From Caldithrix abyssi DSM 13497 (lineage in GTDB: Bacteria; Calditrichota; Calditrichia; Calditrichales; Calditrichaceae), in NCBI RefSeq assembly GCF_001886815.1, contig NZ_CP018099.1, positions 3,842,501 to 3,906,500 of the forward strand: a stretch of DNA of 64,000 bases, read 5' to 3'. A program made the translations under genes and the position numbers. The notes beneath the pieces were generated by a model. It saw only the letters and a list, made by a program, of their open reading frames with translations, ran no database searches and had not been told where the DNA came from. Positions 1 to 64,000 of the stretch are shown one piece after another (the stretch's first letter is position 1; each line of letters starts with the position of its first letter).

Positions 1-167
1 GCTTTTCTGGCGTTTTAGTAAAGCCAAATCGTCCTTTCCAATATCTGAGAATATTGTGAATTTTATTTCAAGAATTGGGAAAGAAAATTTATTTAATATC
101 TGTCCAAAATAGACGAGAAAAAGTATAAGTAATTGTTTTTTTATAGCACACAAAAAGTTTGGGAAAT

Positions 168-184
168 TTGGCACAATATTTGTG
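168..184 (+). promoter_or_regulatory. sigma-54-like promoter of the hydrogenase operon
   Basis: TTGGCACAATATTTGTG matches the -24/-12 pattern TGGCAC-N5-TTGC except that the -12 GC is GT. It lies about 40 bp before hydB. A TATAAT at 186-191 could be a sigma-70 -10 box but has no good -35 at 17 bp. Bases 1-167 are AT-rich and hold no gene I can support. Confidence 0.45.
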
Positions 185-221
185 TTATAATTTACAGGGA
201 CTAAAACTATGAGGAAGGACT

Positions 222-1280
222 ATGAACGTTCAGAAACTTGCGTCTTTAAATCGATACTTTTTCGATCAGGAAACGATGAATCGTTTCATTGCCTTTTTAA
301 TGCAAAAGGCTAAAGTAATTGCTCCGCACAAAAAAGGTGAAAAATCTTTTGCCTTTCAGGAAGTAAAAGACCCTGAGCAGGTTGTGCTTTCCTATTCACG
401 CACCATGCACCCTTTAAAAAAATATTTTCTTCCGCCGATTGAAACGTTGCTGGAATTCGATCTCAAAGAAAATGAAATAAAAAAACCCGAAATTCCAATC
501 GAAGACCGCTTTTTCTTCGGGGTGCATTCTTACGACATGAAAGCCATCCTGCTACTGGATCACAGCTTTAAAACGGGACATCCCGAGGCTAACTATTTGC
601 AACGCCGTGAAAGATCCTTTTTCATTGGCGTTTCGTACCAACCGGATGAACACCATTTCGCTGAAGACCTGGGGATCGATCCTTATGACGTTTCCGGTTT
701 TTCTATTTTCTTAGATCCCGTTGAAAAGGGATACATGGTTTTTGAAGTGGATGAAATTGGCAAACGTTTATTAAATGAGTTCGACGCGGGACTTCCCTTA
801 ACCACGCCGTTAGAATATGAAGAAAAAGAACACCGCGCGCGGCTCAAAATGCATCACAACCGCCTGCCGCAAATCTTTGAACACGTCTATCATTCAAAAG
901 TATGGAACGAAGTCGCCAAACGCTGCGTGGGCTGCGGGACATGCAATTTACTGTGCGCCACCTGCTACTGCTTTGATGTGGTAGATGAAGTAGAGCTGGA
1001 TATGACCAGCGGTAAGCGTTATCGTTACTGGGATGGCTGCATGCTCAATCCATTTGCGGAGGTAGCAGGAGGAGAGAATTTCCGTCCCACGCTGGATTCG
1101 CGCACACGGCACCGCCTGTACCGAAAATTTAAATATCAAACCGACCAGACCGGCGAGCTGCATTGCGTGGGTTGCGGACGCTGTTCAAAATTCTGCCCTG
1201 CAGGCATCAGCATGATCGAAGTTATTAACCAGCTAATTGACGATTACAATAAACAACAGCAGGCTGTTAGTTTAGTTTAA
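222..1280 (+). CDS. hydB: sulfhydrogenase beta subunit (iron-sulfur, HydB/AsrA-like)
   Basis: Electron-transfer subunit of a cytoplasmic NAD(P)-linked NiFe hydrogenase of the sulfhydrogenase (group 3b) type; related to anaerobic sulfite reductase subunit A. Two 4Fe-4S ferredoxin motifs are visible near the C-terminus: CVGCGTCNLLC around residue 235 and CVGCGRCSKFCP around residue 315. Such clusters pass electrons between the small subunit and the flavin subunit. The ATG follows a strong AGGAAGGA ribosome site. It is the first of four hydrogenase genes in the order beta-gamma-delta-alpha known from archaeal sulfhydrogenases; hydG starts 15 bp after its stop. The length of 352 residues is usual for the family. 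Whether this enzyme reduces sulfur in vivo cannot be told from sequence. Confidence 0.9.
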   Translation: MNVQKLASLNRYFFDQETMNRFIAFLMQKAKVIAPHKKGEKSFAFQEVKDPEQVVLSYSRTMHPLKKYFLPPIETLLEFDLKENEIKKPEIPIEDRFFFGVHSYDMKAILLLDHSFKTGHPEANYLQRRERSFFIGVSYQPDEHHFAEDLGIDPYDVSGFSIFLDPVEKGYMVFEVDEIGKRLLNEFDAGLPLTTPLEYEEKEHRARLKMHHNRLPQIFEHVYHSKVWNEVAKRCVGCGTCNLLCATCYCFDVVDEVELDMTSGKRYRYWDGCMLNPFAEVAGGENFRPTLDSRTRHRLYRKFKYQTDQTGELHCVGCGRCSKFCPAGISMIEVINQLIDDYNKQQQAVSLV

Positions 1281-1295
1281 AAAAAGGGATAGCCT

Positions 1296-2135
1296 ATGGA
1301 TACTTTAACGGTTGAAAAGAAAGAATTGTACATACCGGTAATGGCCACGATCGATAAAGTGGAAACATTAACCGCCACAGAAAAGCGATTTCATATTTTA
1401 CTGCCAAACGGCGAAGAGTTAAATCATAAACCCGGTCAGTTCGTACAGGTTTCTATTTTTGGTTTTGGAGAAGCGCCCATCTCAATCAGTTCTTCTCCTA
1501 CGCGCAAACCGGGGTTCGAGCTGACGGTGCGCCGCACCGGACGCTTAACGGAAAAAATGCACGCCCTGCAACCGGGTTCGCAGATTGGAATTCGCGGGCC
1601 GTTTGGTAATGGATTTGATATTGAAAAATTCAAAGACAAAGATGTGCTGTTTGTTGCCGGCGGCATTGGACTGGCGCCTTTAAAATCTTTGATCGAATAC
1701 ACGCTGGATGAGCGGGATCAATTCAACAGAGTAATCATTCTTTACGGCACCAGGAATCCTTCCGAAATCTTATATCCGGAGGAGATCGCGGAATGGCAGG
1801 CAAGAGAGGATGTGGAGTTTTACATGACGGTCGATCGCGCCGATGAGACATGGAAAGGCAATGTGGGCGTGATTACTACCTTGATTCCTCCTTTAAAACT
1901 GGACGTGCAAAACACCATTGCCGCCATTGTGGGGCCTCCTGTGATGTACAAATTCGTGGTGATGGCGTTAAAGGCCAAACGTCTGCCCGACGCCAACATG
2001 TATCTTTCGCTGGAAAGACGCATGAAATGCGGCGTGGGCAAATGCGGCCACTGCCAGATCAACCATAGCTATGTTTGTCAGGATGGTCCTGTTTATCATT
2101 ACCCGGTTATTAAAGAGCTGGAGGAGGCGATATGA
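1296..2135 (+). CDS. hydG: sulfhydrogenase gamma subunit (FAD/NAD(P)-binding)
   Basis: Flavin subunit that exchanges electrons with NAD(P)H, related to AsrB and to the PyrK electron-transfer subunit of dihydroorotate dehydrogenase. An N-terminal FAD-binding barrel (PGQFVQVS near residue 47) is followed by an NAD-binding domain with the loop GGIGLAPLKS, and by a C-terminal 2Fe-2S cluster site, CGVGKCGHC plus a later Cys, at about residues 244-258. It lies between the iron-sulfur and small hydrogenase subunit genes and overlaps hydD by 4 bp (ATGA), so translation is probably coupled. NADP preference is usual for group 3b but is not read from this sequence. Confidence 0.9.
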   Translation: MDTLTVEKKELYIPVMATIDKVETLTATEKRFHILLPNGEELNHKPGQFVQVSIFGFGEAPISISSSPTRKPGFELTVRRTGRLTEKMHALQPGSQIGIRGPFGNGFDIEKFKDKDVLFVAGGIGLAPLKSLIEYTLDERDQFNRVIILYGTRNPSEILYPEEIAEWQAREDVEFYMTVDRADETWKGNVGVITTLIPPLKLDVQNTIAAIVGPPVMYKFVVMALKAKRLPDANMYLSLERRMKCGVGKCGHCQINHSYVCQDGPVYHYPVIKELEEAI

Positions 2136-2908
2136 GCCAGAACAAAACAAACGAAAAACCAAAGGTAGCCTTTTTCGATTTTACCAGTTGCGAAGGTTGC
2201 CAGTTAAATAAATTGAATTTCGAAAACGAACTGCTGGATTTTCTGGAATACGTGGATATTGTCGAATTTCGCGAGGCCATGGACGATAAAGCGGAAGAGT
2301 ACGACATTGCCTTTGTAGAAGGCAGCATTTCCACGCCGACCTGTATTGAACGCATTTACGATATTCGTCGGCGCAGTAAAATTTTAGTGGCGCTCGGCCA
2401 GTGCGCCGTTACCGGCGGCATCAATGCCATGCGCAACGATCAGCCGTTAGAACAGGTTCAGGAAGAAGTTTACGGCGAGCACAAGTATCTTTTTCCTTCC
2501 ATCCCCGCTCTGCCGGTCAGCGCTATTGTTAAGGTGGACTACGAAGTACGCGGCTGCCCAATGAGTCCGCCGGAATATCTGCATGTCTTCAAATCGCTGG
2601 TGCTGGGCCGTAAGCCGGAAATCAAAGATTACGCGGTATGTGTGGAATGTAAATTAAAAGAAAACGAATGCGTTCTGGAAAAGGGCATGTTTTGCCTTGG
2701 CCCCATCACGCGCGCCGGCTGCGACGCCATCTGCCCTACCAACGGTCAGTACTGCACGGGCTGCCGCGGATTGGTTTCCAATGTGAATAAGGACGGAGCC
2801 ATCGAAATGTTAAAGCAACACGGCTTTTCGCTGGAGGAAGCGCTGAAGCGCATGAAAATGTTCAATACCAATGAGTTAGAAAAAGAAATTTGCTGGGGGA
2901 AGGAATGA
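2132..2908 (+). CDS. hydD: sulfhydrogenase delta subunit (NiFe hydrogenase small subunit)
   Basis: Small subunit of the NiFe hydrogenase; carries the iron-sulfur clusters that take electrons from the NiFe centre. The N-terminal CEGCQ motif near residue 20 (proximal cluster) is visible, with further cysteines at GQCA, RGCPMSP and a Cys-rich C-terminal part for the other clusters. There is no twin-arginine signal, so the enzyme is cytoplasmic. The start overlaps hydG by 4 bp, and the stop overlaps the hydA ATG by 4 bp. Its 258 residues fit group 3 hydrogenase small subunits. Confidence 0.92.
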   Translation: MSQNKTNEKPKVAFFDFTSCEGCQLNKLNFENELLDFLEYVDIVEFREAMDDKAEEYDIAFVEGSISTPTCIERIYDIRRRSKILVALGQCAVTGGINAMRNDQPLEQVQEEVYGEHKYLFPSIPALPVSAIVKVDYEVRGCPMSPPEYLHVFKSLVLGRKPEIKDYAVCVECKLKENECVLEKGMFCLGPITRAGCDAICPTNGQYCTGCRGLVSNVNKDGAIEMLKQHGFSLEEALKRMKMFNTNELEKEICWGKE

Positions 2909-4209
2909 GCAGAGATTTAAGTATAAATGTTCATCACGTCACGCGTGTTGAAGGACACGGCAATATTGTTGTTGACGTCAAAAACGGCGTGCTGAAAAAG
3001 GCGGAACTGGATATCGTTGAACCGCCGCGTTTCTTTGAGGCCATGCTGAAAGGGCGGAACTTCCACGAAGTGGCCATCATCACTTCGCGTATTTGCGGAA
3101 TCTGCTCGCTTGGCCATCAGATGACTTCATTAAAAGCCACGGAAGCGGCGCTGGGACTGGAAATTTCGGAACAAACGGAAATCTTAAGAAAAATATTGGT
3201 GCACGGCGCAACGTTTCAGAGCAATGTTCTGCACGCTCTGTTTTTAGCCGCGCCCGACTTTTTAAACGTGGGATCGGTATTCCCGCTGGTAAACACGCAT
3301 AAGGAGGTTGTTCTGGCCGCTTTACGCTTAAAACGCCTGGCTAATGACATGGGCGAGGTGATCAGCGGACGCGCCGTTCACCCCATTAGCATTGTTCCCG
3401 GCGGTTTTACCAAATTACCGACCGAGCAACAACTTAAAGAATTACGCGAAAGGTTAACCGGCGAGGGAATGAAAGACGCCCTTTTTGCCATTGACGTACT
3501 GGCTTCGCTGGCCGATCAAATCCCGCAATTTGAAAGAGAAACCGAATACATCAGCCTGTACAACGATCAGGAATATGGCCTGTACGACGGGGTAATTTGC
3601 TCCTCGGATGCGGGACTCTTTCCGGTGGAAGATTACGAACGTATTACCAATGAATTTGTGGTTCCTCATTCTACCAGCAAACATACGCGTTTTAGCCGCA
3701 GTTCTTATATGGTTGGCGCGCTGGCCCGCTTTAACAACAGCCATAAATTGCTCAAACCCAAGGCGCAGGAAGTCGCTCAAAAATTAGGTTTAAAAGCGCC
3801 CTGCCATAATCCGTACATGATTACGGTGGCGCAAATGGTTGAGGTCATTCATTGTATCGAAGATTCCATCGACTTAATAGACGTCTTGCTGGAACGAGGC
3901 ATTAAAGACGAAAAACCGAATCAGGAACCAAAGCGTTACGGCCGTGGAATTGCAGCCACCGAAGTTCCGCGCGGCATCCTTTTCCACGATTACACTTACA
4001 ACCGTAAAGGCCAGATCGTAAAAGCCAACTGCATTATTCCCACCGGACAAAATCTGGCCAATATCGACGATGATATGAAAAAACTGGTGCCCGAAATTCT
4101 GAATGAGCCTAAAGAAGCCATCACCAAAAAACTGGAAATGCTGGTGCGCGCTTACGATCCGTGCATTTCTTGCTCGGTACACATGTTAGATGTAACGTTT
4201 GAAGAATAA
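2905..4209 (+). CDS. hydA: sulfhydrogenase alpha subunit (NiFe hydrogenase large subunit)
   Basis: Catalytic subunit holding the NiFe(CN)2CO centre that splits or forms H2. Both nickel-binding motifs are intact: RICGIC near residue 62 and DPCISC near residue 418. The C-terminal peptide after DPCISCSVH (MLDVTFEE) is the usual extension removed by a maturation protease after nickel insertion; that protease is encoded directly downstream. I chose ATG 2905 over the in-frame TTG at 2890 because GGGGAAGG sits just before it and it gives an ATGA overlap with hydD. Its 434 residues match group 3b enzymes. Confidence 0.94.
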   Translation: MSRDLSINVHHVTRVEGHGNIVVDVKNGVLKKAELDIVEPPRFFEAMLKGRNFHEVAIITSRICGICSLGHQMTSLKATEAALGLEISEQTEILRKILVHGATFQSNVLHALFLAAPDFLNVGSVFPLVNTHKEVVLAALRLKRLANDMGEVISGRAVHPISIVPGGFTKLPTEQQLKELRERLTGEGMKDALFAIDVLASLADQIPQFERETEYISLYNDQEYGLYDGVICSSDAGLFPVEDYERITNEFVVPHSTSKHTRFSRSSYMVGALARFNNSHKLLKPKAQEVAQKLGLKAPCHNPYMITVAQMVEVIHCIEDSIDLIDVLLERGIKDEKPNQEPKRYGRGIAATEVPRGILFHDYTYNRKGQIVKANCIIPTGQNLANIDDDMKKLVPEILNEPKEAITKKLEMLVRAYDPCISCSVHMLDVTFEE

Positions 4210-4677
4210 ATGATGAAAATAATTGGTTTAGGAAATCGGTTGCGGGGTGACGACGGCATCGGACCTGTGGTCCTTGATAGTTTGAAAAAAAAAGACATAC
4301 CTATCCCCCTTCAATTTATCGAAGCCGGGTCCGATGCCTTTACCCTGCTTGAACATTTAAACGCTTCCGAGCCAATGATCATTGTTGACTGCGCAGATAT
4401 GGGGTTTGAACCGGGAACGGTTAAAGTATTTGATGTTAACGAACACTTTGCCATGCAACATGATTTCATTTCTTTGCATGGATTTAGCTTTGCCGAAGTG
4501 CTGAGCCTGGCTCAGGCCATGGGGCCCATTGCCCCCTGTAAGATTATAGGAGTTCAACCCGCTACAATCGAATTTGGGCAACCCATTTCCCGGGCGGTGA
4601 ACAAGGCGTTGCCTGAAATTTTAAACTTGATAATTGAGGAGGCACAAGCGTATGCCGAAGAAAATCTTAATCATTGA
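4210..4677 (+). CDS. hydrogenase maturation protease (HyaD/HycI family)
   Basis: Nickel-dependent endopeptidase that trims the C-terminal tail of the hydrogenase large subunit. The family signature GLGNRLRGDDGIGP is at the N-terminus, followed by the metal ligands expected of the family: Glu in EAGSDAF, Asp in VDCADMG and His in SLHGFSFAE. The ATG follows the hydA stop with no gap; a second in-frame ATG at 4213 is equally possible. The 3' end overlaps the next gene by 26 bp. The length of 155 residues is normal. Its substrate is almost certainly the adjacent HydA. Confidence 0.9.
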   Translation: MMKIIGLGNRLRGDDGIGPVVLDSLKKKDIPIPLQFIEAGSDAFTLLEHLNASEPMIIVDCADMGFEPGTVKVFDVNEHFAMQHDFISLHGFSFAEVLSLAQAMGPIAPCKIIGVQPATIEFGQPISRAVNKALPEILNLIIEEAQAYAEENLNH

Positions 4678-5038
4678 CGATGATATCGATCTGGTCGAAG
4701 CCATGCGTTTAACTCTTGAAAACGCCGGCTTTGAGGTCATTGACGCTCAGGACGGGGAAAAAGGTCTCGAAAAAGCGCTTAAAGAAAAACCCGATCTCAT
4801 CATCCTGGATGTCATGATGGGCACTCAGGACGAAGGATTTCATGTGGCTTATCAGATGCGACAAAATGAAGACCTGCAGTCCATCCCAATCATCATGCTG
4901 ACCGCAGTGGGACAGGAAACCGGTTTTAAATTTGACAAAGAAAAGGACGAGGACTTTTTACCGGTCGAGGAATTCATTGAAAAACCGGTTGATCCGCAAA
5001 AACTTGTGGAACGCATAAAAGTAAACTTAGGTATGTAA
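4652..5038 (+). CDS. stand-alone response regulator receiver protein
   Basis: A single receiver domain of 128 residues with no output domain. The acidic pair IDDD near the N-terminus, the phospho-acceptor Asp in ILDVMM, the conserved Thr in MLTAVG and the Lys in IEKPVD are all present. The start at 4652 follows GAGGAGG; an upstream TTG would extend it without a ribosome site. It overlaps the hydrogenase protease gene, so it is part of the hydrogenase transcript, and it lies upstream of a histidine kinase on the same strand at 5334. It may be that kinase's partner, acting by protein contact. A link between this signalling pair and hydrogenase expression or activity is inference. Confidence 0.88.
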   Translation: MPKKILIIDDDIDLVEAMRLTLENAGFEVIDAQDGEKGLEKALKEKPDLIILDVMMGTQDEGFHVAYQMRQNEDLQSIPIIMLTAVGQETGFKFDKEKDEDFLPVEEFIEKPVDPQKLVERIKVNLGM

Positions 5039-5073
5039 ACATCCCCCCAAAAACCATAAATAGATCATTGCGA

Positions 5074-5247
5074 GGGTGTCTCAAAAGCGACATCAAATGT
5101 ATATATATCCAAAATATAGAAAAAAGATTACAATACCCCTCACCCCCCTTCCCCCTCTCCCGATTTTCGGGAGAGGGGGAATTAAAGGGGGTGAGGGAAA
5201 GAAAAACTTTATAAAAATACATTTTCTTTGACTTTTGGGACAGCCCC
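5074..5247. repeat. MITE-like element, family A copy 1
   Basis: A 174-bp element with imperfect terminal inverted repeats: left GGGTGTCTCAAAAG, right CTTTTGGGACAGCCC in the GGGGCTGTC(T/C)CAAAAG pattern. It carries a nested palindrome (CCCTCACCCCC to GGGGGTGAGGG, inner CTCCCGATTTTCGGGAG). It fills most of the 295-bp gap between the response regulator and the histidine kinase. Other copies are at 43425-43601 and 59675-59857. Confidence 0.85.
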
Positions 5248-5333
5248 GCAATTTTCTTAATTTTTTCTAAAGACCTTCTTTTTTTGTGAAAAATTTTATA
5301 TATTAGCATGTAATCATTAAGTGGAGATGCAAT

Positions 5334-6686
5334 TTGCTTTTAAAGAACATCATTAAAGCAAAGGGGGAGCTCTTTCCTTTTTTAGACATCAATATTTTGC
5401 AAGACAGGCTCGGCTGGTCCATTAAATTACGGTGGCTGGCCATTGCCGGCTATTTTATGGCCACGCTGGTCGCAAAATATTTGATGGAGTTTAAAATACC
5501 CTATCATCTCATCTGGCTTACTTTATGCATTTTATTAATCATCAACATCTTCTATTTTCTGGTGCAAAAGTTCCTTAAAAACATCTCTTTTTTTACAGAG
5601 CTGTTCATTTTAAGCGTTCATATTTTCGTCGATCTGGTTTTCCTTTCATTACTATTGCACTTTTCCGGTGGGGTGGAAAACCCGATCTATTTATTTTACC
5701 TGTTTCATGTGGTATTGAGCAGCATTGTATTTCCCCGGAACTATCCTTACCTGTTTTCAACGCTGGTCGTTATCCTCTTTGCCCTGCTCCTGTTTGCGGA
5801 ATACAGCGGGATATTGCCCCATTACTCAATTTTTGGCGCGCATCTACATCTCAATCTTTCTGCCATTGGGCTTACGTTATTTGTTTTTGCCATTACCGTT
5901 TATGTTACCACTTATATTTGTCTTGGTTTTATGAAAATATTTCGAGAGAGCAAGCAGGTCATCGATAAGCAGAACCTGGAACTGCAGAAAGCGAACCAGC
6001 AAAGGATGCAATTTTTCCGCTATGCCTCTCATGAGCTCAAATCGCCAATTGTGGCCATTAAAACCACCATCGACTCGGTTCTGGCCAATTTTGGCAAAGA
6101 GATCAATCCGGCCGGGGTTGACCTTTTACAACGAGCTTCCAATCGCGCAGAACAGATGTTGTCTATTATCAAAGACCTGCTGGAGCTCTCCAAAGCGCAG
6201 CAGAGAACGCTTAATAAAACCACAGAAGTAATAAATGTAAATCGCGTGCTCGATGAAGTCATTGCTCAAGAAGGCGTGTTAGCTGCCGAAAAGAGAATTA
6301 ATCTGATTCTGGATGTAAATTTTGATTCTTTGACCGTTCACATGCACAAAGACGACCTGGAAAAGATTTTAAGGAATCTGGTCAATAACGCCATCCGCTA
6401 TACTTCGGAAGAAGGCAGCGTAACGGTAAAAGCGATTAAAGATAAGAATCAATTGATTTTTCAGATCAGCGATACGGGCATTGGTATTGAGGAAAAAGAT
6501 ATCGATCACATTTTTAATGAATTCTACCGGGCCGAAAATGCCAAAAATATGGTTGGCATGGGCACCGGTCTGGGACTGAGTTTGGTCAAACAAATTGTCG
6601 AAAGTTACGGCGGTAAAATCGAAGTAAAATCAAAACTTAACGAAGGTTCTACCTTTACAGTTTATTTACCTTTAAGGACTCATTAA
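5334..6686 (+). CDS. membrane sensor histidine kinase
   Basis: The N-terminal ~200 residues form about six hydrophobic segments without a large extracellular sensor loop, so the signal is probably sensed in the membrane. A linker helix is followed by a HisKA dimerization domain with SHELKSP (His near residue 233) and an HATPase_c domain with N box (LRNLVNNAIRYT), DTGIG and GTGLGLSL. TTG 5334 is taken as the start: GTGGAG lies before it, and the ATG at 5327 is in a frame that stops at once. The ACT-domain gene follows 17 bp downstream. The receiver-only protein at 4652 is the nearest candidate partner, separated by a family A repeat. Confidence 0.88.
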   Translation: MLLKNIIKAKGELFPFLDINILQDRLGWSIKLRWLAIAGYFMATLVAKYLMEFKIPYHLIWLTLCILLIINIFYFLVQKFLKNISFFTELFILSVHIFVDLVFLSLLLHFSGGVENPIYLFYLFHVVLSSIVFPRNYPYLFSTLVVILFALLLFAEYSGILPHYSIFGAHLHLNLSAIGLTLFVFAITVYVTTYICLGFMKIFRESKQVIDKQNLELQKANQQRMQFFRYASHELKSPIVAIKTTIDSVLANFGKEINPAGVDLLQRASNRAEQMLSIIKDLLELSKAQQRTLNKTTEVINVNRVLDEVIAQEGVLAAEKRINLILDVNFDSLTVHMHKDDLEKILRNLVNNAIRYTSEEGSVTVKAIKDKNQLIFQISDTGIGIEEKDIDHIFNEFYRAENAKNMVGMGTGLGLSLVKQIVESYGGKIEVKSKLNEGSTFTVYLPLRTH

Positions 6687-6703
6687 ACAACGAGGGATGA
6701 AAA

Positions 6704-7168
6704 ATGATAAAGATCGGGGGGCTTGTCGATCAGACAAACTTGACCATGTACGCCATTACTTCTTTAAAAGATCGGCCTGGCGCGGCGGCAGAGGTATTGA
6801 ATCTTTTTGCCAGAGAACATATCAATCTTGAATATATAACTGAAGGATGTTGTCAGCAGAATTACGCTTCGCTTGTCTTTTGCGTTAATTCCGAATTTTC
6901 ACAAAAAGTGGATACAATTATTAGAGAAAATATTGAGGAGCACGCCAATCATATTCGCAAACGGGAATATGTGTGTATTTTGGGCATCTATGGTCCGCAC
7001 TTCAGAGAAAAGCCGGCCATAGCCGCTCATTTCTGTTCGGTGTTAGGCCGCGCAGGAATCAATATTCTGGGGCTGTCCAGCAGTATTTCAACCATTTCGG
7101 CCATCATCGATATCCGGGAGCGCGAAAAAGCCTTAAACGCCCTGATGCAGGTATTTAAGCTGCCCTGA
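6704..7168 (+). CDS. tandem ACT-domain protein
   Basis: A 154-residue protein made of two ACT-type regulatory folds: the first begins around YAITSLKDRPGAAAEVLNLF, the second around CILGIYGPHFREKPAIAAHF. The pattern resembles the regulatory half of aspartokinase, which binds amino acids. No catalytic domain is attached. A ribosome site (ACGAGGGATG) precedes the ATG, and the gene follows the kinase with a 17-bp gap. It could be an allosteric subunit for an amino acid enzyme made elsewhere, or a sensor linked to the kinase; the ligand is unknown. The window has two homoserine dehydrogenases that lack an obvious ACT domain, but any link is speculative. Confidence 0.75.
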   Translation: MIKIGGLVDQTNLTMYAITSLKDRPGAAAEVLNLFAREHINLEYITEGCCQQNYASLVFCVNSEFSQKVDTIIRENIEEHANHIRKREYVCILGIYGPHFREKPAIAAHFCSVLGRAGINILGLSSSISTISAIIDIREREKALNALMQVFKLP

Positions 7169-7187
7169 AAAACCTGTGCCGGGCGCC

Positions 7188-9968
7188 TTATTCTTTGTTA
7201 TCTAAAATGGCTCTTACTTTTTTGGCCATCTGCTGAATGGTGTAGGGCTTGTGTAAAAATCGATACCCGCGGCTCAACAGGCCGGTTTTCATCAACTGGC
7301 TGTCGGTATAACCGGAGGTCAGCAAAATTTTGATATTCGGGTTCAGTTCTTTAATCTCTTCGGCTAATTGATCGCCGCCCATGACCGGCATCACCATATC
7401 GGAAAACACCATATCCAGTTCATTAACCAGATTATTCTGTTTAATGATTTCCAGCGCTCTGGCCCCGTTTTCTGCCGCGTAAACTTTGTAGCCCAGGTTC
7501 TTTAAAAAGGTGCAGGCCAGCTCGCGCACATCCGGGTCATCTTCTACCACCATTATGGATTCCTGCGCTTTGGTGGAAATTTCGCTGGTCTCGTCCCGTT
7601 CGGATTTATCCTGCTCTTCCTCGCTCACCGGCCAGTAGATATGAAACGTGGTGCCCTGCCCCGGCGCGCTTTCCAGATAAATACTTCCGCCGTTTTGCTT
7701 GATAATGCCGTAAACCGTTGAAAGCCCCAGGCCGGTGCCCTTGCCCTCGCTTTTGGTCGTAAAAAACGGCTCAAATATTTTGTCCTGTATTTCCTCCGGA
7801 ATTCCGATGCCGTTGTCCGAAATGCTGATGCGTACATACTCGCCTTCTCTACTGCCGGCATGACGCGAAACAAAATCTTCGTCCAGTACCACTTTTTCGG
7901 TCTGTACTTTTATCATTTTACGGACGCCCGGATCGCTCAAATGGTTCAGGGCGTCTCTGGAATTGATAATCAAATTAACCAGCATCTGTTCGATTTGCCC
8001 GGGATCTGCCTTAATCGGAGGCACATCCTCCGCCAGTTGAGTTACCAGCTCGATGTCTTCATTGATCAATTGACGCAGCATCTTTTTAAGGTCATCAATG
8101 ATCTGGTTCAGATTGACCACGCGCGGTTCGATTAATTGTTTGCGGCTAAAAGCCAGCAGCTGGCGGATCAAATTTTCGGCGCGGCGCCCGGAACGCAAAA
8201 TATTTTGAATAAAGGCCTGCATCTCATGGTCATCCGGCAGACCGCGACGAATCATTTCTGCATAGCCGTTAATAGCTGTCAGAATGTTGTTGAAATCGTG
8301 GGCAATGCTGCCGGTTAACAAACCGATGGATTCCATCTTTTGCGCCTGGAACAGTTGCTGTTCGAGCTGCTTCTTTTCGGTTACATCGCGCATGATGCCT
8401 TCGTAGGCCACAATTTTGCCAGCTTCGTTTTTTACGGCGCCGGCGGTAACCAGCACTAAAATTTTCTGACCGTCTCTGTTCTTTAACGTCAATTCGTAAT
8501 CTTTAACAAAACCTTTCTTTTCTATCGCTTTCATAAACTTAACGTGGTCCTCAGGATTTAGATACAGATCGCCTGCTTTAACTTTTAAAACGTCGTTTAA
8601 AGATTTAAAACCGAACAATTTGACGCCGGCCGGATTCATATCCAGAATTCGGCCGGAAGGGGTGGCCACAAAGATCACGTCGGCCGAACGTTCGAACAGC
8701 ATTTTTATTCTGCTTTCGGAGCGGCGCAAATGTTCTTTGTACCGCTTGCGCTCCAGGGCGTTTAAAAAGATCAAACCGGCGGTCAGCAGGGTATGCTCGG
8801 TAAAAGAAGGCCAGTCTTCCCGCTTACGTAAAAAGTCCAGCCCGATAAAACCGACGATGGATTCATTTAAGATTAACGGCACGATGAATAACGATCGAAT
8901 GTCCTCCACCTTCCAGATAGATTTAATGGTGCTGGCTTCCACAGGTAATTGATCCACATCGCTTATGGCCAGATGGCTGGAACGACGCAACGCTTTTACA
9001 AACCATTTAAAATCTTCTTTATCGATCTGTTCATGGCGGGCGATTTTTTCCTTTACGCCTTCCTTTCGATATTCGTGTGATTTTTTTAGCGAGGTGCCTT
9101 TTTGCGCAAAAAAGTAAAGATACGATCGATCGGCTTCAAAATATTCGCAAAGCGTTTTTAAACCGTTGTTCACCATAGAATCGATTTCATCAATCGTGGC
9201 CTGGATGAATTGCGTGGCCAGAGTGGTCAGCGATTGTTCCAGCTGGAAAATATTGTTAAGATCGATGATCTTTTCTTGCAAACTCTGGTTTTTATTGAAA
9301 AGTTGTTCTTTTTCTTCCTTTAATTGCTCAAACTCCACCTTTAAATCGTGCAAGCGCAAAGATTCGTCGGACAGGGTTTTGATCTCTTCGCGCTGTTGTT
9401 TTAAATAAGAGAGCAAATTGGTATCGAGAATTTTGAAAACAATGCCAAACAAATTGGCAAATAAAATAAAAATGATGTGCACCGACTGCAGCATGGTCGC
9501 GTTCTGCGGCCAGATAATGGGAAAGAGCGAATAAAGGGTGGATAAAATCAAACCGCCGGCCAGCGCCCACCAGAATCCAGGCAGCAGAAAAAAATAGCCC
9601 ACCAGCAAAATGGAAACAAAACCAAAGTTAAAAACTTCGCTGTTTAAGCCGGGTTGCGAATGGAAAAGCACAAGGAACACCGTTCCCACACTCAAGTAAA
9701 ATAAAAATAAAAAAGTATCAGCGTGCCTGATAAGCGCTTTATAACTTAAGGCCAGAATGGACACCAGCCACATCCCAACCGGTAACCAGAATTCCCACTC
9801 GCCAAGCAACCATAACCAGCCTTTTTGATTGAAAAACAAAAAGTGGTTAAAGGCCAGGTAAACCACCAGTAAAAAACTTACGCCGATCCATCGTTTTTGC
9901 GTATCCTGTAAAAGAGGAAAAAAAGAATTGGTTTGCAAGGCAATCGAGTCTTTTTTGTTTTTTTTCAT
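7188..9968 (-). CDS. hybrid sensor histidine kinase/response regulator (GAF-PAS)
   Basis: A 926-residue hybrid kinase. Domains in order: five or six membrane segments (about 25-180), a coiled coil (190-240), a GAF domain (about 245-415), a PAS domain starting near [18 protein letters not shown] (about 425-545), HisKA with [16 protein letters not shown] (His near 568), HATPase_c with DNGIGIP and GTGLGLST, and a C-terminal receiver with VVEDDPD, phospho-acceptor Asp in MVFSDMVMP, and HKPY. HisKA of the HDFNN type is common in hybrid kinases that phosphorylate their own receiver. No partner gene is adjacent. It is convergent with the ACT gene (19 bp apart), and no terminator hairpin is obvious between them. 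Confidence 0.9.
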
Positions 9969-10023
9969 GTGCTAAGACACCTTTTGTACGTTCCATGTAT
10001 CAATTTCTATTTAAATAAAAAAA

Positions 10024-13000
10024 TCATTTTTGCAAAATTATTTTTTTAACCGCCGAATATTTTGCCCCTTTTAAGCGCAAAATGTACATCCCGCTGGCGA
10101 CAACGCTGTTTCCATTATTCTTCCCATTCCATTTAAATTGATGATAACCGGCCTCGAACTTATAGTTTTTAACCAGGGTTTTAACGCGGCGACCGTTAAT
10201 GTCAAAAATTTCGATCGTAAGACGATCGGCTTCGGGCAATTGTAATTTAAAAGTCGTGCTCTGATTAAACGGATTGGGAAAGTTCTGGCTCAACTGGAAT
10301 TGTTCGGGAACGGGCAGAAATTCTTCGCTCTTTTTTTGCACAAAGTCAGCGCTTCCGACGATTAAACGAAGCCGAACTCCAGGAGAACTCAGCTTTGCCG
10401 GCAGCTCAGAATAACATAAACGGCCGGTCGGCGAAACAAGCTTCCACGTCCAGCCCTCGGGCAGTGAATCCGGTTTAATATTAACGTAAGCCGCAAGGCC
10501 CGTGTTCCAATTAACCTTAAAATCGAACTGGTAGCCCTCTTCGCCGGCGGGGCGGATATCCGCAGCCATTTTTTGGCTGTCATCATTTTCAAAATAGAGC
10601 GAAACAAAAGAGCCGATGGTCGGCGGCTCGGGGACGAGAGCCGTTTCCGAATGGCCGTCGGTTGTGGAACATGCGCCCACAAAATTGACCTCATCCTCAT
10701 AAAACCCGCTGCGGGCCGTCAGTTGAACCTGCCAATCCAGATCCGTTAAAATCGCCGCTCTGGCCAGGGTATTTTGCGCAGGGCTGGGCGGGATGGCGAC
10801 GGCGGTTTTGTCGCTGATTTTGACGGCGTACCCTTTGTACGGTTCAAGAACGTTGGCGATGATCCAGCCCGTTCCGGTGTAATAATACAGCACGGGCGCC
10901 CCAGGCCAGTTTTGCGTAACCTCCTGCCAGGCAACCGGAAAGGGAAAAGGATTGGCGATCATATTCCAGCCGCTGGCAACCGGTATTTCAAAGTTGACAT
11001 TTGTAGGCACGCTTTGCAGGTCGCCGGCGTCCAGCTGCAAAGAGTCTCTGGCGATCAAATACAACGCTTTGCCCGGCGGTAATACCGTTTCTAACTGCTT
11101 CTGTTCTACAAATTTTAACTGCTGCGCATCCCAGTCAAACAAGCGGTACTTTTCCGCATCGTACGCTCCCAGATCGTCTGTAAAAAGATCGGCCAGCGAA
11201 CGATCGGTAACAAAGGGTAAAGAGATCATCTGATATTTTTCTTTTCTGGTAAAGTACGGAAACTGGATTTCAGGAATCTGCACCGTAAAATAAAGGGGAT
11301 TTTGCGCGCCATTTTCCGGAAAGATCGTCTTCCTTCCACCGTGTTCAATCTCAAAGTACGCTTCAAGGCCTGTGACGGTAATCCAGTCTGCCGGGATGTG
11401 CGCCGTCCAGCCCGTGTCGGGACTAAACTGCAGGGGCAGCGTCTGATACTCATCACCGGCTCCCGGCCGCAGATAAAGAAGCGCGCTCCGGATGGCGGTA
11501 GAGTCGTCTGTGATGGCAAAGCGCACGGTTGACTGCTCGCCAAGCACAAGACGCAGAGAATCCGGTTCAAAATTTACCTGCGCAGGCGTTGGATCGATTT
11601 TCCCCCTGCCCAGCAGCGGAATGGTAAACGGCGAGCGCTCGGGATCGTTGGAATAGATGATCAGGGCTGCCGAATAGCTGCCCGCCGCTGTTGGGTTAAA
11701 CGTAATCTGAAGCGACGTCAACGAGTCGTCTGCGGCAATGGTCAGGTTGTTCAAAGCGGATTTAAGACCAAAGGCAGAAGCCTGGGCTCCGCTAATTTGC
11801 GAGCTATCAATCATCAACACGCCGTTTCCTAAGTTGAACAGGCTAAAGGAACGCACGCCGCTCTCCTGCACAAAAATCGCGCCAAAATCACAGGTATCGT
11901 TTAAACTGCTAATGAACAACGGCGCGGCCGAGGAGTAGAGCGCCACGCCCCGCAAATTTACGGAGAGCTGACGTTGCGCAAGGTCCTGCGAATAGATTTG
12001 CAGCTGCGCCAGGTGCAAACCAGTTTGTTGAGGACGATACGTAATTTTGAAGGTCAAAAGCGAGTCTTCCGGATTCAGCGCCAGCGGAAAATCAAAATCC
12101 GGCAGGCTGAATGCGTCCGAGTTCGGGCCGCTGAGGCGGATGCTGTCCACATAAAACACCACGCGGCTGTTGTTGCGCATCTCCAGGGTTTGCTGCGCAT
12201 CGGAGTGTATGATCTGCTTGCCGAAATCCAACATGGGTTGCACAGTAAAATGCACGCTGTCCGCTTCGCCAATCAGACGCAGCACGTAAGGCTGGTGGTA
12301 GGGGTTGTTCCAGTAAATGGTTAAGTCGCTTTCGAAACGGCCGACATCTTGCGGCGTAAAACGGATGTTCAGGGGCAGCGGGTCCGCGCCGGCAGCAATG
12401 CGTTGGGGCGTCGGTTCAACCAGCGAAAAGACCGCCGGATTACTCAAAACGATGGAATCGATGACTACCGGGGCGTTGCCTGTGTTCTTTAAAAACAACG
12501 ATTGGACGGGCTGACGATACAGAGAATATCGGCCGAAATCCAGCGTGTCTGTAAGCGCCTGTAACACGGGTTCAACGCCCAGCGCCCGGATGGTCAACAC
12601 GCGCGGATTACGAAAAGGATCGTTGGAATAGATTTTAACGGAAGCCTCCTGCCAGCCTGCCTTTTGCGGAAAAAAAGAAACGGGAAAGCTGAGCGTATCG
12701 ACCTGCGGCTGCAGAATCTTCGGAACGTTGAAGGCGGTAATGGTCAGATCGCTGTTTTGCGGCAAAGTTACCGACAGCGAATCGATGAACAACTGGTAAT
12801 CGCCACGGTTAAAAATTTTAACGATTTGCGTCTTTTGATCGAACAACATGACGGAATCAAAGCGCACCGAATCCGGTTCAAACGTTAGCTCAGCCGCTTT
12901 TACAAAAGCGGCAAGGGGCAATTGGAACTCAGGATTCAGGGCGTCGTTGCTGACGATTTTAAGGGCGGCGTTTAAAGCGCCGCTACGTTGCGGCAGGCAA

Positions 13001-15195
13001 CGCAGGTAAATGCTTAACGAATCGTTTTGCGGCGCAATGATTAAATCGCCGCCGACCTTCCACCACGAAAAAGAGCCTGCATCGTCTCCCACAATGGTCA
13101 TCGATTTGATTTGCAGGTCGATGTTTCCTCCATTGCGGATGGTCAGCCTGGTTAACGAGTCGTCGGGCATGGTCAACTGGCCAAAATCTACCCGTTCGAC
13201 CGGTAAACGCACAAGGGCGGCAATGCCCGCGCCCGTGACGGGAATCCGGACCAGGGGGCTAAACGGATCGTCGCTGGCAATGAGCAGGGTGTCGCTGTAA
13301 AAACGGGTGGAGTCCGGCGTAAAACGGACATCGACCGCCAGCGGGCTGCCCTGCGCCTCAATTTCTACTTCTGAAGTAAAATCCACCGTAAAGCGCGAAT
13401 CCTGGTTTATAAAGGCCATCGAATGGATGGTCAACGCTGTATTTCCCTGGTTGCGGATTTCGATTTGCCGCAGCGAATCGCTAAAAATCAGCACGGAATC
13501 AAAGGCGATGGAATCGGTGTCGGTTTTTAAAACAGGCGCCAGCCCTTCTCCGGAAAGATAAATAGACCGCACGGAATCGTCCGGATCGTTGCTAAAAATG
13601 CGCAGGGTGTCCAAAATGGCGCCGATGGTGTCCGGATGAAAATAAACCATTAGCGAAATATAATCTCCGGAATAGGGAGGCAGTTCGTTTTGCGAAAGCG
13701 TTGCCGAAAACGAAGAGGTATTTGATTTTAGTGAATCGATAAAAAGCGTGTCGGTTCCGGTGTTAAAGATTTTAACCTGCTGCGAATCGACCTGCGAAAC
13801 GGCCTGCCCGCCAAAATCCAGCGCGTCGGAAAGGATTAAAATATTGGGCATAACCACCATGCCCACCAGAGGCGTTTGTTTTTGTCCGAGATTGGTATCG
13901 ATTTGTAAATTTGCGGTCAGGGGCAACGAACTGGTTTGCGTGGGATGAAAAATCACCGGCACCAGCAGGCTGTCGGCCATGGGCAGGTTGACGTTATTGA
14001 ACGCGCCGTCAATCGAAAAATAGCTCTGATCTGCGCCGCTTAGAACAATTTGTTGGATGGTTAAAACATCGTCGCTGTAATTTTTAATGGTTAAAACAAG
14101 GGTTAAGGAATCGCCCAGACTCACGTTGCCGAAATCGAGCGTATCGGGCGTTGAAAACAGTGGCGGATACCATTTGCGCGCATACGGCCCGCCATAGGCG
14201 CCCATATCGTTACGCTGGCCGCCCAGCGACGGCGGGAAATAGCGGTCTTCAAAAACGGTAGAAGGATCGCCGGCATCGATGGCCGGAGACGATGCGCCAA
14301 GCGTAAAATCCTGGGTACTGGCAAATTGTGGATCCTGCATGATATTGCCTACGCCGGAGATAAGCTGCTCCACGGCAGAATAGCTCACCTCGCCGCTCCC
14401 CGAAACCGTGGCAATTTGCTGAACAGCGCTGTTAAAGTAGATAATCGAATTTTTAACGGTATGCGTACCGCCAATATTAACGATGCCTTCCTTACCGTTG
14501 TAGGCCACGACGCTGTTTACACATTCCAGTGCATCGCCTGTTGCGCTAAGCAAAATGCCTTCTTCTGCGTTAAAGGCGATCAGCGAATTGCGCGCGGTGA
14601 TCTGCCCCTGGTTGGTCTCCAATCCGCGATCGCCGTTGGAAAAAATCCGACAGGCGATCAGTTCAACCCGTCCGTTATTGTCGGTTAAAATACCGGTCTG
14701 GCCGTTATTCAGAATATTGCACCGTTCAAGGGTAACCACGCTGTTTGCAACATTAAGACCAAGGGCTTCGTTGTGTTTAATGACCGTGTGTTTAACGATT
14801 AGATCGGTGCCTGATATTTGCAGCGCCGGATTGGCTGTTACATCGCTAACGCGGCAATAACTCAGGGTTGAATTTGCGCTGGCATTGTTAAAATAAAGGC
14901 CGGCCCATCCCGCGACATTACTTTCGGCCGCTTCAAATACAATCGAATCCTGCTCTGTTCCTGCGGCATTTAACACGCCGAGAATCTTCATGCGGTAGTT
15001 GCCTTCGAACAGAACGGTTACGCCGGCTTCAATGGTTAATTGCAAAACATCCAGATTGCCCGTCACATGGATGGGACTTTGCGCCACGCTCCAGGTTTCA
15101 CCGTCGATCAGACCGGCAACCTGCTTTTGCCCGCGGGCGGTCTGCACAACGCTAATGGAAAGCAAAAAGACAAATAACAAATTGGTTACACGCAT
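10024..15195 (-). CDS. giant secreted beta-helix/choice-of-anchor-D protein with type IX sorting tail
   Basis: A 1723-residue exported protein. An N-terminal signal peptide (LLFVFLLSISVVQTARG) is followed by a right-handed parallel beta-helix region (about residues 30-330, repeated 'NSxIxxN' rungs), then about eight choice-of-anchor-D/ASPM-SPD-2-Hydin-like Ig modules of about 100 residues (about 340-1210; recurring LDFG, FNTGT, FxP motifs and IYSNDP). A further beta-rich part precedes the C-terminal module FPNPFNQSTTF to MYILRL, which is the type A Por/type IX sorting domain. The protein should be exported and anchored to, or released from, the cell surface. Adhesion or matrix roles are possible; no enzymatic motif is seen. 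It lies next to a small TPR-like protein and a PEGA kinase on the same strand. Confidence 0.85.
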   Translation of the reverse strand: MRVTNLLFVFLLSISVVQTARGQKQVAGLIDGETWSVAQSPIHVTGNLDVLQLTIEAGVTVLFEGNYRMKILGVLNAAGTEQDSIVFEAAESNVAGWAGLYFNNASANSTLSYCRVSDVTANPALQISGTDLIVKHTVIKHNEALGLNVANSVVTLERCNILNNGQTGILTDNNGRVELIACRIFSNGDRGLETNQGQITARNSLIAFNAEEGILLSATGDALECVNSVVAYNGKEGIVNIGGTHTVKNSIIYFNSAVQQIATVSGSGEVSYSAVEQLISGVGNIMQDPQFASTQDFTLGASSPAIDAGDPSTVFEDRYFPPSLGGQRNDMGAYGGPYARKWYPPLFSTPDTLDFGNVSLGDSLTLVLTIKNYSDDVLTIQQIVLSGADQSYFSIDGAFNNVNLPMADSLLVPVIFHPTQTSSLPLTANLQIDTNLGQKQTPLVGMVVMPNILILSDALDFGGQAVSQVDSQQVKIFNTGTDTLFIDSLKSNTSSFSATLSQNELPPYSGDYISLMVYFHPDTIGAILDTLRIFSNDPDDSVRSIYLSGEGLAPVLKTDTDSIAFDSVLIFSDSLRQIEIRNQGNTALTIHSMAFINQDSRFTVDFTSEVEIEAQGSPLAVDVRFTPDSTRFYSDTLLIASDDPFSPLVRIPVTGAGIAALVRLPVERVDFGQLTMPDDSLTRLTIRNGGNIDLQIKSMTIVGDDAGSFSWWKVGGDLIIAPQNDSLSIYLRCLPQRSGALNAALKIVSNDALNPEFQLPLAAFVKAAELTFEPDSVRFDSVMLFDQKTQIVKIFNRGDYQLFIDSLSVTLPQNSDLTITAFNVPKILQPQVDTLSFPVSFFPQKAGWQEASVKIYSNDPFRNPRVLTIRALGVEPVLQALTDTLDFGRYSLYRQPVQSLFLKNTGNAPVVIDSIVLSNPAVFSLVEPTPQRIAAGADPLPLNIRFTPQDVGRFESDLTIYWNNPYHQPYVLRLIGEADSVHFTVQPMLDFGKQIIHSDAQQTLEMRNNSRVVFYVDSIRLSGPNSDAFSLPDFDFPLALNPEDSLLTFKITYRPQQTGLHLAQLQIYSQDLAQRQLSVNLRGVALYSSAAPLFISSLNDTCDFGAIFVQESGVRSFSLFNLGNGVLMIDSSQISGAQASAFGLKSALNNLTIAADDSLTSLQITFNPTAAGSYSAALIIYSNDPERSPFTIPLLGRGKIDPTPAQVNFEPDSLRLVLGEQSTVRFAITDDSTAIRSALLYLRPGAGDEYQTLPLQFSPDTGWTAHIPADWITVTGLEAYFEIEHGGRKTIFPENGAQNPLYFTVQIPEIQFPYFTRKEKYQMISLPFVTDRSLADLFTDDLGAYDAEKYRLFDWDAQQLKFVEQKQLETVLPPGKALYLIARDSLQLDAGDLQSVPTNVNFEIPVASGWNMIANPFPFPVAWQEVTQNWPGAPVLYYYTGTGWIIANVLEPYKGYAVKISDKTAVAIPPSPAQNTLARAAILTDLDWQVQLTARSGFYEDEVNFVGACSTTDGHSETALVPEPPTIGSFVSLYFENDDSQKMAADIRPAGEEGYQFDFKVNWNTGLAAYVNIKPDSLPEGWTWKLVSPTGRLCYSELPAKLSSPGVRLRLIVGSADFVQKKSEEFLPVPEQFQLSQNFPNPFNQSTTFKLQLPEADRLTIEIFDINGRRVKTLVKNYKFEAGYHQFKWNGKNNGNSVVASGMYILRLKGAKYSAVKKIILQK

Positions 15196-15211
15196 GCTGT
15201 ATTAAACCCTT

Positions 15212-15742
15212 TTATTCTTTCGGCCAGTCGGGCGGAGCGGGTAAAATATTATCCTGCCCGCCGCCATTACCATTTTTCAATAAGATAATGCCAAACAGGC
15301 CAACAGTGGCCGCTCCGGAAATGAGCCAGAATTTTTTGTTTTGATAAAACGCTTTTTCGTTTTTTTTCAGCGCGCGGCGTTCTTCCTGAACCAGCAGTAC
15401 AAAAGACGGGGGCTCCTGTTCAATGGTGGGGTTGTAATCCGGCTTTATTTCCAGAATGCGGCGGATAATTTTTCGCGCGCCCGGTTCATCATTTACAGCT
15501 CGTCGAATTTCAGCCAGGATGATCAGCGCCTCGAATTGTTGCTCGCTGTTCAGGGTTCCGCTTTTTAACAGTTTCATTACAATCTCTTGCGCCTGTTCAA
15601 AATGACCTTCATAGTAATCGCTTCTGGCTTTTTTTAGTTGTGCGGAAATGGAATTATCATTTTGTAAAGCGAAAAGCGTTTCAGAAAAGGCCAACCAAAA
15701 AAATGCAACGATGAGTATGGAAGTGATGGTTTTTTTACACAT
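15212..15742 (-). CDS. exported TPR-like protein with C-terminal membrane anchor
   Basis: I do not recognise a named family. The 176-residue product has a signal sequence (SILIVAFFWLAFSETLFA), a helical region resembling tetratricopeptide helices (YYEGHFEQAQEIVMKLL; FEALIILAEIRRA), a Lys-rich segment and a hydrophobic helix near residues 135-155 (LISGAATVGLFGIIL). The tail is Gly/Pro-rich. It lies 16 bp before the giant surface protein, so the two are probably co-transcribed. A role in assembly or export of that protein is inferred from position only. Confidence 0.7.
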   Translation of the reverse strand: MCKKTITSILIVAFFWLAFSETLFALQNDNSISAQLKKARSDYYEGHFEQAQEIVMKLLKSGTLNSEQQFEALIILAEIRRAVNDEPGARKIIRRILEIKPDYNPTIEQEPPSFVLLVQEERRALKKNEKAFYQNKKFWLISGAATVGLFGIILLKNGNGGGQDNILPAPPDWPKE

Positions 15743-15879
15743 TGATTTCCCACGCTTTTTTTAACCGCTGCTAATTTAAGAAATTTATCCGTAACTTGTC
15801 AGATAATTTTACAGAATACGATAAATAATCTCCCCAATTTTTTAACATTTTTAAAATCAGGGACAAACGCAACGGCAAC

Positions 15880-18207
15880 TTATTCTTTTTCCAGGGTAAA
15901 TTTAAGCGTCTTTTTCTCTTCTGGCACGATCATTACCTCAGCCGGGCCGTCCACCAGTTTGTAGCCCTGTTTGCTGACCGAAATGCGGTGGAAGCCGGGG
16001 CTTAGACGAATGGCAGCCGGGGTGTACTTATCGGTAAGGCGTCCATCGACCACAATTTGTACAAAGAGCGGCTGTTTGTTGACATCAAAGGCCAACACAC
16101 GCGTTTCTATTTTGCGGTTAAAATCATAGCTCAGCCGAATGGTCTTTTCGGGTTCGATGACCACGGTCTTTTCGATGGTTGAAAATGCGGGATTTTCAAT
16201 GCGCAGCAGATGCCGCCCGGCCGTCAACCTGATTTTATGTTTGATGTTGGTTTCTTCTTTTAGCAGTTGATCATCGATGTAGATATTGCCCCAGGGCAAA
16301 ACGTGTATTTCCAGAGTTCCGTAGAGGGGGGTAAACGCCACCTCAATCGTTCGTTTTTCGCCGGGCTGCAATTGCAGGTTCTTTTCAACGTTTTCGAAAT
16401 TCGGTTTTATAAAAATAAGACGACGTTGTCCGGGCGCAATGCGAAGCGCGCCGGAATGCCGATCGATCTTTTGCGGTTTACGGTTGTCGATCTGCACCTC
16501 AAACGGCCACTGGCGGGATTGAATGGTAACCAGCGCCTCCTGTGGCTCGAGCCGTAGGTTCAGGTTCCAATTTTGTCTTTCGGGAACGGTAATCTGGCGT
16601 GTTAGCTCCTTAAAACCGGCTTTGCGGACGCGCAAATTTAAGGTTTGCCCGCTTTTTAAAACATAGCTGAGCGGAGTTTGCCCGATATGACGATTGTCCA
16701 GATACACATCGGCCTTTGAGGGGGTGGAGTTAAAGGTAACACGGGTTTCGCTGACTGGCTTGCTTTGCGGCACGGGAGCCAACGGTTTCGTCTGCGCTAA
16801 TTTAGCGTCTTCTTTTACCGCAGCTTTGCGTAACAGGGCGATATCCAGCGCCAGATGTTGTCCGCCTTTTACCATTAGAGTGGAATCGTAGGACACAAAG
16901 CCCGCCTTTTCGATGCGTAAGGCGATGGACCCTTTCTGGATGGTCAAAGAATCGATGGGCGTTTGTCCGATGGGTTCGCCATTCATGTAAACCCGGGCGC
17001 CCGGCGGCCGGCTATGCAGGCTGAGCATGGTTACGGCCGATTGTGTGGACACGCTACCGGATGGAGGCGGCAACGAAATCAAATAGATAATAAACAGAAT
17101 AATCAGGATCGGCAGCAGACTAATCAGCCACAACCGTTTGCTTTTTACCAGCTCGGTCATGCGCGTCAGTTGCGACATTTCGGAAAGGTCTTTGGCCTCT
17201 TCATCATCTTCTTCAGGGGAAACGGGCGGCGGCGTTTTTTCCACCGGAATCTCCGGCGCCAGAGAGACATCCGAAAAATCATCTTTGATGTCAAAGGCGT
17301 ACCTGTCGAAATTAATTTCATCATCGATTTCGCTGCCGGCGGGACGTCCGTTCTCCAGTTTGTCTTTAAGCTTTTCTTTCAGTTCGGCCAATCGCTGCGC
17401 CATTTCCACCGCAGACTGAAAGCGGTCGTCCGGATTCTTTTCTATGGCCTTCATAATGAAAGCATCGAATTCCGGAGGAAGATAGGGGTTAAAGGTAGAA
17501 GGCCGGGGAAGCGGTTTGCGGACGATGGTCTCACGGATGTCGAAATCGGTTTGCGCCGGATCAAAGGGCACGGTGCCGGTGGCCATCTGGTAAATGGTAA
17601 TGCCCAGAGAATAGATATCGGTTCGATGATCGGTTTCTTTGAGGCTTCGTACCTGTTCCGGCGACATGTAATACAGGGTGCCGCCCACAGCCGAAATATG
17701 CGTATGAATCAGCGAATTTTCCTGAATCTTGGCCAGGCCGAAATCGGTTACTTTTACCAGATTATCCTGGGTGAGCAAAATATTACTCGGTTTAATATCG
17801 CGATGCACAATACCGGCGGAATGGGCATGTTGCAAAGCCGACAGAATTTGCTCGCTGATTTCAATGACTTCTTTTAAAGGCAACGGCCGTTTACCTTTTA
17901 AGCGATCGCGCAGAGTGTCGCCCTCGATGTACTCCATGACGATGAACCACTGGCCATTGGCTTCCAGCAGATCGCTGATGCGCACAATGTGCGGATTTTC
18001 CAGCCGCGCCAGGGCGCGCGCTTCGGTTTTAAAACGGTTTAATAGCTTTTCGTTTAAGGAAAGGCCCGGCGCAATCATCTTAAGCGCAACGATTTTGTCG
18101 AGATGGGTATTCAAAGCCTTGAAAACAAGCCCCATCCCTCCCTGCCCCGCCGGCTCCAGGATGCGAAAGTGGCCAAAAACTTTTCCGATGAATTGTTGAC
18201 TATTCAT
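15880..18207 (-). CDS. PknB-type serine/threonine protein kinase with PEGA repeats
   Basis: The N-terminal Hanks-type kinase domain (about residues 13-275) is complete: Gly loop, VALKMI lysine, HRDIKPSNIL catalytic loop, DFGLA and APE-equivalent SPEQ. An acidic linker leads to one membrane helix (about 358-378), then an extracytoplasmic part made of about five PEGA-like beta modules (PPGARVYMNGEPIGQTPI, STPSKADVYLDNRHIGQTPL and similar), a sugar- or peptidoglycan-associated fold. The architecture suggests a receptor kinase sensing envelope state. It is upstream of the surface-protein genes on the same strand, 137 bp from the small anchored protein. Substrates are unknown. Confidence 0.92.
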   Translation of the reverse strand: MNSQQFIGKVFGHFRILEPAGQGGMGLVFKALNTHLDKIVALKMIAPGLSLNEKLLNRFKTEARALARLENPHIVRISDLLEANGQWFIVMEYIEGDTLRDRLKGKRPLPLKEVIEISEQILSALQHAHSAGIVHRDIKPSNILLTQDNLVKVTDFGLAKIQENSLIHTHISAVGGTLYYMSPEQVRSLKETDHRTDIYSLGITIYQMATGTVPFDPAQTDFDIRETIVRKPLPRPSTFNPYLPPEFDAFIMKAIEKNPDDRFQSAVEMAQRLAELKEKLKDKLENGRPAGSEIDDEINFDRYAFDIKDDFSDVSLAPEIPVEKTPPPVSPEEDDEEAKDLSEMSQLTRMTELVKSKRLWLISLLPILIILFIIYLISLPPPSGSVSTQSAVTMLSLHSRPPGARVYMNGEPIGQTPIDSLTIQKGSIALRIEKAGFVSYDSTLMVKGGQHLALDIALLRKAAVKEDAKLAQTKPLAPVPQSKPVSETRVTFNSTPSKADVYLDNRHIGQTPLSYVLKSGQTLNLRVRKAGFKELTRQITVPERQNWNLNLRLEPQEALVTIQSRQWPFEVQIDNRKPQKIDRHSGALRIAPGQRRLIFIKPNFENVEKNLQLQPGEKRTIEVAFTPLYGTLEIHVLPWGNIYIDDQLLKEETNIKHKIRLTAGRHLLRIENPAFSTIEKTVVIEPEKTIRLSYDFNRKIETRVLAFDVNKQPLFVQIVVDGRLTDKYTPAAIRLSPGFHRISVSKQGYKLVDGPAEVMIVPEEKKTLKFTLEKE

Positions 18208-18391
18208 AAAACCATATCTGGGACGAAAGTGTATTTTTCGATTAAACTATCTTAATTTTCCAAACGATATATCCGACTTTTGTTCGTCTGTTTTAAAAAG
18301 AACTTTAGACAAATCTCTGGCGTTTTTTCTACGCCTGTGGTTTCTGGTTCGGCTTTGTTGTCTCTGTAATTAAATAGGTTCATGGTTTTGA

Positions 18392-19354
18392 TTAGTAATG
18401 CGCATAATCTTTTAACAGATAATTTCGCACATAGTCCTCAATGCCGCGCTCCAGTGAGGCGAATTCTTTTTGATAGCCAGCCTTGCGCAGCTTTTCGATT
18501 CTGGCTTCGGTAAAGTATTGGTAGCGGTCGCGCAAATGTTCCGGCATATCAAAAAAGATAATTTCCGGCTTTTTGCCCATCGCGGCAAAGGTGGCGTTCA
18601 CCAGGTCTAAAAACGAACGCGCCTTGCCGGAGCCCACGTTGAACAAACCGTTTTTGTCCGGATTTTGCAGAAAAAATAGAATCACTTCCAGCACATCTTT
18701 TACATAAACAAAATCGCGCAACTGTTCACCGTCTTTAAAATCTGGGCGGTGCGATTTAAAAAGCCGCACAGAACCCGTTTGCCGAATTTGATTAAAGGCC
18801 TTAAAAACCACGGAGGCCATATCGCCTTTAAAATACTCGTTGGGCCCGTAAACATTAAAGAACTTCAGGCCAACGATGTTTTTAAACCATCCCTCGCGCC
18901 GGGCTTTTAAGTCGAACAACTGTTTGGAATAGCCGTACATGTTCAGCGGACGCAGGCGATGGATGTTGTCTTCGTCGTCATCGTATCCTAACTCGCCCAG
19001 GCCATAGGTTGCGCCGGAGCTGGCATAGATGAAACGCGCTCCGTGGTTCATGGCAAACTGCGCCAGTTTTAAGGTGTAGCGATAGTTGTTTTCCATCAAG
19101 TAGTGTGCGTTGCGCTCGGTGGTGGCGCTACAGGCGCCCATGTGAATAATGGCTTCGATGTTGGCGGCGCCTTCCAGAAAATCGAACAATTGTTCTCGAT
19201 CGAGGTAATCGACAAAATCGAGATGGCGAAGGTTTTTCCATTTGTCGTTTTCCCGCAAAACGTCTACCGCAATAATGTCGGTGATCCCTTCTTTATTCAA
19301 GCGGGACACCACGCAGCTTCCGATAAATCCTGCAGCTCCGGTGACAATAATCAT
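18392..19354 (-). CDS. hldD: ADP-L-glycero-D-manno-heptose-6-epimerase
   Basis: Extended short-chain dehydrogenase that epimerizes ADP-D-glycero-D-manno-heptose to the L form for the LPS inner core. The N-terminal NAD(P) motif TGAAGFIGS, catalytic YxxxK in YGYSKQ, the family element FNVYGPNEY and the HldD-like C-terminus (GKARSFLDLVNATF) are seen. Its 320 residues are usual. It supports a Gram-negative envelope. No other heptose genes are adjacent. The 184-bp gap on its 3' side (18208-18391) has no gene I recognise. Confidence 0.9.
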   Translation of the reverse strand: MIIVTGAAGFIGSCVVSRLNKEGITDIIAVDVLRENDKWKNLRHLDFVDYLDREQLFDFLEGAANIEAIIHMGACSATTERNAHYLMENNYRYTLKLAQFAMNHGARFIYASSGATYGLGELGYDDDEDNIHRLRPLNMYGYSKQLFDLKARREGWFKNIVGLKFFNVYGPNEYFKGDMASVVFKAFNQIRQTGSVRLFKSHRPDFKDGEQLRDFVYVKDVLEVILFFLQNPDKNGLFNVGSGKARSFLDLVNATFAAMGKKPEIIFFDMPEHLRDRYQYFTEARIEKLRKAGYQKEFASLERGIEDYVRNYLLKDYAHY

Positions 19355-19516
19355 TAGATGTCCTCAAAGTTAGTCGTCTTAAAACACAATGTGCAAAATT
19401 TAAAATAAAAATGCAACGGTCGGTGGGAAAAGATTGCGCGCTCCAGGCAGATAAAACGGTCTGTTGGCTTTTTAAAATACCCTGTTTTACAAGGGCACAG
19501 AATAAAAACAGACAAT

Positions 19517-19697
19517 GGGGGCTTTCCCAAAAGTTGAAGTTTGCGCTGCTTTTTTGATTATTGATTAATGAGTTCACTTTAACAAAGGTATTTTTTTAAT
19601 GGAATTAAAAGATTTCTCTCTTCGTTCGAAATGACAAATCACACTTATTAAATAGAACTCATAAATTTTAATTTACTCCAACTTTTAAGACACCCCC
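19517..19697. repeat. MITE-like element with diverged family A ends
   Basis: A 181-bp segment bounded by GGGGGCTTTCCCAAAAGTTG and the inverted CAACTTTTAAGACACCCCC, flanked on both sides by AAT (possible 3-bp target duplication). Ends and length resemble family A, but the AT-rich interior lacks the C-rich hairpin. It ends 33 bp before the IS1182-like element. Confidence 0.5.
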
Positions 19698-21188
19698 AAT
19701 CTGTTTACGTACAGTGCCTGCCCCGCCATGGAGGCTGTTGCAAATTCAGTTTGAGTAAAATTCAAAAAATTTGTAAATTCTGGGCGACAGATAAAACAAG
19801 TAATAACAAAGGAATTCCATGAGTTTTATTACTTATAATCGCTCACAAATGAATCTCTTTGGCTATAGTGTGGAAGATTTTGCCAGAGACGATCCAAAGA
19901 GTCGATTTGTAGTGGAGTTGGTTTCGCGCCTTGATTTAAGTGCACTTTATTCCCGTTATAGTTCACAAGGCGGTGATTCTTATGCCCCAGACATGATGCT
20001 TGCCTTATGGTTTTATGCTTATAGTAACGGCATTACCAGCACCCGTAAGCTGGAGGAATTGTGTAAATATGATACGCGCTACATTTATATCACTGGGAAT
20101 CAGCATCCGGATCATAGTACATTAAGTCGTTTTCGCAAGGCACATTTGGATTTATTAGACCAATATTTTGTAGAGATACTTTTAATTGCCCAGGCCGAAG
20201 GCATAAGTAGTTTCAACCAGATAGCCATAGATGGCACGAAAATCAAAGCGCACAGCAGTAAGCGTCATGGCTACACTGAGGATCAATTAGACAAACGTAT
20301 AGAGAAGTTAAGAGCAGAGATCAAGCAATACATGCAGCGCTGTAATTTTGTAGAACAGGGGGCCACGGATGAATTAGATTTAGAAACTCTTCGAGCGGAG
20401 AAAGAACGGCTTGAGCGCTTAGAGAAAGAGATATTAGAACGTAAAGCCCAATTGAAAGAGCGTAAGAAACAGCTCAAATCAGAACACCGTTCAAGACATC
20501 AAATAAATGTAAAAGAGCCGGATGCCCGCATGATGCCTTCGGTGGATGGACCGGGCTATAACGCACAATTAGGCGTAGATATGTCCAGTCATTTAATAGT
20601 AGCTCATGAAGTCGTAAGCCAGCCCAACGACCAGGGTCAATTCATACCGATTCAAGAACAAGTAGAGAAGAATCTTGGTTCAGATGATAAGCGATCTTAC
20701 ACGGCCGATTCCGGTTATCACAATAGCACAGACCTAAAAGAATTGGAAGAAAAGCAGATTGATGCCGTAATAGCCGATCCCCAGTTATCCAATCGTTCGA
20801 TAAAGGAGACACCAACCTCCAAGGAAGAATTGCAAAAAGAAGAAAGAAAACTAAAACGAAGTGATTTTGTGTATCATGAACAGGGAGATTACTATGAATG
20901 TCCGACGGGTAAGAAGCTTTTTCCAGTTGAGAGAAATAGCGAACGGATCGTATATCGTTCCAATGATTGTCAGGACTGTCCCTTAATTAATTTATGTATT
21001 TCCAGTAAAAAGAAAGTTAAGCAAATCCATCGTTCAGTTAATGAGAGTTATTGCGAACGTATGGCGAAAAAGTTACAAACTTCAGCGGCGCAGGAACGAC
21101 TAAAGAAGCGTTCGGTGACAGTTGAACCTGTTTTTGGTAACTTGAAGCATAATTTAGGCTATCGTGGATTTTCCTTATCTGGTCTTAA

Positions 21189-23220
21189 CCCATCTTGAAC
21201 ACTAAAACGATTTAAGTTATTTAAAAACAACATGTCGTTCTTTTTTATTACCACTACAATATTTAAATTCTTATCTTTTTCATACCTAATGGCTTGGGCT
21301 TGATCTTAAATGCCTGCGCCATTAAATAATGAATCGCCTCCGGTTCGGTCGTATCTCTTATAACTAATAAATCTCCTTTCTGAGTTTTCATCTCCACGCT
21401 TACTCGCTGCTGTACGGAAAGTAATTCACGAATGGTTGTCCAGCGATGATAAACGCCTGCATCATGTAATTGTTTTTGAAGACTTATCAATACATGAAAG
21501 GCTAAAATCGAAATGAAAATATGCCCTTCAATGCGTTTATCCTTCTGGTGAAAATTAGGCCTTAAGCCTAATTCACTCTTCAACGAGCGAAATCCATCCT
21601 CCACATCCGTTAAACTGATGTAGAGCTGCCAAATCTCACGATCCGTTAAATCCAGACGACTCGTCCGTAAATAATACGTGCCGGAAAATCGATCATCCAT
21701 CTTTTGCTCATCTTTTATCTTCCAGCTGATCTCTGTCACGATACCATTGTGATGCTCAACCGTAATATCATAAAAATAGGCCACCTTTGCATGACGTTCC
21801 TTTATGCGGCCAATGCGTTCTAAAACCTTGGGATATTTCTTCGTGCCTCGTTTCTTGTGCAAACTCTCCGCCGCATATTTCAACTCCGCCTCAAAGCGCT
21901 GCTGATGAAATTGTCGAATGGCTTCCTCTTTCTTTTGCCTTGAGGCGCTGCGACAGTATAAATAAAGCTCTTTATCCTTACGGTAAAGATAGGCTTCCAC
22001 TTTATGGCGTTGATCGTGATTAATCTCTTTAAAAGCATTTTCTTCGATCTCGATTTCCGGTTTACTGCGTGAGACAACCAGATAGTCGTGTCCACGCTTT
22101 GTGATCAGTTGCAAGTTCTCTTCTGTGGCAATCCCGGCATCTAAAATAATCAATTTCCTGACTTTGCCGCCTATCGTATCCAGAATTTTAGACAAAGTCT
22201 CTGGTTCGGAAACATTGCCAGAGAAAAGACGACTCTCCTTGGGGAATCCATCCTCATCCAATACCAGGCCTAAAGTAACCAGGGGCATATCGTGACGCTT
22301 ATCTTTACTACGTCCGCGAGCCTTGAGTTCACTGGTACGGCTACTCTCAAAATACGTATTGGTTAAATCGTACAGGATGATCTTTTCCTGCAAGGAAAAT
22401 AACAGACGCTCTTGCTCTACTAAACCATTCTCGATTTTGTCCTTATGTTCTAATAATTGATCCGTAATTCGATAAAGTTTATTGTGAGAAAGTCTTGAAA
22501 GGTCTAACTCTAAAAGCTCATCGATGGCGCTTTGCTTTTTGACCCAGCGTAAGGTCGCCCATTCGCTTGAGGGGTGCACCAGGCGCCCAACGATCAACAG
22601 TTCGGCCAGTTTAATATCCTTCTCCTTAAAGCCCAGCTTTTTTAAAAGTTCATTGAACTTAAGCTTTCTTAACATCATCAAACTGATGTATTCGCCTCCT
22701 ATACTGCGAGCATCTCTGAATTTGACAGAGCCCGTAAAAATGGTCTCGGTTTCCTGTGGGCTTTCTTTTTTTTCTACCTTTTCTTGTTTTAGTTTGTTTT
22801 GAATTAAAAGCGAGGCATAGCGCTGGGCTAATTGTTCAATTTGCTCATCCACTTCGATCAGTGAAGTTTGTCCGCTTATGATCTCTTCGATGCGATTGGC
22901 AAGTGTTTTCCATTGGTCTTTAGGAATGGTAAGCTTGCCCAGGTTGAGCAATTTTCTTTGTCTTGGGCCTTTTTCAGTACGATAGGATTCGACCAATTGA
23001 TGGTAAACGAAGGTTTTATCGTACCCTTTATTCTTTTTTGTGACTTCTTTAATAAACATGTTCAAATATAATCATATCAGTCAATTAAGTCAAGGGGGAA
23101 ACCAATATAGTATGGGGCACTACAACGACATCTCGAAAACTCGATCCAAAAAAACCAATAACTTACAAAAACCGAAGGTGGAAATTTGGTGATTTGGGCT
23201 TAAATTTTGTTCAAGATGGG
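21189..23220 (-). mobile_element. IS1634-like (IS4 superfamily) insertion sequence, apparently intact
   Basis: A 2032-bp element with 13-bp perfect terminal inverted repeats CCCATCTTGAACA at both ends and TTAA target duplications at 21185-21188 and 23221-23224. It encodes one full-length transposase on the minus strand and sits inside the IS1182-like transposase gene. Intact ends, perfect repeats and an open frame suggest recent activity. Confidence 0.92.
21263..23059 (-). CDS. IS1634-family (COG5421-like) DDE transposase
   Basis: A 598-residue transposase. An N-terminal region with a Lys-rich start (KEVTKKNKGYDKTFVYHQLV) is followed by the DDE core: first Asp in IILYDLTNTYFES, second in KLIILDAGIATEENL, and the Glu region in LTDVEDGFRSLKSELGLRP. 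The ATG at 23059 is preferred to the TTG two codons upstream. It occupies almost all of the nested element. Length and order of motifs match IS1634-like transposases. Confidence 0.88.
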   Translation of the reverse strand: MFIKEVTKKNKGYDKTFVYHQLVESYRTEKGPRQRKLLNLGKLTIPKDQWKTLANRIEEIISGQTSLIEVDEQIEQLAQRYASLLIQNKLKQEKVEKKESPQETETIFTGSVKFRDARSIGGEYISLMMLRKLKFNELLKKLGFKEKDIKLAELLIVGRLVHPSSEWATLRWVKKQSAIDELLELDLSRLSHNKLYRITDQLLEHKDKIENGLVEQERLLFSLQEKIILYDLTNTYFESSRTSELKARGRSKDKRHDMPLVTLGLVLDEDGFPKESRLFSGNVSEPETLSKILDTIGGKVRKLIILDAGIATEENLQLITKRGHDYLVVSRSKPEIEIEENAFKEINHDQRHKVEAYLYRKDKELYLYCRSASRQKKEEAIRQFHQQRFEAELKYAAESLHKKRGTKKYPKVLERIGRIKERHAKVAYFYDITVEHHNGIVTEISWKIKDEQKMDDRFSGTYYLRTSRLDLTDREIWQLYISLTDVEDGFRSLKSELGLRPNFHQKDKRIEGHIFISILAFHVLISLQKQLHDAGVYHRWTTIRELLSVQQRVSVEMKTQKGDLLVIRDTTEPEAIHYLMAQAFKIKPKPLGMKKIRI

Positions 23221-23488
23221 TTAATAATGTTCGTAGTGAATTTACGTTAATGTGTATTGGGCATAATATTAATGTTCTATTTAAAAATATGTTAGGGAAA
23301 CGTTTAGCAGCGTTTATAACAGCATCACAAGAAAAAGATGATCTATTAATTTTATTTTCAAAGAATATTTTGGCGTTTTTAATTCTATATTTTGCCCAAC
23401 GCTTAAGAATGAGAAAAAATTATCAATATCGGAGAATATAAGCATTAATTCCTCCCCCCCATGCAACAGCCTCCATGGGAAGGATAAT

Positions 23489-24769
23489 CTAACGGCCGAT
23501 CATTTCCTTGACGTAGGGCGGCAAAACGAACGACGCTTTGTGGATCTCGGGGCTGTAGTATTTTAATTGGTGGGCCCGACAAAATTCGCTGGCTTTTACT
23601 TCATCAAATTCAGCCGGATTAAAACTTCCCTTCACGCCGATTTGTCCGCTCCACACGCCGGTGGGATAGGTGGGCACATGGAACAACATGATATGAGCAT
23701 TTTTCGGGCCAAAAATATTTTTCAGCGTCTGGTGAATATCCAGAAACACCTGCTCGTTAAAGCGCGGCGCTTCGCCCTGTACAATCATGGCGCCGTTATC
23801 ATTTAAGATACGGTGGCAGTTACGGTAAAAGGTTTCAGAAAACAACCCCTCGGCCGGTCCGATGGGGTCCGTGGAATCGACAACAATTAAGTCGTAAGTT
23901 CCTGCCGGAGCATCGGCGACAAATTTAATGCCATCTTCGATGCGTAAATCAAGCCGCGGATCATCAAAAGCCACGGCGATTTGCGGTAAGTGCAAGCGGG
24001 CGGCTTCCACCACTTTCCCGTCGATTTCTACCATGGTTACTTTTTCCACGCCGTCATGGCGCAGCACCTCGCGCACAACGCCGCCGTCGCCGCCGCCAAT
24101 GACCAGCACGTTTTTCACATTGCCGTGGGCCATCATTAACGGGTGGCTCATCATTTCGTGGTAATGGAATTCGTCTTTTTCGGTACACATGATCATATTA
24201 TCAAGCGTTAAGGTTTTGCCAAAGGCATAGGTATTTAATACTTTAACATGCTGATAGGGCGTACGCTCATCGTAAAGCACTTCGCCGGTATGGCGCAATG
24301 ACAGGGCGATGTTCTCATCTTTGTCGGTCAGCCAGACATTACGTTCGATGCGTCCTTCTTTCATGTATTTTTTAAATTGTTCGCGTAGTTCCGCGGGCTC
24401 GAAATCAATACGCGTTAAAAGATTTAAAGACCCGCGGCGTGTTTCCAGGGCGGAATAATTTTGGGCCTTAAATACATCTTTTAAGTAATCAAAAGCCTTC
24501 CAGGGGTCCACCTCATCGCCGCAGGTGAACAGATCAACCGCCGCGTAGCGATACTCGGGCCAGGTGTGCACAGCCAGATGACTTTCCTGGATGACCACCA
24601 CTCCCGAAACACCGTAAGGCGAAAAATAGTGAAAGGTGGAATTGATAATGGTAGCATTGGCGCGATCCGCAGCGGCGAGCATGCCCTGTTCAATGGTAGT
24701 CACTTCATTTAAAACATTTGGATCGCATCCCACAAACTCAACCAGTATGTGTTGACCTAAAGCATTCAT
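23489..24769 (-). CDS. speD-speE: fused S-adenosylmethionine decarboxylase-spermidine synthase
   Basis: A 426-residue bifunctional polyamine enzyme. Residues 1 to about 120 are a bacterial class 1b-type AdoMet decarboxylase: the self-cleavage site is Glu62-Ser63 in QESHLAVHTWPE, where Ser becomes the pyruvoyl group, with His68 and a catalytic Cys in FTCGD. Residues from about 140 are a spermidine synthase (aminopropyltransferase) with QHVKV, GGGDGG (about 227) and DSTDPIGP (about 295). The first half makes decarboxylated AdoMet and the second uses it. GGAGAT precedes the ATG. There is no break between the halves. Because the SpeD half must cleave itself, the mature protein would be a small beta chain plus a long alpha chain carrying SpeE. 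Confidence 0.93.
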   Translation of the reverse strand: MNALGQHILVEFVGCDPNVLNEVTTIEQGMLAAADRANATIINSTFHYFSPYGVSGVVVIQESHLAVHTWPEYRYAAVDLFTCGDEVDPWKAFDYLKDVFKAQNYSALETRRGSLNLLTRIDFEPAELREQFKKYMKEGRIERNVWLTDKDENIALSLRHTGEVLYDERTPYQHVKVLNTYAFGKTLTLDNMIMCTEKDEFHYHEMMSHPLMMAHGNVKNVLVIGGGDGGVVREVLRHDGVEKVTMVEIDGKVVEAARLHLPQIAVAFDDPRLDLRIEDGIKFVADAPAGTYDLIVVDSTDPIGPAEGLFSETFYRNCHRILNDNGAMIVQGEAPRFNEQVFLDIHQTLKNIFGPKNAHIMLFHVPTYPTGVWSGQIGVKGSFNPAEFDEVKASEFCRAHQLKYYSPEIHKASFVLPPYVKEMIGR

Positions 24770-25106
24770 TTTTATCTCCGTTCTTTCGTTTGTTTTTAAA
24801 TTTTCAAAACAGTGAAATATACAGTAAAAATAATAGTTTTTGCAATTTCAATCTTTAGCCATTTTTGATCTCACTTAATAAATAGATAATGCGGCGCTTA
24901 TTTTGCCATTTTTCATTCCCTTTCAAACTATTTGCCAGAGACAAATTCAATACATTTCCTGCCCGTCGCCACATTCTACCTTATTGCAGTCTACAAATAA
25001 ATGATTTTGATTAGATTTTTAAAATGAGGTTACAATTAAATTTTGTATTCAATATCATTTTTTTTCTAAATTATAAAAATTTCATTTTAATAATGGGGGA
25101 GCCCGC
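24770..25106. other. AT-rich divergent intergenic region
   Basis: The 337-bp gap between divergent speD-speE and the PilZ gene must hold both promoters. It is very AT-rich near 25000-25090 (runs of T and A). I see no RNA gene, family A-D repeat or clear operator. Confidence 0.5.
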
Positions 25107-25451
25107 ATGAAAGAACAGAGAAAATTACAGCGACGCCACCTTATTTACTATCTCCGGGTATTTAACAACGACACCAACGAAGTAATCGGACATTTAATCA
25201 ACATTACGCCGGAAGGCATCATGATTATGAGCGAAAAGCCGCTGGAAACGAACAAGCTGTACCATTTGCGCATGGATTTGCCGGCTGATGTTTTTCACAA
25301 ACCGATCATTGAATTTGAGGCGGAAAGCCGCTGGTGCAGGAAAGATGTCAATCCCGAATTTTACGACACCGGGTTTTCGATTAAAAATCTGGCTTATGAA
25401 GACGGGCGTTTGATCGAAAAATTAATCGACGATTATGGATTCCGTTATTAA
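25107..25451 (+). CDS. PilZ-domain protein (putative c-di-GMP receptor)
   Basis: A 114-residue single-domain protein. The RKLQRR segment near the N-terminus fits the PilZ RxxxR motif, and NITPEG fits the [D/N]xSxxG motif with Ser replaced by Thr; both normally contact cyclic di-GMP. The rest forms the expected beta strands (LYHLRMDLP; IEFEAESRWCR). GGGGGAG precedes the ATG. The GNAT gene follows 30 bp downstream and may share a transcript. The output cannot be read from sequence. Confidence 0.78.
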   Translation: MKEQRKLQRRHLIYYLRVFNNDTNEVIGHLINITPEGIMIMSEKPLETNKLYHLRMDLPADVFHKPIIEFEAESRWCRKDVNPEFYDTGFSIKNLAYEDGRLIEKLIDDYGFRY

Positions 25452-25481
25452 CCGCAGTCATATTTAAGGGAAACCTCCTAC

Positions 25482-26030
25482 ATGATCAATCCTTTTTTAA
25501 TCGGCGAAAAGATATACTTACGCGCTCCGCAAAGAGGCGATGAGGCAATTTACGCGCTCTCTGAGAATCATCCGGAGGCCAGGAGTCACCTCTACTACGC
25601 CCTGCCCACTAACGCTGAGGAACAGTGGGTACAAATTCAAAAAAAGATGAACGATCCGCACACCGTTCTTTTTACCATTGCCACTATCGAACCAGATCAG
25701 CCCATTGGCAACACGGCTCTGGTGCGCATTGACTGGGTGGGCAGGATGGCCATCTTTTACATAGCCATCGCCGAGGCGCGAAACTGGTCTAAAGGCTACG
25801 GCAGCGAGGCCACCAGATTAATGGTTCAATACGCCTTCGAAACGTTAAACCTGAATCGTGTTCAATTACACGTAAGCGTCGAAAATCCAAGGGCGATAAA
25901 GACGTACGAAAAGATCGGATTTCGCATTGAAGGCACATTGCGCCAGGCCATGTTCTTCGATAATCGCTATCACGATTTTTACGTAATGGGTATTTTGCGG
26001 GAAGAATACCAGGCGTTAAAAAGAAAATAA
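25482..26030 (+). CDS. GNAT-family N-acetyltransferase
   Basis: A 182-residue acetyltransferase of the RimJ/RimL-like type. An N-terminal LRAPQRGD is followed by the acetyl-CoA loop region (IAEARNWSKGYGSEATRLM, with the Gly-Tyr-Gly of the pyrophosphate loop), LNRVQLHVSVENPRAIKTYEKIGF and a C-terminal FFDNRYHDFYVMGIL, all typical. It could modify a ribosomal protein, an antibiotic or spermidine; location near the polyamine gene is suggestive at most. It probably belongs to an operon with the PilZ gene. Confidence 0.82.
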   Translation: MINPFLIGEKIYLRAPQRGDEAIYALSENHPEARSHLYYALPTNAEEQWVQIQKKMNDPHTVLFTIATIEPDQPIGNTALVRIDWVGRMAIFYIAIAEARNWSKGYGSEATRLMVQYAFETLNLNRVQLHVSVENPRAIKTYEKIGFRIEGTLRQAMFFDNRYHDFYVMGILREEYQALKRK

Positions 26031-26120
26031 GATTCTGGGAGATTAAAATCCCCGGCATCATAAACGCACTCAGATACTCTTTTTTAAACAGCCGCAAAGG
26101 GCAGAAAGAAGACAAAAGGA

Positions 26121-26319
26121 TTGGTTGAATGGTTGATTGGTTGAATGGCAACTGTACACGTTCAGCGTTCCCCTCATCCGGACTTTTATTGCGGGTGAGG
26201 GGAATTGAAACTATTTTTAATTTGAAACATTCTTTGCGCTCGTTGTGACTTCACTATGCTCTCTGTGGTTGCTTAAATCCCTGAGGAAATGTTTCTGGTT
26301 GCGATTTTGCTGCCGTTAG
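26121..26319 (+). repeat. dispersed repeat family B, copy 1
   Basis: Starts with TTGGTTGAATGG units, then CAACTGTACACGTTCAGCG, a hairpin (CCCCTCATCCGG to GGGTGAGGGG) and the tail with CTCTGTGGTTGCTTAAAT and TTTTGCTGCCGTTAG. Same order as the copies at 37371, 39237 and 40541. A minus-strand ORF across this area is repeat-derived. Confidence 0.8.
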
Positions 26320-26454
26320 AATAAAAGTGCGAGAGGGGACGGAGGGTTGGCACGAGCAATTTCTTCTAATGGTGAAAGGAATTTCTTGAATTGGCCACAT
26401 ACGCTCCAGGTGATAAGGGAATATTCCATCAAGAAAGGATATTGTCCAATTGCT

Positions 26455-26610
26455 CATTGGCGTAAACCGTTGAAACGGTTTCCCCGGCAAACCTTCCCAA
26501 ACGGATAACCCACCGTTGAAACGGCGGGCTATTTTCATTTGATCCCTACGGGATTTTTAAATTAAGCAATTAGTTAATCGACTAATCAATTCTTACACTT
26601 ATTCCCTCTG
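26455..26610 (-). repeat. palindromic repeat family C, inverted copy
   Basis: Contains AAACCGTTGAAACGGTTT, CCACCGTTGAAACGGCGGG and TCCCTACGGGA, then a stretch matching the reverse complement of 48130-48215 (with the TTAGTCGA motif). The remaining bases of the 26031-26668 gap hold no gene I can support. Confidence 0.7.
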
Positions 26611-26668
26611 CAAAAACAGGCAGCGATCAAAATGACAAATGGTCCTGTTTAACGCGAATGTCTTCATC

Positions 26669-27679
26669 TTAGCGCACTTTCATTTTCAGCCCAACAACGA
26701 GTTGTCCGTACTGCCAGCGATCAGCAGGGCGAATCAAACGTTCTTGCTCGTAGCCCAGTCGGAGGTAAATCTCTATGCGGTGATTGACATCGTGGCCGAG
26801 TTTCAGGTGGAAACGGTTGGCCGAGTTGACCGGGGAGTACAACAGCCGGGATGTAAGATTTTCACTTGCAGAAGGCAGGCGATTGTAACCGACAAATAAA
26901 AAGAATGTCCAGCGTTCGCCGAGCCAGACGCCAAACAAAAAATTAACCTGTTGATCCGTAAGCGGTTTGATCAATCCCTGATGAAAGTGTAAGAGAATTT
27001 TGTAGTTGAGAGAGAAAAGAAAATCGCGTTTGCGATCGATGGAAAAAGATAGGCCCACGCGCTGCCCGCTTGTTGTGCGGAGCGTATCACCGGCCACAGG
27101 GTGCAGCACGTAGCGTTCATGGTAGAGCAAAGCCATCAGGGAAAAGGATTGGAAGATTAGGCCAGGGCCGATCTGCGCCACAGCGGCGTTCAGCTTCTGG
27201 CGGTCAAAGTCTTTAGTGTCGCGGTACCACAGCATTCCCATGGCGTTCCAGGAAAAAGATGGCGACGTCCGGTAAACGAGATTCAGGGAAAAATCGCTGC
27301 TTTGCCAGGCGTAAGCTGCAGATGAAAATTGAAAATGCTGGTAACGCGTTCGGAAACGGATGTCAGCCGCCAATTTTTGAATCTGGCCGCTAAGCACGAA
27401 TTGGCCTTTGAAGCGTTGCGAAAATAGGGAAGCATTTAGGTCAAAAATTTCCTGCTGGTAAGAAGCGCGCCATTTAAAACGAACGTGGTCTTCGGAAACG
27501 GTCTGCCCCAGCTCGAGTCGCGGTCGGATGAGCAAGTAGCTTTTTTCGTTTTTAAAACGCGAGAGCCCATTTTCGAACTGGAGATGCGTAAAAAACTGGG
27601 CGTAACCGTCTGCAGACAAGCTTAGTTCAAACAGTAAAAGAAGAGCGAGAGAGTGAAACATTCGAGGTAAGACAGCCAT
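26669..27679 (-). CDS. putative outer-membrane beta-barrel protein
   Basis: I do not recognise a named family. The 336-residue product has a signal sequence (LALLLLFELSLSADGYAQ) and then alternating hydrophobic/polar strands rich in Phe, Tyr, Trp and Arg (RFKWRASYQQEIFDL; FQFSSAAYAWQSSDFSLNL), ending in a strand YGQLVVGLKMKV, as in outer-membrane barrels. It is the last gene of a four-gene minus-strand operon, 6 bp after the coiled-coil protein. It may be the target or output of the two-component pair encoded upstream. Confidence 0.68.
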   Translation of the reverse strand: MAVLPRMFHSLALLLLFELSLSADGYAQFFTHLQFENGLSRFKNEKSYLLIRPRLELGQTVSEDHVRFKWRASYQQEIFDLNASLFSQRFKGQFVLSGQIQKLAADIRFRTRYQHFQFSSAAYAWQSSDFSLNLVYRTSPSFSWNAMGMLWYRDTKDFDRQKLNAAVAQIGPGLIFQSFSLMALLYHERYVLHPVAGDTLRTTSGQRVGLSFSIDRKRDFLFSLNYKILLHFHQGLIKPLTDQQVNFLFGVWLGERWTFFLFVGYNRLPSASENLTSRLLYSPVNSANRFHLKLGHDVNHRIEIYLRLGYEQERLIRPADRWQYGQLVVGLKMKVR

Positions 27680-27685
27680 TGCATT

Positions 27686-28630
27686 TCACTGTTTTAATTT
27701 GTCTTGGATGATTTGTCGGTACATTTTTAGCATGGCCCGGGTTCGTTCGATGGCTTTGAGCGCCGAATCGATAGGCACAGGCGATTGGCCCTGCAGCGAC
27801 TGGTTGATCAGGCGATCAATTTGTGGCAGATCGACTACCACGCCCGACGCGGAGGCAGAGGACGGAGTTGACATGAAAGATGCGGCGCCATCACGATCGT
27901 CGGAAGCCTGCGGCGCCATGTTCGTCTTTGGATTCTGCTGAAAAGGGGCGGCGGCCGTCATTTGCGCGTCGTCGATCTCTTCGACAAAAGAGAGCGCTTT
28001 TTGCTGTAAGCGTTGCATCTGGCGCAATTCTTTGCCCTTTATTTCCAGATACTGCGTCTGCCGATCGATTTCATTCAACGCGTTTTGCAAATAATCGATT
28101 AAAATCGCTTTTTTAAGACTGTCCTGCACCTGATTCAAATTCAGCTTGCGGATGTTTTCCAGATTCAGCGATAACGTTTTAAGTTCTGGCGAAACCTGCA
28201 AACGTTTACGCCTCAGGCGTTCGATTTGTGTGGACAGGATATCTTTTTGCGCCGGCTTTTTTGCGGATTGGAGCGCCTGGCGCAAGGAGTCGATTTGCCT
28301 GCTGTAAACACGAAACAGACGGGCGTTGACGGAGGCAAGCCGTGCGTGCAGCGAATCGAGTCTTTCCTGAAGAAAAACGATTTGTTGTGAGTAGGTCAGG
28401 GCCTCTTTTTGCCGGGGATTAATGGCCTGGAGATTGGCCTGCGCTTTTTGTAAGGAATCGATCTGGATTTGCAGGGGGCGCAAACGTTGGTTAAGGGCCT
28501 GTTTTTTCAGCGAAAGTTGCCAGCTTTGCTCGAGTAGATGCTGGCGTTCGGCTTCCAGATGGGACAGCGGGGTTGTTTGCGCCAGCAGGTTGAACGCGTA
28601 AAATAGCGATGCGATTAAAATGAATCTCAT
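27686..28630 (-). CDS. exported coiled-coil protein
   Basis: A 314-residue protein with a short signal peptide (FILIASLFYAFNLLAQ) and about 200 residues of heptad-rich coiled coil dominated by Gln, Leu, Arg and Lys (SLKKQALNQRLRPLQIQIDSL), followed by a low-complexity Ala/Ser segment (about 235-265) and a short helical end. It overlaps the NtrC-type regulator gene by 4 bp, so it belongs to that operon. The form resembles periplasmic coiled-coil adaptors, but no family is recognisable. A periplasmic role with the barrel protein downstream is inferred. Confidence 0.7.
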   Translation of the reverse strand: MRFILIASLFYAFNLLAQTTPLSHLEAERQHLLEQSWQLSLKKQALNQRLRPLQIQIDSLQKAQANLQAINPRQKEALTYSQQIVFLQERLDSLHARLASVNARLFRVYSRQIDSLRQALQSAKKPAQKDILSTQIERLRRKRLQVSPELKTLSLNLENIRKLNLNQVQDSLKKAILIDYLQNALNEIDRQTQYLEIKGKELRQMQRLQQKALSFVEEIDDAQMTAAAPFQQNPKTNMAPQASDDRDGAASFMSTPSSASASGVVVDLPQIDRLINQSLQGQSPVPIDSALKAIERTRAMLKMYRQIIQDKLKQ

Positions 28631-30003
28631 GTGTTCAGTCCGAATTTTTCCAACTTGTAATACAGGGCGCTGGTGCCAATGCCCAGCAATTTGGCCGCGC
28701 GCTGCTTGACGCCATTAGCTTTTTTTAAAGCCTGAATGATCAGGTTTTTTTCGAAGTTGTACAGAGCTTCGTCCAGGGGCAGATGTTGCCAGTCCTGCGC
28801 GTTTATCTGTACGTTAGAAAGTTGAGCGGCAGCCAGGTGCGCGGGAATGGTTGTTTGCGGGCAGATGATGTGCAGGCGTTCCATCACGTTTTGCAATTCG
28901 CGGATGTTGCCCGGCCAGTGGTAAGCGCTCAATATTTCGAGTGCGGCCGGGTCGAGCTGTTTAACGCAGCCGCGGCGCTGGTTGAGCTGTTGCAGAAAAT
29001 ATTCCACCAGCAGAGGAATGTCTTCTTTGCGTTGACGCAGGGGCGGCACTTTGATGGGAATGACATTTAATCGGTAATATAGGTCTTCCCGGAAATGGCC
29101 GCTGGCGATTCGTTGTTCCAGATGGCGATTGGTGGCGGCGATAACGCGCACATCGACCTGCAAGGTTCTTTCGCCGCCGACGCGTTCAAATTCTTTTTCC
29201 TGCAAAACGCGGAGTAATTTAATTTGCAGAGCGGGAGAGACATCTCCAATTTCATCCAGAAAGAGGGTGCCGCCATCTGCCAGTTCAAAGCGGCCCTTTC
29301 GCTGGCGAATGGCTCCGGTAAAGGCGCCTTTTTCGTGCCCGAATAGCTCGCTTTCCAGCAGGTTGTCGTTCAGAGCGCCGCAGTTTACTCTGACAAACGG
29401 ACGGTCGGCGCGTTTGCTTTGCTGATGGATGGCCCGGGCGATCAGTTCTTTGCCCGTACCGCTTTCGCCCTGGATGAGCACGGGACTGTTTTCGTTGGCC
29501 ACGGTTTCGATCAAACGGAAGATCTCGCGCATGGCTGGCGACTGGCCGACCATCTGCCCAAACTGACCGCTTAGTTCCTGATTAAGGTAAGTGTTTTCAG
29601 CTCGTAGTTGTTCGATTTGTTGGCGTTGAAGAATCTTTTGCGCGATATTGCGCACGCGCAGTAAAAATTCATCGCCGGAAAAGGGTTTGGTTAAAAAATC
29701 GGCCGCGCCAATTTTCATGGCCTGTACGGCTTCTTCGATGGTGCCATAGGCGGAAATGAGCAGGGCTTCGATGTGCGGTTGTAGTTTCTTGCTTTCCTGC
29801 AATACCTGCAGGCCGTCCAGCGGCTTCATGCGCAAATCGGTTACCAGCAGATCGACTTCATGGTTTTTCAGGAACTCCAGCGCCGAAGGGCCGTCTGCAA
29901 AATCGAAGGCCAGATAGCCGGCGCGTTTTAAATTTTCGCTCAAGCCAAGGCGCATGGTATCGTTGTCTTCCACCACCACGACAGTTAATTTATTCTGTTT
30001 CAT
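28627..30003 (-). CDS. NtrC-family sigma-54-dependent response regulator
   Basis: A 458-residue activator: receiver (VVEDND at the N-terminus, phospho-acceptor Asp in LLVTDLRM, Lys in TKPF), AAA+ domain with Walker A GESGTGKE, the sigma-54 contact loop GAFTGA, Walker B GTLFLDEIG, and a Fis-type helix-turn-helix at the C-terminus (KQRAAKLLGIGTSALYYKL). It activates sigma-54 promoters when phosphorylated by a partner kinase, here surely the kinase encoded 1 bp upstream. GAFTGA implies that sigma-54 is present in this genome, which supports the promoter call at 168. Confidence 0.95.
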   Translation of the reverse strand: MKQNKLTVVVVEDNDTMRLGLSENLKRAGYLAFDFADGPSALEFLKNHEVDLLVTDLRMKPLDGLQVLQESKKLQPHIEALLISAYGTIEEAVQAMKIGAADFLTKPFSGDEFLLRVRNIAQKILQRQQIEQLRAENTYLNQELSGQFGQMVGQSPAMREIFRLIETVANENSPVLIQGESGTGKELIARAIHQQSKRADRPFVRVNCGALNDNLLESELFGHEKGAFTGAIRQRKGRFELADGGTLFLDEIGDVSPALQIKLLRVLQEKEFERVGGERTLQVDVRVIAATNRHLEQRIASGHFREDLYYRLNVIPIKVPPLRQRKEDIPLLVEYFLQQLNQRRGCVKQLDPAALEILSAYHWPGNIRELQNVMERLHIICPQTTIPAHLAAAQLSNVQINAQDWQHLPLDEALYNFEKNLIIQALKKANGVKQRAAKLLGIGTSALYYKLEKFGLNT

Positions 30004-30004
30004 T

Positions 30005-31390
30005 TTAGCTTACTTCCGTGGTTAATTGAATTCTGAAAACGGCACCCGCAGAGGCGTTTTGGACCAGGCTGAGGGTGGCGTCGTTCAGGGCGCACAGTTT
30101 TTGACAGATGGTCAGGCCAAGCCCTACGCCGCTGTTTTTGGTGGTAAAGAAAGGTTGAAAAATTTTTACGCGGTTTTCCGGCGCAATGCCCGGGCCGTTG
30201 TCTTCGATTTCCAGGGTGTTTTGTTCGCAGCGCAGCATGATAATGCCGGGATGACCGTTCATGGCCTGCAAACTGTTGGCCAGCAGATTGCTTAAAATGT
30301 GTTTCAAATGCTGGCGGTCGAAACGCAGGACGCTCTGTTTAAAGTGCGTTACGAGTTCTACTTCTTTTTTTTGCATTTCGATCGCAAAACGCGCTTTAAG
30401 CTCATCCACCAGTTGCGGCAGGTTTACTTCTGTTTTTTCAGCGGGGCGCGGCCGGCTGTATTCCAGAAATTCATTGATCTGCTCTTTGAGATGGCGCACT
30501 TCTTCCAGCGCCTTTTTTAAATAGGTTTGATCGGCGTGTTGCGGCGGCAGGTCGTCTTTGACCAGACCGATTAACAACTCGATGCCTCCCAGAGGGTTGC
30601 GCAATTCGTGGGCGATCTGGGCCAGCAGTTGTTCTTTTTCCTGATCGCGGCGGGCCAGGGCATCGCGCATGTTGGTGAGGGCGCGGGTCAGATCGACGAT
30701 TTCTTTAAGACGGGTGGCCGGCGGTTGGGCAGAAAAATCGCCGCGGCCAATCTTTTGGCTGAAAAGAGTAATGCCCCTGATGGGCGCGTGTACGGAATGG
30801 GCGATGTACAATCCGGCCAATAGCGTTAGAACCACTCCTACCAGTACAAACCAGACAAAGTAATCGGATAAGCGATTGATTTGGGCCAGTTGGTGAGCGC
30901 CGGCCCGCAGGCCGATGAAATGCTCGTTGGTCAGGCGCTGAAAAGCCCACAGGTACCACTGCCGATCGTCGCCTTTAAAAGGCTGCGTGATGAAAACCTG
31001 CCCGATTTTCAGATGGCGCAGGATTTCTTTATTGACCAGCAAACCGGCCACGGCATCGGCACGCTGCAGGGCGTTTAATACCTGCCAGCGATCGTTAAAA
31101 ATAAAGGCGTTTTCAAGACTTAAAAGAGAATCGAGACGATTCAGAGTTTGGCTGAAATAGCGTTGGGCCATCGATTGTTGGTTGACTGTGAGAAAATGCA
31201 GTAATTGCCGATCGATGGCGTTGTTTGCGACGCGCAGGCTGGTTTGCATTTGCTCTTGAAATTGCTGCAGGTACAAATTACGCACAAACAGGTAGCTAAA
31301 GCGGGCCAACAGAACAAGGGCCAGCACGTTGATGAAGGCAAAAAGAACGATGGTTCGCGCTTTTAGAGAATGAGGATTGATTATGTTCAT
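30005..31390 (-). CDS. membrane sensor histidine kinase, partner of the NtrC-type regulator
   Basis: A 461-residue kinase: N-terminal membrane helix (VLFAFINVLALVLLARFSYL), a periplasmic sensor region of about 150 residues, a second helix (YFVWFVLVGVVLTLLAGLYI), HAMP-like linker, HisKA with AHELRNPLGGIE, and HATPase_c with NLLANSLQAM, DNGPGI and GVGLGLTI. I chose ATG 31390 over the upstream GTG at 31441; the extra 17 residues show no signal character. The gene heads the four-gene operon with the NtrC regulator, the coiled-coil protein and the barrel protein. The periplasmic domain points to an envelope signal. Confidence 0.9.
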   Translation of the reverse strand: MNIINPHSLKARTIVLFAFINVLALVLLARFSYLFVRNLYLQQFQEQMQTSLRVANNAIDRQLLHFLTVNQQSMAQRYFSQTLNRLDSLLSLENAFIFNDRWQVLNALQRADAVAGLLVNKEILRHLKIGQVFITQPFKGDDRQWYLWAFQRLTNEHFIGLRAGAHQLAQINRLSDYFVWFVLVGVVLTLLAGLYIAHSVHAPIRGITLFSQKIGRGDFSAQPPATRLKEIVDLTRALTNMRDALARRDQEKEQLLAQIAHELRNPLGGIELLIGLVKDDLPPQHADQTYLKKALEEVRHLKEQINEFLEYSRPRPAEKTEVNLPQLVDELKARFAIEMQKKEVELVTHFKQSVLRFDRQHLKHILSNLLANSLQAMNGHPGIIMLRCEQNTLEIEDNGPGIAPENRVKIFQPFFTTKNSGVGLGLTICQKLCALNDATLSLVQNASAGAVFRIQLTTEVS

Positions 31391-31594
31391 GATACGACCT
31401 GTTTTGAATGCACTAATGTACAAATTAGTTTGATTACACACAATGGGGATTGGCCTGCTGCATTCCCCTGTTGTGGATTAATCACAATTCTGCCAGACCA
31501 GTTTTTCTGATCAGCTCCGCCTGGGCTAATCAACGTTTCAACCTTCAGGCTTTCTTGCCATAAATAAAACACCGCGCTGGATTTATTGGTCAAC

Positions 31595-32854
31595 CTAAAA
31601 TTCTTCCCACAGCGGTTTCATTACCTTCCCCATGAACAACACGGCGCCAGTAGATCTTTCACTGATCACAAAAACAAAGGGCCGATCGAATACCAGGCTT
31701 AAAATGGGTGGCGGGCCAATAGTAGTGGTCATCATTTCAACAATGGTGACGGCTGCCGCTTCGGCGCCTTTTTCGCTGACTTCAATAAAGGTCTGATGAA
31801 TGACACGATTGATGAACAGTGGAAATTGGTCTGTAATACGGGAGAAATCGGCATGCACAGGATCAAAAGCGATATCCATGCCCAGCTTTTTTAACGGTTC
31901 GTTGAGTAATGCCTTAAAGCCGAACCGTAGTTTGGGTAAACCGATGGTGCAGCTATCTTCTTTTAAATTTTCTTGAATTCGCGTCCATTCGTTTTGCGTA
32001 AAATTCAGCAAATATTCATTAAAATCATCCATACGCCTGGGCATGATGAAGGTCATAACGTAATTGCCCTGACCAAAAGGCACCTGAGCCACCTGAATTC
32101 GTTCCTCAAATAATGCTGGGATTCTGCAAGTCACAAACATCATGGAGCACTCCGCGCTCTGGCCGTCGATCTGATGAAAAACACGCTGTTGCACCTCGTC
32201 TTCCGGAAACTGGTAGGTCCACAAGCCATTAAAGTACAGAGCGTTGATCAAATACATTACGGCGTCTGGAGGAATTTCATCCAATACTTTTTTAATTTTT
32301 TGATTGGTGGCCTGGGCGATCCAGTTGTTAATGGTTACAACAGCCTGAGGATCTGCAAAATTTAAATCGCGTACTTCAGCGTTAAAATACTGGCGATTAA
32401 CGGCCAGAAATTCCGGAAAAAAATCGCTGCCTTTTTTACACCAGATGGAGTTAGCAATCTGAAAGGTGACGCGGGGATCAAGTTGTTGTAAGTTCTGGTA
32501 AAGATAGGCATAGGTCTCATTAATGGACTGTTCATCCATCTCAGAAAAGCCAAGCGTATTTTGCATGGCTGAATAGGTTTGCCCATTAGCGCCATTTAAG
32601 GCCATGCCCAGAGCCATGGAAACACTAAAGGGAGAGATGAATACATTATCTTTCTGATTTACCTGATTAACCTGAGAAAACAGAGAAAAGGCAAAGGCGT
32701 TGTTGGCGTTTATTACTTTTTTATGCAAACTATTTACAGGAAACGTTTTGTATCCGGAATCTTCTTGCGCTAACGGTGTGCGATCGATGCTGCACCCTAC
32801 TGCCAGCCACAGGCAGCAAAGCGACACGCTAAAAGAGAAAATCAAACGTTTCAT
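31595..32854 (-). CDS. lipoprotein serpin (serine protease inhibitor) 1
   Basis: A 419-residue serpin. The lipobox LAVGCS after a hydrophobic signal predicts lipid anchoring after export. The serpin core is complete: NNAFAFSLF helix, VFISPFSVSMALGM, WCKKGSDFF, NALYFNGLWTYQF (breach/shutter region), and near the C-terminus the hinge EKGAEAAAVT followed by a reactive loop and the FDRPFVFVI strand. The Ala-rich hinge is the mark of inhibitory serpins. The scissile bond cannot be fixed from sequence because the loop is longer than in alpha-1-antitrypsin. I chose ATG 32854 because GGAGGGGG lies before it. A tandem paralog lies 64 bp upstream. Confidence 0.93.
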   Translation of the reverse strand: MKRLIFSFSVSLCCLWLAVGCSIDRTPLAQEDSGYKTFPVNSLHKKVINANNAFAFSLFSQVNQVNQKDNVFISPFSVSMALGMALNGANGQTYSAMQNTLGFSEMDEQSINETYAYLYQNLQQLDPRVTFQIANSIWCKKGSDFFPEFLAVNRQYFNAEVRDLNFADPQAVVTINNWIAQATNQKIKKVLDEIPPDAVMYLINALYFNGLWTYQFPEDEVQQRVFHQIDGQSAECSMMFVTCRIPALFEERIQVAQVPFGQGNYVMTFIMPRRMDDFNEYLLNFTQNEWTRIQENLKEDSCTIGLPKLRFGFKALLNEPLKKLGMDIAFDPVHADFSRITDQFPLFINRVIHQTFIEVSEKGAEAAAVTIVEMMTTTIGPPPILSLVFDRPFVFVISERSTGAVLFMGKVMKPLWEEF

Positions 32855-32917
32855 TTTACCCCCTCCTGATTGCGCAGTCGTGGCGCATACGCCACGGTAC
32901 GAAAGCATTTTACGTTA

Positions 32918-34141
32918 TTAAGCAGGCTTTACCATCTTACCTATAAACAAAATGGCGCGGCTGTCTTTTTCATAAATGACAAAAAGGAACGGCCGGCTGG
33001 CGATCATTTCAAAAAAGTCTGAAGACGTCCGTTCAAAACCGACGATGGTTACTCCGGCCGCTTCAGTTCCTTCCTCATTTACCTCAACAAACGTTTTGTG
33101 TTTAACCAGGCTAATATAAACTCCACTTTCCGGCGTCATATTGGAAAAATCGGCCTTTGTCGGACTGAAAGCGTCCGGCATGCCCATCTCTTTTAGAAGA
33201 TCATTCAAAACCATTTCAAATTCCATCTTAAAGCGCGGCAGGCCGATTGTTCCGCTGTCCGCCTGGCAGGCCTCCAGCCACGACTGCCACTGCGTAAAAT
33301 TCAGTTCTGCCAGCAAGCTATCCACACTCAACGAAACATCGGGCAAAATAACGGCCATGTTAAAATTTCCGTTGCCGTAGGGCAGTTGAACCAGCTCAAA
33401 GTTGTTCCCTTTGTAATGGAGTAATTTTTTGGTTAGAAACATCATCGGGCAGTTTACGCTCTGTCCGTCTGCCATGCGGAAGCTCCAGTCCCTTGTGGCC
33501 TGCGGATCAAAGGCGTACGTCCAGGCGCCTTTAAAATAGATGGCGTTAAGCAGGTAAAGAACGGCATCGCGCGGAATGTAAGTCAGAATGGATTGAATTT
33601 TGTCGTGCGTTTTTTCCTTAACCCAGTTGTTGATGGCCATTAACGTGGCGGGATCTGAAAAATTTGCCTGGCGCGCTTCGGCCTCAAAGTATTGTTGATT
33701 GGCATCCAGAAACGAGGGCAGGACAGTAAAATTTTGATCATACCAGATGGCGTTGGCCAGTTCCAGCGCAACCTGCGCATCGCTATTCATTAACTGCTCA
33801 AAATAGTTTTTGTAAGTCTGGTTGATGGTCTGCAGATCGTGGGACTCATAGCCCAGAACCTGACGGATTTGTTCAAAGGTGTTGCCATGGGCGCCGTTTA
33901 AGGTCATGCCCAGAGCCATGGAAATGCTGAAGGGCGAGATAAAGACGTTCGTATCCTGTTTGGACGCGTTAATTTCCCGGAACAGTTCAAAACTGAAGTC
34001 ATTGTTAATGTTAACAAATTCGCTTTGCGCCAGCGCCTGACCGGACAAATCGTCCGCCGGAATTAAAGGCGCTTTGTTTATGCTGCAGCCGACCAGCCAG
34101 AACGCTAAAAGCAATACGAGACCTAAAAAAATTCGTTGCAT
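32918..34141 (-). CDS. lipoprotein serpin (serine protease inhibitor) 2
   Basis: A 407-residue serpin with a lipobox LVGCS. It parallels its neighbour along the whole length (VFISPFSISMALGMTLNGA, NAIYFKGAWTYAF) but the reactive loop after the hinge EEGTEAAGVT is different (IVGFERTSSDFF), so the two should inhibit different proteases. The ATG follows AAAGGAAAAAATC. The two genes form an apparent tandem duplication on the minus strand, 64 bp apart and probably co-transcribed. Targets could be secreted proteases of the cell itself or of neighbours. Confidence 0.93.
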   Translation of the reverse strand: MQRIFLGLVLLLAFWLVGCSINKAPLIPADDLSGQALAQSEFVNINNDFSFELFREINASKQDTNVFISPFSISMALGMTLNGAHGNTFEQIRQVLGYESHDLQTINQTYKNYFEQLMNSDAQVALELANAIWYDQNFTVLPSFLDANQQYFEAEARQANFSDPATLMAINNWVKEKTHDKIQSILTYIPRDAVLYLLNAIYFKGAWTYAFDPQATRDWSFRMADGQSVNCPMMFLTKKLLHYKGNNFELVQLPYGNGNFNMAVILPDVSLSVDSLLAELNFTQWQSWLEACQADSGTIGLPRFKMEFEMVLNDLLKEMGMPDAFSPTKADFSNMTPESGVYISLVKHKTFVEVNEEGTEAAGVTIVGFERTSSDFFEMIASRPFLFVIYEKDSRAILFIGKMVKPA

Positions 34142-34348
34142 GATTTTTTCCTTTAAAGGTCATTTTACATTGATTGTACGAAATAGCGCCGAAATTCGTT
34201 CGACTTTACGTTATTCTGTCGTTTAAAACCGGCGCTGTATTTCCCCGTCTGCCGTTCAGTGATGATAATATCGATAATCATAGTTAAGGTCAAGTCCTGT
34301 CGCCATGCTCTTTAAACTCAAACGTTATTTTTCAACATGCAAATCGAC

Positions 34349-36130
34349 TTAAAAGCGCATGGTGATGCTGAGCCACCATTGAGTGATGGTCATATCTTCC
34401 ACAAAATCCGGATTAATTAAATAGCGAACGGTAGTGTTTTTCACCAGCGGCGCTTCAAAGCCCAGGGCCATGTCTGCCGTGTCTTCGGTGAAATGTCTGC
34501 CAGGCTGAATTTGAGTCCGTTCGATAAAGTCTTTGCGGACATTTTCTTCGCCGTCGTGTAAATCATATCTTTCCCTGTAATAAGCGTCGGTCTTTTCGCT
34601 GGTTTCCCAGGCCGTCCAGATTTTATTGATGATCAAAAAAATAGCCAGGTTCTTGTGCATACGATGCCACCAGTAGATGGGCATCTGTATGGTCTGCCTT
34701 GTGTAGTCATACGTCCAATACAGCGTTTTATCTTCGCGCGTGTGATAAGTACTTTCGTAGGAATAGTAGCCGGTTATGGGGCGCTCTCCCTCTTCTACAC
34801 GATGCGAATACGCTTCGTACAAAACCGGTTCCTGCACGCTTTTTTTGCCTTTTAAATAGGAAAAATAGAGGCCTAAATGCATTCTGGTCGTGGCGTTTTG
34901 ATTAAGCATGACGGTAATCATTGATTCGAAAAGACGTTCGCTCAAATCGCCGCGACCGTTTCTTGAATCGGTTAAGGTAGAAATGCCATTCATTAAATAA
35001 TATTCCAGCCCGTTTTCAGAATAATAGTCGGACTGACGATGAGTGCGGATTTCTGCAAATGTGGCAATGTCGTTGTTCAGAGAAGCAAAATTGAAAAAGC
35101 CGAAAACCTTGTTCCATTTGTTGGGCGTAAATTGAATACTGAGCGTGGCGTAGTATCGCTGGCCGTCGTGTTGCAGGCGTGTTTTTTCCAACTGTCGGTA
35201 GTCGTAGCTTCCGTATTGGTCTTTGCTTTGCAGAGTGTCGTCCAGAAATTCTTTTTGTTTCACCCCGCCGTCCAGCAGACCGGCCTGCCAGCCGACTCGC
35301 CAGCGCTCATTTATCTGCCAGCTCATTCCCGCAAAAAAATCCGCATGACGGTAATCCATATCCCGTTTATTGATATATTGGCTAAAATAGTAGTTTTCAT
35401 AATCGTTACGCTTCAGCGCAAGATAATCGGCGTTGCGACGGTGCGCAGCGAAATCGGCGCCAATGCCCACCGCAATAGAGCGGCTCAGACGGTAAGAGAG
35501 GTAGGCGGCGAACAGATGCGCGCGAGTCAGCGCCTGATCGCCCTGCCGATTCAGCCTGGTGATCGGGACGTCCATTTGCTCCGGGAAAATGCGCTGGTTA
35601 AATCCATCGTAATAAGGATTGGGCTGATAAAGATAAACGGGCTGACGGTAAAAGGGCTCTTCTTTGTAAATCAACTGATAAGCAAGCGTAAGCTGCCATG
35701 CCGGCGCCAATCGGGCGCGAAAACCGGCGGACAACACCGGTTCCGGTTCGGAACGCGTAACCCTGTACCAGCGAGGATCGGGCGGATAGATGGCAATGTA
35801 GTCGCCATAAACATATATTGGGGTGGGGCGAATCAGGCGATCAGGCACATTGTTCTTGCGTTCGCTGCGGTAATCAAAATAAAATTCCATTTTTTTGAGT
35901 GAATCCAGCGCGCCGGTTACCGGATTGAGACTGGCCCTGAGAAAGGGATCATCAAAAAAACCAGGCGCCACGCGGGTAAAATTGGTCAGGCCAAAGGTGT
36001 TCAGATAAAAGCGTTGGAAATAGAGAGCGGAATTTTCGAACTGTTTTTCCAGCACCTCATTACTGGAAAACTGAGCCTGCGCCGCAACGATCCAGAAAAA
36101 TAACAGGCCGTATGCCATTATCTTTTTCAT
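34349..36130 (-). CDS. putative outer-membrane beta-barrel protein
   Basis: A 593-residue exported protein of no family I recognise. The signal peptide ends around FFWIVAAQAQ. The rest is strand-rich with many aromatic and charged residues (RYYATLSIQFTP; HLGLYFSYLKG) and it ends in a strand with a terminal Phe (WWLSITMRF), the usual signal for outer-membrane barrel assembly. ATG 36130 is chosen because GGGAGAA precedes it; the in-frame upstream ATG at 36178 gives a non-signal extension. The 207-bp gap on its 3' side (34142-34348) is AT-rich and holds no gene I recognise. Confidence 0.72.
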   Translation of the reverse strand: MKKIMAYGLLFFWIVAAQAQFSSNEVLEKQFENSALYFQRFYLNTFGLTNFTRVAPGFFDDPFLRASLNPVTGALDSLKKMEFYFDYRSERKNNVPDRLIRPTPIYVYGDYIAIYPPDPRWYRVTRSEPEPVLSAGFRARLAPAWQLTLAYQLIYKEEPFYRQPVYLYQPNPYYDGFNQRIFPEQMDVPITRLNRQGDQALTRAHLFAAYLSYRLSRSIAVGIGADFAAHRRNADYLALKRNDYENYYFSQYINKRDMDYRHADFFAGMSWQINERWRVGWQAGLLDGGVKQKEFLDDTLQSKDQYGSYDYRQLEKTRLQHDGQRYYATLSIQFTPNKWNKVFGFFNFASLNNDIATFAEIRTHRQSDYYSENGLEYYLMNGISTLTDSRNGRGDLSERLFESMITVMLNQNATTRMHLGLYFSYLKGKKSVQEPVLYEAYSHRVEEGERPITGYYSYESTYHTREDKTLYWTYDYTRQTIQMPIYWWHRMHKNLAIFLIINKIWTAWETSEKTDAYYRERYDLHDGEENVRKDFIERTQIQPGRHFTEDTADMALGFEAPLVKNTTVRYLINPDFVEDMTITQWWLSITMRF

Positions 36131-36243
36131 TACAAAAGTTCTCCCTGAGAAATTTGCCGTCGGACAACGTATCTTCAAATAATGTGCCGCTTTTCTCTTA
36201 CCTGAAATTTAAGCAATTATGGGCGGCATGCCATAGATTATAT

Positions 36244-36281
36244 TCAGAAATTTGAAAAAGTATCAGAAATTTGATACTTTT
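36244..36281. promoter_or_regulatory. operator-like direct and inverted repeats before hom
   Basis: TCAGAAATTTGA occurs twice (36244-36255 and 36263-36274), starts 19 bp apart. The second copy is also the centre of a 10-bp inverted repeat, AAAAGTATCA (36256-36265) and TGATACTTTT (36272-36281). It lies 32 bp before the homoserine dehydrogenase ATG. This geometry fits a repressor operator; the factor is unknown. Confidence 0.45.
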
Positions 36282-36313
36282 CGCCCGGATTATTGAAAAG
36301 CGGGAGCCATTGG

Positions 36314-37342
36314 ATGGAACTTAAAATTTTAATGATTGGCTTTGGACATGTGGGCCGGGGCTTTGCTGATTTGTTGATTAAAAAAGAACAATTGCTGCGG
36401 CAGAAATTCGATCTGTCGGTCAAAATCGTTGGCATTGTCACGCGCAGCAAGGGCAAGATCATTGATCCTGAGGGTGTCGATCTGCAAAGAGCCTTGAAAA
36501 CCTCCCAGGCGGGGAAAACTTTTAAAGATAGCGGATTGCCCACAACCGACGTCCTAACAGAAAGCTTGCTTGCATCGGTTGATTACGACGCGCTGGTTGA
36601 ATTGTCCATTACCAATCTAACGGACGGCCAGCCGGCAACGTCTTATATTCGAATCGCCCTTGAACGGCGAAAAGATGTGATTACGGCCAATAAAGGGCCC
36701 ATTGCTCTGCATCTCGATGAATTAAAAGAACTGGCCCGGAAAAATGGCGTGCAGTTGCGTTATGAAGGCACGGTAATGGCCGGCACGCCGTTAATCAACC
36801 TGATTCGAAGCAACCTGGCCGGTCTGGAAATAAAAAAAGTGCAGGGCATTGTGAATGGCTCCACCAATTACATTTTGACGCGCATGGAAGAGGGCCTGGA
36901 ATATGATCAGGCGGTTGCCGAGGCGAGGCAGCTGGGCTATCTGGAAGCTGACCCCACGGCCGATGTGGAAGGCTGGGACGCGGTAGCCAAAACCATGATT
37001 CTGGCCCGCGATGTATTCAACGTTTCCCTGAGCAAAGAAGCGATTCAGAGAAAGGGCATCAGCGCATTGCGTAAGGCAGATGTGGAACGCGCCAGAACGG
37101 AAAATCGTGTGTGGAAGTTGATCGCAACGCTTGAAAAAGAGAACGGCGCGTTAAATGCCTCCGTACAGCCGCAGTTATTGGACATGTCCCATCCGCTGGC
37201 GGGCGTGCGTGGGACGACCAACGCCGTGACCATCACCACCGATTTTCTTCAGGAGGTAACGATTGTTGGCCCGGGCGCCGGAGAGCGCGAAACCGGCTAT
37301 GCGGTTTTTAACGATTTACTGGCCGTAGCGGGAAAGTTGTGA
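36314..37342 (+). CDS. hom: homoserine dehydrogenase (1)
   Basis: NAD(P)-dependent reduction of aspartate semialdehyde to homoserine, for threonine and methionine synthesis. The N-terminal GFGHVGRGF dinucleotide motif, KGPIALH, the family core LRYEGTVMAGTPLINL, GIVNGSTNYIL and LEADPTADVEGWDAVAK (catalytic Asp and Lys region) are present. ATG 36314 (after GGGAG) is preferred to the upstream TTG at 36293. At 342 residues it has no fused aspartokinase and little C-terminal regulatory extension. A second, more diverged copy is at 45037-46083. Confidence 0.9.
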   Translation: MELKILMIGFGHVGRGFADLLIKKEQLLRQKFDLSVKIVGIVTRSKGKIIDPEGVDLQRALKTSQAGKTFKDSGLPTTDVLTESLLASVDYDALVELSITNLTDGQPATSYIRIALERRKDVITANKGPIALHLDELKELARKNGVQLRYEGTVMAGTPLINLIRSNLAGLEIKKVQGIVNGSTNYILTRMEEGLEYDQAVAEARQLGYLEADPTADVEGWDAVAKTMILARDVFNVSLSKEAIQRKGISALRKADVERARTENRVWKLIATLEKENGALNASVQPQLLDMSHPLAGVRGTTNAVTITTDFLQEVTIVGPGAGERETGYAVFNDLLAVAGKL

Positions 37343-37370
37343 GATTTTTTTTCTACTTCGCCGGTGAGGA

Positions 37371-37575
37371 TTAGTTGAATAGTTGATTGGTTAAATGGCA
37401 ACTGCCCACGTTGAACGTTTCCCTCATTCGGACTTTTATTCTGGGAAAGGGAGTGAGACAATTGTAACTATTCTTAATTTTTAACATTCTTTGTTCCCTT
37501 TGTGACTTCTCTGTGCGCTCCGTGGTTGCTTAAATCCTTGCAAAAATGTTTTGGTTGGGGCTATGCTGCCATTGA
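37371..37575 (+). repeat. dispersed repeat family B, copy 2
   Basis: Order as in copy 1: TTAGTTGAATAG start, CAACTGCCCACGTTGAACG, a hairpin in the CTCATTCGG region, and tail GTGGTTGCTTAAATCC with GGCTATGCTGCCATTG. It fills the gap between hom and the AGCS gene; a minus-strand ORF over it is repeat-derived. Confidence 0.8.
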
Positions 37576-37698
37576 AAGTGGATTCCTCTTTAATCTTTAT
37601 TTCATCTTCCAATATTTTCTGGCATCTTTGCTGATTTTCTTTTATTATTAAGGATCGATTTTCACAGGTCGTCAAATTGGAGGAGGCAGTGAGGGCCC

Positions 37699-39201
37699 AT
37701 GGAATGGATGGAAAAGCTTCTTAGTTTAAGTTTTCAGGTTCGCGATTTTATGTGGGGTAACTGGATGGTTGCCCTGCTGGTTATTACCGGTATTGTGCTA
37801 ACTGTTGTCACCAGGATGATCCAGATTCGTCGCTTGGGCAATGCATTAAAGCTGGTTTTCTTAGGCGCGCGTGGCAAGGATTACTCTAAGGAAGACGAAG
37901 GCGATATTTCTCCATTTGCGGCGTTAATGACCGCGCTGGCAGCCACGGTAGGAAATGGCAATATTGCCGGCGTGGCCACGGCTATTGCCACCGGCGGGCC
38001 GGGCGCTCCGGTGTGGATGTGGATTTCCGGTTTTTTTGGCATGGCCACCAAATATGCCGAAGGATTTTTGGGCGTCAAATTTCGCAAAGTAGCCGAAGAC
38101 GGCACCATGGCCGGCGGGCCCATGTACTACATCCGTTACGGCTTAAAAGAAGGACGCTTTAGTAAATTTCTGGCCGCCTTGTTTGCCGTTTGCGGCGCTT
38201 TTGCCGCTTTGTTTGGCACCGGTAATATGGCGCAGTCCAATTCCATGGCTCTGGCCTTTAAAAGTCAATTTGGCGTGCCGCCCCTGCTCAGCGGCGCTAT
38301 TTTAACCATTATGGTGGGGCTGGTGGTGATTGGCGGCATTAAACGTATTGGCGCGGTGGCCGAGCGATTGGTACCCACTATGATTGCCTTTTACTTTCTG
38401 GGCGCCATTACGGTTATTCTGGTTAATGTGGCCCATATTCTGGAAGCCTTTGAAATTATTTTTGCCTCGGCTTTTACCGGTAAGGCGCTTGGCGGGGCGC
38501 TGATCGGCACATCCGTACAAAAAGCGATAAGTCTGGGCGTGAGTCGAGGCGTGCTCTCTAACGAGTCCGGCCTGGGATCTGCGGCCATTGCGCAAAGCGC
38601 TTCCAAATCCAGCGATCCAGCCAAAAATGGTTTAATTGCCATGACCGGCACTTTTATCGATACCATCGTGGTAAACACCATGACCACGCTAACCATTGTC
38701 TTAAGTGGCATGTGGATGTTAACGCCGGCTGTGGGCGTCGATTTGAACGGCGCCAATGTCAATCTGCAAAACCTGTCGCCGCAGGTGGTCGATTTCGCCA
38801 GCCAGGTGGGGTACAATTTGCAAAACGGCGGACTTTCCAGCACGGCGTTGACTTCAGCCGCCTTCAATACCGTGCTGCCTTTTGGCATTGGCGGCACGAT
38901 CATTGCCATCGCTTCCTTTTTGTTTGGCTACACCACGCTCATCGGATGGGCTTACTACGGCGAACAGTGTCTGGAGTACATCGCCGGCGTTAAGATTAAA
39001 AAACCCTATCGCCTGATTTACATCTCCTTATTGTTCATCGGCGCCAATTTACAGGGACAGTATCTTGACATTGTCTGGAATGTGGGCGACACGGCCAACG
39101 CCTTGATGGCCTTTCCCAATTTGATCGGACTGCTGTTTTTAGCGGGCGTAGTGGCCAAAATCACCAGCGACTCATTCAGCGGAGGGAAACGCATTTATTA
39201 G
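37699..39201 (+). CDS. AGCS-family sodium:amino acid (alanine/glycine) symporter
   Basis: A 500-residue polytopic membrane protein of the alanine/glycine:cation symporter family. About ten hydrophobic helices are visible, with the family motifs SPFAALMTALAATVGNGNIA near the N-terminus and GVSRGVLSNESGLGSAAIAQ in the middle. It moves Ala or Gly into the cell with Na+. AGGAGGCAG lies before the ATG. The gene follows hom on the same strand but is separated by 356 bp filled mainly by a family B repeat, so joint transcription is uncertain. I found no glycine riboswitch in that gap. Confidence 0.92.
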   Translation: MEWMEKLLSLSFQVRDFMWGNWMVALLVITGIVLTVVTRMIQIRRLGNALKLVFLGARGKDYSKEDEGDISPFAALMTALAATVGNGNIAGVATAIATGGPGAPVWMWISGFFGMATKYAEGFLGVKFRKVAEDGTMAGGPMYYIRYGLKEGRFSKFLAALFAVCGAFAALFGTGNMAQSNSMALAFKSQFGVPPLLSGAILTIMVGLVVIGGIKRIGAVAERLVPTMIAFYFLGAITVILVNVAHILEAFEIIFASAFTGKALGGALIGTSVQKAISLGVSRGVLSNESGLGSAAIAQSASKSSDPAKNGLIAMTGTFIDTIVVNTMTTLTIVLSGMWMLTPAVGVDLNGANVNLQNLSPQVVDFASQVGYNLQNGGLSSTALTSAAFNTVLPFGIGGTIIAIASFLFGYTTLIGWAYYGEQCLEYIAGVKIKKPYRLIYISLLFIGANLQGQYLDIVWNVGDTANALMAFPNLIGLLFLAGVVAKITSDSFSGGKRIY

Positions 39202-39236
39202 TCGGTATTGGTTAGCGGCCGGATCATGCCATCTGT

Positions 39237-39612
39237 TTGGTTGAATGGTTGATTAGTTGAATGGTTGAATGGTAACTGTCCACGTTCAGCGTTCCCCTCA
39301 CCCGGTCTTTTATTCCGGGTGAGGGAGTGAGGGCGATTGAAACTATTTTTAATCTTCAACAATCTTTTCGCCTTTTGTGGCATCTTTGTGCTATCTGTGG
39401 TTGCTTAAATTCCTGCGGAAATGTTTTTGTTTGCTGCTATTCTGTAATAGAGTTAAAAATTATCACGCGGAGCGGGAGGCTGTGCCCGAATAGTAGAGCG
39501 CCGGTTTGCTTAGCTTGCGTCTTAAATGTTAAATCATTTTCTGCGATGATTGGCGTAATCTGCAAGAAAATTACTCTGCGCGCGTTGTGGTTGATTTTGG
39601 CGGTGGCTGCCG
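39237..39612 (+). repeat. dispersed repeat family B, copy 3 (both modules)
   Basis: Module B1 (39237-39450) has the TTGAATGG units, the CACCCGG-TTTTATT-CCGGGTG hairpin and the GTGGTTGCTTAAATTCC tail. Module B2 (from 39459) has ATTATCACGCGGAGCGGGAG, CCGAATAGTAGAGCGCCGG and CTGCGATGATTGGCGTAATC. The same modules recur at 40541 and 43602. Confidence 0.82.
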
Positions 39613-39698
39613 AAATTAGTGAAGTCTCAGGCAAAATGGCGCTGTGTAGTGATTCGTTCTGCGAACCAGATTTTAGATGCAGGGCTATGAAAAGAGCG

Positions 39699-39725
39699 CC
39701 CGATCGCCATGATAGAGCGATCGGG
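39699..39725 (-). terminator. putative rho-independent terminator
   Basis: A perfect 9-bp stem (CCCGATCGC / GCGATCGGG, 9-nt loop) lies 50 bp past the stop of the minus-strand gene at 39776. On that strand it is followed by a short T run (CTCTTTTC). Confidence 0.5.
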
Positions 39726-39775
39726 ACGCGAGAATGTCCGTCGTCCGGGAATTGCCGCTGCGGAATGGCGGTTCA

Positions 39776-40219
39776 TCAAAAGAAATAGCGCAGACCAACG
39801 CCGGCGTTAAAACTCAGATAGGTGCCGGGCAGCAGATCCAGGATGGGAACGATCTCCAGAAACATGTCAAGCGGCGCAGACTGAAAAAAATAATTAACGC
39901 CCAGAACGCCGCGCACGCCCAGTCGATCGTCATCGCCCATTCTCAAACGCACGCCGGGACCGTAATAAAAGATGTAGTTTGGTTCTTTGAGAACATTTTT
40001 ATTGTGAATCAGGTAATCAGCGTGAAAGTGCAATTTGCTGTTGGAGCCAAAAGACCAGGCCAGACCGCCGTCAATGGCTGTGGTGGCCGTTTGCCAGACC
40101 TTCAGGCTGATGCCGGTGGGCTCGCCAATAATTACGCCAACGCCCTTGCCGGTGGTTTGCGCGGCAAGCGTACCCAGTAAAAATGCCGATAGAATAATAG
40201 CCGAAATAAATCGTCTCAT
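39776..40219 (-). CDS. small exported beta-barrel-like protein
   Basis: A 147-residue protein with a signal peptide (FISAIILSAFLLGTLAAQT) and a mature part of short beta strands (GIGVIIGEPTGISL-like, LHFHADYLI, FIYYGPGVRLRMG, YLSFNAGVGLRYFF) ending in Phe-Phe. The form resembles small outer-membrane barrels of the OmpA/OmpW type, and similar proteins are usually annotated only as hypothetical. It stands alone among family B repeats. The gap 40220-40540 upstream holds its promoter; I see no gene in it. Confidence 0.68.
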   Translation of the reverse strand: MRRFISAIILSAFLLGTLAAQTTGKGVGVIIGEPTGISLKVWQTATTAIDGGLAWSFGSNSKLHFHADYLIHNKNVLKEPNYIFYYGPGVRLRMGDDDRLGVRGVLGVNYFFQSAPLDMFLEIVPILDLLPGTYLSFNAGVGLRYFF

Positions 40220-40540
40220 CGCTCATTGCCTCCTTTTCGTAAGTCGCTTCCGGTTAAAATGAATCACTTATTAACTACCATAGTTTAAAAAAGTTCTGCA
40301 AAAAAACAAAACCGCCGTTCGCTTAAACTGGTCAGTGTATGAAAACAAAAAGCGGAGCGAAAATAAGTCAATCATAGCGCTTATTTGGGAAGGGTAAATA
40401 ATAATCGCACATTGAAGACGAATAACACCCGGGCAAAGAAACGTCTTAAAAGTTATGGTTCTAAATTCTTTTTAGAATACTTTCTTCTTCGTAGCATCTG
40501 TCCCGCCCTGGCTGGATGCGAAAATTTTTGTGCTGCTGGA

Positions 40541-40846
40541 TTGGTTGAATAGTTGATTAGTTGATTAGTTGAATGGTTGAATGGTTGAATGGTTAAATGG
40601 CAACTGTCCACTTTCAGCGTTCCCCTCTCCCAGACTTTTATTCTTGGAAAAGGAGATCAAGATGGTGTGGGCAATTGAAACTTTTTTAAATTTTTAACAC
40701 TCTTTGCACTCTTTGTGACTCCTTTGAGCTCTCTGTGGTCGCTTGAAATAGTTTGTTTAATCTTTTTCTGCGATGATTGGCGTAATCTGCGAGAAAATTA
40801 TTTTGCGCGTGTTGCGGTTGATTTTGGTTGCGGCTATGCCGCCTTA
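40541..40846 (+). repeat. dispersed repeat family B, copy 4
   Basis: Starts with several TTGATTAG/TTGAATGG units, then the CAACTGTCCACTTTCAGCG segment, hairpin remnant and tail, then the end of module B2 (CTGCGATGATTGGCGTAATC to GGCTATGCCGCCTTAG). The last 13 bp overlap the end of the kinase gene at 40834. Confidence 0.8.
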
Positions 40847-42111
40847 GAAATTTTAAAAACGTGCCGGCCGTTCAGATATTCGTAAGAGACGTTCAGCTCG
40901 TTCAAATCGCAAATCTTTTTAACCAGGGCCAGCCCCAGCCCCAGTGTTTCGCCATTGTTTTTTCGTTTAACAAAGCGTTTGAAGAGCTGCTGCGGCGGGA
41001 AATCCAGTTCTGCGCCAATGTTACTAATAATCAGCGATTGTTCATCTGTTTTAATTGTAATACTGGCTCCGGTCGGCGCATGCTGGATGGCATTTCGCAC
41101 CAGGTTCTTAAGAACCAGTTCAAACAAATATGGATCAATGTTAAAAGCGTGTTCTTCATTCAAATCAAACGTAATTTTCAGGCCCTTTAATTCGGCCAGT
41201 TCTTTAACCGATTGCAAATGCTCTTCAATGATCGGCTTTGTGCGAATGATTCTGGTGTTTTTGAATTCTCCGTTTTCAATGCGCGTTATCAGGTTCAGCA
41301 CATTGCCCAGATGAGAGAGGTGATTAATCTGCCTGTAAATGACCTGGATTGCTTCTCCGTGGCGTTCCAGCGCCGCCTCGTCGCGCATTAAAGTTTCGAG
41401 CTTGTTGCGGATGATCGCCAGCGGCGTTTGCATTTCGTGCGCCATGTCTTCGGTGTATTCTTTTAGATTACGGTAATCTTTTTCGATTTGATCCAGCATT
41501 TTTTGAAACAATTTTTGCATTTTAATGAATTCTTCGGTTGTCGTAGAGATAGCCGGCGCGCTGGTTTGCTGTCCTACCTTGTAAGTTTTCATAACGTTTA
41601 AAATTTGATAAAACGGGCGGAAAAGGTAGCCGGAGAGGAAATAATTGAAAGCGATCAAACCCAGGGCCAGCGCGCCAAAAACAAAGAACATGCTGGCCAA
41701 AAAGTCGTCGCGCAAACGATAAAAATCTCCCACGTGGACGCGCGTTTCGTAAACATAGTAATCTTTGCCCACCTTTATGGCCGCCAGACGCTTTCGGTAG
41801 TGCTGATATTCGTCAATCGATTCATTATAAATGATCGTATCTTTGACGACAGGCAGTTTTTGCAAAAGTTGCCTGTCAGAAAGGCGTCTTAATTTTAGAT
41901 AGCGCGGCAGACGAGAAAGGGTGGAGTCTTTGGTCAGATGTTTTTTCAGCCGCCAGTCAAATTTGCTGAAGCGGTTTTGCACATAAGAATCGATGTACTG
42001 GTTGGCCATTTTAGACATGATAAAGGCGCTGATAAAAAAGACCAGAAAAGAGAAGATCAGATAAAAGGCGGTGGTTTTGTTTAACAATTTTATCGGACGT
42101 CTGCCGCTCAT
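40834..42111 (-). CDS. OmpR-type two-component sensor histidine kinase
   Basis: A 425-residue kinase: an N-terminal membrane helix (AFYLIFSFLVFFISAFIMSKM), a periplasmic region of about 100 residues, a second helix (ASMFFVFGALALGLIAFNYFL), a HAMP-like linker, HisKA with AHEMQTPLAII and HATPase_c with NLVRNAIQHAP and GLGLALVKKI. It follows the OmpR-type regulator gene by 37 bp and is clearly its partner. GGAG precedes the ATG. Its last codons (AAG GCG GCA TAG) lie inside a family B repeat, so the present stop may come from the repeat. Confidence 0.92.
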   Translation of the reverse strand: MSGRRPIKLLNKTTAFYLIFSFLVFFISAFIMSKMANQYIDSYVQNRFSKFDWRLKKHLTKDSTLSRLPRYLKLRRLSDRQLLQKLPVVKDTIIYNESIDEYQHYRKRLAAIKVGKDYYVYETRVHVGDFYRLRDDFLASMFFVFGALALGLIAFNYFLSGYLFRPFYQILNVMKTYKVGQQTSAPAISTTTEEFIKMQKLFQKMLDQIEKDYRNLKEYTEDMAHEMQTPLAIIRNKLETLMRDEAALERHGEAIQVIYRQINHLSHLGNVLNLITRIENGEFKNTRIIRTKPIIEEHLQSVKELAELKGLKITFDLNEEHAFNIDPYLFELVLKNLVRNAIQHAPTGASITIKTDEQSLIISNIGAELDFPPQQLFKRFVKRKNNGETLGLGLALVKKICDLNELNVSYEYLNGRHVFKISKAA

Positions 42112-42148
42112 GGATTACTCCGTCATTAATGGATTAAATTCGGCCTTG

Positions 42149-42829
42149 CTAAATATCTTCGGTAAACTTATAGCCCATGCCATACATGGCCTTGATGTAG
42201 TTGTTGCCGCCGGCGGCCATGATCTTTTTCCTCAGATTTTTAATATGGTTATAAATAAAGTCAAAATGATCGGACTGATCAACATGATCGCCCCACAGAT
42301 GTTCGGCAATACTCTCTTTGGTTAGCAGTCGGTTTTGATTGTAAAGAAAATAGAGCAGAAGATCGTATTCTTTGCGTGTTAAATTCAGCCCCGCACCATT
42401 AACAAAAACGCGGGCAGCCTCTAAATCCACTTTAATTTCATTAAAGACCAGCTCGTTTTTACCGTTAAATTTTTTGCGGCGCAGTTGCGAGCGCACCCTG
42501 GCGTTTAATTCGGCCTGATGGAAGGGCTTGGTTAAGTAGTCGTCGGCTCCTAATTCAAGGCCTCTTACTTTGTCTTCAACGGCGTCTCTGGCAGTCAAAA
42601 TGATAATGATTGTATCGCTGGACTGTCGCCGAATGATCGGAATCAACTCCATGCCGTTGCCGTCCGGCAGTCCGAGATCAAGAATGACAATGTCGTATTG
42701 ATAGAGCGCAATTTTCTCCCGGGCATGTAAAAAATCCTCAGCGCTTTCCACCAAAAATTCTTGCTCGTTAAAAAAGTTGGTTAAATCTGCCAGTAAAATC
42801 TTGTTGTCTTCTACAATTAACATTTTCAT
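42149..42829 (-). CDS. OmpR/PhoB-family response regulator
   Basis: A 226-residue DNA-binding regulator: receiver with VEDN near the N-terminus, phospho-acceptor Asp in VILDLGLPDGNG, Thr in LTARDAVEDKVRGLELGADDYL and Lys in TKPF, then a winged-helix domain (LTRKEYDLLLYFLYNQNRLL; SDHFDFIYNHIKNLRKK). It is first in a two-gene operon with the kinase at 40834. Target genes cannot be read from sequence; nothing nearby marks a specific signal. Confidence 0.95.
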   Translation of the reverse strand: MKMLIVEDNKILLADLTNFFNEQEFLVESAEDFLHAREKIALYQYDIVILDLGLPDGNGMELIPIIRRQSSDTIIIILTARDAVEDKVRGLELGADDYLTKPFHQAELNARVRSQLRRKKFNGKNELVFNEIKVDLEAARVFVNGAGLNLTRKEYDLLLYFLYNQNRLLTKESIAEHLWGDHVDQSDHFDFIYNHIKNLRKKIMAAGGNNYIKAMYGMGYKFTEDI

Positions 42830-42910
42830 TGTATCACCGGGAACAATTGTAAGTTTAAATTCTGTAGAAATTCTGTTCTGAATAAGGCAGGCGAAGCGAA
42901 AGAGAACGGA

Positions 42911-43279
42911 TCAACGAACCGCTCTGGACTCTTTCTGTTTACAGTCGAAGCAGATGCGGGTGGTGGGGACAGCGCGCAATCGTTTTTCATCGATTTCCTG
43001 GCCGCAAACACGGCAGACGCCATAGGTTCCGTTTTCGATGCGTTCCAGCGCCTGGTCGATTTGATTTAAAAATTTGTCCATGCGCGCCAAAAACATGTAC
43101 GATTGTTCGCGGTTCATGGTGTCGGTGCCGAACTCGGTGTATTTGTAGGCCGTTTTCCCGTAATCTTCTTCGGAATTGGTATCCTGTAAAATTTCGCCAT
43201 AACGTTCGCGTTCTTCTAAGGTTTCTTTTCGCTTTTTAAGGAGAATTTCTTTGAATTCCTGCAATTTTTTGGCGTCCAT
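42911..43279 (-). CDS. DksA/TraR-family zinc-finger protein
   Basis: A 122-residue protein with an N-terminal helical hairpin (KLQEFKEILLKKRKETLEER) and a C-terminal C4 zinc finger, CRVCGQEI and ICFDCKQ, the form seen in DksA/TraR proteins that insert into the RNA polymerase secondary channel or act as general stress regulators. It lacks obvious DxxDxA-type acidic residues at the coiled-coil tip, so it is probably TraR/YocK-like rather than DksA proper. The start follows GGAAGGAGG. Confidence 0.85.
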   Translation of the reverse strand: MDAKKLQEFKEILLKKRKETLEERERYGEILQDTNSEEDYGKTAYKYTEFGTDTMNREQSYMFLARMDKFLNQIDQALERIENGTYGVCRVCGQEIDEKRLRAVPTTRICFDCKQKESRAVR

Positions 43280-43424
43280 TCTGGCCTCCTTCCTTTTCCT
43301 GATCTTTGTTCACAATTTAGCATATTTTTGATACATTGCGCAAATAATAAGTTACAGAAAGATTAAAATGAGGCGAAGGGCGAGTTTGTGTCTCGGGAGC
43401 GTGGGTGGTTAAAAAGTGAGTCCT

Positions 43425-43601
43425 GGGGGTGTCTCAAAAACGAAATTAAATGCATATTTATTTAATATCATGTAAAACCTTATATTAGCCCTCACCCCCC
43501 TGCTCCCCTCTCCAGGTTTTCGGGAGAGGGGGAATTAAAGGGGGGTGAGGGAAAGAAATAATTTATAAAAATACATCTTCTTTGACTTTTGGGACAGCCC
43601 C
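43425..43601. repeat. MITE-like element, family A copy 2
   Basis: 177 bp between GGGGGTGTCTCAAAAA and TTTTGGGACAGCCCC, with the nested CCCTCACCCCCC / GGGGGGTGAGGG hairpin and inner GGTTTTCGGGAGAGG arm. It abuts a 5'-truncated family B copy at 43602, as if inserted into it. The upstream bases 43280-43424 hold nothing recognisable. Confidence 0.85.
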
Positions 43602-43880
43602 AGGGATTTTTAATTTAAAACATTCTTTGCGCCCTTTGTGAATTCTCTGATCTCTTTGTGGTTGTTTAAATTCCTGCGGGATTGTTTTTGGTTTTGGCTA
43701 TGCTGTACTTGAATTAAAAATTATCACGCGGAGCGGGAGGCTGTGCCCGAATAGTAGAGCGCCGGTTTGCTAAGCTTGAGTCTTAAATGTTTAATCATTT
43801 TCTGCGATGATTGACGTAATTTGCGAGAAAATTACTTTGCGGGCGGTGCGGTTGGTTTGGGTTGCCGTTTTACTGCCTTG
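43602..43880 (+). repeat. dispersed repeat family B, copy 5 (5'-truncated)
   Basis: Starts in the module B1 tail (CATTCTTTGCGCCCTTTGTG), continues to TTGGCTATGCTGTACTTG, then module B2 (ATTATCACGCGGAGCGGGAG to GTTGCCGTTTTACTGCCTTG). The usual TTGAATGG start is missing because a family A element lies there instead. Confidence 0.8.
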
Positions 43881-44005
43881 GATTTTTTGCTCTGGCCTTC
43901 ATCCAACAAAACGACATCTGGAATGACAGCCCTGTGTCCATTCAAATAATCAACCAATCAGTTCAAAATAGACGTTTTCTTCCCTCCTGCAGGGCAAGTT
44001 AAATT

Positions 44006-45040
44006 TCAGCGGTTGATCAGCACCACTTTACCAAAAGCCTGGCCGCTTTCCAGAAAAGCGTGCGCTTTAGCCGCCTCTTCAAAAGTGAACTCTCTGGCGA
44101 TCTGCGGTTTGAACTTACCGCGCCTGATTAAATCTGCCAATTCGATAATATCTTTCCGTGTGCCCATAGTGGAGCCGATAATCTGCTGATGTTTAATGAA
44201 CAAGGCGCGCAAATCGATCTCTACTTTGGGCCCCGTGGTTGCGCCGCAGGTTACCAGTTTACCGCCCTTTTTTAAGGCCCGCAGGCTTTCGCGCCAGGTA
44301 GCCTGACCGGGATGCTCTATGATGATGTCTGCGCCCTGTCCGTCGGTCAGTTCTTTTACTGTTTTGCCAATCGATTCCTGATCGTAGCGAATGACATGGT
44401 CGGCGCCCAGTTTTTTGGCCAGTTTTGCCTTTTGCGCGCTACCGACCGTGGTAATAACGCGCGCGCCAAACGCTCGGGCAATTTGAATGGCCGAGGAGCC
44501 AACCCCGGAAGAAGCGCCGTACACCAGAACGGTGTGCTCGGGTCGTACGCCTGCCTTTTGTACCAGCATGTGGTAGGCGGTCATGCCGGCCAGTGGAAAA
44601 GCGGCCGTTTCTGCCCAGCTTAAGTTCTCGGGACGCCTGTAAACATAGGCAGCCGGAACCGCAATATATTCGGCCTGAACGCCCTGCATGCTTTCGCCGG
44701 GAATTTGAAAGCGGGCGCACAAATTTTCTTTTCCGGCAAGACAATACGGACAACGTCCGCAACTGTGTATGGGAATGTTGAATACATGGTCGCCCACATT
44801 CAGGCCAAAACGGTTGTGCGCTCGTTCGCCGACGCGCACCACTTCGCCGGCCGCCTCGCTGCCCATAATCAGCGGTAAGGGAACGCCTGGAATACCTTTT
44901 CGGACCCACAAATCAAGGTGGTTTAACGCGGCGGCTTCCACGCGAATCAATACTTCATCGCTTTCAATTTCCGGTATGGGCAGTTCTTCTACCCGCAGGA
45001 CATCGGCGCCGCCATGTTCATGGATGCGGATTGCTTTCAT
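44006..45040 (-). CDS. zinc-type alcohol dehydrogenase/quinone oxidoreductase-like protein
   Basis: A 344-residue medium-chain dehydrogenase/reductase. GSEAAGEVVRVGE (a form of the GHEGxG motif with His replaced by Ser), the structural-zinc cysteines CGRCPYCLAGKENLC, and the NAD(P) loop GASSGVGSSAIQ are visible. Quinone oxidoreductase and alcohol dehydrogenase roles both fit; the substrate is unknown. It overlaps the homoserine dehydrogenase gene by 4 bp, which suggests an operon. Confidence 0.88.
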   Translation of the reverse strand: MKAIRIHEHGGADVLRVEELPIPEIESDEVLIRVEAAALNHLDLWVRKGIPGVPLPLIMGSEAAGEVVRVGERAHNRFGLNVGDHVFNIPIHSCGRCPYCLAGKENLCARFQIPGESMQGVQAEYIAVPAAYVYRRPENLSWAETAAFPLAGMTAYHMLVQKAGVRPEHTVLVYGASSGVGSSAIQIARAFGARVITTVGSAQKAKLAKKLGADHVIRYDQESIGKTVKELTDGQGADIIIEHPGQATWRESLRALKKGGKLVTCGATTGPKVEIDLRALFIKHQQIIGSTMGTRKDIIELADLIRRGKFKPQIAREFTFEEAAKAHAFLESGQAFGKVVLINR

Positions 45041-46083
45041 TGCGTTTTCCTTTCTTTGTAAATTTTCAAAATTTGCAGCAGGTCGCTAATTACCCCGTAA
45101 GCCGTATCGGTAATGGTGGGATGGCGCTGTACAATGGTTAAAGTGGCAAGATTTTTTAACTCTATTTGTAAAATCGAACTACTGGCGTCCACGCTAAAAA
45201 ACGGGTGATCAGCTTTTAATACCTGCAACTTAACCCAGGCTTTTATCTGACCATTTTCATGAGAGCCGCCGGCCACAAATTTTAAGCGTTTGCCCGCTTT
45301 TTTAGCCTTTTGCACATCCTCCGGCGTTATCCGCTCAAACGAGTCTCTCGGGATTTGAAACGGATCGATCTGAGTGTCAAAAAAGACATTGCACAAAATA
45401 GCTGATTTCAGAGCGGCATCCCAGCCCTGCAAATCGTGGTTGGCATCGGCTTCTACCATTCCAAGACGGCGCGCTTTATCCAGCGCCGCCGGCAATTCTA
45501 CGCCTGATTCCAGCTCGCCCAGTAAAAAATTAGTCGTTGAATTCAGGATGCCGGAGAATTGTTTTACTGTTGCGCCCGCTAAAGCGGCGCGGTACATGTT
45601 AAAAATGGGCGTGCCGTCCATGACCGTGGATTCGAACAGCAATTTCCGCTGCTGTTTCTGGGCTAATGTCTTTAACTTCTGGTAATGGAAGGCAATAGGT
45701 CCTTTGTTGGCGGTTACCACGTGTTTTCCGGCGCGCAGGGCGCGCTCCAGGCGCTGCGCGCTTGAGCGGGCAAAGTCTTTCAATTCCAGCGCAGAAAGAT
45801 CGACCAGCACATCGTAGTCTGTATGTTGCAATAGTTCATCGGTTGCGGCGTTGGTAAAGCCATCGCAACCTCGATCGAAGCGCCCCTTTTGTAAAAAATA
45901 GTTCAACGCTTTTTGTACGTCAATACCTTCGGCAGCGGATAAACTGCCGTGCGAACGCGTGGCGATGGAGGTTACGCTAAAATGGCGCGTGTTAAAATCT
46001 GTAAAAGGGCTGCTCCGATCTTTTAAGAGCCGCGCCAGCTCACGTCCTACGTTTCCAAAGCCGACAAGAAAAAGTCTGATCAT
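45037..46083 (-). CDS. hom: homoserine dehydrogenase (2)
   Basis: A 348-residue single-domain homoserine dehydrogenase: GFGNVGREL at the N-terminus, NKGPIAFHYQKL, LLFESTVMDGTPIFNM, GILNSTTNFLL and VEADANHDLQGWDAALK (the usual Asp/Lys core). I chose ATG 46083, since the long upstream extension of the open frame would overlap the membrane-protein gene. The core differs from copy 1 (36314), e.g. NSTTN for NGSTN, so these are not a recent duplicate. It overlaps the dehydrogenase gene downstream by 4 bp. One of the two may act in another pathway. Confidence 0.85.
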   Translation of the reverse strand: MIRLFLVGFGNVGRELARLLKDRSSPFTDFNTRHFSVTSIATRSHGSLSAAEGIDVQKALNYFLQKGRFDRGCDGFTNAATDELLQHTDYDVLVDLSALELKDFARSSAQRLERALRAGKHVVTANKGPIAFHYQKLKTLAQKQQRKLLFESTVMDGTPIFNMYRAALAGATVKQFSGILNSTTNFLLGELESGVELPAALDKARRLGMVEADANHDLQGWDAALKSAILCNVFFDTQIDPFQIPRDSFERITPEDVQKAKKAGKRLKFVAGGSHENGQIKAWVKLQVLKADHPFFSVDASSSILQIELKNLATLTIVQRHPTITDTAYGVISDLLQILKIYKERKTQ

Positions 46084-46094
46084 ATTTGCCCCGT

Positions 46095-46556
46095 TTACGT
46101 TTTGGTTACATGATGACGAATCAATAATGCAATGCCGATGCCCATTAAAAGTAAAGGCCAGTATTTGATAACGGTCAGCCTGCGCAAAAAGAATAACAGG
46201 CCAAAGAGCAGTAGCAATCCTCCGGGTACCAGAAAGTATGTTTCCCGTTTCTGTAAAAAATAGAGGAGCATAAAGCCCAGCCCGGGGGCCAGAAATAATA
46301 CAGGCCACAGCAGCGACATATTCTGCCACTGGCTCAGAGCGCAGTACATAAAAAGGAAACCATACACCGTTAGCATAACGCCCGGCAAAAGGAAGAAAGT
46401 CAATTCTCTTTTTAAAAAATAAACCAGTAAAAAGAGCAGGCCTGCCAGAATAATGTAAAGCGCCCAGTGTAAGCGCAATACATTAAAATTATCCAGCGCA
46501 AATACCAGACCAAAAAAAATGAACAACCAGCTTAAATATTTTTTTTCGAAAAGCAT
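46095..46556 (-). CDS. small multi-pass membrane protein (LiaF-TM/DUF5668-like)
   Basis: A 153-residue protein made almost entirely of hydrophobic helices in pairs (LSWLFIFFGLVFALDNF; ALYIILAGLLFLLVYFL; TYFLVPGGLLLLFGLLFFL; PLLLMGIGIALLI). Internal repetition suggests three or four copies of a two-helix unit. It resembles small envelope-stress membrane proteins, but no catalytic or binding residue is evident. It lies 11 bp upstream of the second hom gene and probably shares its transcript. Confidence 0.7.
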   Translation of the reverse strand: MLFEKKYLSWLFIFFGLVFALDNFNVLRLHWALYIILAGLLFLLVYFLKRELTFFLLPGVMLTVYGFLFMYCALSQWQNMSLLWPVLFLAPGLGFMLLYFLQKRETYFLVPGGLLLLFGLLFFLRRLTVIKYWPLLLMGIGIALLIRHHVTKT

Positions 46557-46688
46557 TTTTTCTTCACCGATTGTTAATTTTTTTTCAAAATTTAGTTCAG
46601 TTTTAATCTAAGAATTATTATATTAAAGGCAACAAAAAAATAAGTATTCGAAGGTTCAATGTTCTATCAAGTGGAAAGGGGTATTACA

Positions 46689-47774
46689 ATGAAAGAGGGA
46701 CGTATTTACAATTTCAATCCGGGTCCTGCGGCGCTCCCATTACCGGTTTTAGAAGAGGTGCAAAAAGATCTTTTGAACTATAAGGGCGAGGGCATTTCCA
46801 TCCTGGAAATGAGTCACCGTTCCAAAACGTTCGATGGTATTATTAAAGATGCGGAACGTCTGCTGAAGGAAATAATGGACATACCGCAGAATTACAAAGT
46901 GCTTTTTATGCAGGGAGGGGCTACCTTGCAGTTCGCCGCCGTGCCATTGAATTTGATTGGCGAGGGGCAGTTTGCAGAATATGTTAACACTGGTTCCTGG
47001 TCTAAAAAAGCCATTCAGGAAGCGCAAAAATTGGGCAAAAAGGTGAACGTTGTGGCCAGTTCGGAAGACGAGAGTTTCTCTTACATTCCCGGCGATATTA
47101 AAGTTTCGCCCAATGCCGCCTATCTGCACATCACCTCGAACAATACGATTTTTGGAACTCAATTTCAACAGTTTCCCGAAACGGGCGATGTGGCATTGAT
47201 CGCCGATATGTCGTCGGATATTGCCTGCCGCAAGATAGACGTGAGCAAGTTTGCCCTGATTTACGCCGGAGCTCAGAAGAACATGGGCCCTTCGGGCGTT
47301 ACCGTGGTCATTATTCGCGAAGACCTGCTGGAAAAGAGTCCGGACAATATTCCCACCATGACCAGCTACAAGATCATTGGCGGAAAGGATTCGTTGTACA
47401 ATACGCCTCCAACTTTTGCCGTTTACATTGTGAAGCTGGTGCTGGAATGGATGAAGGCGCAGGGCGGGCTGGAAAAAATCGAACAGATCAATCGCCAAAA
47501 AGCCGGCCTTATTTATGATGCGCTGGATCAAAGCTCTTTTTATCGCGGCACAGCCCGGCCAGACAGCCGCTCGTTGATGAACGTTACCTTCCGTTTGCCG
47601 TCCGAAGAGCTGGAGAAAAAATTTGTGGCCGAAGCGCTGGAAAACGGCATGCTGGGCCTAAAAGGACATCGCTCGGTCGGCGGTATCCGGGCTTCCATCT
47701 ATAATGCGGTACCCATGGAAGCCGTGGAGAAACTGGTTGATTTCATGAAAAAGTTCGAGAAGGCCAACAGCTAA
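46689..47774 (+). CDS. serC: phosphoserine aminotransferase
   Basis: Pyridoxal-phosphate enzyme converting 3-phosphohydroxypyruvate and glutamate to phosphoserine for serine synthesis. The N-terminal NFNPGPAALP is diagnostic; the PLP lysine is in YAGAQKNMGPSGV, and HRSVGGIRASIYNA is the conserved C-terminal substrate-binding segment. ATG 46689 follows GGAAAGGGG; an upstream in-frame ATG at 46659 would add ten unusual residues. 361 residues is normal. A rho-independent terminator follows at once, so it seems monocistronic. Confidence 0.95.
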   Translation: MKEGRIYNFNPGPAALPLPVLEEVQKDLLNYKGEGISILEMSHRSKTFDGIIKDAERLLKEIMDIPQNYKVLFMQGGATLQFAAVPLNLIGEGQFAEYVNTGSWSKKAIQEAQKLGKKVNVVASSEDESFSYIPGDIKVSPNAAYLHITSNNTIFGTQFQQFPETGDVALIADMSSDIACRKIDVSKFALIYAGAQKNMGPSGVTVVIIREDLLEKSPDNIPTMTSYKIIGGKDSLYNTPPTFAVYIVKLVLEWMKAQGGLEKIEQINRQKAGLIYDALDQSSFYRGTARPDSRSLMNVTFRLPSEELEKKFVAEALENGMLGLKGHRSVGGIRASIYNAVPMEAVEKLVDFMKKFEKANS

Positions 47775-47786
47775 ATTCTTTAAATA

Positions 47787-47819
47787 CAAAAGCCCGCTTT
47801 TTTAAAGGCGGGCTTTTTC
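47787..47819 (+). terminator. rho-independent terminator of serC
   Basis: A G+C-rich stem AAAGCCCGC / GCGGGCTTT with a short A/T loop and a following T run (GGGCTTTTTC), 13 bp after the serC stop. Confidence 0.85.
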
Positions 47820-47920
47820 ATTTTGAACAATTTCTTGAAAATGATTGAACGCCTCTTTTGCTACCAGAATTTTCATAAGGCCTTAGTGGTTGATGGATTT
47901 GACTCGGTTGAGAACAGGGT

Positions 47921-48064
47921 AAACCGTTTCAACGGTTTACGCCAATGAACAAAGGAATTTCATCCTTCATTAATGGGCTCTTTCTTTCCACTCGGAACGC
48001 CTATCTCCGTGCCAGAAGTCCTGAACACTGCTGGAAAAAATTGCCCGCCGGCAACATCCACCTC
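47921..48064 (+). repeat. palindromic repeat family C, tandem copy 1
   Basis: Begins AAACCGTTTCAACGGTTT and continues through CCAATGAACAAAGGAATTTC and CACTCGGAACGCCTATCTCC to GCCGGCAACATCCACCTC. A short ORF in it is probably spurious. It is nearly identical to the copy at 48202. Confidence 0.85.
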
Positions 48065-48201
48065 TTCCAGACCTTATCTGGGAATGAGGGGGTGAGGGTT
48101 ACCCCGGCAAATGAACGCCAACGTTGATATTGAAATAAGTGTAAGAGTTGATTAGTCGACAAGCTAATTTAAAGTCCCGAAGGGACGAAATGATTATAGC
48201 G

Positions 48202-48346
48202 AAACCGTTTCAACGGTTTAGGCCAATGAACAAAGGAATATCATCCTTCATTAATGGGCTCTTTCCTTCCACTCGGAACGCCTATCTCCGTACCAGAAGT
48301 CCTGAACACTGCTGGAAAAAATTGCCCGCCGGCAACATCCACCTCT
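48202..48346 (+). repeat. palindromic repeat family C, tandem copy 2
   Basis: A near-exact second copy, 281 bp after the first, preceded by a further palindrome, GTCCCGAAGGGAC (about 48176-48188). The remaining bases to 48764 hold a weak fragment of the family B tail near 48410 and no gene I can support. Confidence 0.85.
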
Positions 48347-48764
48347 CCTACATTCTTATTCTAAAAAAGGAAGATCGATGAAGTAAGTGGCTAAATAAAA
48401 TAATTTTCTTAATTTAAAACATTTTTGCGACCTTCGCGCCCTTCGCGCTTAATTAAATCAAATATTTTGCTTGCTGGCGCGCTATTTTTTTCCCCAAAAA
48501 AAACAAGAATTTGGTTATTGCACAAAATTACGTTATATTGGCTGCAATTAAAGCGAAGATTCTCCGGTGCATTTTCATGTCCTTTACCAGTCGGGGTAAG
48601 GATGCCTGCCCAAAACCAGGTTTTTGATTTCCTCACGACCTTTAAGGATCCAAAATTCACGGTAGAAAATATTTAAGCGGAATGTAATGATTCCATTGAT
48701 ATCATTATGCTCGTTTTCGTCTTAAACGATACGCAAACACATTTATCTAAAAAAGAGAGACTTT

Positions 48765-50348
48765 ATGAACAACAACATGACATTCAGTGATTTTGCCCTT
48801 TCAACGCACGTCTTAGAGGCAATCGACCGCAAAGGCTTTGAAAAACCGACCGACATTCAGGCCCTTACCATTCCCATGATGCTGGACAACGACGCTAATT
48901 TAATCGCCCAGGCTCAAACCGGCACCGGTAAAACCGCAGCCTTTGGTTTGCCTTTGATTGAAAAAATAGATCCTTCCACCCGATCAGTTCAGGCTCTGAT
49001 TCTTGTGCCCACGCGCGAGCTGGCCATTCAGGTGGCCGATGAAATCGATTCGCTTAAAGGCGAAAAAGACCTGAAAATCGTGCCGATTTACGGCGGGCAA
49101 TCCATCGAAACCCAGTTACGAAAACTGAAACAGGGAATTCACATTGTGGTAGGCACGCCTGGCCGCGTCATCGATCACATCAATCGTAAAACACTTAAAC
49201 TGGATCGCATCGAACAGTTGATTCTCGACGAAGCCGACGAAATGCTCAACATGGGCTTTATCGAAGACATGGAAGAGATCATGCGACACACCAATCCTGA
49301 CAAAAGAACGCTGCTTTTTTCGGCTACCATTCCGCCGCGCATTAAAGACCTGGCGCGAAAGTACATGGATGGCTACGAAATGATTACAGCCAAAAAAGAA
49401 CAACTGATGCCCAGCTTAACCGAACAAATTTTTTATGAAGTTCGCGTGTCGGAAAAGTTCCGCGCTCTCTGCCGCATCATCGATTTCGAAGACCATTTTT
49501 ACGGTCTGATCTTTTGCAAAACACGCAAAGACGCGGCATCGTTAGCCGAAGACCTGCTGGAACGCGGTTACAGCGCAGAAGCCATCCACGGCGAAATTTC
49601 TCAGGGACAGCGAGAACGCAGCCTGAATCGTTTTAAAAGCCGCAAGGTCAACATTCTGGTGGCCACCGATGTGGCAGCCCGAGGCATCGATGTAAACGAT
49701 ATCAGCCATGTGATCAACTACGCCCTGCCCCAGGATCCGGAATCGTATGTGCACCGCATTGGCCGAACGGGACGCGCCGGAAAACAGGGCGTGGCCGTTA
49801 CCTTTGTGACGCCCGGCGAAACCAGAAAATTTCAATTTATTCAACAAATCGCCGGCAGAAAAATCATGAAAGCACGTCTGCCCAGAGCGCAGGACATCAT
49901 CAATGCCAAACGCAATAAAATTAGCGAACAACTCAAAAATATCTCCGAAGGCAAAATCGATAAGCACTATCTGGAATGGGCTCAAGAATTATTAAAAGAT
50001 AACGATCCGGCCGAGGTGCTGGCCGCCGTTTTACAGTTCAGTTTTCAAAAAGAACTGAATCCTAAAAACTTTGCAGACGTGGCCGACCCGGACAGACCCA
50101 GAACAAAGAGCAAAAAAAATGGCAACGCTCGCCTTTTCATCGCACTGGGCAGAACGGATCAGTTAACGCCTAAAAAACTGGTCAAACTGATTACCAGCAA
50201 ATCGGACATTAAGGCCCGGCAAATCAGCGATGTTAAAGTGAAAGATAATTTTTCATTCATCACTGTTCCTTTTGACCGTGCGATGAAAATCATCAGCAGT
50301 TTTAAAGATAACGGCAGCCGTTCGCTGGTAACCTTTGCCAAAGATTGA
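48765..50348 (+). CDS. DEAD-box ATP-dependent RNA helicase with DbpA-type RNA-binding tail
   Basis: A 527-residue helicase of the DeaD/CsdA/RhlE group. The Q motif, AQTGTGKTAA (motif I), PTRELA (Ia), GTPGR, DEAD (DEADEML, motif II), SAT (III), the C-terminal motifs DVAARGIDV and HRIGRTGRAG are all present. The last ~75 residues (ARLFIALGRTDQLTPKKLV) are a DbpA/CsdA-type RNA-binding domain, which targets such helicases to structured RNA such as rRNA. It probably helps ribosome assembly or RNA decay. The gap before it is over 400 bp and could hold a long leader. Confidence 0.93.
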   Translation: MNNNMTFSDFALSTHVLEAIDRKGFEKPTDIQALTIPMMLDNDANLIAQAQTGTGKTAAFGLPLIEKIDPSTRSVQALILVPTRELAIQVADEIDSLKGEKDLKIVPIYGGQSIETQLRKLKQGIHIVVGTPGRVIDHINRKTLKLDRIEQLILDEADEMLNMGFIEDMEEIMRHTNPDKRTLLFSATIPPRIKDLARKYMDGYEMITAKKEQLMPSLTEQIFYEVRVSEKFRALCRIIDFEDHFYGLIFCKTRKDAASLAEDLLERGYSAEAIHGEISQGQRERSLNRFKSRKVNILVATDVAARGIDVNDISHVINYALPQDPESYVHRIGRTGRAGKQGVAVTFVTPGETRKFQFIQQIAGRKIMKARLPRAQDIINAKRNKISEQLKNISEGKIDKHYLEWAQELLKDNDPAEVLAAVLQFSFQKELNPKNFADVADPDRPRTKSKKNGNARLFIALGRTDQLTPKKLVKLITSKSDIKARQISDVKVKDNFSFITVPFDRAMKIISSFKDNGSRSLVTFAKD

Positions 50349-50436
50349 TGAGATTTTAAAAAGTTTGCGCGGGGACCAAACGCCTGGCAAAAAAACAACA
50401 TAAAAAGGTTTATAATGACCGTTCCTCGCGGAACTT

Positions 50437-50665
50437 CTGAATGTCCCCCAAAATTTCAAACAAAGACCTTATAATCGATTGATATTTAAGGGAATACAAT
50501 AGCTGAATGTATGAAAAACTCACCCCCTTAATCCCCCTCTCTTTTTGCAAAGAGAGGGGGATAAGAGCATACCTAACGTGTTAGTAAGTATGAAATTAGG
50601 GGGTGAGTTGTAAAAATGATTTTAGAAAAAATATTGTTATCCTAAAAAATTTGGGGGCCATTCAG
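50437..50665. repeat. MITE-like element, family D, flanked by 15-bp direct repeats
   Basis: A 229-bp element with terminal inverted repeats CTGAATGTCCCCCAAAATTT and AAATTTGGGGGCCATTCAG. The interior holds CTCACCCCCTTAATCCCCCT and an inverse arm (GAGAGGGGGAT to GGGGGTGAG), the same hairpin plan as family A. Both ends abut TTCCTCGCGGAACTT (50422-50436 and 50666-50680), which looks like a duplicated palindromic target. The stretch 50349-50421 holds nothing else. Confidence 0.75.
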
Positions 50666-50724
50666 TTCCTCGCGGAACTTTGCTTGACTCTCATCGTTTC
50701 TCTAACTAAATTACAGAGCTTGCA

Positions 50725-50794
50725 GGGGCTACTGCTCTGTCGGAGAGCCTGGCCTTAAATGGCCAGCATTGCGGTTCGACTCCGCATGGTTCCG
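50725..50794 (+). ncRNA. tRNA-like fold with an abnormal anticodon arm
   Basis: A 70-nt cloverleaf can be drawn: acceptor GGGGCTA (50725-50731) with TGGTTCC (50787-50793; three G-U pairs plus one more wobble), D arm GCTC-TGTCGGA-GAGC, anticodon arm CTGGCC-TTAAAT-GGCCAG, a variable region of only CAT, and a canonical T arm TGCGG-TTCGACT-CCGCA. The anticodon arm has 6 bp and a 6-nt loop, or 5 bp and an 8-nt loop that would present UAA; position 8 is C, not U, and no CCA is encoded. It may be a degenerate tRNA or a specialised one. The SRP RNA begins 3 nt later. Confidence 0.45.
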
Positions 50795-50797
50795 CTT

Positions 50798-50894
50798 TGC
50801 CAGGTCCCGCGCAATAGGGCGGCACCGAACCCCGTCAGGTCCGGAAGGAAGCAGCGGTAAGTGCTTTACCTATGTGCCGCGGGTTCACCTGGCA
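50798..50894 (+). ncRNA. ffs: signal recognition particle RNA (4.5S type)
   Basis: The conserved domain IV motif CAGGTCCGGAAGGAAGCAGC is present with its G-rich flanks, and the ends pair (TGCCAGGT with ACCTGGCA) to close a single long hairpin of 97 nt. It binds Ffh to target proteins to the membrane. A T run follows (GCAATTTTTTATG), a possible terminator tail. It lies just before dnaX, an arrangement known in several bacteria. Confidence 0.93.
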
Positions 50895-50933
50895 ATTTTT
50901 TATGACAGGTGTTCAGTAAGGATTGGTATTCAA

Positions 50934-52502
50934 ATGTCTTACGTTGTCATTGCGCGTCGTTATCGTCCGCAAACCTTCGAAGAAGTAATTGGTCAGGAGC
51001 ATGTTTCTAAAACTCTGGCTAATGCCATTGCCAATGGACGAATCGCCCATGCTTACATCTTTTCCGGCCCGCGCGGCGTGGGTAAAACCACCACCGCCCG
51101 TATCCTGGCCAAAGCCGTCAACTGCGAAAAGGGCCCAACGCCCACCCCTTGCAATGCCTGTCCATCCTGCCAGGCCATCACCAAAGGCAACGCGCTCGAT
51201 GTTTACGAGATCGACGGCGCTTCCAATCGTGGCATCGATGAAATCCGCAACCTGCGCGAAAAAATCCGCTTTGCCCCCTCCATGGGCAAATACCGCGTGT
51301 ACATCATCGACGAAGTACACATGCTCACTAAAGAGGCTTTTAACGCCCTTCTAAAAACACTGGAAGAACCGCCCGAACACGTCATCTTCATTTTTGCCAC
51401 AACTGAAATCCACCGCGTACCGCCGACCATTCTTTCCCGTTGTCAACGATTCGACTTCAGAAGAATGCCCATTAAAACCATTATGGAACACCTGCGCAAA
51501 ATTTGTGATTCAGAAAACATAAAGGTCGAAGAGGAAGCGCTGCTGCAAATTGCTAAAAAGGCCGATGGTTCCATGCGTGATTCGCAAAGTATTCTGGACC
51601 AGCTTATCTCCTTTTCCGGCAACGAAATAAAATTTGAAGATGTGGCTAAGGCCCTGGGCGTCATCCATCAGGACGAATTTTTCCATTTGACGGATTACAT
51701 TCGAAATAGCGATATTAAAAACATTATTTTAACCGCCAATAAAATCTTCCAGACCGGTTACGATTTAAACGAATTCCTTTTAGGACTGGAAGAACATTTC
51801 AGAAACATCCTTGTATTAAAAGCCACCAACTCCCCGGACCTTTTAGATACTTCTGAAGTTTACCTGGAACGCTATCGTGAGCTGGCCAAAGAAATTTCCG
51901 AGAACGACCTCATCGGTTATTTAAAAACCATCGGCGAGACGATTAATGCCGTTAAAGCGAGCCAACAGCCTCAATTAAAATTTGAACTGGGGCTGGTAAA
52001 GCTGGCTAAATTGCCAAAAACGACAGAAATCGAACAAATTTTAGAAAACCTAAATCTGCTAAAAAAAAAAGCCAGTAACAACATAGCCTCTGACCATCAA
52101 CCGGCTTACAGCGCTTCTTCGCAAACACCGCCAACGCTTGACTTAACTACCATTCAGAACAAATGGAAACAATACGTCGAACGGATTAGCGCCCAACGGC
52201 CTTCCCTTTCATCGGTTCTGGAAAAAGCAGTGCTAAAACATTTTAATGACGGCAAATTAACCGTCTCTCTGGGTAAAGAAGGAGCCATTATTAGCAATCA
52301 ACGCTACTGGCTGGAAAATCAGCTTTCGGAACTCCTGCAGTCTTCCATTCGTTTTGAAATTCAGGTAAAAAAGGAAGAAGCGCAACAGGCCGTCGCGGCC
52401 GAACAAAGCAACGCGACTAAAGAAGAAATTATGAAACAAATCCTTTCCAAATCCGATCATCTACGCAAATTGGCGGATGAATTTGATCTGGAAATAATGT
52501 AA
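50934..52502 (+). CDS. dnaX: DNA polymerase III subunit gamma/tau
   Basis: A 522-residue clamp-loader ATPase that loads the sliding clamp. RYRPQTFEEVIGQEHV, Walker A GPRGVGKTTTAR, zinc cysteines (CEKGPTPTPCNACPSC), the Walker B/DExx box YIIDEVHML, and SRC arginine-finger motif ILSRCQRFDFRR are all present. ATG 50934 is the only sensible start; a longer upstream frame would run through the SRP RNA. The tail after about residue 380 is the variable tau-like region. ybaB and recR follow, the usual operon. Confidence 0.95.
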   Translation: MSYVVIARRYRPQTFEEVIGQEHVSKTLANAIANGRIAHAYIFSGPRGVGKTTTARILAKAVNCEKGPTPTPCNACPSCQAITKGNALDVYEIDGASNRGIDEIRNLREKIRFAPSMGKYRVYIIDEVHMLTKEAFNALLKTLEEPPEHVIFIFATTEIHRVPPTILSRCQRFDFRRMPIKTIMEHLRKICDSENIKVEEEALLQIAKKADGSMRDSQSILDQLISFSGNEIKFEDVAKALGVIHQDEFFHLTDYIRNSDIKNIILTANKIFQTGYDLNEFLLGLEEHFRNILVLKATNSPDLLDTSEVYLERYRELAKEISENDLIGYLKTIGETINAVKASQQPQLKFELGLVKLAKLPKTTEIEQILENLNLLKKKASNNIASDHQPAYSASSQTPPTLDLTTIQNKWKQYVERISAQRPSLSSVLEKAVLKHFNDGKLTVSLGKEGAIISNQRYWLENQLSELLQSSIRFEIQVKKEEAQQAVAAEQSNATKEEIMKQILSKSDHLRKLADEFDLEIM

Positions 52503-52514
52503 AAGGAGCATACC

Positions 52515-52853
52515 ATGCTGGATATGAATAATATTTTAAAACAGGCCCAAAAGATGCAGGAAGAGATGAAAAAGGTTCAGGATTCCCTGGCCTCCGTTAC
52601 AGTGGAAGGCAGCGCCGGCGGCGGTATGGTAAAAGTGATCGCCAATTGTAAATTAGAAATTCTTTCTATTAAGATCGAACCGGACATCCTGAAAGAAGAA
52701 GACCAGGAAATGATCGAAGATTTGCTGGTGGCTGCGGTCAATCAGGCCATTCAAAACGCGCAAAAACGCGCGGAAGAAGAAATGAAAAAAGTGACCGGCG
52801 GTTTGCTTGGCAATCTAAACTTACCAGATGGTTTTAAATTTCCGGGTCTGTAA
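52515..52853 (+). CDS. ybaB: YbaB/EbfC-family nucleoid-associated protein
   Basis: A 112-residue DNA-binding protein. The N-terminal MNNILKQAQKMQEEM-like helix, the family core VEGSAGGGMVKV and the C-terminal GGLLGNLNLPDGFKFPGL are typical. It binds DNA as a dimer and helps shape the nucleoid; the gene is nearly always between dnaX and recR, as here. AAAGGAG precedes the ATG, and recR begins 2 bp after the stop. Confidence 0.93.
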   Translation: MLDMNNILKQAQKMQEEMKKVQDSLASVTVEGSAGGGMVKVIANCKLEILSIKIEPDILKEEDQEMIEDLLVAAVNQAIQNAQKRAEEEMKKVTGGLLGNLNLPDGFKFPGL

Positions 52854-52855
52854 AC

Positions 52856-53470
52856 ATGCGTGAACTGGGAATTTCTGTTCTGGACGAATTAATCGGCCAG
52901 TTGGCGCGTTTACCGGGCATCGGTCAAAAAACCGCGCAGCGTCTGGCCATTTTTATTTTAAAAAGCAGCGACGGCTACGCGCAGGAACTGGCGCAGGCCA
53001 TCTTAAACGTCAAACAAAAAACACGCCTCTGTAAACGCTGCTTTAATGTGGCGGAAGACGAGCTTTGCGCCATCTGCTCCGACCCGCGTCGTGACACACA
53101 TAAAATTTGCGTGGTTGAAGATATTGTCGATGTTTTGGCCATTGAGGAAACGCACACCTACCGCGGCCTTTACCACGTCCTGGGCGGCGTCATCTCGCCC
53201 CTGGCCGGCGTCAACCCTGAAGACCTCAACATCAGATCGCTAATCGAACGCGTTAAAAACGAACCCATTGAAGAGGTCATCCTGGCTTTAAATCCCAGCA
53301 CCGAAGCAGAAACAACCATCATCTATATCACCAAATTGTTAAAAGACATGGAAGTACAGATCAGTCGTCTGGCCAGCGGCGTACCAATGGGAGCGCATCT
53401 GGAATATCTGGATGGAGCGACCATTGGTATGGCCATCCAATCCCGCCAGAAAATCAGTAAAGATACCTAA
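52856..53470 (+). CDS. recR: recombination mediator protein RecR
   Basis: A 204-residue protein of the RecFOR pathway that helps load RecA at gaps. The helix-hairpin-helix PGIGQKTAQRLAIF, the C4 zinc motif CKRCFNVAEDELCAIC, and a Toprim domain (ICVVEDIVDVLAIE; GGVISPLAGVNPEDLNI; LNPSTEAETT) are all seen. It is the last gene of the dnaX-ybaB-recR operon; a cluster of palindromic repeats begins about 10 bp after its stop and may act as transcription terminator. Confidence 0.95.
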   Translation: MRELGISVLDELIGQLARLPGIGQKTAQRLAIFILKSSDGYAQELAQAILNVKQKTRLCKRCFNVAEDELCAICSDPRRDTHKICVVEDIVDVLAIEETHTYRGLYHVLGGVISPLAGVNPEDLNIRSLIERVKNEPIEEVILALNPSTEAETTIIYITKLLKDMEVQISRLASGVPMGAHLEYLDGATIGMAIQSRQKISKDT

Positions 53471-53479
53471 CCCCACGCC

Positions 53480-54030
53480 AACCCGTCATCCCTGCGAACG
53501 CAGGAATCCCCTTCAAACCAACAAACACGTCATTCCTGCGCAAGCAGGAATCCCTGCAAACCAACGAACATGTCATTCCTGCGAACGCAGGAATCCCTTC
53601 AAACCAACGAACATGTCATTCCTGCGCAAGCAGGAATCCCCCCAAAAAAAAGCCCCGTCATCCCCCGCAAGCCGGAATCCCCCCAAACCATCACAGGATT
53701 CCGGCTCTCGCTGCCGCTCCGCCGGAATGACAGCCCACCAACGTCATTCCTGCGAACGCAGGAATCCCTTCAAACCAACGAACATGTCATTCCTGCGCAA
53801 GCAGGAATCCCCCCAAACCAAAAGCCCCGTCATCCCCCCCGCAAGCCGGAATCCCCTCAAACCTTCACAGGATTCCGGCTCTCGCTGCCGCTCCGCCGGA
53901 ATGACATCCCCCAACCCGTCATTCCTGCGTAAGCAGGAATCCCTTACACAAGGAACCCGTCATTCCTGCGCAAGCAGGAATCCCTTACACAACAAACACG
54001 TCATTCCTGCGAACGCAGGAATCCCCTCCA
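53480..54030. repeat. cluster of ~11 CGTCATTCC...GGAATCCC palindromic repeats
   Basis: Units of about 27 bp, CATTCCTGCGAACGCAGGAA or CATTCCTGCGCAAGCAGGAA, recur about every 41-45 bp, separated by short C/A-rich links. Two longer units carry CGGATTCC-type arms around GGCTCTCGCTGCCGCTCCGC. A ~170-bp block is duplicated (about 53570-53735 and 53740-53910). Long ORFs over this region (Ser-Phe-Leu-Arg repeats) are artefacts. It separates recR from the convergent MBL gene. Confidence 0.92.
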
Positions 54031-54073
54031 ACCTTCACCAAAGAGAACAACTATTTCAAATACATGGGACTTT

Positions 54074-54982
54074 TCAGACCTGCCAGCTCCAGCCCTCTTT
54101 AGCCAGTTCGGCCTGCGGGAACAACTTTTGCGCATCCTTTTCAAGTGTCTTCAGTTGCTCGTCTGAATTATTGGGGTCATGATGGAATAGAAGCAATTTT
54201 TTTGCACCGGCTTCCCGGGCTGTATCGCAGGCCATCACAAAGCTGCTGTGGCCGTATCCGCAAAACATCTTGTACTGCTCTTCAGTGTACTGCGCGTCGT
54301 GAATCAGAATATCGGCATTTTGCGCGAACTTGATTAAACGCTGATCGCCGCCTTTGTAACCTTCAATATCTGTGGCAAACGTAATTTTATGGTCATTCCA
54401 CAAAATGTTGTACAAATACGTTCCGTCTTTGGGATGGAAATAATACTTCATGGTGTCGATCCGAAAACCGAATTGACCGGGCTTTTGATGGCGTACATCT
54501 CCAATGACGGGCTCTTTTGAATCGTTAAAATAGACAAAGGTATTTTCACTCACATTGTAAAAAGACTTTTGACTGCGGAATTCATCCATGCTCACCGGAA
54601 AATATTGCGGCAAAACCTGAGTCCGTAAAATGGTTTCAAAATCAACGCCTACGGTAGGCGGCCCAACAAAATGTAAGTGGACCTGAGGCATGTAAATCGG
54701 TGTAAAATAAGGCAGCCCTAAAATATGATCGATGTGCGTGTGCGTAAAAAGAATGGTGATGTGAAACGGACCGTCTGACTTTTTTTGATGTTCCAGAATC
54801 TCGGGCAAAAGCTCTTTACCAAGGGGAATGATTCCGCTGCCTGCATCAAATATGACCACATGGTCTGGCGTTCGGGCCATCACGCAAGTCGTATTTCCGC
54901 CAAATTGCGTTCCTTCAACCGGCGCAATAGGATAGCTTCCTCTTACACCGTAAATCTTAAATAGAAAATTATAATTGGGCAT
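54074..54982 (-). CDS. MBL-fold metal-dependent hydrolase
   Basis: A 302-residue metallo-beta-lactamase-fold protein. HTHIDHILGL carries the metal-binding HxHxDH motif, and AQYTEEQ and FHHDPNN near the C-terminus supply further ligand positions. Similar proteins include phosphodiesterases (cyclic nucleotide or RNA processing type), some of which act with two-component systems; the substrate is unknown. It is convergent with recR, and the bifunctional-nuclease-domain gene lies 24 bp upstream on the same strand. Confidence 0.85.
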   Translation of the reverse strand: MPNYNFLFKIYGVRGSYPIAPVEGTQFGGNTTCVMARTPDHVVIFDAGSGIIPLGKELLPEILEHQKKSDGPFHITILFTHTHIDHILGLPYFTPIYMPQVHLHFVGPPTVGVDFETILRTQVLPQYFPVSMDEFRSQKSFYNVSENTFVYFNDSKEPVIGDVRHQKPGQFGFRIDTMKYYFHPKDGTYLYNILWNDHKITFATDIEGYKGGDQRLIKFAQNADILIHDAQYTEEQYKMFCGYGHSSFVMACDTAREAGAKKLLLFHHDPNNSDEQLKTLEKDAQKLFPQAELAKEGWSWQV

Positions 54983-55006
54983 ACAGCACCTTTCTCCAGA
55001 AAAACA

Positions 55007-55582
55007 TCAAGAACCGGATTCCATCCGTTTTATCTTGTCCCTTATTTTAGCCGCTTTTTCATATTCTTCATTCTCAACCGCTTTTTTCAACTGTTCCCGC
55101 AATAATTCCAGTTCGTCTTCTTTGGTATGTTTCATAAAACTCTTGTTTCCGCTTTTGGATTCGCCAAACTCATCCGCTTCTTCTTCCTCAGGAACATAAG
55201 AAGCCTGCTCCATCACCATCTCATCAACAAAAATGGGTGTTCCCAGCCTTAACGCAAGAGCAATGGCGTCGCTTGGCCGTGAATCGATTTCAAACAACTG
55301 TCCGGCATAATTTAGCTTAATTATCGCATAATATGTGTTATCCTTTAATTCCGTGATGATCACCTGCTCCATTTCAACGCCCAGCGTTTCCAGAATATTG
55401 GCTGCCAGATCATGTGTAATGGGACGCGGCGGTTTTAAATTTTCCAGGGCCAGCGCAATAGCCTGGGCTTCATATTCACCGATTACAATCGGCAGGGCGC
55501 GGTCGCCGTCTTGCTCTTTTAAAATGATCCCGCTGGCCTGTGTTTGGGTCATAAATATCCCATTTACACGGACTTCTACCAT
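55007..55582 (-). CDS. bifunctional nuclease domain (DUF151) protein with UVR motif
   Basis: A 191-residue protein. The DUF151 domain (about residues 1-125; GEYEAQAIALAL, DSRPSDAIALALRLGTPIF) was named for a plant protein with nuclease activity. The C-terminus (ELLREQLKKAVENEEYEKAAKIRDKI) is a UVR motif as in UvrB/UvrC and McsA. A bacterial role is not established. It lies 30 bp downstream of the NifU-like gene and upstream of the MBL gene, so the three may form one minus-strand operon. Confidence 0.85.
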   Translation of the reverse strand: MVEVRVNGIFMTQTQASGIILKEQDGDRALPIVIGEYEAQAIALALENLKPPRPITHDLAANILETLGVEMEQVIITELKDNTYYAIIKLNYAGQLFEIDSRPSDAIALALRLGTPIFVDEMVMEQASYVPEEEEADEFGESKSGNKSFMKHTKEDELELLREQLKKAVENEEYEKAAKIRDKIKRMESGS

Positions 55583-55612
55583 TATTCACCTCAAATTCTA
55601 AAAATTTTACTT

Positions 55613-55834
55613 TCAAATTGCTTCAACTGCTTTTACTTCGGGGATTTGCATCTTCATAATCCGTTCTATCCCCTGTTTTAATGTAATTTGCGACATCGGG
55701 CAACCACCGCACGCACCAACAAGACGGATGTACACCACATTGTCTTCATCGATCTTTACAAATTCCACATCTCCACCGTCGGCCTGCAATCCCGGACGGA
55801 TACTCTCTAATACTTTTAATACTTTTTCTTTCAT
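55613..55834 (-). CDS. NifU C-terminal-domain protein (iron-sulfur scaffold)
   Basis: A 73-residue NFU domain. The CxxC of GACGGCPMSQIT, preceded by LQADGGDVEFV, is the site where an Fe-S cluster is bound between two subunits. It delivers clusters to other proteins; the hydrogenase and MqnC in this window would need them, but no direct link is shown. Small stand-alone NFU proteins are common. The 282-bp gap on its upstream side (55835-56116) is AT-rich and holds no gene I recognise. Confidence 0.9.
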   Translation of the reverse strand: MKEKVLKVLESIRPGLQADGGDVEFVKIDEDNVVYIRLVGACGGCPMSQITLKQGIERIMKMQIPEVKAVEAI

Positions 55835-56116
55835 TTCATTTCCCTTATTTCAATATTTCTTTCACCTCTTCAAAGTATATAAAATTACCACTTAAAGTCA
55901 AATAGTTTTAGCGCAATTTTTTACCAATGTGACGCAGAACAATTAATCTTTCAGATGCTAAAGAGTACTTCCATTTTTAAAATACCACATTATTTTTTAA
56001 TTTTCAATGACCGTTGACTATTTTTTGCCGATTTTAAATAAAATGTTTATTTTCATTCTTTAATTGGATGCGTCTGACATAAAAAACAGGATTTCGGGAA
56101 CGTTTTGCAGAGAGCT

Positions 56117-57169
56117 ATGATGAACAATCTTTTAAAATATATTGTTGCCATATTGATCGTTTTGAACGTTGCTTTTTCAGAATCGCTTTTTGCTGCCTCG
56201 CCGCCGTTAACCAAACGTCTGGCAGGCGGCCCGACGGTAATGTTCGAAAAAAATCCATTTGTCGATTATGTTAATATCTATTTACTAATCGACAAAACAC
56301 CGTTTAATAACCCGTTGACGATCGATTATATTTTAGAGGAAATAGAAATTGCTTTACAAAGACAGGGCGCCATTTGCCAGCCGCTGCTCAACCGCATTAT
56401 CCCCGAAAAACCTTTTAACGCCCATGAACAGGCCTTTCTTATTGTTCGCTTTAGCGCGGACGACTTTGAGAATAATCTACCGTCCATTCTAAAAACCTTG
56501 TTACTGCTGAACAAGCGTCATAAATACCTGATTTACGATCAAAACCTTGTCTATCAGCAAATGAAAAATATATCAAAATTTTTACAGCCAGATTCTTTCT
56601 TCAAAAGAGTGAAAGAGGCTCAGGTCAACCATGTCCCCCCTGTAACTTTACATCCGCACATGTATCTATTAATTTCTGGAAGGATTGACATATTTCATAT
56701 TTTAAATACTCTGCATCGTTTTATTGCCAGTAAGGCAATAAAAGAAGATACCTTTTCAAGCAATAATAACGATCGACTTTACTGGCTGTTTGTTTTCCAG
56801 AGGTTTTTAATCGATTTTTTAAAGAATCAGATAAATATACAGGAGCAAAACTGCTGGCGAATACTGGCTCCGATTCAGATTAAGGAAGGGAAAATTTCAC
56901 TTAAGGCAGATAAAATAAGCGCATTAGACGAGAACCGATTTTTTGAACAGCTCAGGCAACAAAAAGCAGTTTTTAAGGACTGGTATTTTAAGGACTATTT
57001 AAAATATTTTAAGTGGTTGAATTTTGACAATGACACCAAAGCGTTGTTACAGTTGTATTCCGAATGCTATTTAAAAAGCGATGCATTGTTCCGATTAAAC
57101 TTAAAACCTGAAAATAAATTTGTCGATGAATTTTTTGAAATGCCGAACCAATATATTGAGTTTAAATAA
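56117..57169 (+). CDS. exported protein of unknown function
   Basis: I do not recognise this 350-residue protein. It has a signal peptide (YIVAILIVLNVAFSESLFAA) and a mature part with mixed helices and strands, many Phe/Asn/Lys residues and no Cys motif or known active site. ATG 56117 or 56120 is preferred to the TTG at 56105. The gene is 1 bp from a downstream gene of similar size and the same style (also a signal peptide and a Phe/Lys-rich mature part), so the two may be distant relatives made together. Its A+T content is above that of its neighbours. Confidence 0.65.
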   Translation: MMNNLLKYIVAILIVLNVAFSESLFAASPPLTKRLAGGPTVMFEKNPFVDYVNIYLLIDKTPFNNPLTIDYILEEIEIALQRQGAICQPLLNRIIPEKPFNAHEQAFLIVRFSADDFENNLPSILKTLLLLNKRHKYLIYDQNLVYQQMKNISKFLQPDSFFKRVKEAQVNHVPPVTLHPHMYLLISGRIDIFHILNTLHRFIASKAIKEDTFSSNNNDRLYWLFVFQRFLIDFLKNQINIQEQNCWRILAPIQIKEGKISLKADKISALDENRFFEQLRQQKAVFKDWYFKDYLKYFKWLNFDNDTKALLQLYSECYLKSDALFRLNLKPENKFVDEFFEMPNQYIEFK

Positions 57170-57170
57170 T

Positions 57171-58190
57171 ATGCTGAAATATTTTTTTTCATCCAAAACG
57201 GGTTGTGTTTTTCTTTTGCTCATCTGGGGCGCGTTGAGCCTGCCGGGATACCTTACGGCGGGCAACACTTTTTTTATTGTTCACAAAAATAATTTGCAAG
57301 ACGAATCAATTGACTCACTAAAACTCAGCCCCGTTACCCAAATAGGCGACGTTTTGATTTTTAAGGCGTATGACGAAAGTCCATCTATTTTTGAGGAGAA
57401 AAATTTTAGCTGTACGTTTTTGCCGCTGGCCCAGCCGATGGATAGTATTCTACAAGTTCTGTTCCGTGCCAGCCGCACACTCAAATCCGGCGCTTTTTTA
57501 TTGAATTTTGACGACCGCTTTCAGGTTAAAGCGCTTACCAAACCCGCTTTCAGAGCGTCTCCTTTACCTTTAAAAGAAATAAACATGATCGTTTCCCCAA
57601 AAATCATCCAGAATGAAATTTACATCGATATTGACATTCATGCGCTGATAAACAAAGGGATCTACGACTTCCGACAAATTCTGTTCTTTGAGTTTTTGTT
57701 TCAGAAATTTTTACTGGAACGAATTGCCAGAGGACGGGCCTATAGCGAATCTATTTTCTCAGTATTATTCAAGGATTACCGACCGGTTTACGAACCCGAA
57801 CTCCATTTTTATCTGGATGAAAAGGCTATTATGGCCTTGATAGAAAAATGGGCTAAAATAAAAACCGCTTTTCAAGAATTCGTTTATTCCGATAAATTTT
57901 CTCTTTTAACACAGGAATTTAACAAAAAGCTGGAAGTCATTCAAAGCTCGGATTACAATCGGCTGATTGGATTCAGCAAATTAATCTCCCGCTATGGCTA
58001 TTTTTTTCCGCCAAAACAAATCCGAATCGTAACAGAAAAAATAGAAGAGCAGCAGCTGAGATCTAATATTGCAGAAATTTCCGAACACCTTATCATGCTC
58101 TGGTTTAAACCCGGCCCATTGGATTCAAAAACGCTGGAAACGTTGAAAAGTAAATCGCAACAACAAAACATATTGATTTTACAGGAATAA
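57171..58190 (+). CDS. exported protein of unknown function
   Basis: I do not recognise this 339-residue protein. The start at ATG 57171 lies 1 bp after the preceding stop; the longer open frame from 57120 overlaps that gene. An N-terminal hydrophobic stretch (GCVFLLLIWGALSLPGYL) predicts export. The mature part has similar size and composition to the upstream product, including a shared pattern of IDIDIHALINKG-like and FEFLFQKFLLERI-like helices, but I see no known motif. It ends 36 bp before the phosphohexomutase start. Confidence 0.65.
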   Translation: MLKYFFSSKTGCVFLLLIWGALSLPGYLTAGNTFFIVHKNNLQDESIDSLKLSPVTQIGDVLIFKAYDESPSIFEEKNFSCTFLPLAQPMDSILQVLFRASRTLKSGAFLLNFDDRFQVKALTKPAFRASPLPLKEINMIVSPKIIQNEIYIDIDIHALINKGIYDFRQILFFEFLFQKFLLERIARGRAYSESIFSVLFKDYRPVYEPELHFYLDEKAIMALIEKWAKIKTAFQEFVYSDKFSLLTQEFNKKLEVIQSSDYNRLIGFSKLISRYGYFFPPKQIRIVTEKIEEQQLRSNIAEISEHLIMLWFKPGPLDSKTLETLKSKSQQQNILILQE

Positions 58191-58226
58191 TTGAATTTAA
58201 AGATAAAAACACAAGGAGGAAAAGAT

Positions 58227-59591
58227 ATGATCAGTCCGTACATCTTTCGAGAATACGACATCCGCGGTGTTGTGGATAAAGATTTAACCGAAGAAGTGGT
58301 AGAACTGCTGGGCAGGGGCATCGGCACTTACATGGTGCGGCACAACGCGCGGCGCATTACCATTGGCGGCGACGTCCGCCTTTCGACCGAAAAGCTGCGC
58401 AAGGCTTTGATGGCCGGTTTACGAAGCACGGGCGTTAACGTCGTGGATTTAGGCCAGGTCCCCACACCGGTACAATATTTTAGCATGCACCATATTCCCG
58501 ATGTGCAGGGCGGTGTGATGATTACCGGTTCTCACAATCCTCCTGAATTTAACGGATTTAAAATCACCCTGCATAACGCTCCGGTTTTTGGGCCCATGAT
58601 TCAGGACATCCGGACTCTGATTGAAAAAGAGGATTTCGAAAAAGGCAGCGGTACTTACGAAAAACAGGAAGTGATTGATGACTATATTAATTTTATCAAA
58701 CAGAATGTCAAACTGGAACGACCGGTAAAGGTGGTTCTGGATTCCGGCAACGGAGCGGCTTCTCTGGTGGCGCATCGTCTGTTTAAAGAACTGGGCGCCG
58801 ATACCATCGATCTGTTTGACACCCCGGACGGACGATTCCCCAACCACCATCCGGATCCAACGGTTGTTAAATACATTCAGGAATTAATCAAAACAACGCA
58901 GGAAAGCGATGCGGAACTGGGCATTGGCTACGACGGCGACGCCGACCGCATTGGCGTTATTGACGAAAACGGCGATATTATCTGGGGCGACCGGCTGATG
59001 ATTATCTTTAGTCGTGATATTTTGAAAGATAATCCCGGTGCGCCGATCATTTTTGACGTTAAATGCTCGCAAGCCCTGCCGGAAATGATCGAAAAATTCG
59101 GCGGCAAACCAGTCATGTCTAAAACCGGGCATTCCAATATCAAACAGAAGATGAAAGATCTGAAAGCGCCGTTTGCCGGTGAAATGAGCGGACACCTCTT
59201 TTTTGCTGATCGCTTTTTCGGTTTTGACGACGCCATTTACGCCTCGGTCAGAATGGTGGAACTGGTTTCCCGCAGCCATCAAAAAGTTTCTGAATTTTTG
59301 TCTGATGTACCCAAGTACTACTCCACCCCTGAAATTCGCGCCGAAGTGGAAAATGATGAAATCAAATTCAATATGGCGGCCAAAGCTAAAGCGTACTTTT
59401 CTCAGAATTACGAAGTAATCGATATCGATGGCGTGCGTATCCAGTTCGGCGACGGCTGGGGATTGGTTCGCGCTTCCAATACGCAACCGGTGCTGGTTAT
59501 GCGCTTTGAAGCGCGCACTCCGGAGCGTTTGCAAGAGATTCAGAAAATGGTGATCGACAAACTGAAAGAGTTTGGAGAGATCAAGCTTTAA
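58227..59591 (+). CDS. phosphomannomutase/phosphoglucomutase
   Basis: A 454-residue alpha-D-phosphohexomutase that moves phosphate between C1 and C6 of glucose or mannose. The catalytic serine loop GSHNPPEFNGFK, metal-binding DGDADR, sugar-binding GEMSGH and phosphate-binding RASNTQPVLVMRFEA are all intact. ATG 58227 after AAGGAGG is chosen over a TTG at 58191. It supplies sugar phosphates for LPS, glycans or storage. The exact substrate is not decidable from sequence. Confidence 0.93.
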   Translation: MISPYIFREYDIRGVVDKDLTEEVVELLGRGIGTYMVRHNARRITIGGDVRLSTEKLRKALMAGLRSTGVNVVDLGQVPTPVQYFSMHHIPDVQGGVMITGSHNPPEFNGFKITLHNAPVFGPMIQDIRTLIEKEDFEKGSGTYEKQEVIDDYINFIKQNVKLERPVKVVLDSGNGAASLVAHRLFKELGADTIDLFDTPDGRFPNHHPDPTVVKYIQELIKTTQESDAELGIGYDGDADRIGVIDENGDIIWGDRLMIIFSRDILKDNPGAPIIFDVKCSQALPEMIEKFGGKPVMSKTGHSNIKQKMKDLKAPFAGEMSGHLFFADRFFGFDDAIYASVRMVELVSRSHQKVSEFLSDVPKYYSTPEIRAEVENDEIKFNMAAKAKAYFSQNYEVIDIDGVRIQFGDGWGLVRASNTQPVLVMRFEARTPERLQEIQKMVIDKLKEFGEIKL

Positions 59592-59611
59592 AAGCTTTGA
59601 TAGGTGAGCGT

Positions 59612-59659
59612 GTAAGAGTATAAGAGTATAAGAGTGTAAGAGTGTAAGAGTGTAAGAGT
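59612..59659 (+). repeat. six tandem copies of an 8-bp unit
   Basis: RTAAGAGT is repeated six times without interruption: GTAAGAGT, ATAAGAGT twice, then GTAAGAGT three times. It lies 20 bp after the phosphohexomutase stop. Confidence 0.9.
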
Positions 59660-59674
59660 CACCGGTTTGTCATT

Positions 59675-59857
59675 CCTGGGGCTGTCCCAAAAGTCAAAGA
59701 CAATGTATTTTTATTAATTTTTTCTTTCCCTCACCCCCTTTAATTCCCCCTCTCCCGATTTTCGGGAGAGGGGGGGGCAGGGGGTGAGGGCTAATGTAAG
59801 ATTTTCCATGATTTTAAATAATTATGTGTTTAATTTCGCTTTTGAGACAGCCCCAGG
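59675..59857. repeat. MITE-like element, family A copy 3 (inverted)
   Basis: The best-preserved copy: 183 bp between CCTGGGGCTGTCCCAAAAG and CTTTTGAGACAGCCCCAGG, with TCACCCCCTTTAATTCCCCC, a CTCCCGATTTTCGGGAG inner hairpin and GGGGGTGAGGG. The following 59858-60066 holds a fragment like the family B hairpin near 59990 and nothing else I recognise. Confidence 0.88.
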
Positions 59858-60066
59858 GGCAACCCGGGTGAATCCTTACCAGGTTTTAAAGTGCAAGAGT
59901 CGAATGGCTGCACGATTCAATAATAGCTTGTAATGCCTTACATCGTAAGATAAAAAACGCCTGAAGAACCTACGATCAGCAGTTCCCCTCTCCCAGACTT
60001 GTATTCTGAGAGCGGGCGCTAAGGGTGATGGCTGCGGCCGCGGCCCTCGCCTGCCATCTGACTTTT

Positions 60067-60801
60067 TTAAGGAATGATCTTGGTTGCCCGATAAATGACA
60101 GCCACGCCGTTGAGCAGCTTCCAGTGTTCCACCCGATCAAAGCCGGCCATTTTTAATTGGGCTGTAAATTCGCCAATGGAAGGAAACTTTTCTACCGAAG
60201 CCGGTAAATAAGAATAGGCTGCCGGATCTTTACTAACCAATCGGCCTATCAATGGCAAAATATTTTTAAAATAAAACAAATAGAGCTGGCGGAACAGAAA
60301 AAAGGTCGGTAAAGAGAACTCCAGAATAATGGCCTGACCATCCAGCGTTAAAACGCGGTTTATTTCTTTTAACGCGCGCTGCATGTCGCCCATATTCCTG
60401 ATGCCAAATGCGATGGTCATGCCATGGAAACTGTGCTCTTTAAACGGCAAATTTTCGCCGTCGGCATTGATCAGCGCCAGACGAGAGCGTATTTTTTCAT
60501 CCGCTATTTTGGGACGGGCAAATTTAAGCATGCGCAGGGCGATATCCACCCCCACCACCTGGCAGCCTTTTTGCCGAATCGCTTCCAGAGCAAAGTCTGC
60601 CGTGCCGCAGGCCAGATCGAGCACGCGATGCTCATCAGAAACCTGCAGCTTGCGAACGGCCTTTTTGCGCCACAGAATGTCGATTCCAAAACTTAAAAAA
60701 TGGTTCAAAAAATCATAGCGATGCGCAATGGCGTTGAACATATTACGCACATAGTGTTTTTTCTGCTTTCCCGGTTCCAGAACCATCTGCGGCTCAGCCA
60801 T
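60067..60801 (-). CDS. ubiE: demethylmenaquinone methyltransferase
   Basis: A 244-residue SAM-dependent methyltransferase of the UbiE/MenG family that makes the last step to menaquinone. The family motif YDFLNHFLSFGIDILWRKK near the N-terminus, SAM motif LDLACGTADFAL, IAFGIRNMGDMQRALKE and YSYLPASVEKFP are typical. The start overlaps the ubiX gene by 8 bp. Given futalosine-pathway genes beside it, the substrate is demethylmenaquinone, not a ubiquinone precursor. Confidence 0.93.
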   Translation of the reverse strand: MAEPQMVLEPGKQKKHYVRNMFNAIAHRYDFLNHFLSFGIDILWRKKAVRKLQVSDEHRVLDLACGTADFALEAIRQKGCQVVGVDIALRMLKFARPKIADEKIRSRLALINADGENLPFKEHSFHGMTIAFGIRNMGDMQRALKEINRVLTLDGQAIILEFSLPTFFLFRQLYLFYFKNILPLIGRLVSKDPAAYSYLPASVEKFPSIGEFTAQLKMAGFDRVEHWKLLNGVAVIYRATKIIP

Positions 60802-61399
60802 CGTTTTCTCCCCAGCGTTTACTCAATTGATGCTCAATATTCAGGTGATCCATCACGCGGGCCGCCACAAAATCCACCAGATCGTTCACGCTTTGCGGCT
60901 GGTGGTAAAATCCCGGCGATGCTGGTAATATGGTCGCTCCGGCCAGCGTTGCCTTTTTCATGTTTTCGATGTGAATTAAACTGTAGGGCGTTTCGCGTAA
61001 CACCAGAATCAGCGGCCGCCGCTCCTTCAAATGAACGTCGGCCGTTCGTTCCATCAGGTTGGCCGCGTAACCACTGGCCACTCCGGAAAGGGTTTTAGCC
61101 GAACAGGGAATGATGACCATCCCTTTAGTTATAAAAGAACCGCTGGCCACCGGCGCAAAATGATTTTCTGCCGGATGCACAACAATGGCGGCGCCCAGAT
61201 AGGGCTCTTCGCTAAAGGTTTCCCAGAACTGCGCAAAAGGCTGTTTTTTTACATCCCAGCCGAGCTCAACCTGCAAAATTTTCTGCGCCACAGAGGAGAC
61301 AATCAGATGCACCTCGTAATCGGCCGGCACGGCACGCAAAAAACGCGCCGCGTAAAGCATGCCGCTGGCGCCGCTGATCCCCACCACAATACGCTTCAT
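60794..61399 (-). CDS. ubiX: flavin prenyltransferase UbiX
   Basis: A 201-residue enzyme that attaches a dimethylallyl group to FMN, giving the prenylated FMN used by UbiD-type decarboxylases. VGISGASGMLYAARFL, SSVAQKILQVE, CSAKTLSGVASGYAANL and PLILVLRETPYSLIH are family segments. It lies between ubiE and ubiA, overlapping both by a few bases. In the futalosine pathway it should serve a UbiD-like decarboxylase (MqnL) of 1,4-dihydroxy-6-naphthoate processing, not encoded in this window. Confidence 0.93.
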   Translation of the reverse strand: MKRIVVGISGASGMLYAARFLRAVPADYEVHLIVSSVAQKILQVELGWDVKKQPFAQFWETFSEEPYLGAAIVVHPAENHFAPVASGSFITKGMVIIPCSAKTLSGVASGYAANLMERTADVHLKERRPLILVLRETPYSLIHIENMKKATLAGATILPASPGFYHQPQSVNDLVDFVAARVMDHLNIEHQLSKRWGENDG

Positions 61400-62283
61400 A
61401 ACAAAAAGTAATCTCCCAGAATGCTAATAAAAAAGATGACGCTGATGATACCGTTCATATTGAAAAATGCCATGTCCAGCTGGGAAAGGTCGTCGGGTTC
61501 TACCAGCGCATGTTCGTAGCTGAGCAAGCCGGCAATGACGGTCAATCCCAAAAGATAAATAAAATGCAGGTCCAACAAAATCCAAAGGCTAAAAAGCAGG
61601 GTAAAGGCCACTAAATGGCTGAAGCGGGCGATCCACATGGCTTTACGCGCCCCCACCAGCCGCGGAATGGAATACAACTGATACTGCCGGTCAAAGTCGT
61701 AGTCCTGCAAAGCGTACAAAATGTCGAATCCGGCCACCCAAAAAACCACCGCCAGGCCTAATAAAATCGGCGGCAGGGCAAACGAACCGGTAATGGCCAG
61801 CCAGGCGCCAACCGGCGAAATGCCCAGCGCCACGCCCAGCACATAATGGGAAAAAGCCGTAAACCGTTTGGTGTATGAGTAAAAAAAGATGACGAACAGG
61901 GCCACCGGCGACAGGGCAAAACACAACATATTCAACTTGAATGATGAAAAAACAAAAACCAGAGACGAAATTAACACAAAGGCCGCGACTTCTGCCGCTT
62001 TGATTTTACCGGCGGGCAGGTGCCGGTTTTTAGTGCGCGGGTTGGCGGCGTCGTACTCGCGATCGACCAGGCGGTTAAACCCCATGGCCGCGCTACGGGC
62101 GCTAACCATCGCCACAACAATCCACAGCAACTTTTCCATGGTCAAAGGAACCGCATCATTGGCCAGAACGGCCGACGACAGGGCAAACGGCAAAGCAAAT
62201 ATGGAATGCGAAAACTTAATCATGTGGCCGTATTCTACAATGCGTTGCAAAATCTTCTTCAAAAGCATCTCAATCTTCTCCAT
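61396..62283 (-). CDS. ubiA: UbiA-family aromatic prenyltransferase (MqnP-like)
   Basis: A 295-residue membrane enzyme with seven to nine helices that attaches the polyprenyl chain to an aromatic acid. Both Asp-rich motifs are present: NRLVDREYD (first, for Mg-diphosphate) and DILYALQDYDFD (second). In this cluster the likely acceptor is 1,4-dihydroxy-6-naphthoate (the MqnP role) rather than 4-hydroxybenzoate. The N-terminus overlaps the amidohydrolase gene by 25 bp; an internal start at the second Met is possible. Confidence 0.88.
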   Translation of the reverse strand: MEKIEMLLKKILQRIVEYGHMIKFSHSIFALPFALSSAVLANDAVPLTMEKLLWIVVAMVSARSAAMGFNRLVDREYDAANPRTKNRHLPAGKIKAAEVAAFVLISSLVFVFSSFKLNMLCFALSPVALFVIFFYSYTKRFTAFSHYVLGVALGISPVGAWLAITGSFALPPILLGLAVVFWVAGFDILYALQDYDFDRQYQLYSIPRLVGARKAMWIARFSHLVAFTLLFSLWILLDLHFIYLLGLTVIAGLLSYEHALVEPDDLSQLDMAFFNMNGIISVIFFISILGDYFLL

Positions 62284-63452
62284 TTTCGTGAAACCACAGC
62301 AGATTCAGGCTCTTCTTTAATCGCTTCGTCAAATTCAAACACGTTAAAGGCCGCTTTTTTACCAACTTCCAGCGAACCAAACTCCCCTTCACGACCCAGC
62401 GCTCTGGCGCCGTTCAAAGTCGCCATGCGCACCAGAGTCACAGGATGCAGCGCCTGGTTAAAGCGCTCCCATAGATAATAAATTTCGTCATTCAAATCAA
62501 GGCTGACGTTGGAAGCCAGACTGTCGGTTCCGATACACAGCGGAATCCCTTTCTCAAGGTATTTTTGAATCGGCGGCAGCCCCACGTTCAGCCGGTCGTT
62601 GCTGCGCGCGCAAATGCAAACCGCAGCGCCGCTGTTTTTCAAAATATCCAGATCTCTGTCCGTTACCTGCACGCCGTGCACCAGCAGTGTTTTACCGTGT
62701 AGCAAACCAAGATCGTTTAAATAGCCCACCGGCGTTTTTCCGGGCGTCTTCCAGTTCTCCGGCCAGGCCTTGCGCGCTTTTAAAAAGGCGGTCAGCTCTG
62801 CAGAACCTTCCGTTAAAAACGCATATTCGCTTTTGCTCTCGGCCAGGTGGATGGACATTCTGGCAGAAGCGCTGGCGATCTTTTTCAGCAAGTGCGGAGA
62901 GGTTGAATAGGGCGCATGGGGCGTAAGAATGGCGTGTGGATTTCTGGCCTGTAATTCCTGTTGGGCCTTTTCAAAAATGACCTCAGCGCGCTCCGGTAAA
63001 AAGCCCAGAATCTCGTAAAAGATCGCCCGTTCAAGCGGTTCGTCGGGCAAAGGCTCCAGCAGCGGACCGTTGGTAATATCGCCCGCCAGCGCAGTCCCCG
63101 ATTGCCGCATCAGGCGCATCTGCTGCAGGGCAGCCGTTTTGACGCGCTGCGGATTTTCTTTTTGCGCGCGAACGGCCAGCAACCTTTCCACCCATTCAAA
63201 AAACTGCCCGGCCGGTATTGTTTCATCTTTAAAATAAGATAATTCCAGATGGGTGTGCGCATTGACCCAGGCCGGCAATATAACGCCATTGGGGAAGTTG
63301 TAAATTTTCAAATTTTTAGCATGCCGGGGCAATTCATGGCCGGGCACAATGGTAGAGATGACGCCATCTTCGACGATGAGCGCGGCCTCGCGCATGGGCG
63401 GGCTGACAACCGGTACAATCCAACTGGCGCAGTAGGCTTCTTTTTTTTTCAC
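62259..63452 (-). CDS. amidohydrolase, probable aminodeoxyfutalosine deaminase
   Basis: A 397-residue metal-dependent amidohydrolase of the cytosine/adenosine deaminase-like (COG0402) group. The N-terminal NAHTHLELS, HAPYSTSPHLL, HLAESKSEY, the HGVQ segment and GTDSLASN (metal ligand Asp) are in family order. Enzymes of this group deaminate 6-amino-6-deoxyfutalosine to futalosine in menaquinone synthesis, and its position directly between mqnC and ubiA supports that role. Other deamination or chlorohydrolase roles remain possible. Confidence 0.72.
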   Translation of the reverse strand: MKKKEAYCASWIVPVVSPPMREAALIVEDGVISTIVPGHELPRHAKNLKIYNFPNGVILPAWVNAHTHLELSYFKDETIPAGQFFEWVERLLAVRAQKENPQRVKTAALQQMRLMRQSGTALAGDITNGPLLEPLPDEPLERAIFYEILGFLPERAEVIFEKAQQELQARNPHAILTPHAPYSTSPHLLKKIASASARMSIHLAESKSEYAFLTEGSAELTAFLKARKAWPENWKTPGKTPVGYLNDLGLLHGKTLLVHGVQVTDRDLDILKNSGAAVCICARSNDRLNVGLPPIQKYLEKGIPLCIGTDSLASNVSLDLNDEIYYLWERFNQALHPVTLVRMATLNGARALGREGEFGSLEVGKKAAFNVFEFDEAIKEEPESAVVSRKWRRLRCF

Positions 63453-63453
63453 A

Positions 63454-64000
63454 TTAATTCAACAGATTATATTCCATGTCGCGCAGGCGCGGCTCGAATC
63501 CCGCCTTAATAATAATGCGTTCGATTTCCTGGCGGTCCATCCGAAAAGTCGCTCCGGCCGCCGCCACCACATTTTCTTCGATCATCACGCTGCCAAAATC
63601 ATTGCCGCCAAAAAACAGGCCCATTTGCGCAATCTTAGCGCCCATGGTCACCCACGACACCTGAATATTGGGCAGGTTGTCCAGCATCAATCGAGAAATG
63701 GCCAGGGTTCGCAAATAGTCGTAGGCGCTGGTCTTTTGCACATGAACGCGCGTGTTTTCCGGCTGAAAGGTCCAGGGAATAAAAGCCGTAAACCCCAGGG
63801 TGTGATCCTGCAGCTCGCGGATTTTTATCATGTGCTGCAAACGGTGCTCGTAAGTTTCCACATGCCCAAACATCATGGTGGCCGTGCTCTTCATGCCCAT
63901 TTTGTGCGCAGTTTCCATCACCTTAAGCCACTGTTCGGCAGTGGTTTTATTGGCATTCAATTTTATGCGGACTTCATCTACCAGAATTTCAGCGCCGCCG
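63454..64000 (-). CDS. mqnC: dehypoxanthine futalosine cyclase (5'-truncated by the window edge)
   Basis: The C-terminal 182 residues of a radical SAM enzyme that closes cyclic de-hypoxanthine futalosine. Family segments ATMMFGHVETYEHRLQHM, GFTAFIPWTFQPENT and SVMIEENVVAAAGA are clear. The frame stays open to the window end (GAEILVDEVRIKLNANK), so the start and the CxxxCxxC cluster lie outside. The stop is 1 bp from the amidohydrolase start, so the two are co-transcribed. Confidence 0.88.
   Translation of the reverse strand, partial: GGAEILVDEVRIKLNANKTTAEQWLKVMETAHKMGMKSTATMMFGHVETYEHRLQHMIKIRELQDHTLGFTAFIPWTFQPENTRVHVQKTSAYDYLRTLAISRLMLDNLPNIQVSWVTMGAKIAQMGLFFGGNDFGSVMIEENVVAAAGATFRMDRQEIERIIIKAGFEPRLRDMEYNLLN

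Follow-up and report, generated by a model that had tools for sequence, protein, structure and literature searches.

Tandem predicted lipoprotein serpins with differing bait loops beside an outer-membrane barrel in Caldithrix abyssi

Among proteins of known structure, the closest relative of the two Caldithrix abyssi serpins considered here, A and B, is miropin of Tannerella forsythia (5NCS), which was the top PDB match for both (E=1e-75 for B, E=3e-75 for A). Miropin has the same hinge and loop frame as A and B, but the Lys at its P1 site is replaced by Arg in B and by Thr/Met in A, and miropin is a single gene in a host-associated bacterium, whereas the present genes form a pair beside an outer-membrane barrel and a two-component system. 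Serpins are also known from cellulosomes, where dockerins anchor them; Kang and others reportedly described such dockerin-bearing cellulosomal serpins in 2006. Like these, A and B are proposed to be exported and placed outside the cell, although the manner of anchoring differs.

Siropins 1 and 2 (PMC5127057) are a precedent for a bacterium with multiple serpins, as here. Oral Tannerella carry several serpins with differing bait loops, again as here, although those sets are larger than this pair and the source gives no arrangement or anchoring for them; in some Tannerella taxa an unpublished analysis reported there counted 12 or more such loop-diverse serpins (PMC7296668). The potempins resemble A and B in being lipoprotein protease inhibitors, encoded in operons of a T9SS bacterium (PMC7296668), but they are small, are not serpins and lie each beside its own KLIKK protease gene, a pairing not seen here. 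Slam (PMC5449769) is, as here, an outer-membrane barrel with adjoining lipoprotein genes; it combines an N-terminal TPR domain with a DUF560 barrel, however, and the barrel described below, without a TPR domain or a DUF560 match, is not a Slam.

The serpin pair and its reactive loops

The window, by which we mean the whole 64-kb stretch of DNA that was analyzed, holds two serpin genes in the order B, A (Table 1), the only serpins in the closed genome of 4,978,541 bases. In a Pfam search both were covered from position 2 to position 370 of the 370 positions of the PF00079 profile, the curated cut-off of which is 27 bits (serpins are family I4 in MEROPS), and the conserved serpin core residues are intact in both. 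The listed start of serpin A, ATG 32908, is very probably too early, and the real start is very probably ATG 32854, which is preceded by a strong Shine-Dalgarno sequence (aggaggggg, 32859-32867); with this correction the gap between B and A is about 63 bases. Lipoproteins were recognized by an n-region, an h-region, a lipobox and a Cys within the first ~25 residues, and both N termini start with a short basic n-region that leads through a hydrophobic stretch to a lipobox (MKR...CLWLAVG/C in A and MQR...AFWLVG/C in B), the lipoboxes being matched by regular expression as well. A lipobox alone predicts membrane anchoring only; display of A and B at the surface is plausible. In the Calditrichaceae serpins the lipid Cys is followed by a common motif, roughly C-x-x-D-x-x-P-L in consensus, which might be a sorting signal and which differs from the export signal of the Bacteroidota.

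Table 1. Positions within the window of the serpin genes, their motifs and the neighboring conserved genes.
Feature	Position	Strand	Remarks
Serpin B	32918..34141	-	First of pair; 407 aa; predicted lipoprotein (Cys19); PF00079 385 bits
Serpin A	31595..32854	-	Second of pair; 419 aa from corrected ATG; predicted lipoprotein (Cys21); PF00079 352 bits
Lipobox Cys of serpin B (FWLVG/C)	34085..34087	-	N-terminal reading
Lipobox Cys of serpin A (LWLAVG/C)	32792..32794	-	N-terminal reading
Hinge and bait of B, EEGTEAAGVTIVGFERTSSDFF	33011..33076	-	Arg codon 33029-33031
Hinge and bait of A, EKGAEAAAVTIVEMMTTTIGPPP	31706..31774	-	Orthologues read EIGATSV, EMGVTSV
Palindrome CGTGGCGTATGCGCCACG (CGTGGCG-TATG-CGCCACG)	32879..32896	.	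B-A gap; 7-bp arms, 4-base center
Outer-membrane beta-barrel gene	34349..36130	-	Upstream of B; found next to serpin or other lipoprotein genes across several lineages
Histidine kinase (HAMP, HisKA, HATPase_c)	30005..31441	-	Far side of lipoprotein slot; conserved
NtrC-type response regulator	28627..30003	-	Receiver, sigma-54 AAA+, Fis-type HTH
Predicted coiled-coil secreted protein of conserved block	27686..28630	-	No Pfam family
Predicted outer-membrane protein of conserved block	26669..27679	-	No Pfam family

The hinge motif of known inhibitory serpins (PMC8233489), taken here as ExGTEAAAx at P17-P9 with small residues, is found as EEGTEAAGV in B and as EKGAEAAAV in A, the full hinges reading EEGTEAAGVT and EKGAEAAAVT. 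Serpin A deviates at P14, where it has Ala instead of the usual Thr/Ser, a small residue that is probably tolerated. Counted from the Glu of the hinge up to the 'PF' strand, the loop has 28 residues in B and 31, the miropin length, in A. The preliminary description had read the locus as two adjacent serpins with lipoboxes, intact inhibitory hinges and loops of unequal length, and coordinates, PF00079 matches and N termini all bear this out, the loops that it quoted being exact.

In the alignment, miropin continues after the hinge with VEMVKTSS, A with VEMMTTTI and B with VGFERTSS. Lys368 of miropin, which we take to be its trypsin and plasmin site, aligns with Arg in B and with Thr, preceded by Met, in A. 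Strict counting from alpha-1-antitrypsin would instead put P1 at a Thr in both A and B, directly after the Lys368 column; as the two counting schemes disagree, the P1 assignment stays a prediction, and the Arg reading follows from the miropin alignment.

The order B then A is kept in the three genus members sampled, that of the window included, and in a fourth (G001) one serpin was seen. In a tree of serpins the three A copies cluster (100/99), as do the three B copies (98/95, and still 93/89 in a tree built without the loop and C terminus), and these separate clades place the A/B duplication before the divergence of the three species. Miropin falls on a long branch without support in this tree, which left out groups S and U of the reference serpin groups S, T and U, miropin itself being of group T (PMC8233489).

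The B bait, GFERT(S/A), is invariant in the three species (G002_1 and G003_1 were compared with the window), even though the serpin bodies are only ~55-62% identical between them, and selection seems to hold the specificity of B while letting that of A vary among non-basic residues, the A bait reading EMMTT, EIGAT and EMGVT. The bodies of A and B are 44% identical to each other. We had expected accelerated change of the bait between A and B, and this was not found, as the two differ at 5/8 bait positions vs 221/396 body positions (p=0.5), so that the pair alone gives no sign of it. The duplication followed by a change of target that had been proposed for the pair thus stands as to the duplication; with the B bait fixed at FER/T and the A bait variable and non-basic, the change of target is likely, but the loop has diverged between A and B no more than the body.

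The gap between the two genes holds a palindrome for which 0.03 chance matches would be expected per window with three mismatches tolerated. It was considered as a dispersed repeat, and no copy was found in the loci examined from other places. Sigma-54 promoter-like sites number 29 in the 64-kb window against 37 expected, and with no excess of them NtrC control of the serpins has no support from the sequence. Sigma-70-like sites occur at chance frequency in the window, one of them ~120-150 bases upstream of B.

Lipoprotein serpins and bait change in other bacteria

The majority of serpins in prokaryotes carry an N-terminal transport peptide, and some are membrane-anchored (PMC8233489). An alignment-based profile scan of one genome per species recovered at least 550 serpin relatives, whereas a scan of genome contigs with the single serpin B protein gave 0 matches. 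Among the full-length serpins at the best 80 loci of these relatives, at least 81 of 101 carry a lipobox by a simple pattern, and at least 14 of the same 80 loci hold tandem arrays of two to five serpins on one strand, with five in L115 (Prolixibacteraceae), four in L152 and three each in L159 and L140 (loci L112 and L160 are the genomes G004 and G028). The five serpins of the L115 array (3123-11230, from a Prolixibacteraceae MAG) are all lipoproteins, and no two of them have the same bait. Bacterial serpins are therefore not few and lipid-anchored pairs not unusual, contrary to what had been supposed.

In several genomes the bait does differ more than the body between copies. A clear case is a recent tandem pair in G013 (L033 2041-3936), which is 89-90% identical around the bait and reads AVLFGTTSV in one copy and LVGIEKTSN in the other, with differences at 6/9 bait positions vs 19/163 elsewhere (p=3e-4). 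Recent tandem copies in G007 differ at 4/9 vs 51/410 positions (p=0.02), and copies in G045 at 7/9 vs 146/399 (p=0.016), the latter lying on two separate contigs, so that tandem order is unseen. The single-copy pairs G038/G028, G014/G009 and G029/G034 show 0, 1 and 0 bait differences of 9. When 12 array pairs (one per array or genome) were compared with 15 disjoint single-copy pairs of similar mean body identity (0.74 and 0.75, respectively), the bait was less conserved in arrays, with a one-sided p of 0.04 for nine residues and 0.02 for the four central ones, a modest effect among pairs partly common in ancestry, with L163 entered as single-copy despite a second serpin without a recognized hinge. 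Nor is the bait in every case the segment of the serpin that varies most.

The neighboring barrel and its lipoprotein slot

The gene upstream of B encodes a protein of 593 aa from its likely start, which matched no Pfam or NCBIfam family beyond a sub-threshold OMP_b-brl match, gave no match to Slam or DUF560, and found no credible match in a profile search of PDB sequences. Its AlphaFold2 model is an outer-membrane beta-barrel (pLDDT 72, pTM 0.71) with a short N terminus in which a TPR was not seen. Structural comparison with Foldseek and VIA-align returned matches scattered over unrelated barrels (a Bdellovibrio OMP, BamA, CymA, FhaC and FadL), and hence names no function.

Of 40 Calditrichota genomes, 18 encode the barrel, namely 14 of the 21 with serpins and 4 of the 19 without, the latter leading us to drop the idea that it is restricted to serpin genomes. 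Outside the Calditrichota, 12 of 50 genomes with serpins have it. The barrel adjoins serpins or lies close to them in G000 (the window genome), G002, G005, G008, G012, G029, G031 and G034, and is less than 5 kb from a serpin in L111 (Melioribacter), L125, L133, L140, L141, L145, L170, L135, L136 and L147, in more than one gene order; in G003 a contig end prevents its placement relative to the serpins. Where the available sequence extended far enough, a conserved block could be recognized, in G000, G008, G009, G011, G012, G025, G028, G029, L111 and L135, consisting of the barrel, a lipoprotein slot, the histidine kinase, the NtrC-type regulator, the coiled-coil protein and often a second outer-membrane protein, and a partial block in G003, G004 and G031. 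The slot holds the two serpins in the window and small unrelated lipoproteins in G009, G011, G025 and G028, where the serpins, if any, sit outside it. By N-terminal reading, 18 of 21 slot ORFs at ten loci are lipoproteins vs 25 of 261 (about 10%) in a sample of stretches, the lipobox being read leniently at -1, the loci being common in ancestry and the sample including serpin loci. Compared with known protease-inhibitor families, the slot lipoproteins gave no Pfam match above cut-off except DUF6970 in L145.

Several further features of these loci were observed. In G007 (L068 554-4748) several small lipoproteins lie between a serpin fragment and the kinase, extending the slot. In L145 (5328-7838, Neomarinimicrobiota) the barrel is followed by a protein with DUF3160 that ends in a T9SS-type tail, and in L133 and L141 ORFs of similar length (829-837 aa) follow the barrel.

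We know of no earlier description of this conserved barrel and its lipoprotein company. A Slam-like role for it, as partner or in display, is possible by analogy, if unlikely. It is likewise doubtful, although conceivable, that the barrel founds an undescribed outer-membrane family that displays or holds surface lipoproteins, within a modular locus of barrel, variable cargo, histidine kinase and NtrC-type regulator that would extend over the Calditrichota and one genome of Melioribacter type; Neomarinimicrobiota would share the barrel-serpin pair, and in Caldithrix abyssi the tandem serpins would be the cargo.

Possible targets, purpose and significance

The peptidases encoded in the genome include five of C25 (gingipain-type) and about 12 of S8 (subtilisin-type). 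There are also several S1 matches, two of which were inspected and proved to be DegP-like, with PDZ domains; no C11 peptidase was found in the genome. One C25 and two S8 peptidases have T9SS-type C-terminal domains, with weak scores mostly just under the Pfam cut-off. According to its published genome paper (PMC5317091), Caldithrix abyssi has over 150 genes for peptidases and can grow on proteins.

We suggest that A and B are inhibitory serpins of the miropin kind. Sec would export them, and a lipid at the N terminus would hold them on the outer membrane. The reactive loop would act as bait, such that a target protease would cut it and stay covalently bound, and would be inactivated as the loop inserts into sheet A. 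From the alignment of its Arg with Lys368 of miropin (FER/T), B would be tuned to Arg-cleaving proteases, and A may be suited to enzymes that tolerate Met, Thr or small residues, for example those like subtilisin or elastase. Pairing B with C25 or trypsin-like enzymes and A with subtilases is guesswork from the bait, and inhibition of C25 cysteine peptidases by serpins would be a further assumption. A role against secreted serine proteases has been proposed (PMC4404884), which we count in favor of the inhibitor reading. The likeliest purpose would be the shielding of the cell's own surface from secreted proteases, both its own (C25, S8) and those of neighbors; a cell that secretes such proteases has reason to guard its surface, which leads us to prefer self-protection. 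Taken as a whole, from lipid-anchored inhibitory serpins through differing targets to self-protection at the surface, we consider this explanation moderately likely on the sequence evidence.

Other explanations were considered. The serpins might guard against the proteases of competitors or predators and not the cell's own, with tandem copies diversifying in an arms race. The concentration of bait change in the recent tandem copies of G013, G007 and G045 (p=3e-4, 0.02 and 0.016, as noted above) would fit this, as would the similar bait change in rodent SERPINA arrays (PMC12646145), but the bait of B is kept in this genus and is not racing, and the changes elsewhere could equally track changing proteases of the cells themselves; we think this rather improbable, if worth keeping in mind. 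Loss of inhibition by one or both serpins in favor of binding or storage, as in some animal serpins, might be read from the P14 Ala of A and its serpin score, the lower of the two, but with both hinges and the conserved core intact, and the open frames kept in two related species, it is very unlikely.

It is also conceivable that the adjacent barrel has the serpins as its cargo or partners and moves them to the surface or holds them there in the manner of Slam, their function being set by the locus and its two-component system. Supporting such a relationship, the barrel, a single-copy gene, lies close to serpins in eight genomes of the Calditrichota and at ten loci outside that phylum, small lipoproteins mostly flank it where the serpin is elsewhere or absent, and the lipoprotein share of the ORFs between barrel and kinase shows a pattern comparable to that of Slam genes, of which ~52% have lipoprotein neighbors (PMC5449769). 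Against it, barrel and serpin lie apart in five Calditrichota genomes that have both, the barrel is absent from 38 of 50 serpin genomes of other phyla, and it lacks a TPR domain, its only matches being to barrels in general, so that we judge this explanation to have a small chance of being correct.

The serpin pair is an ordinary, well-resolved case of a widespread design, that of lipid-anchored tandem serpins with altered baits, and it offers a clean test pair, a conserved Arg bait vs a variable neutral one, in a probably free-living thermophile. The bait changes in tandem copies suggest that the route by which animal serpins gain a paralogue and then a new bait also operates in bacteria. The barrel with its lipoprotein slot is the less expected part of the locus and the part most worth following. 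We know of no surface route for lipoproteins in these phyla, and if the barrel handles lipoproteins it would provide one.
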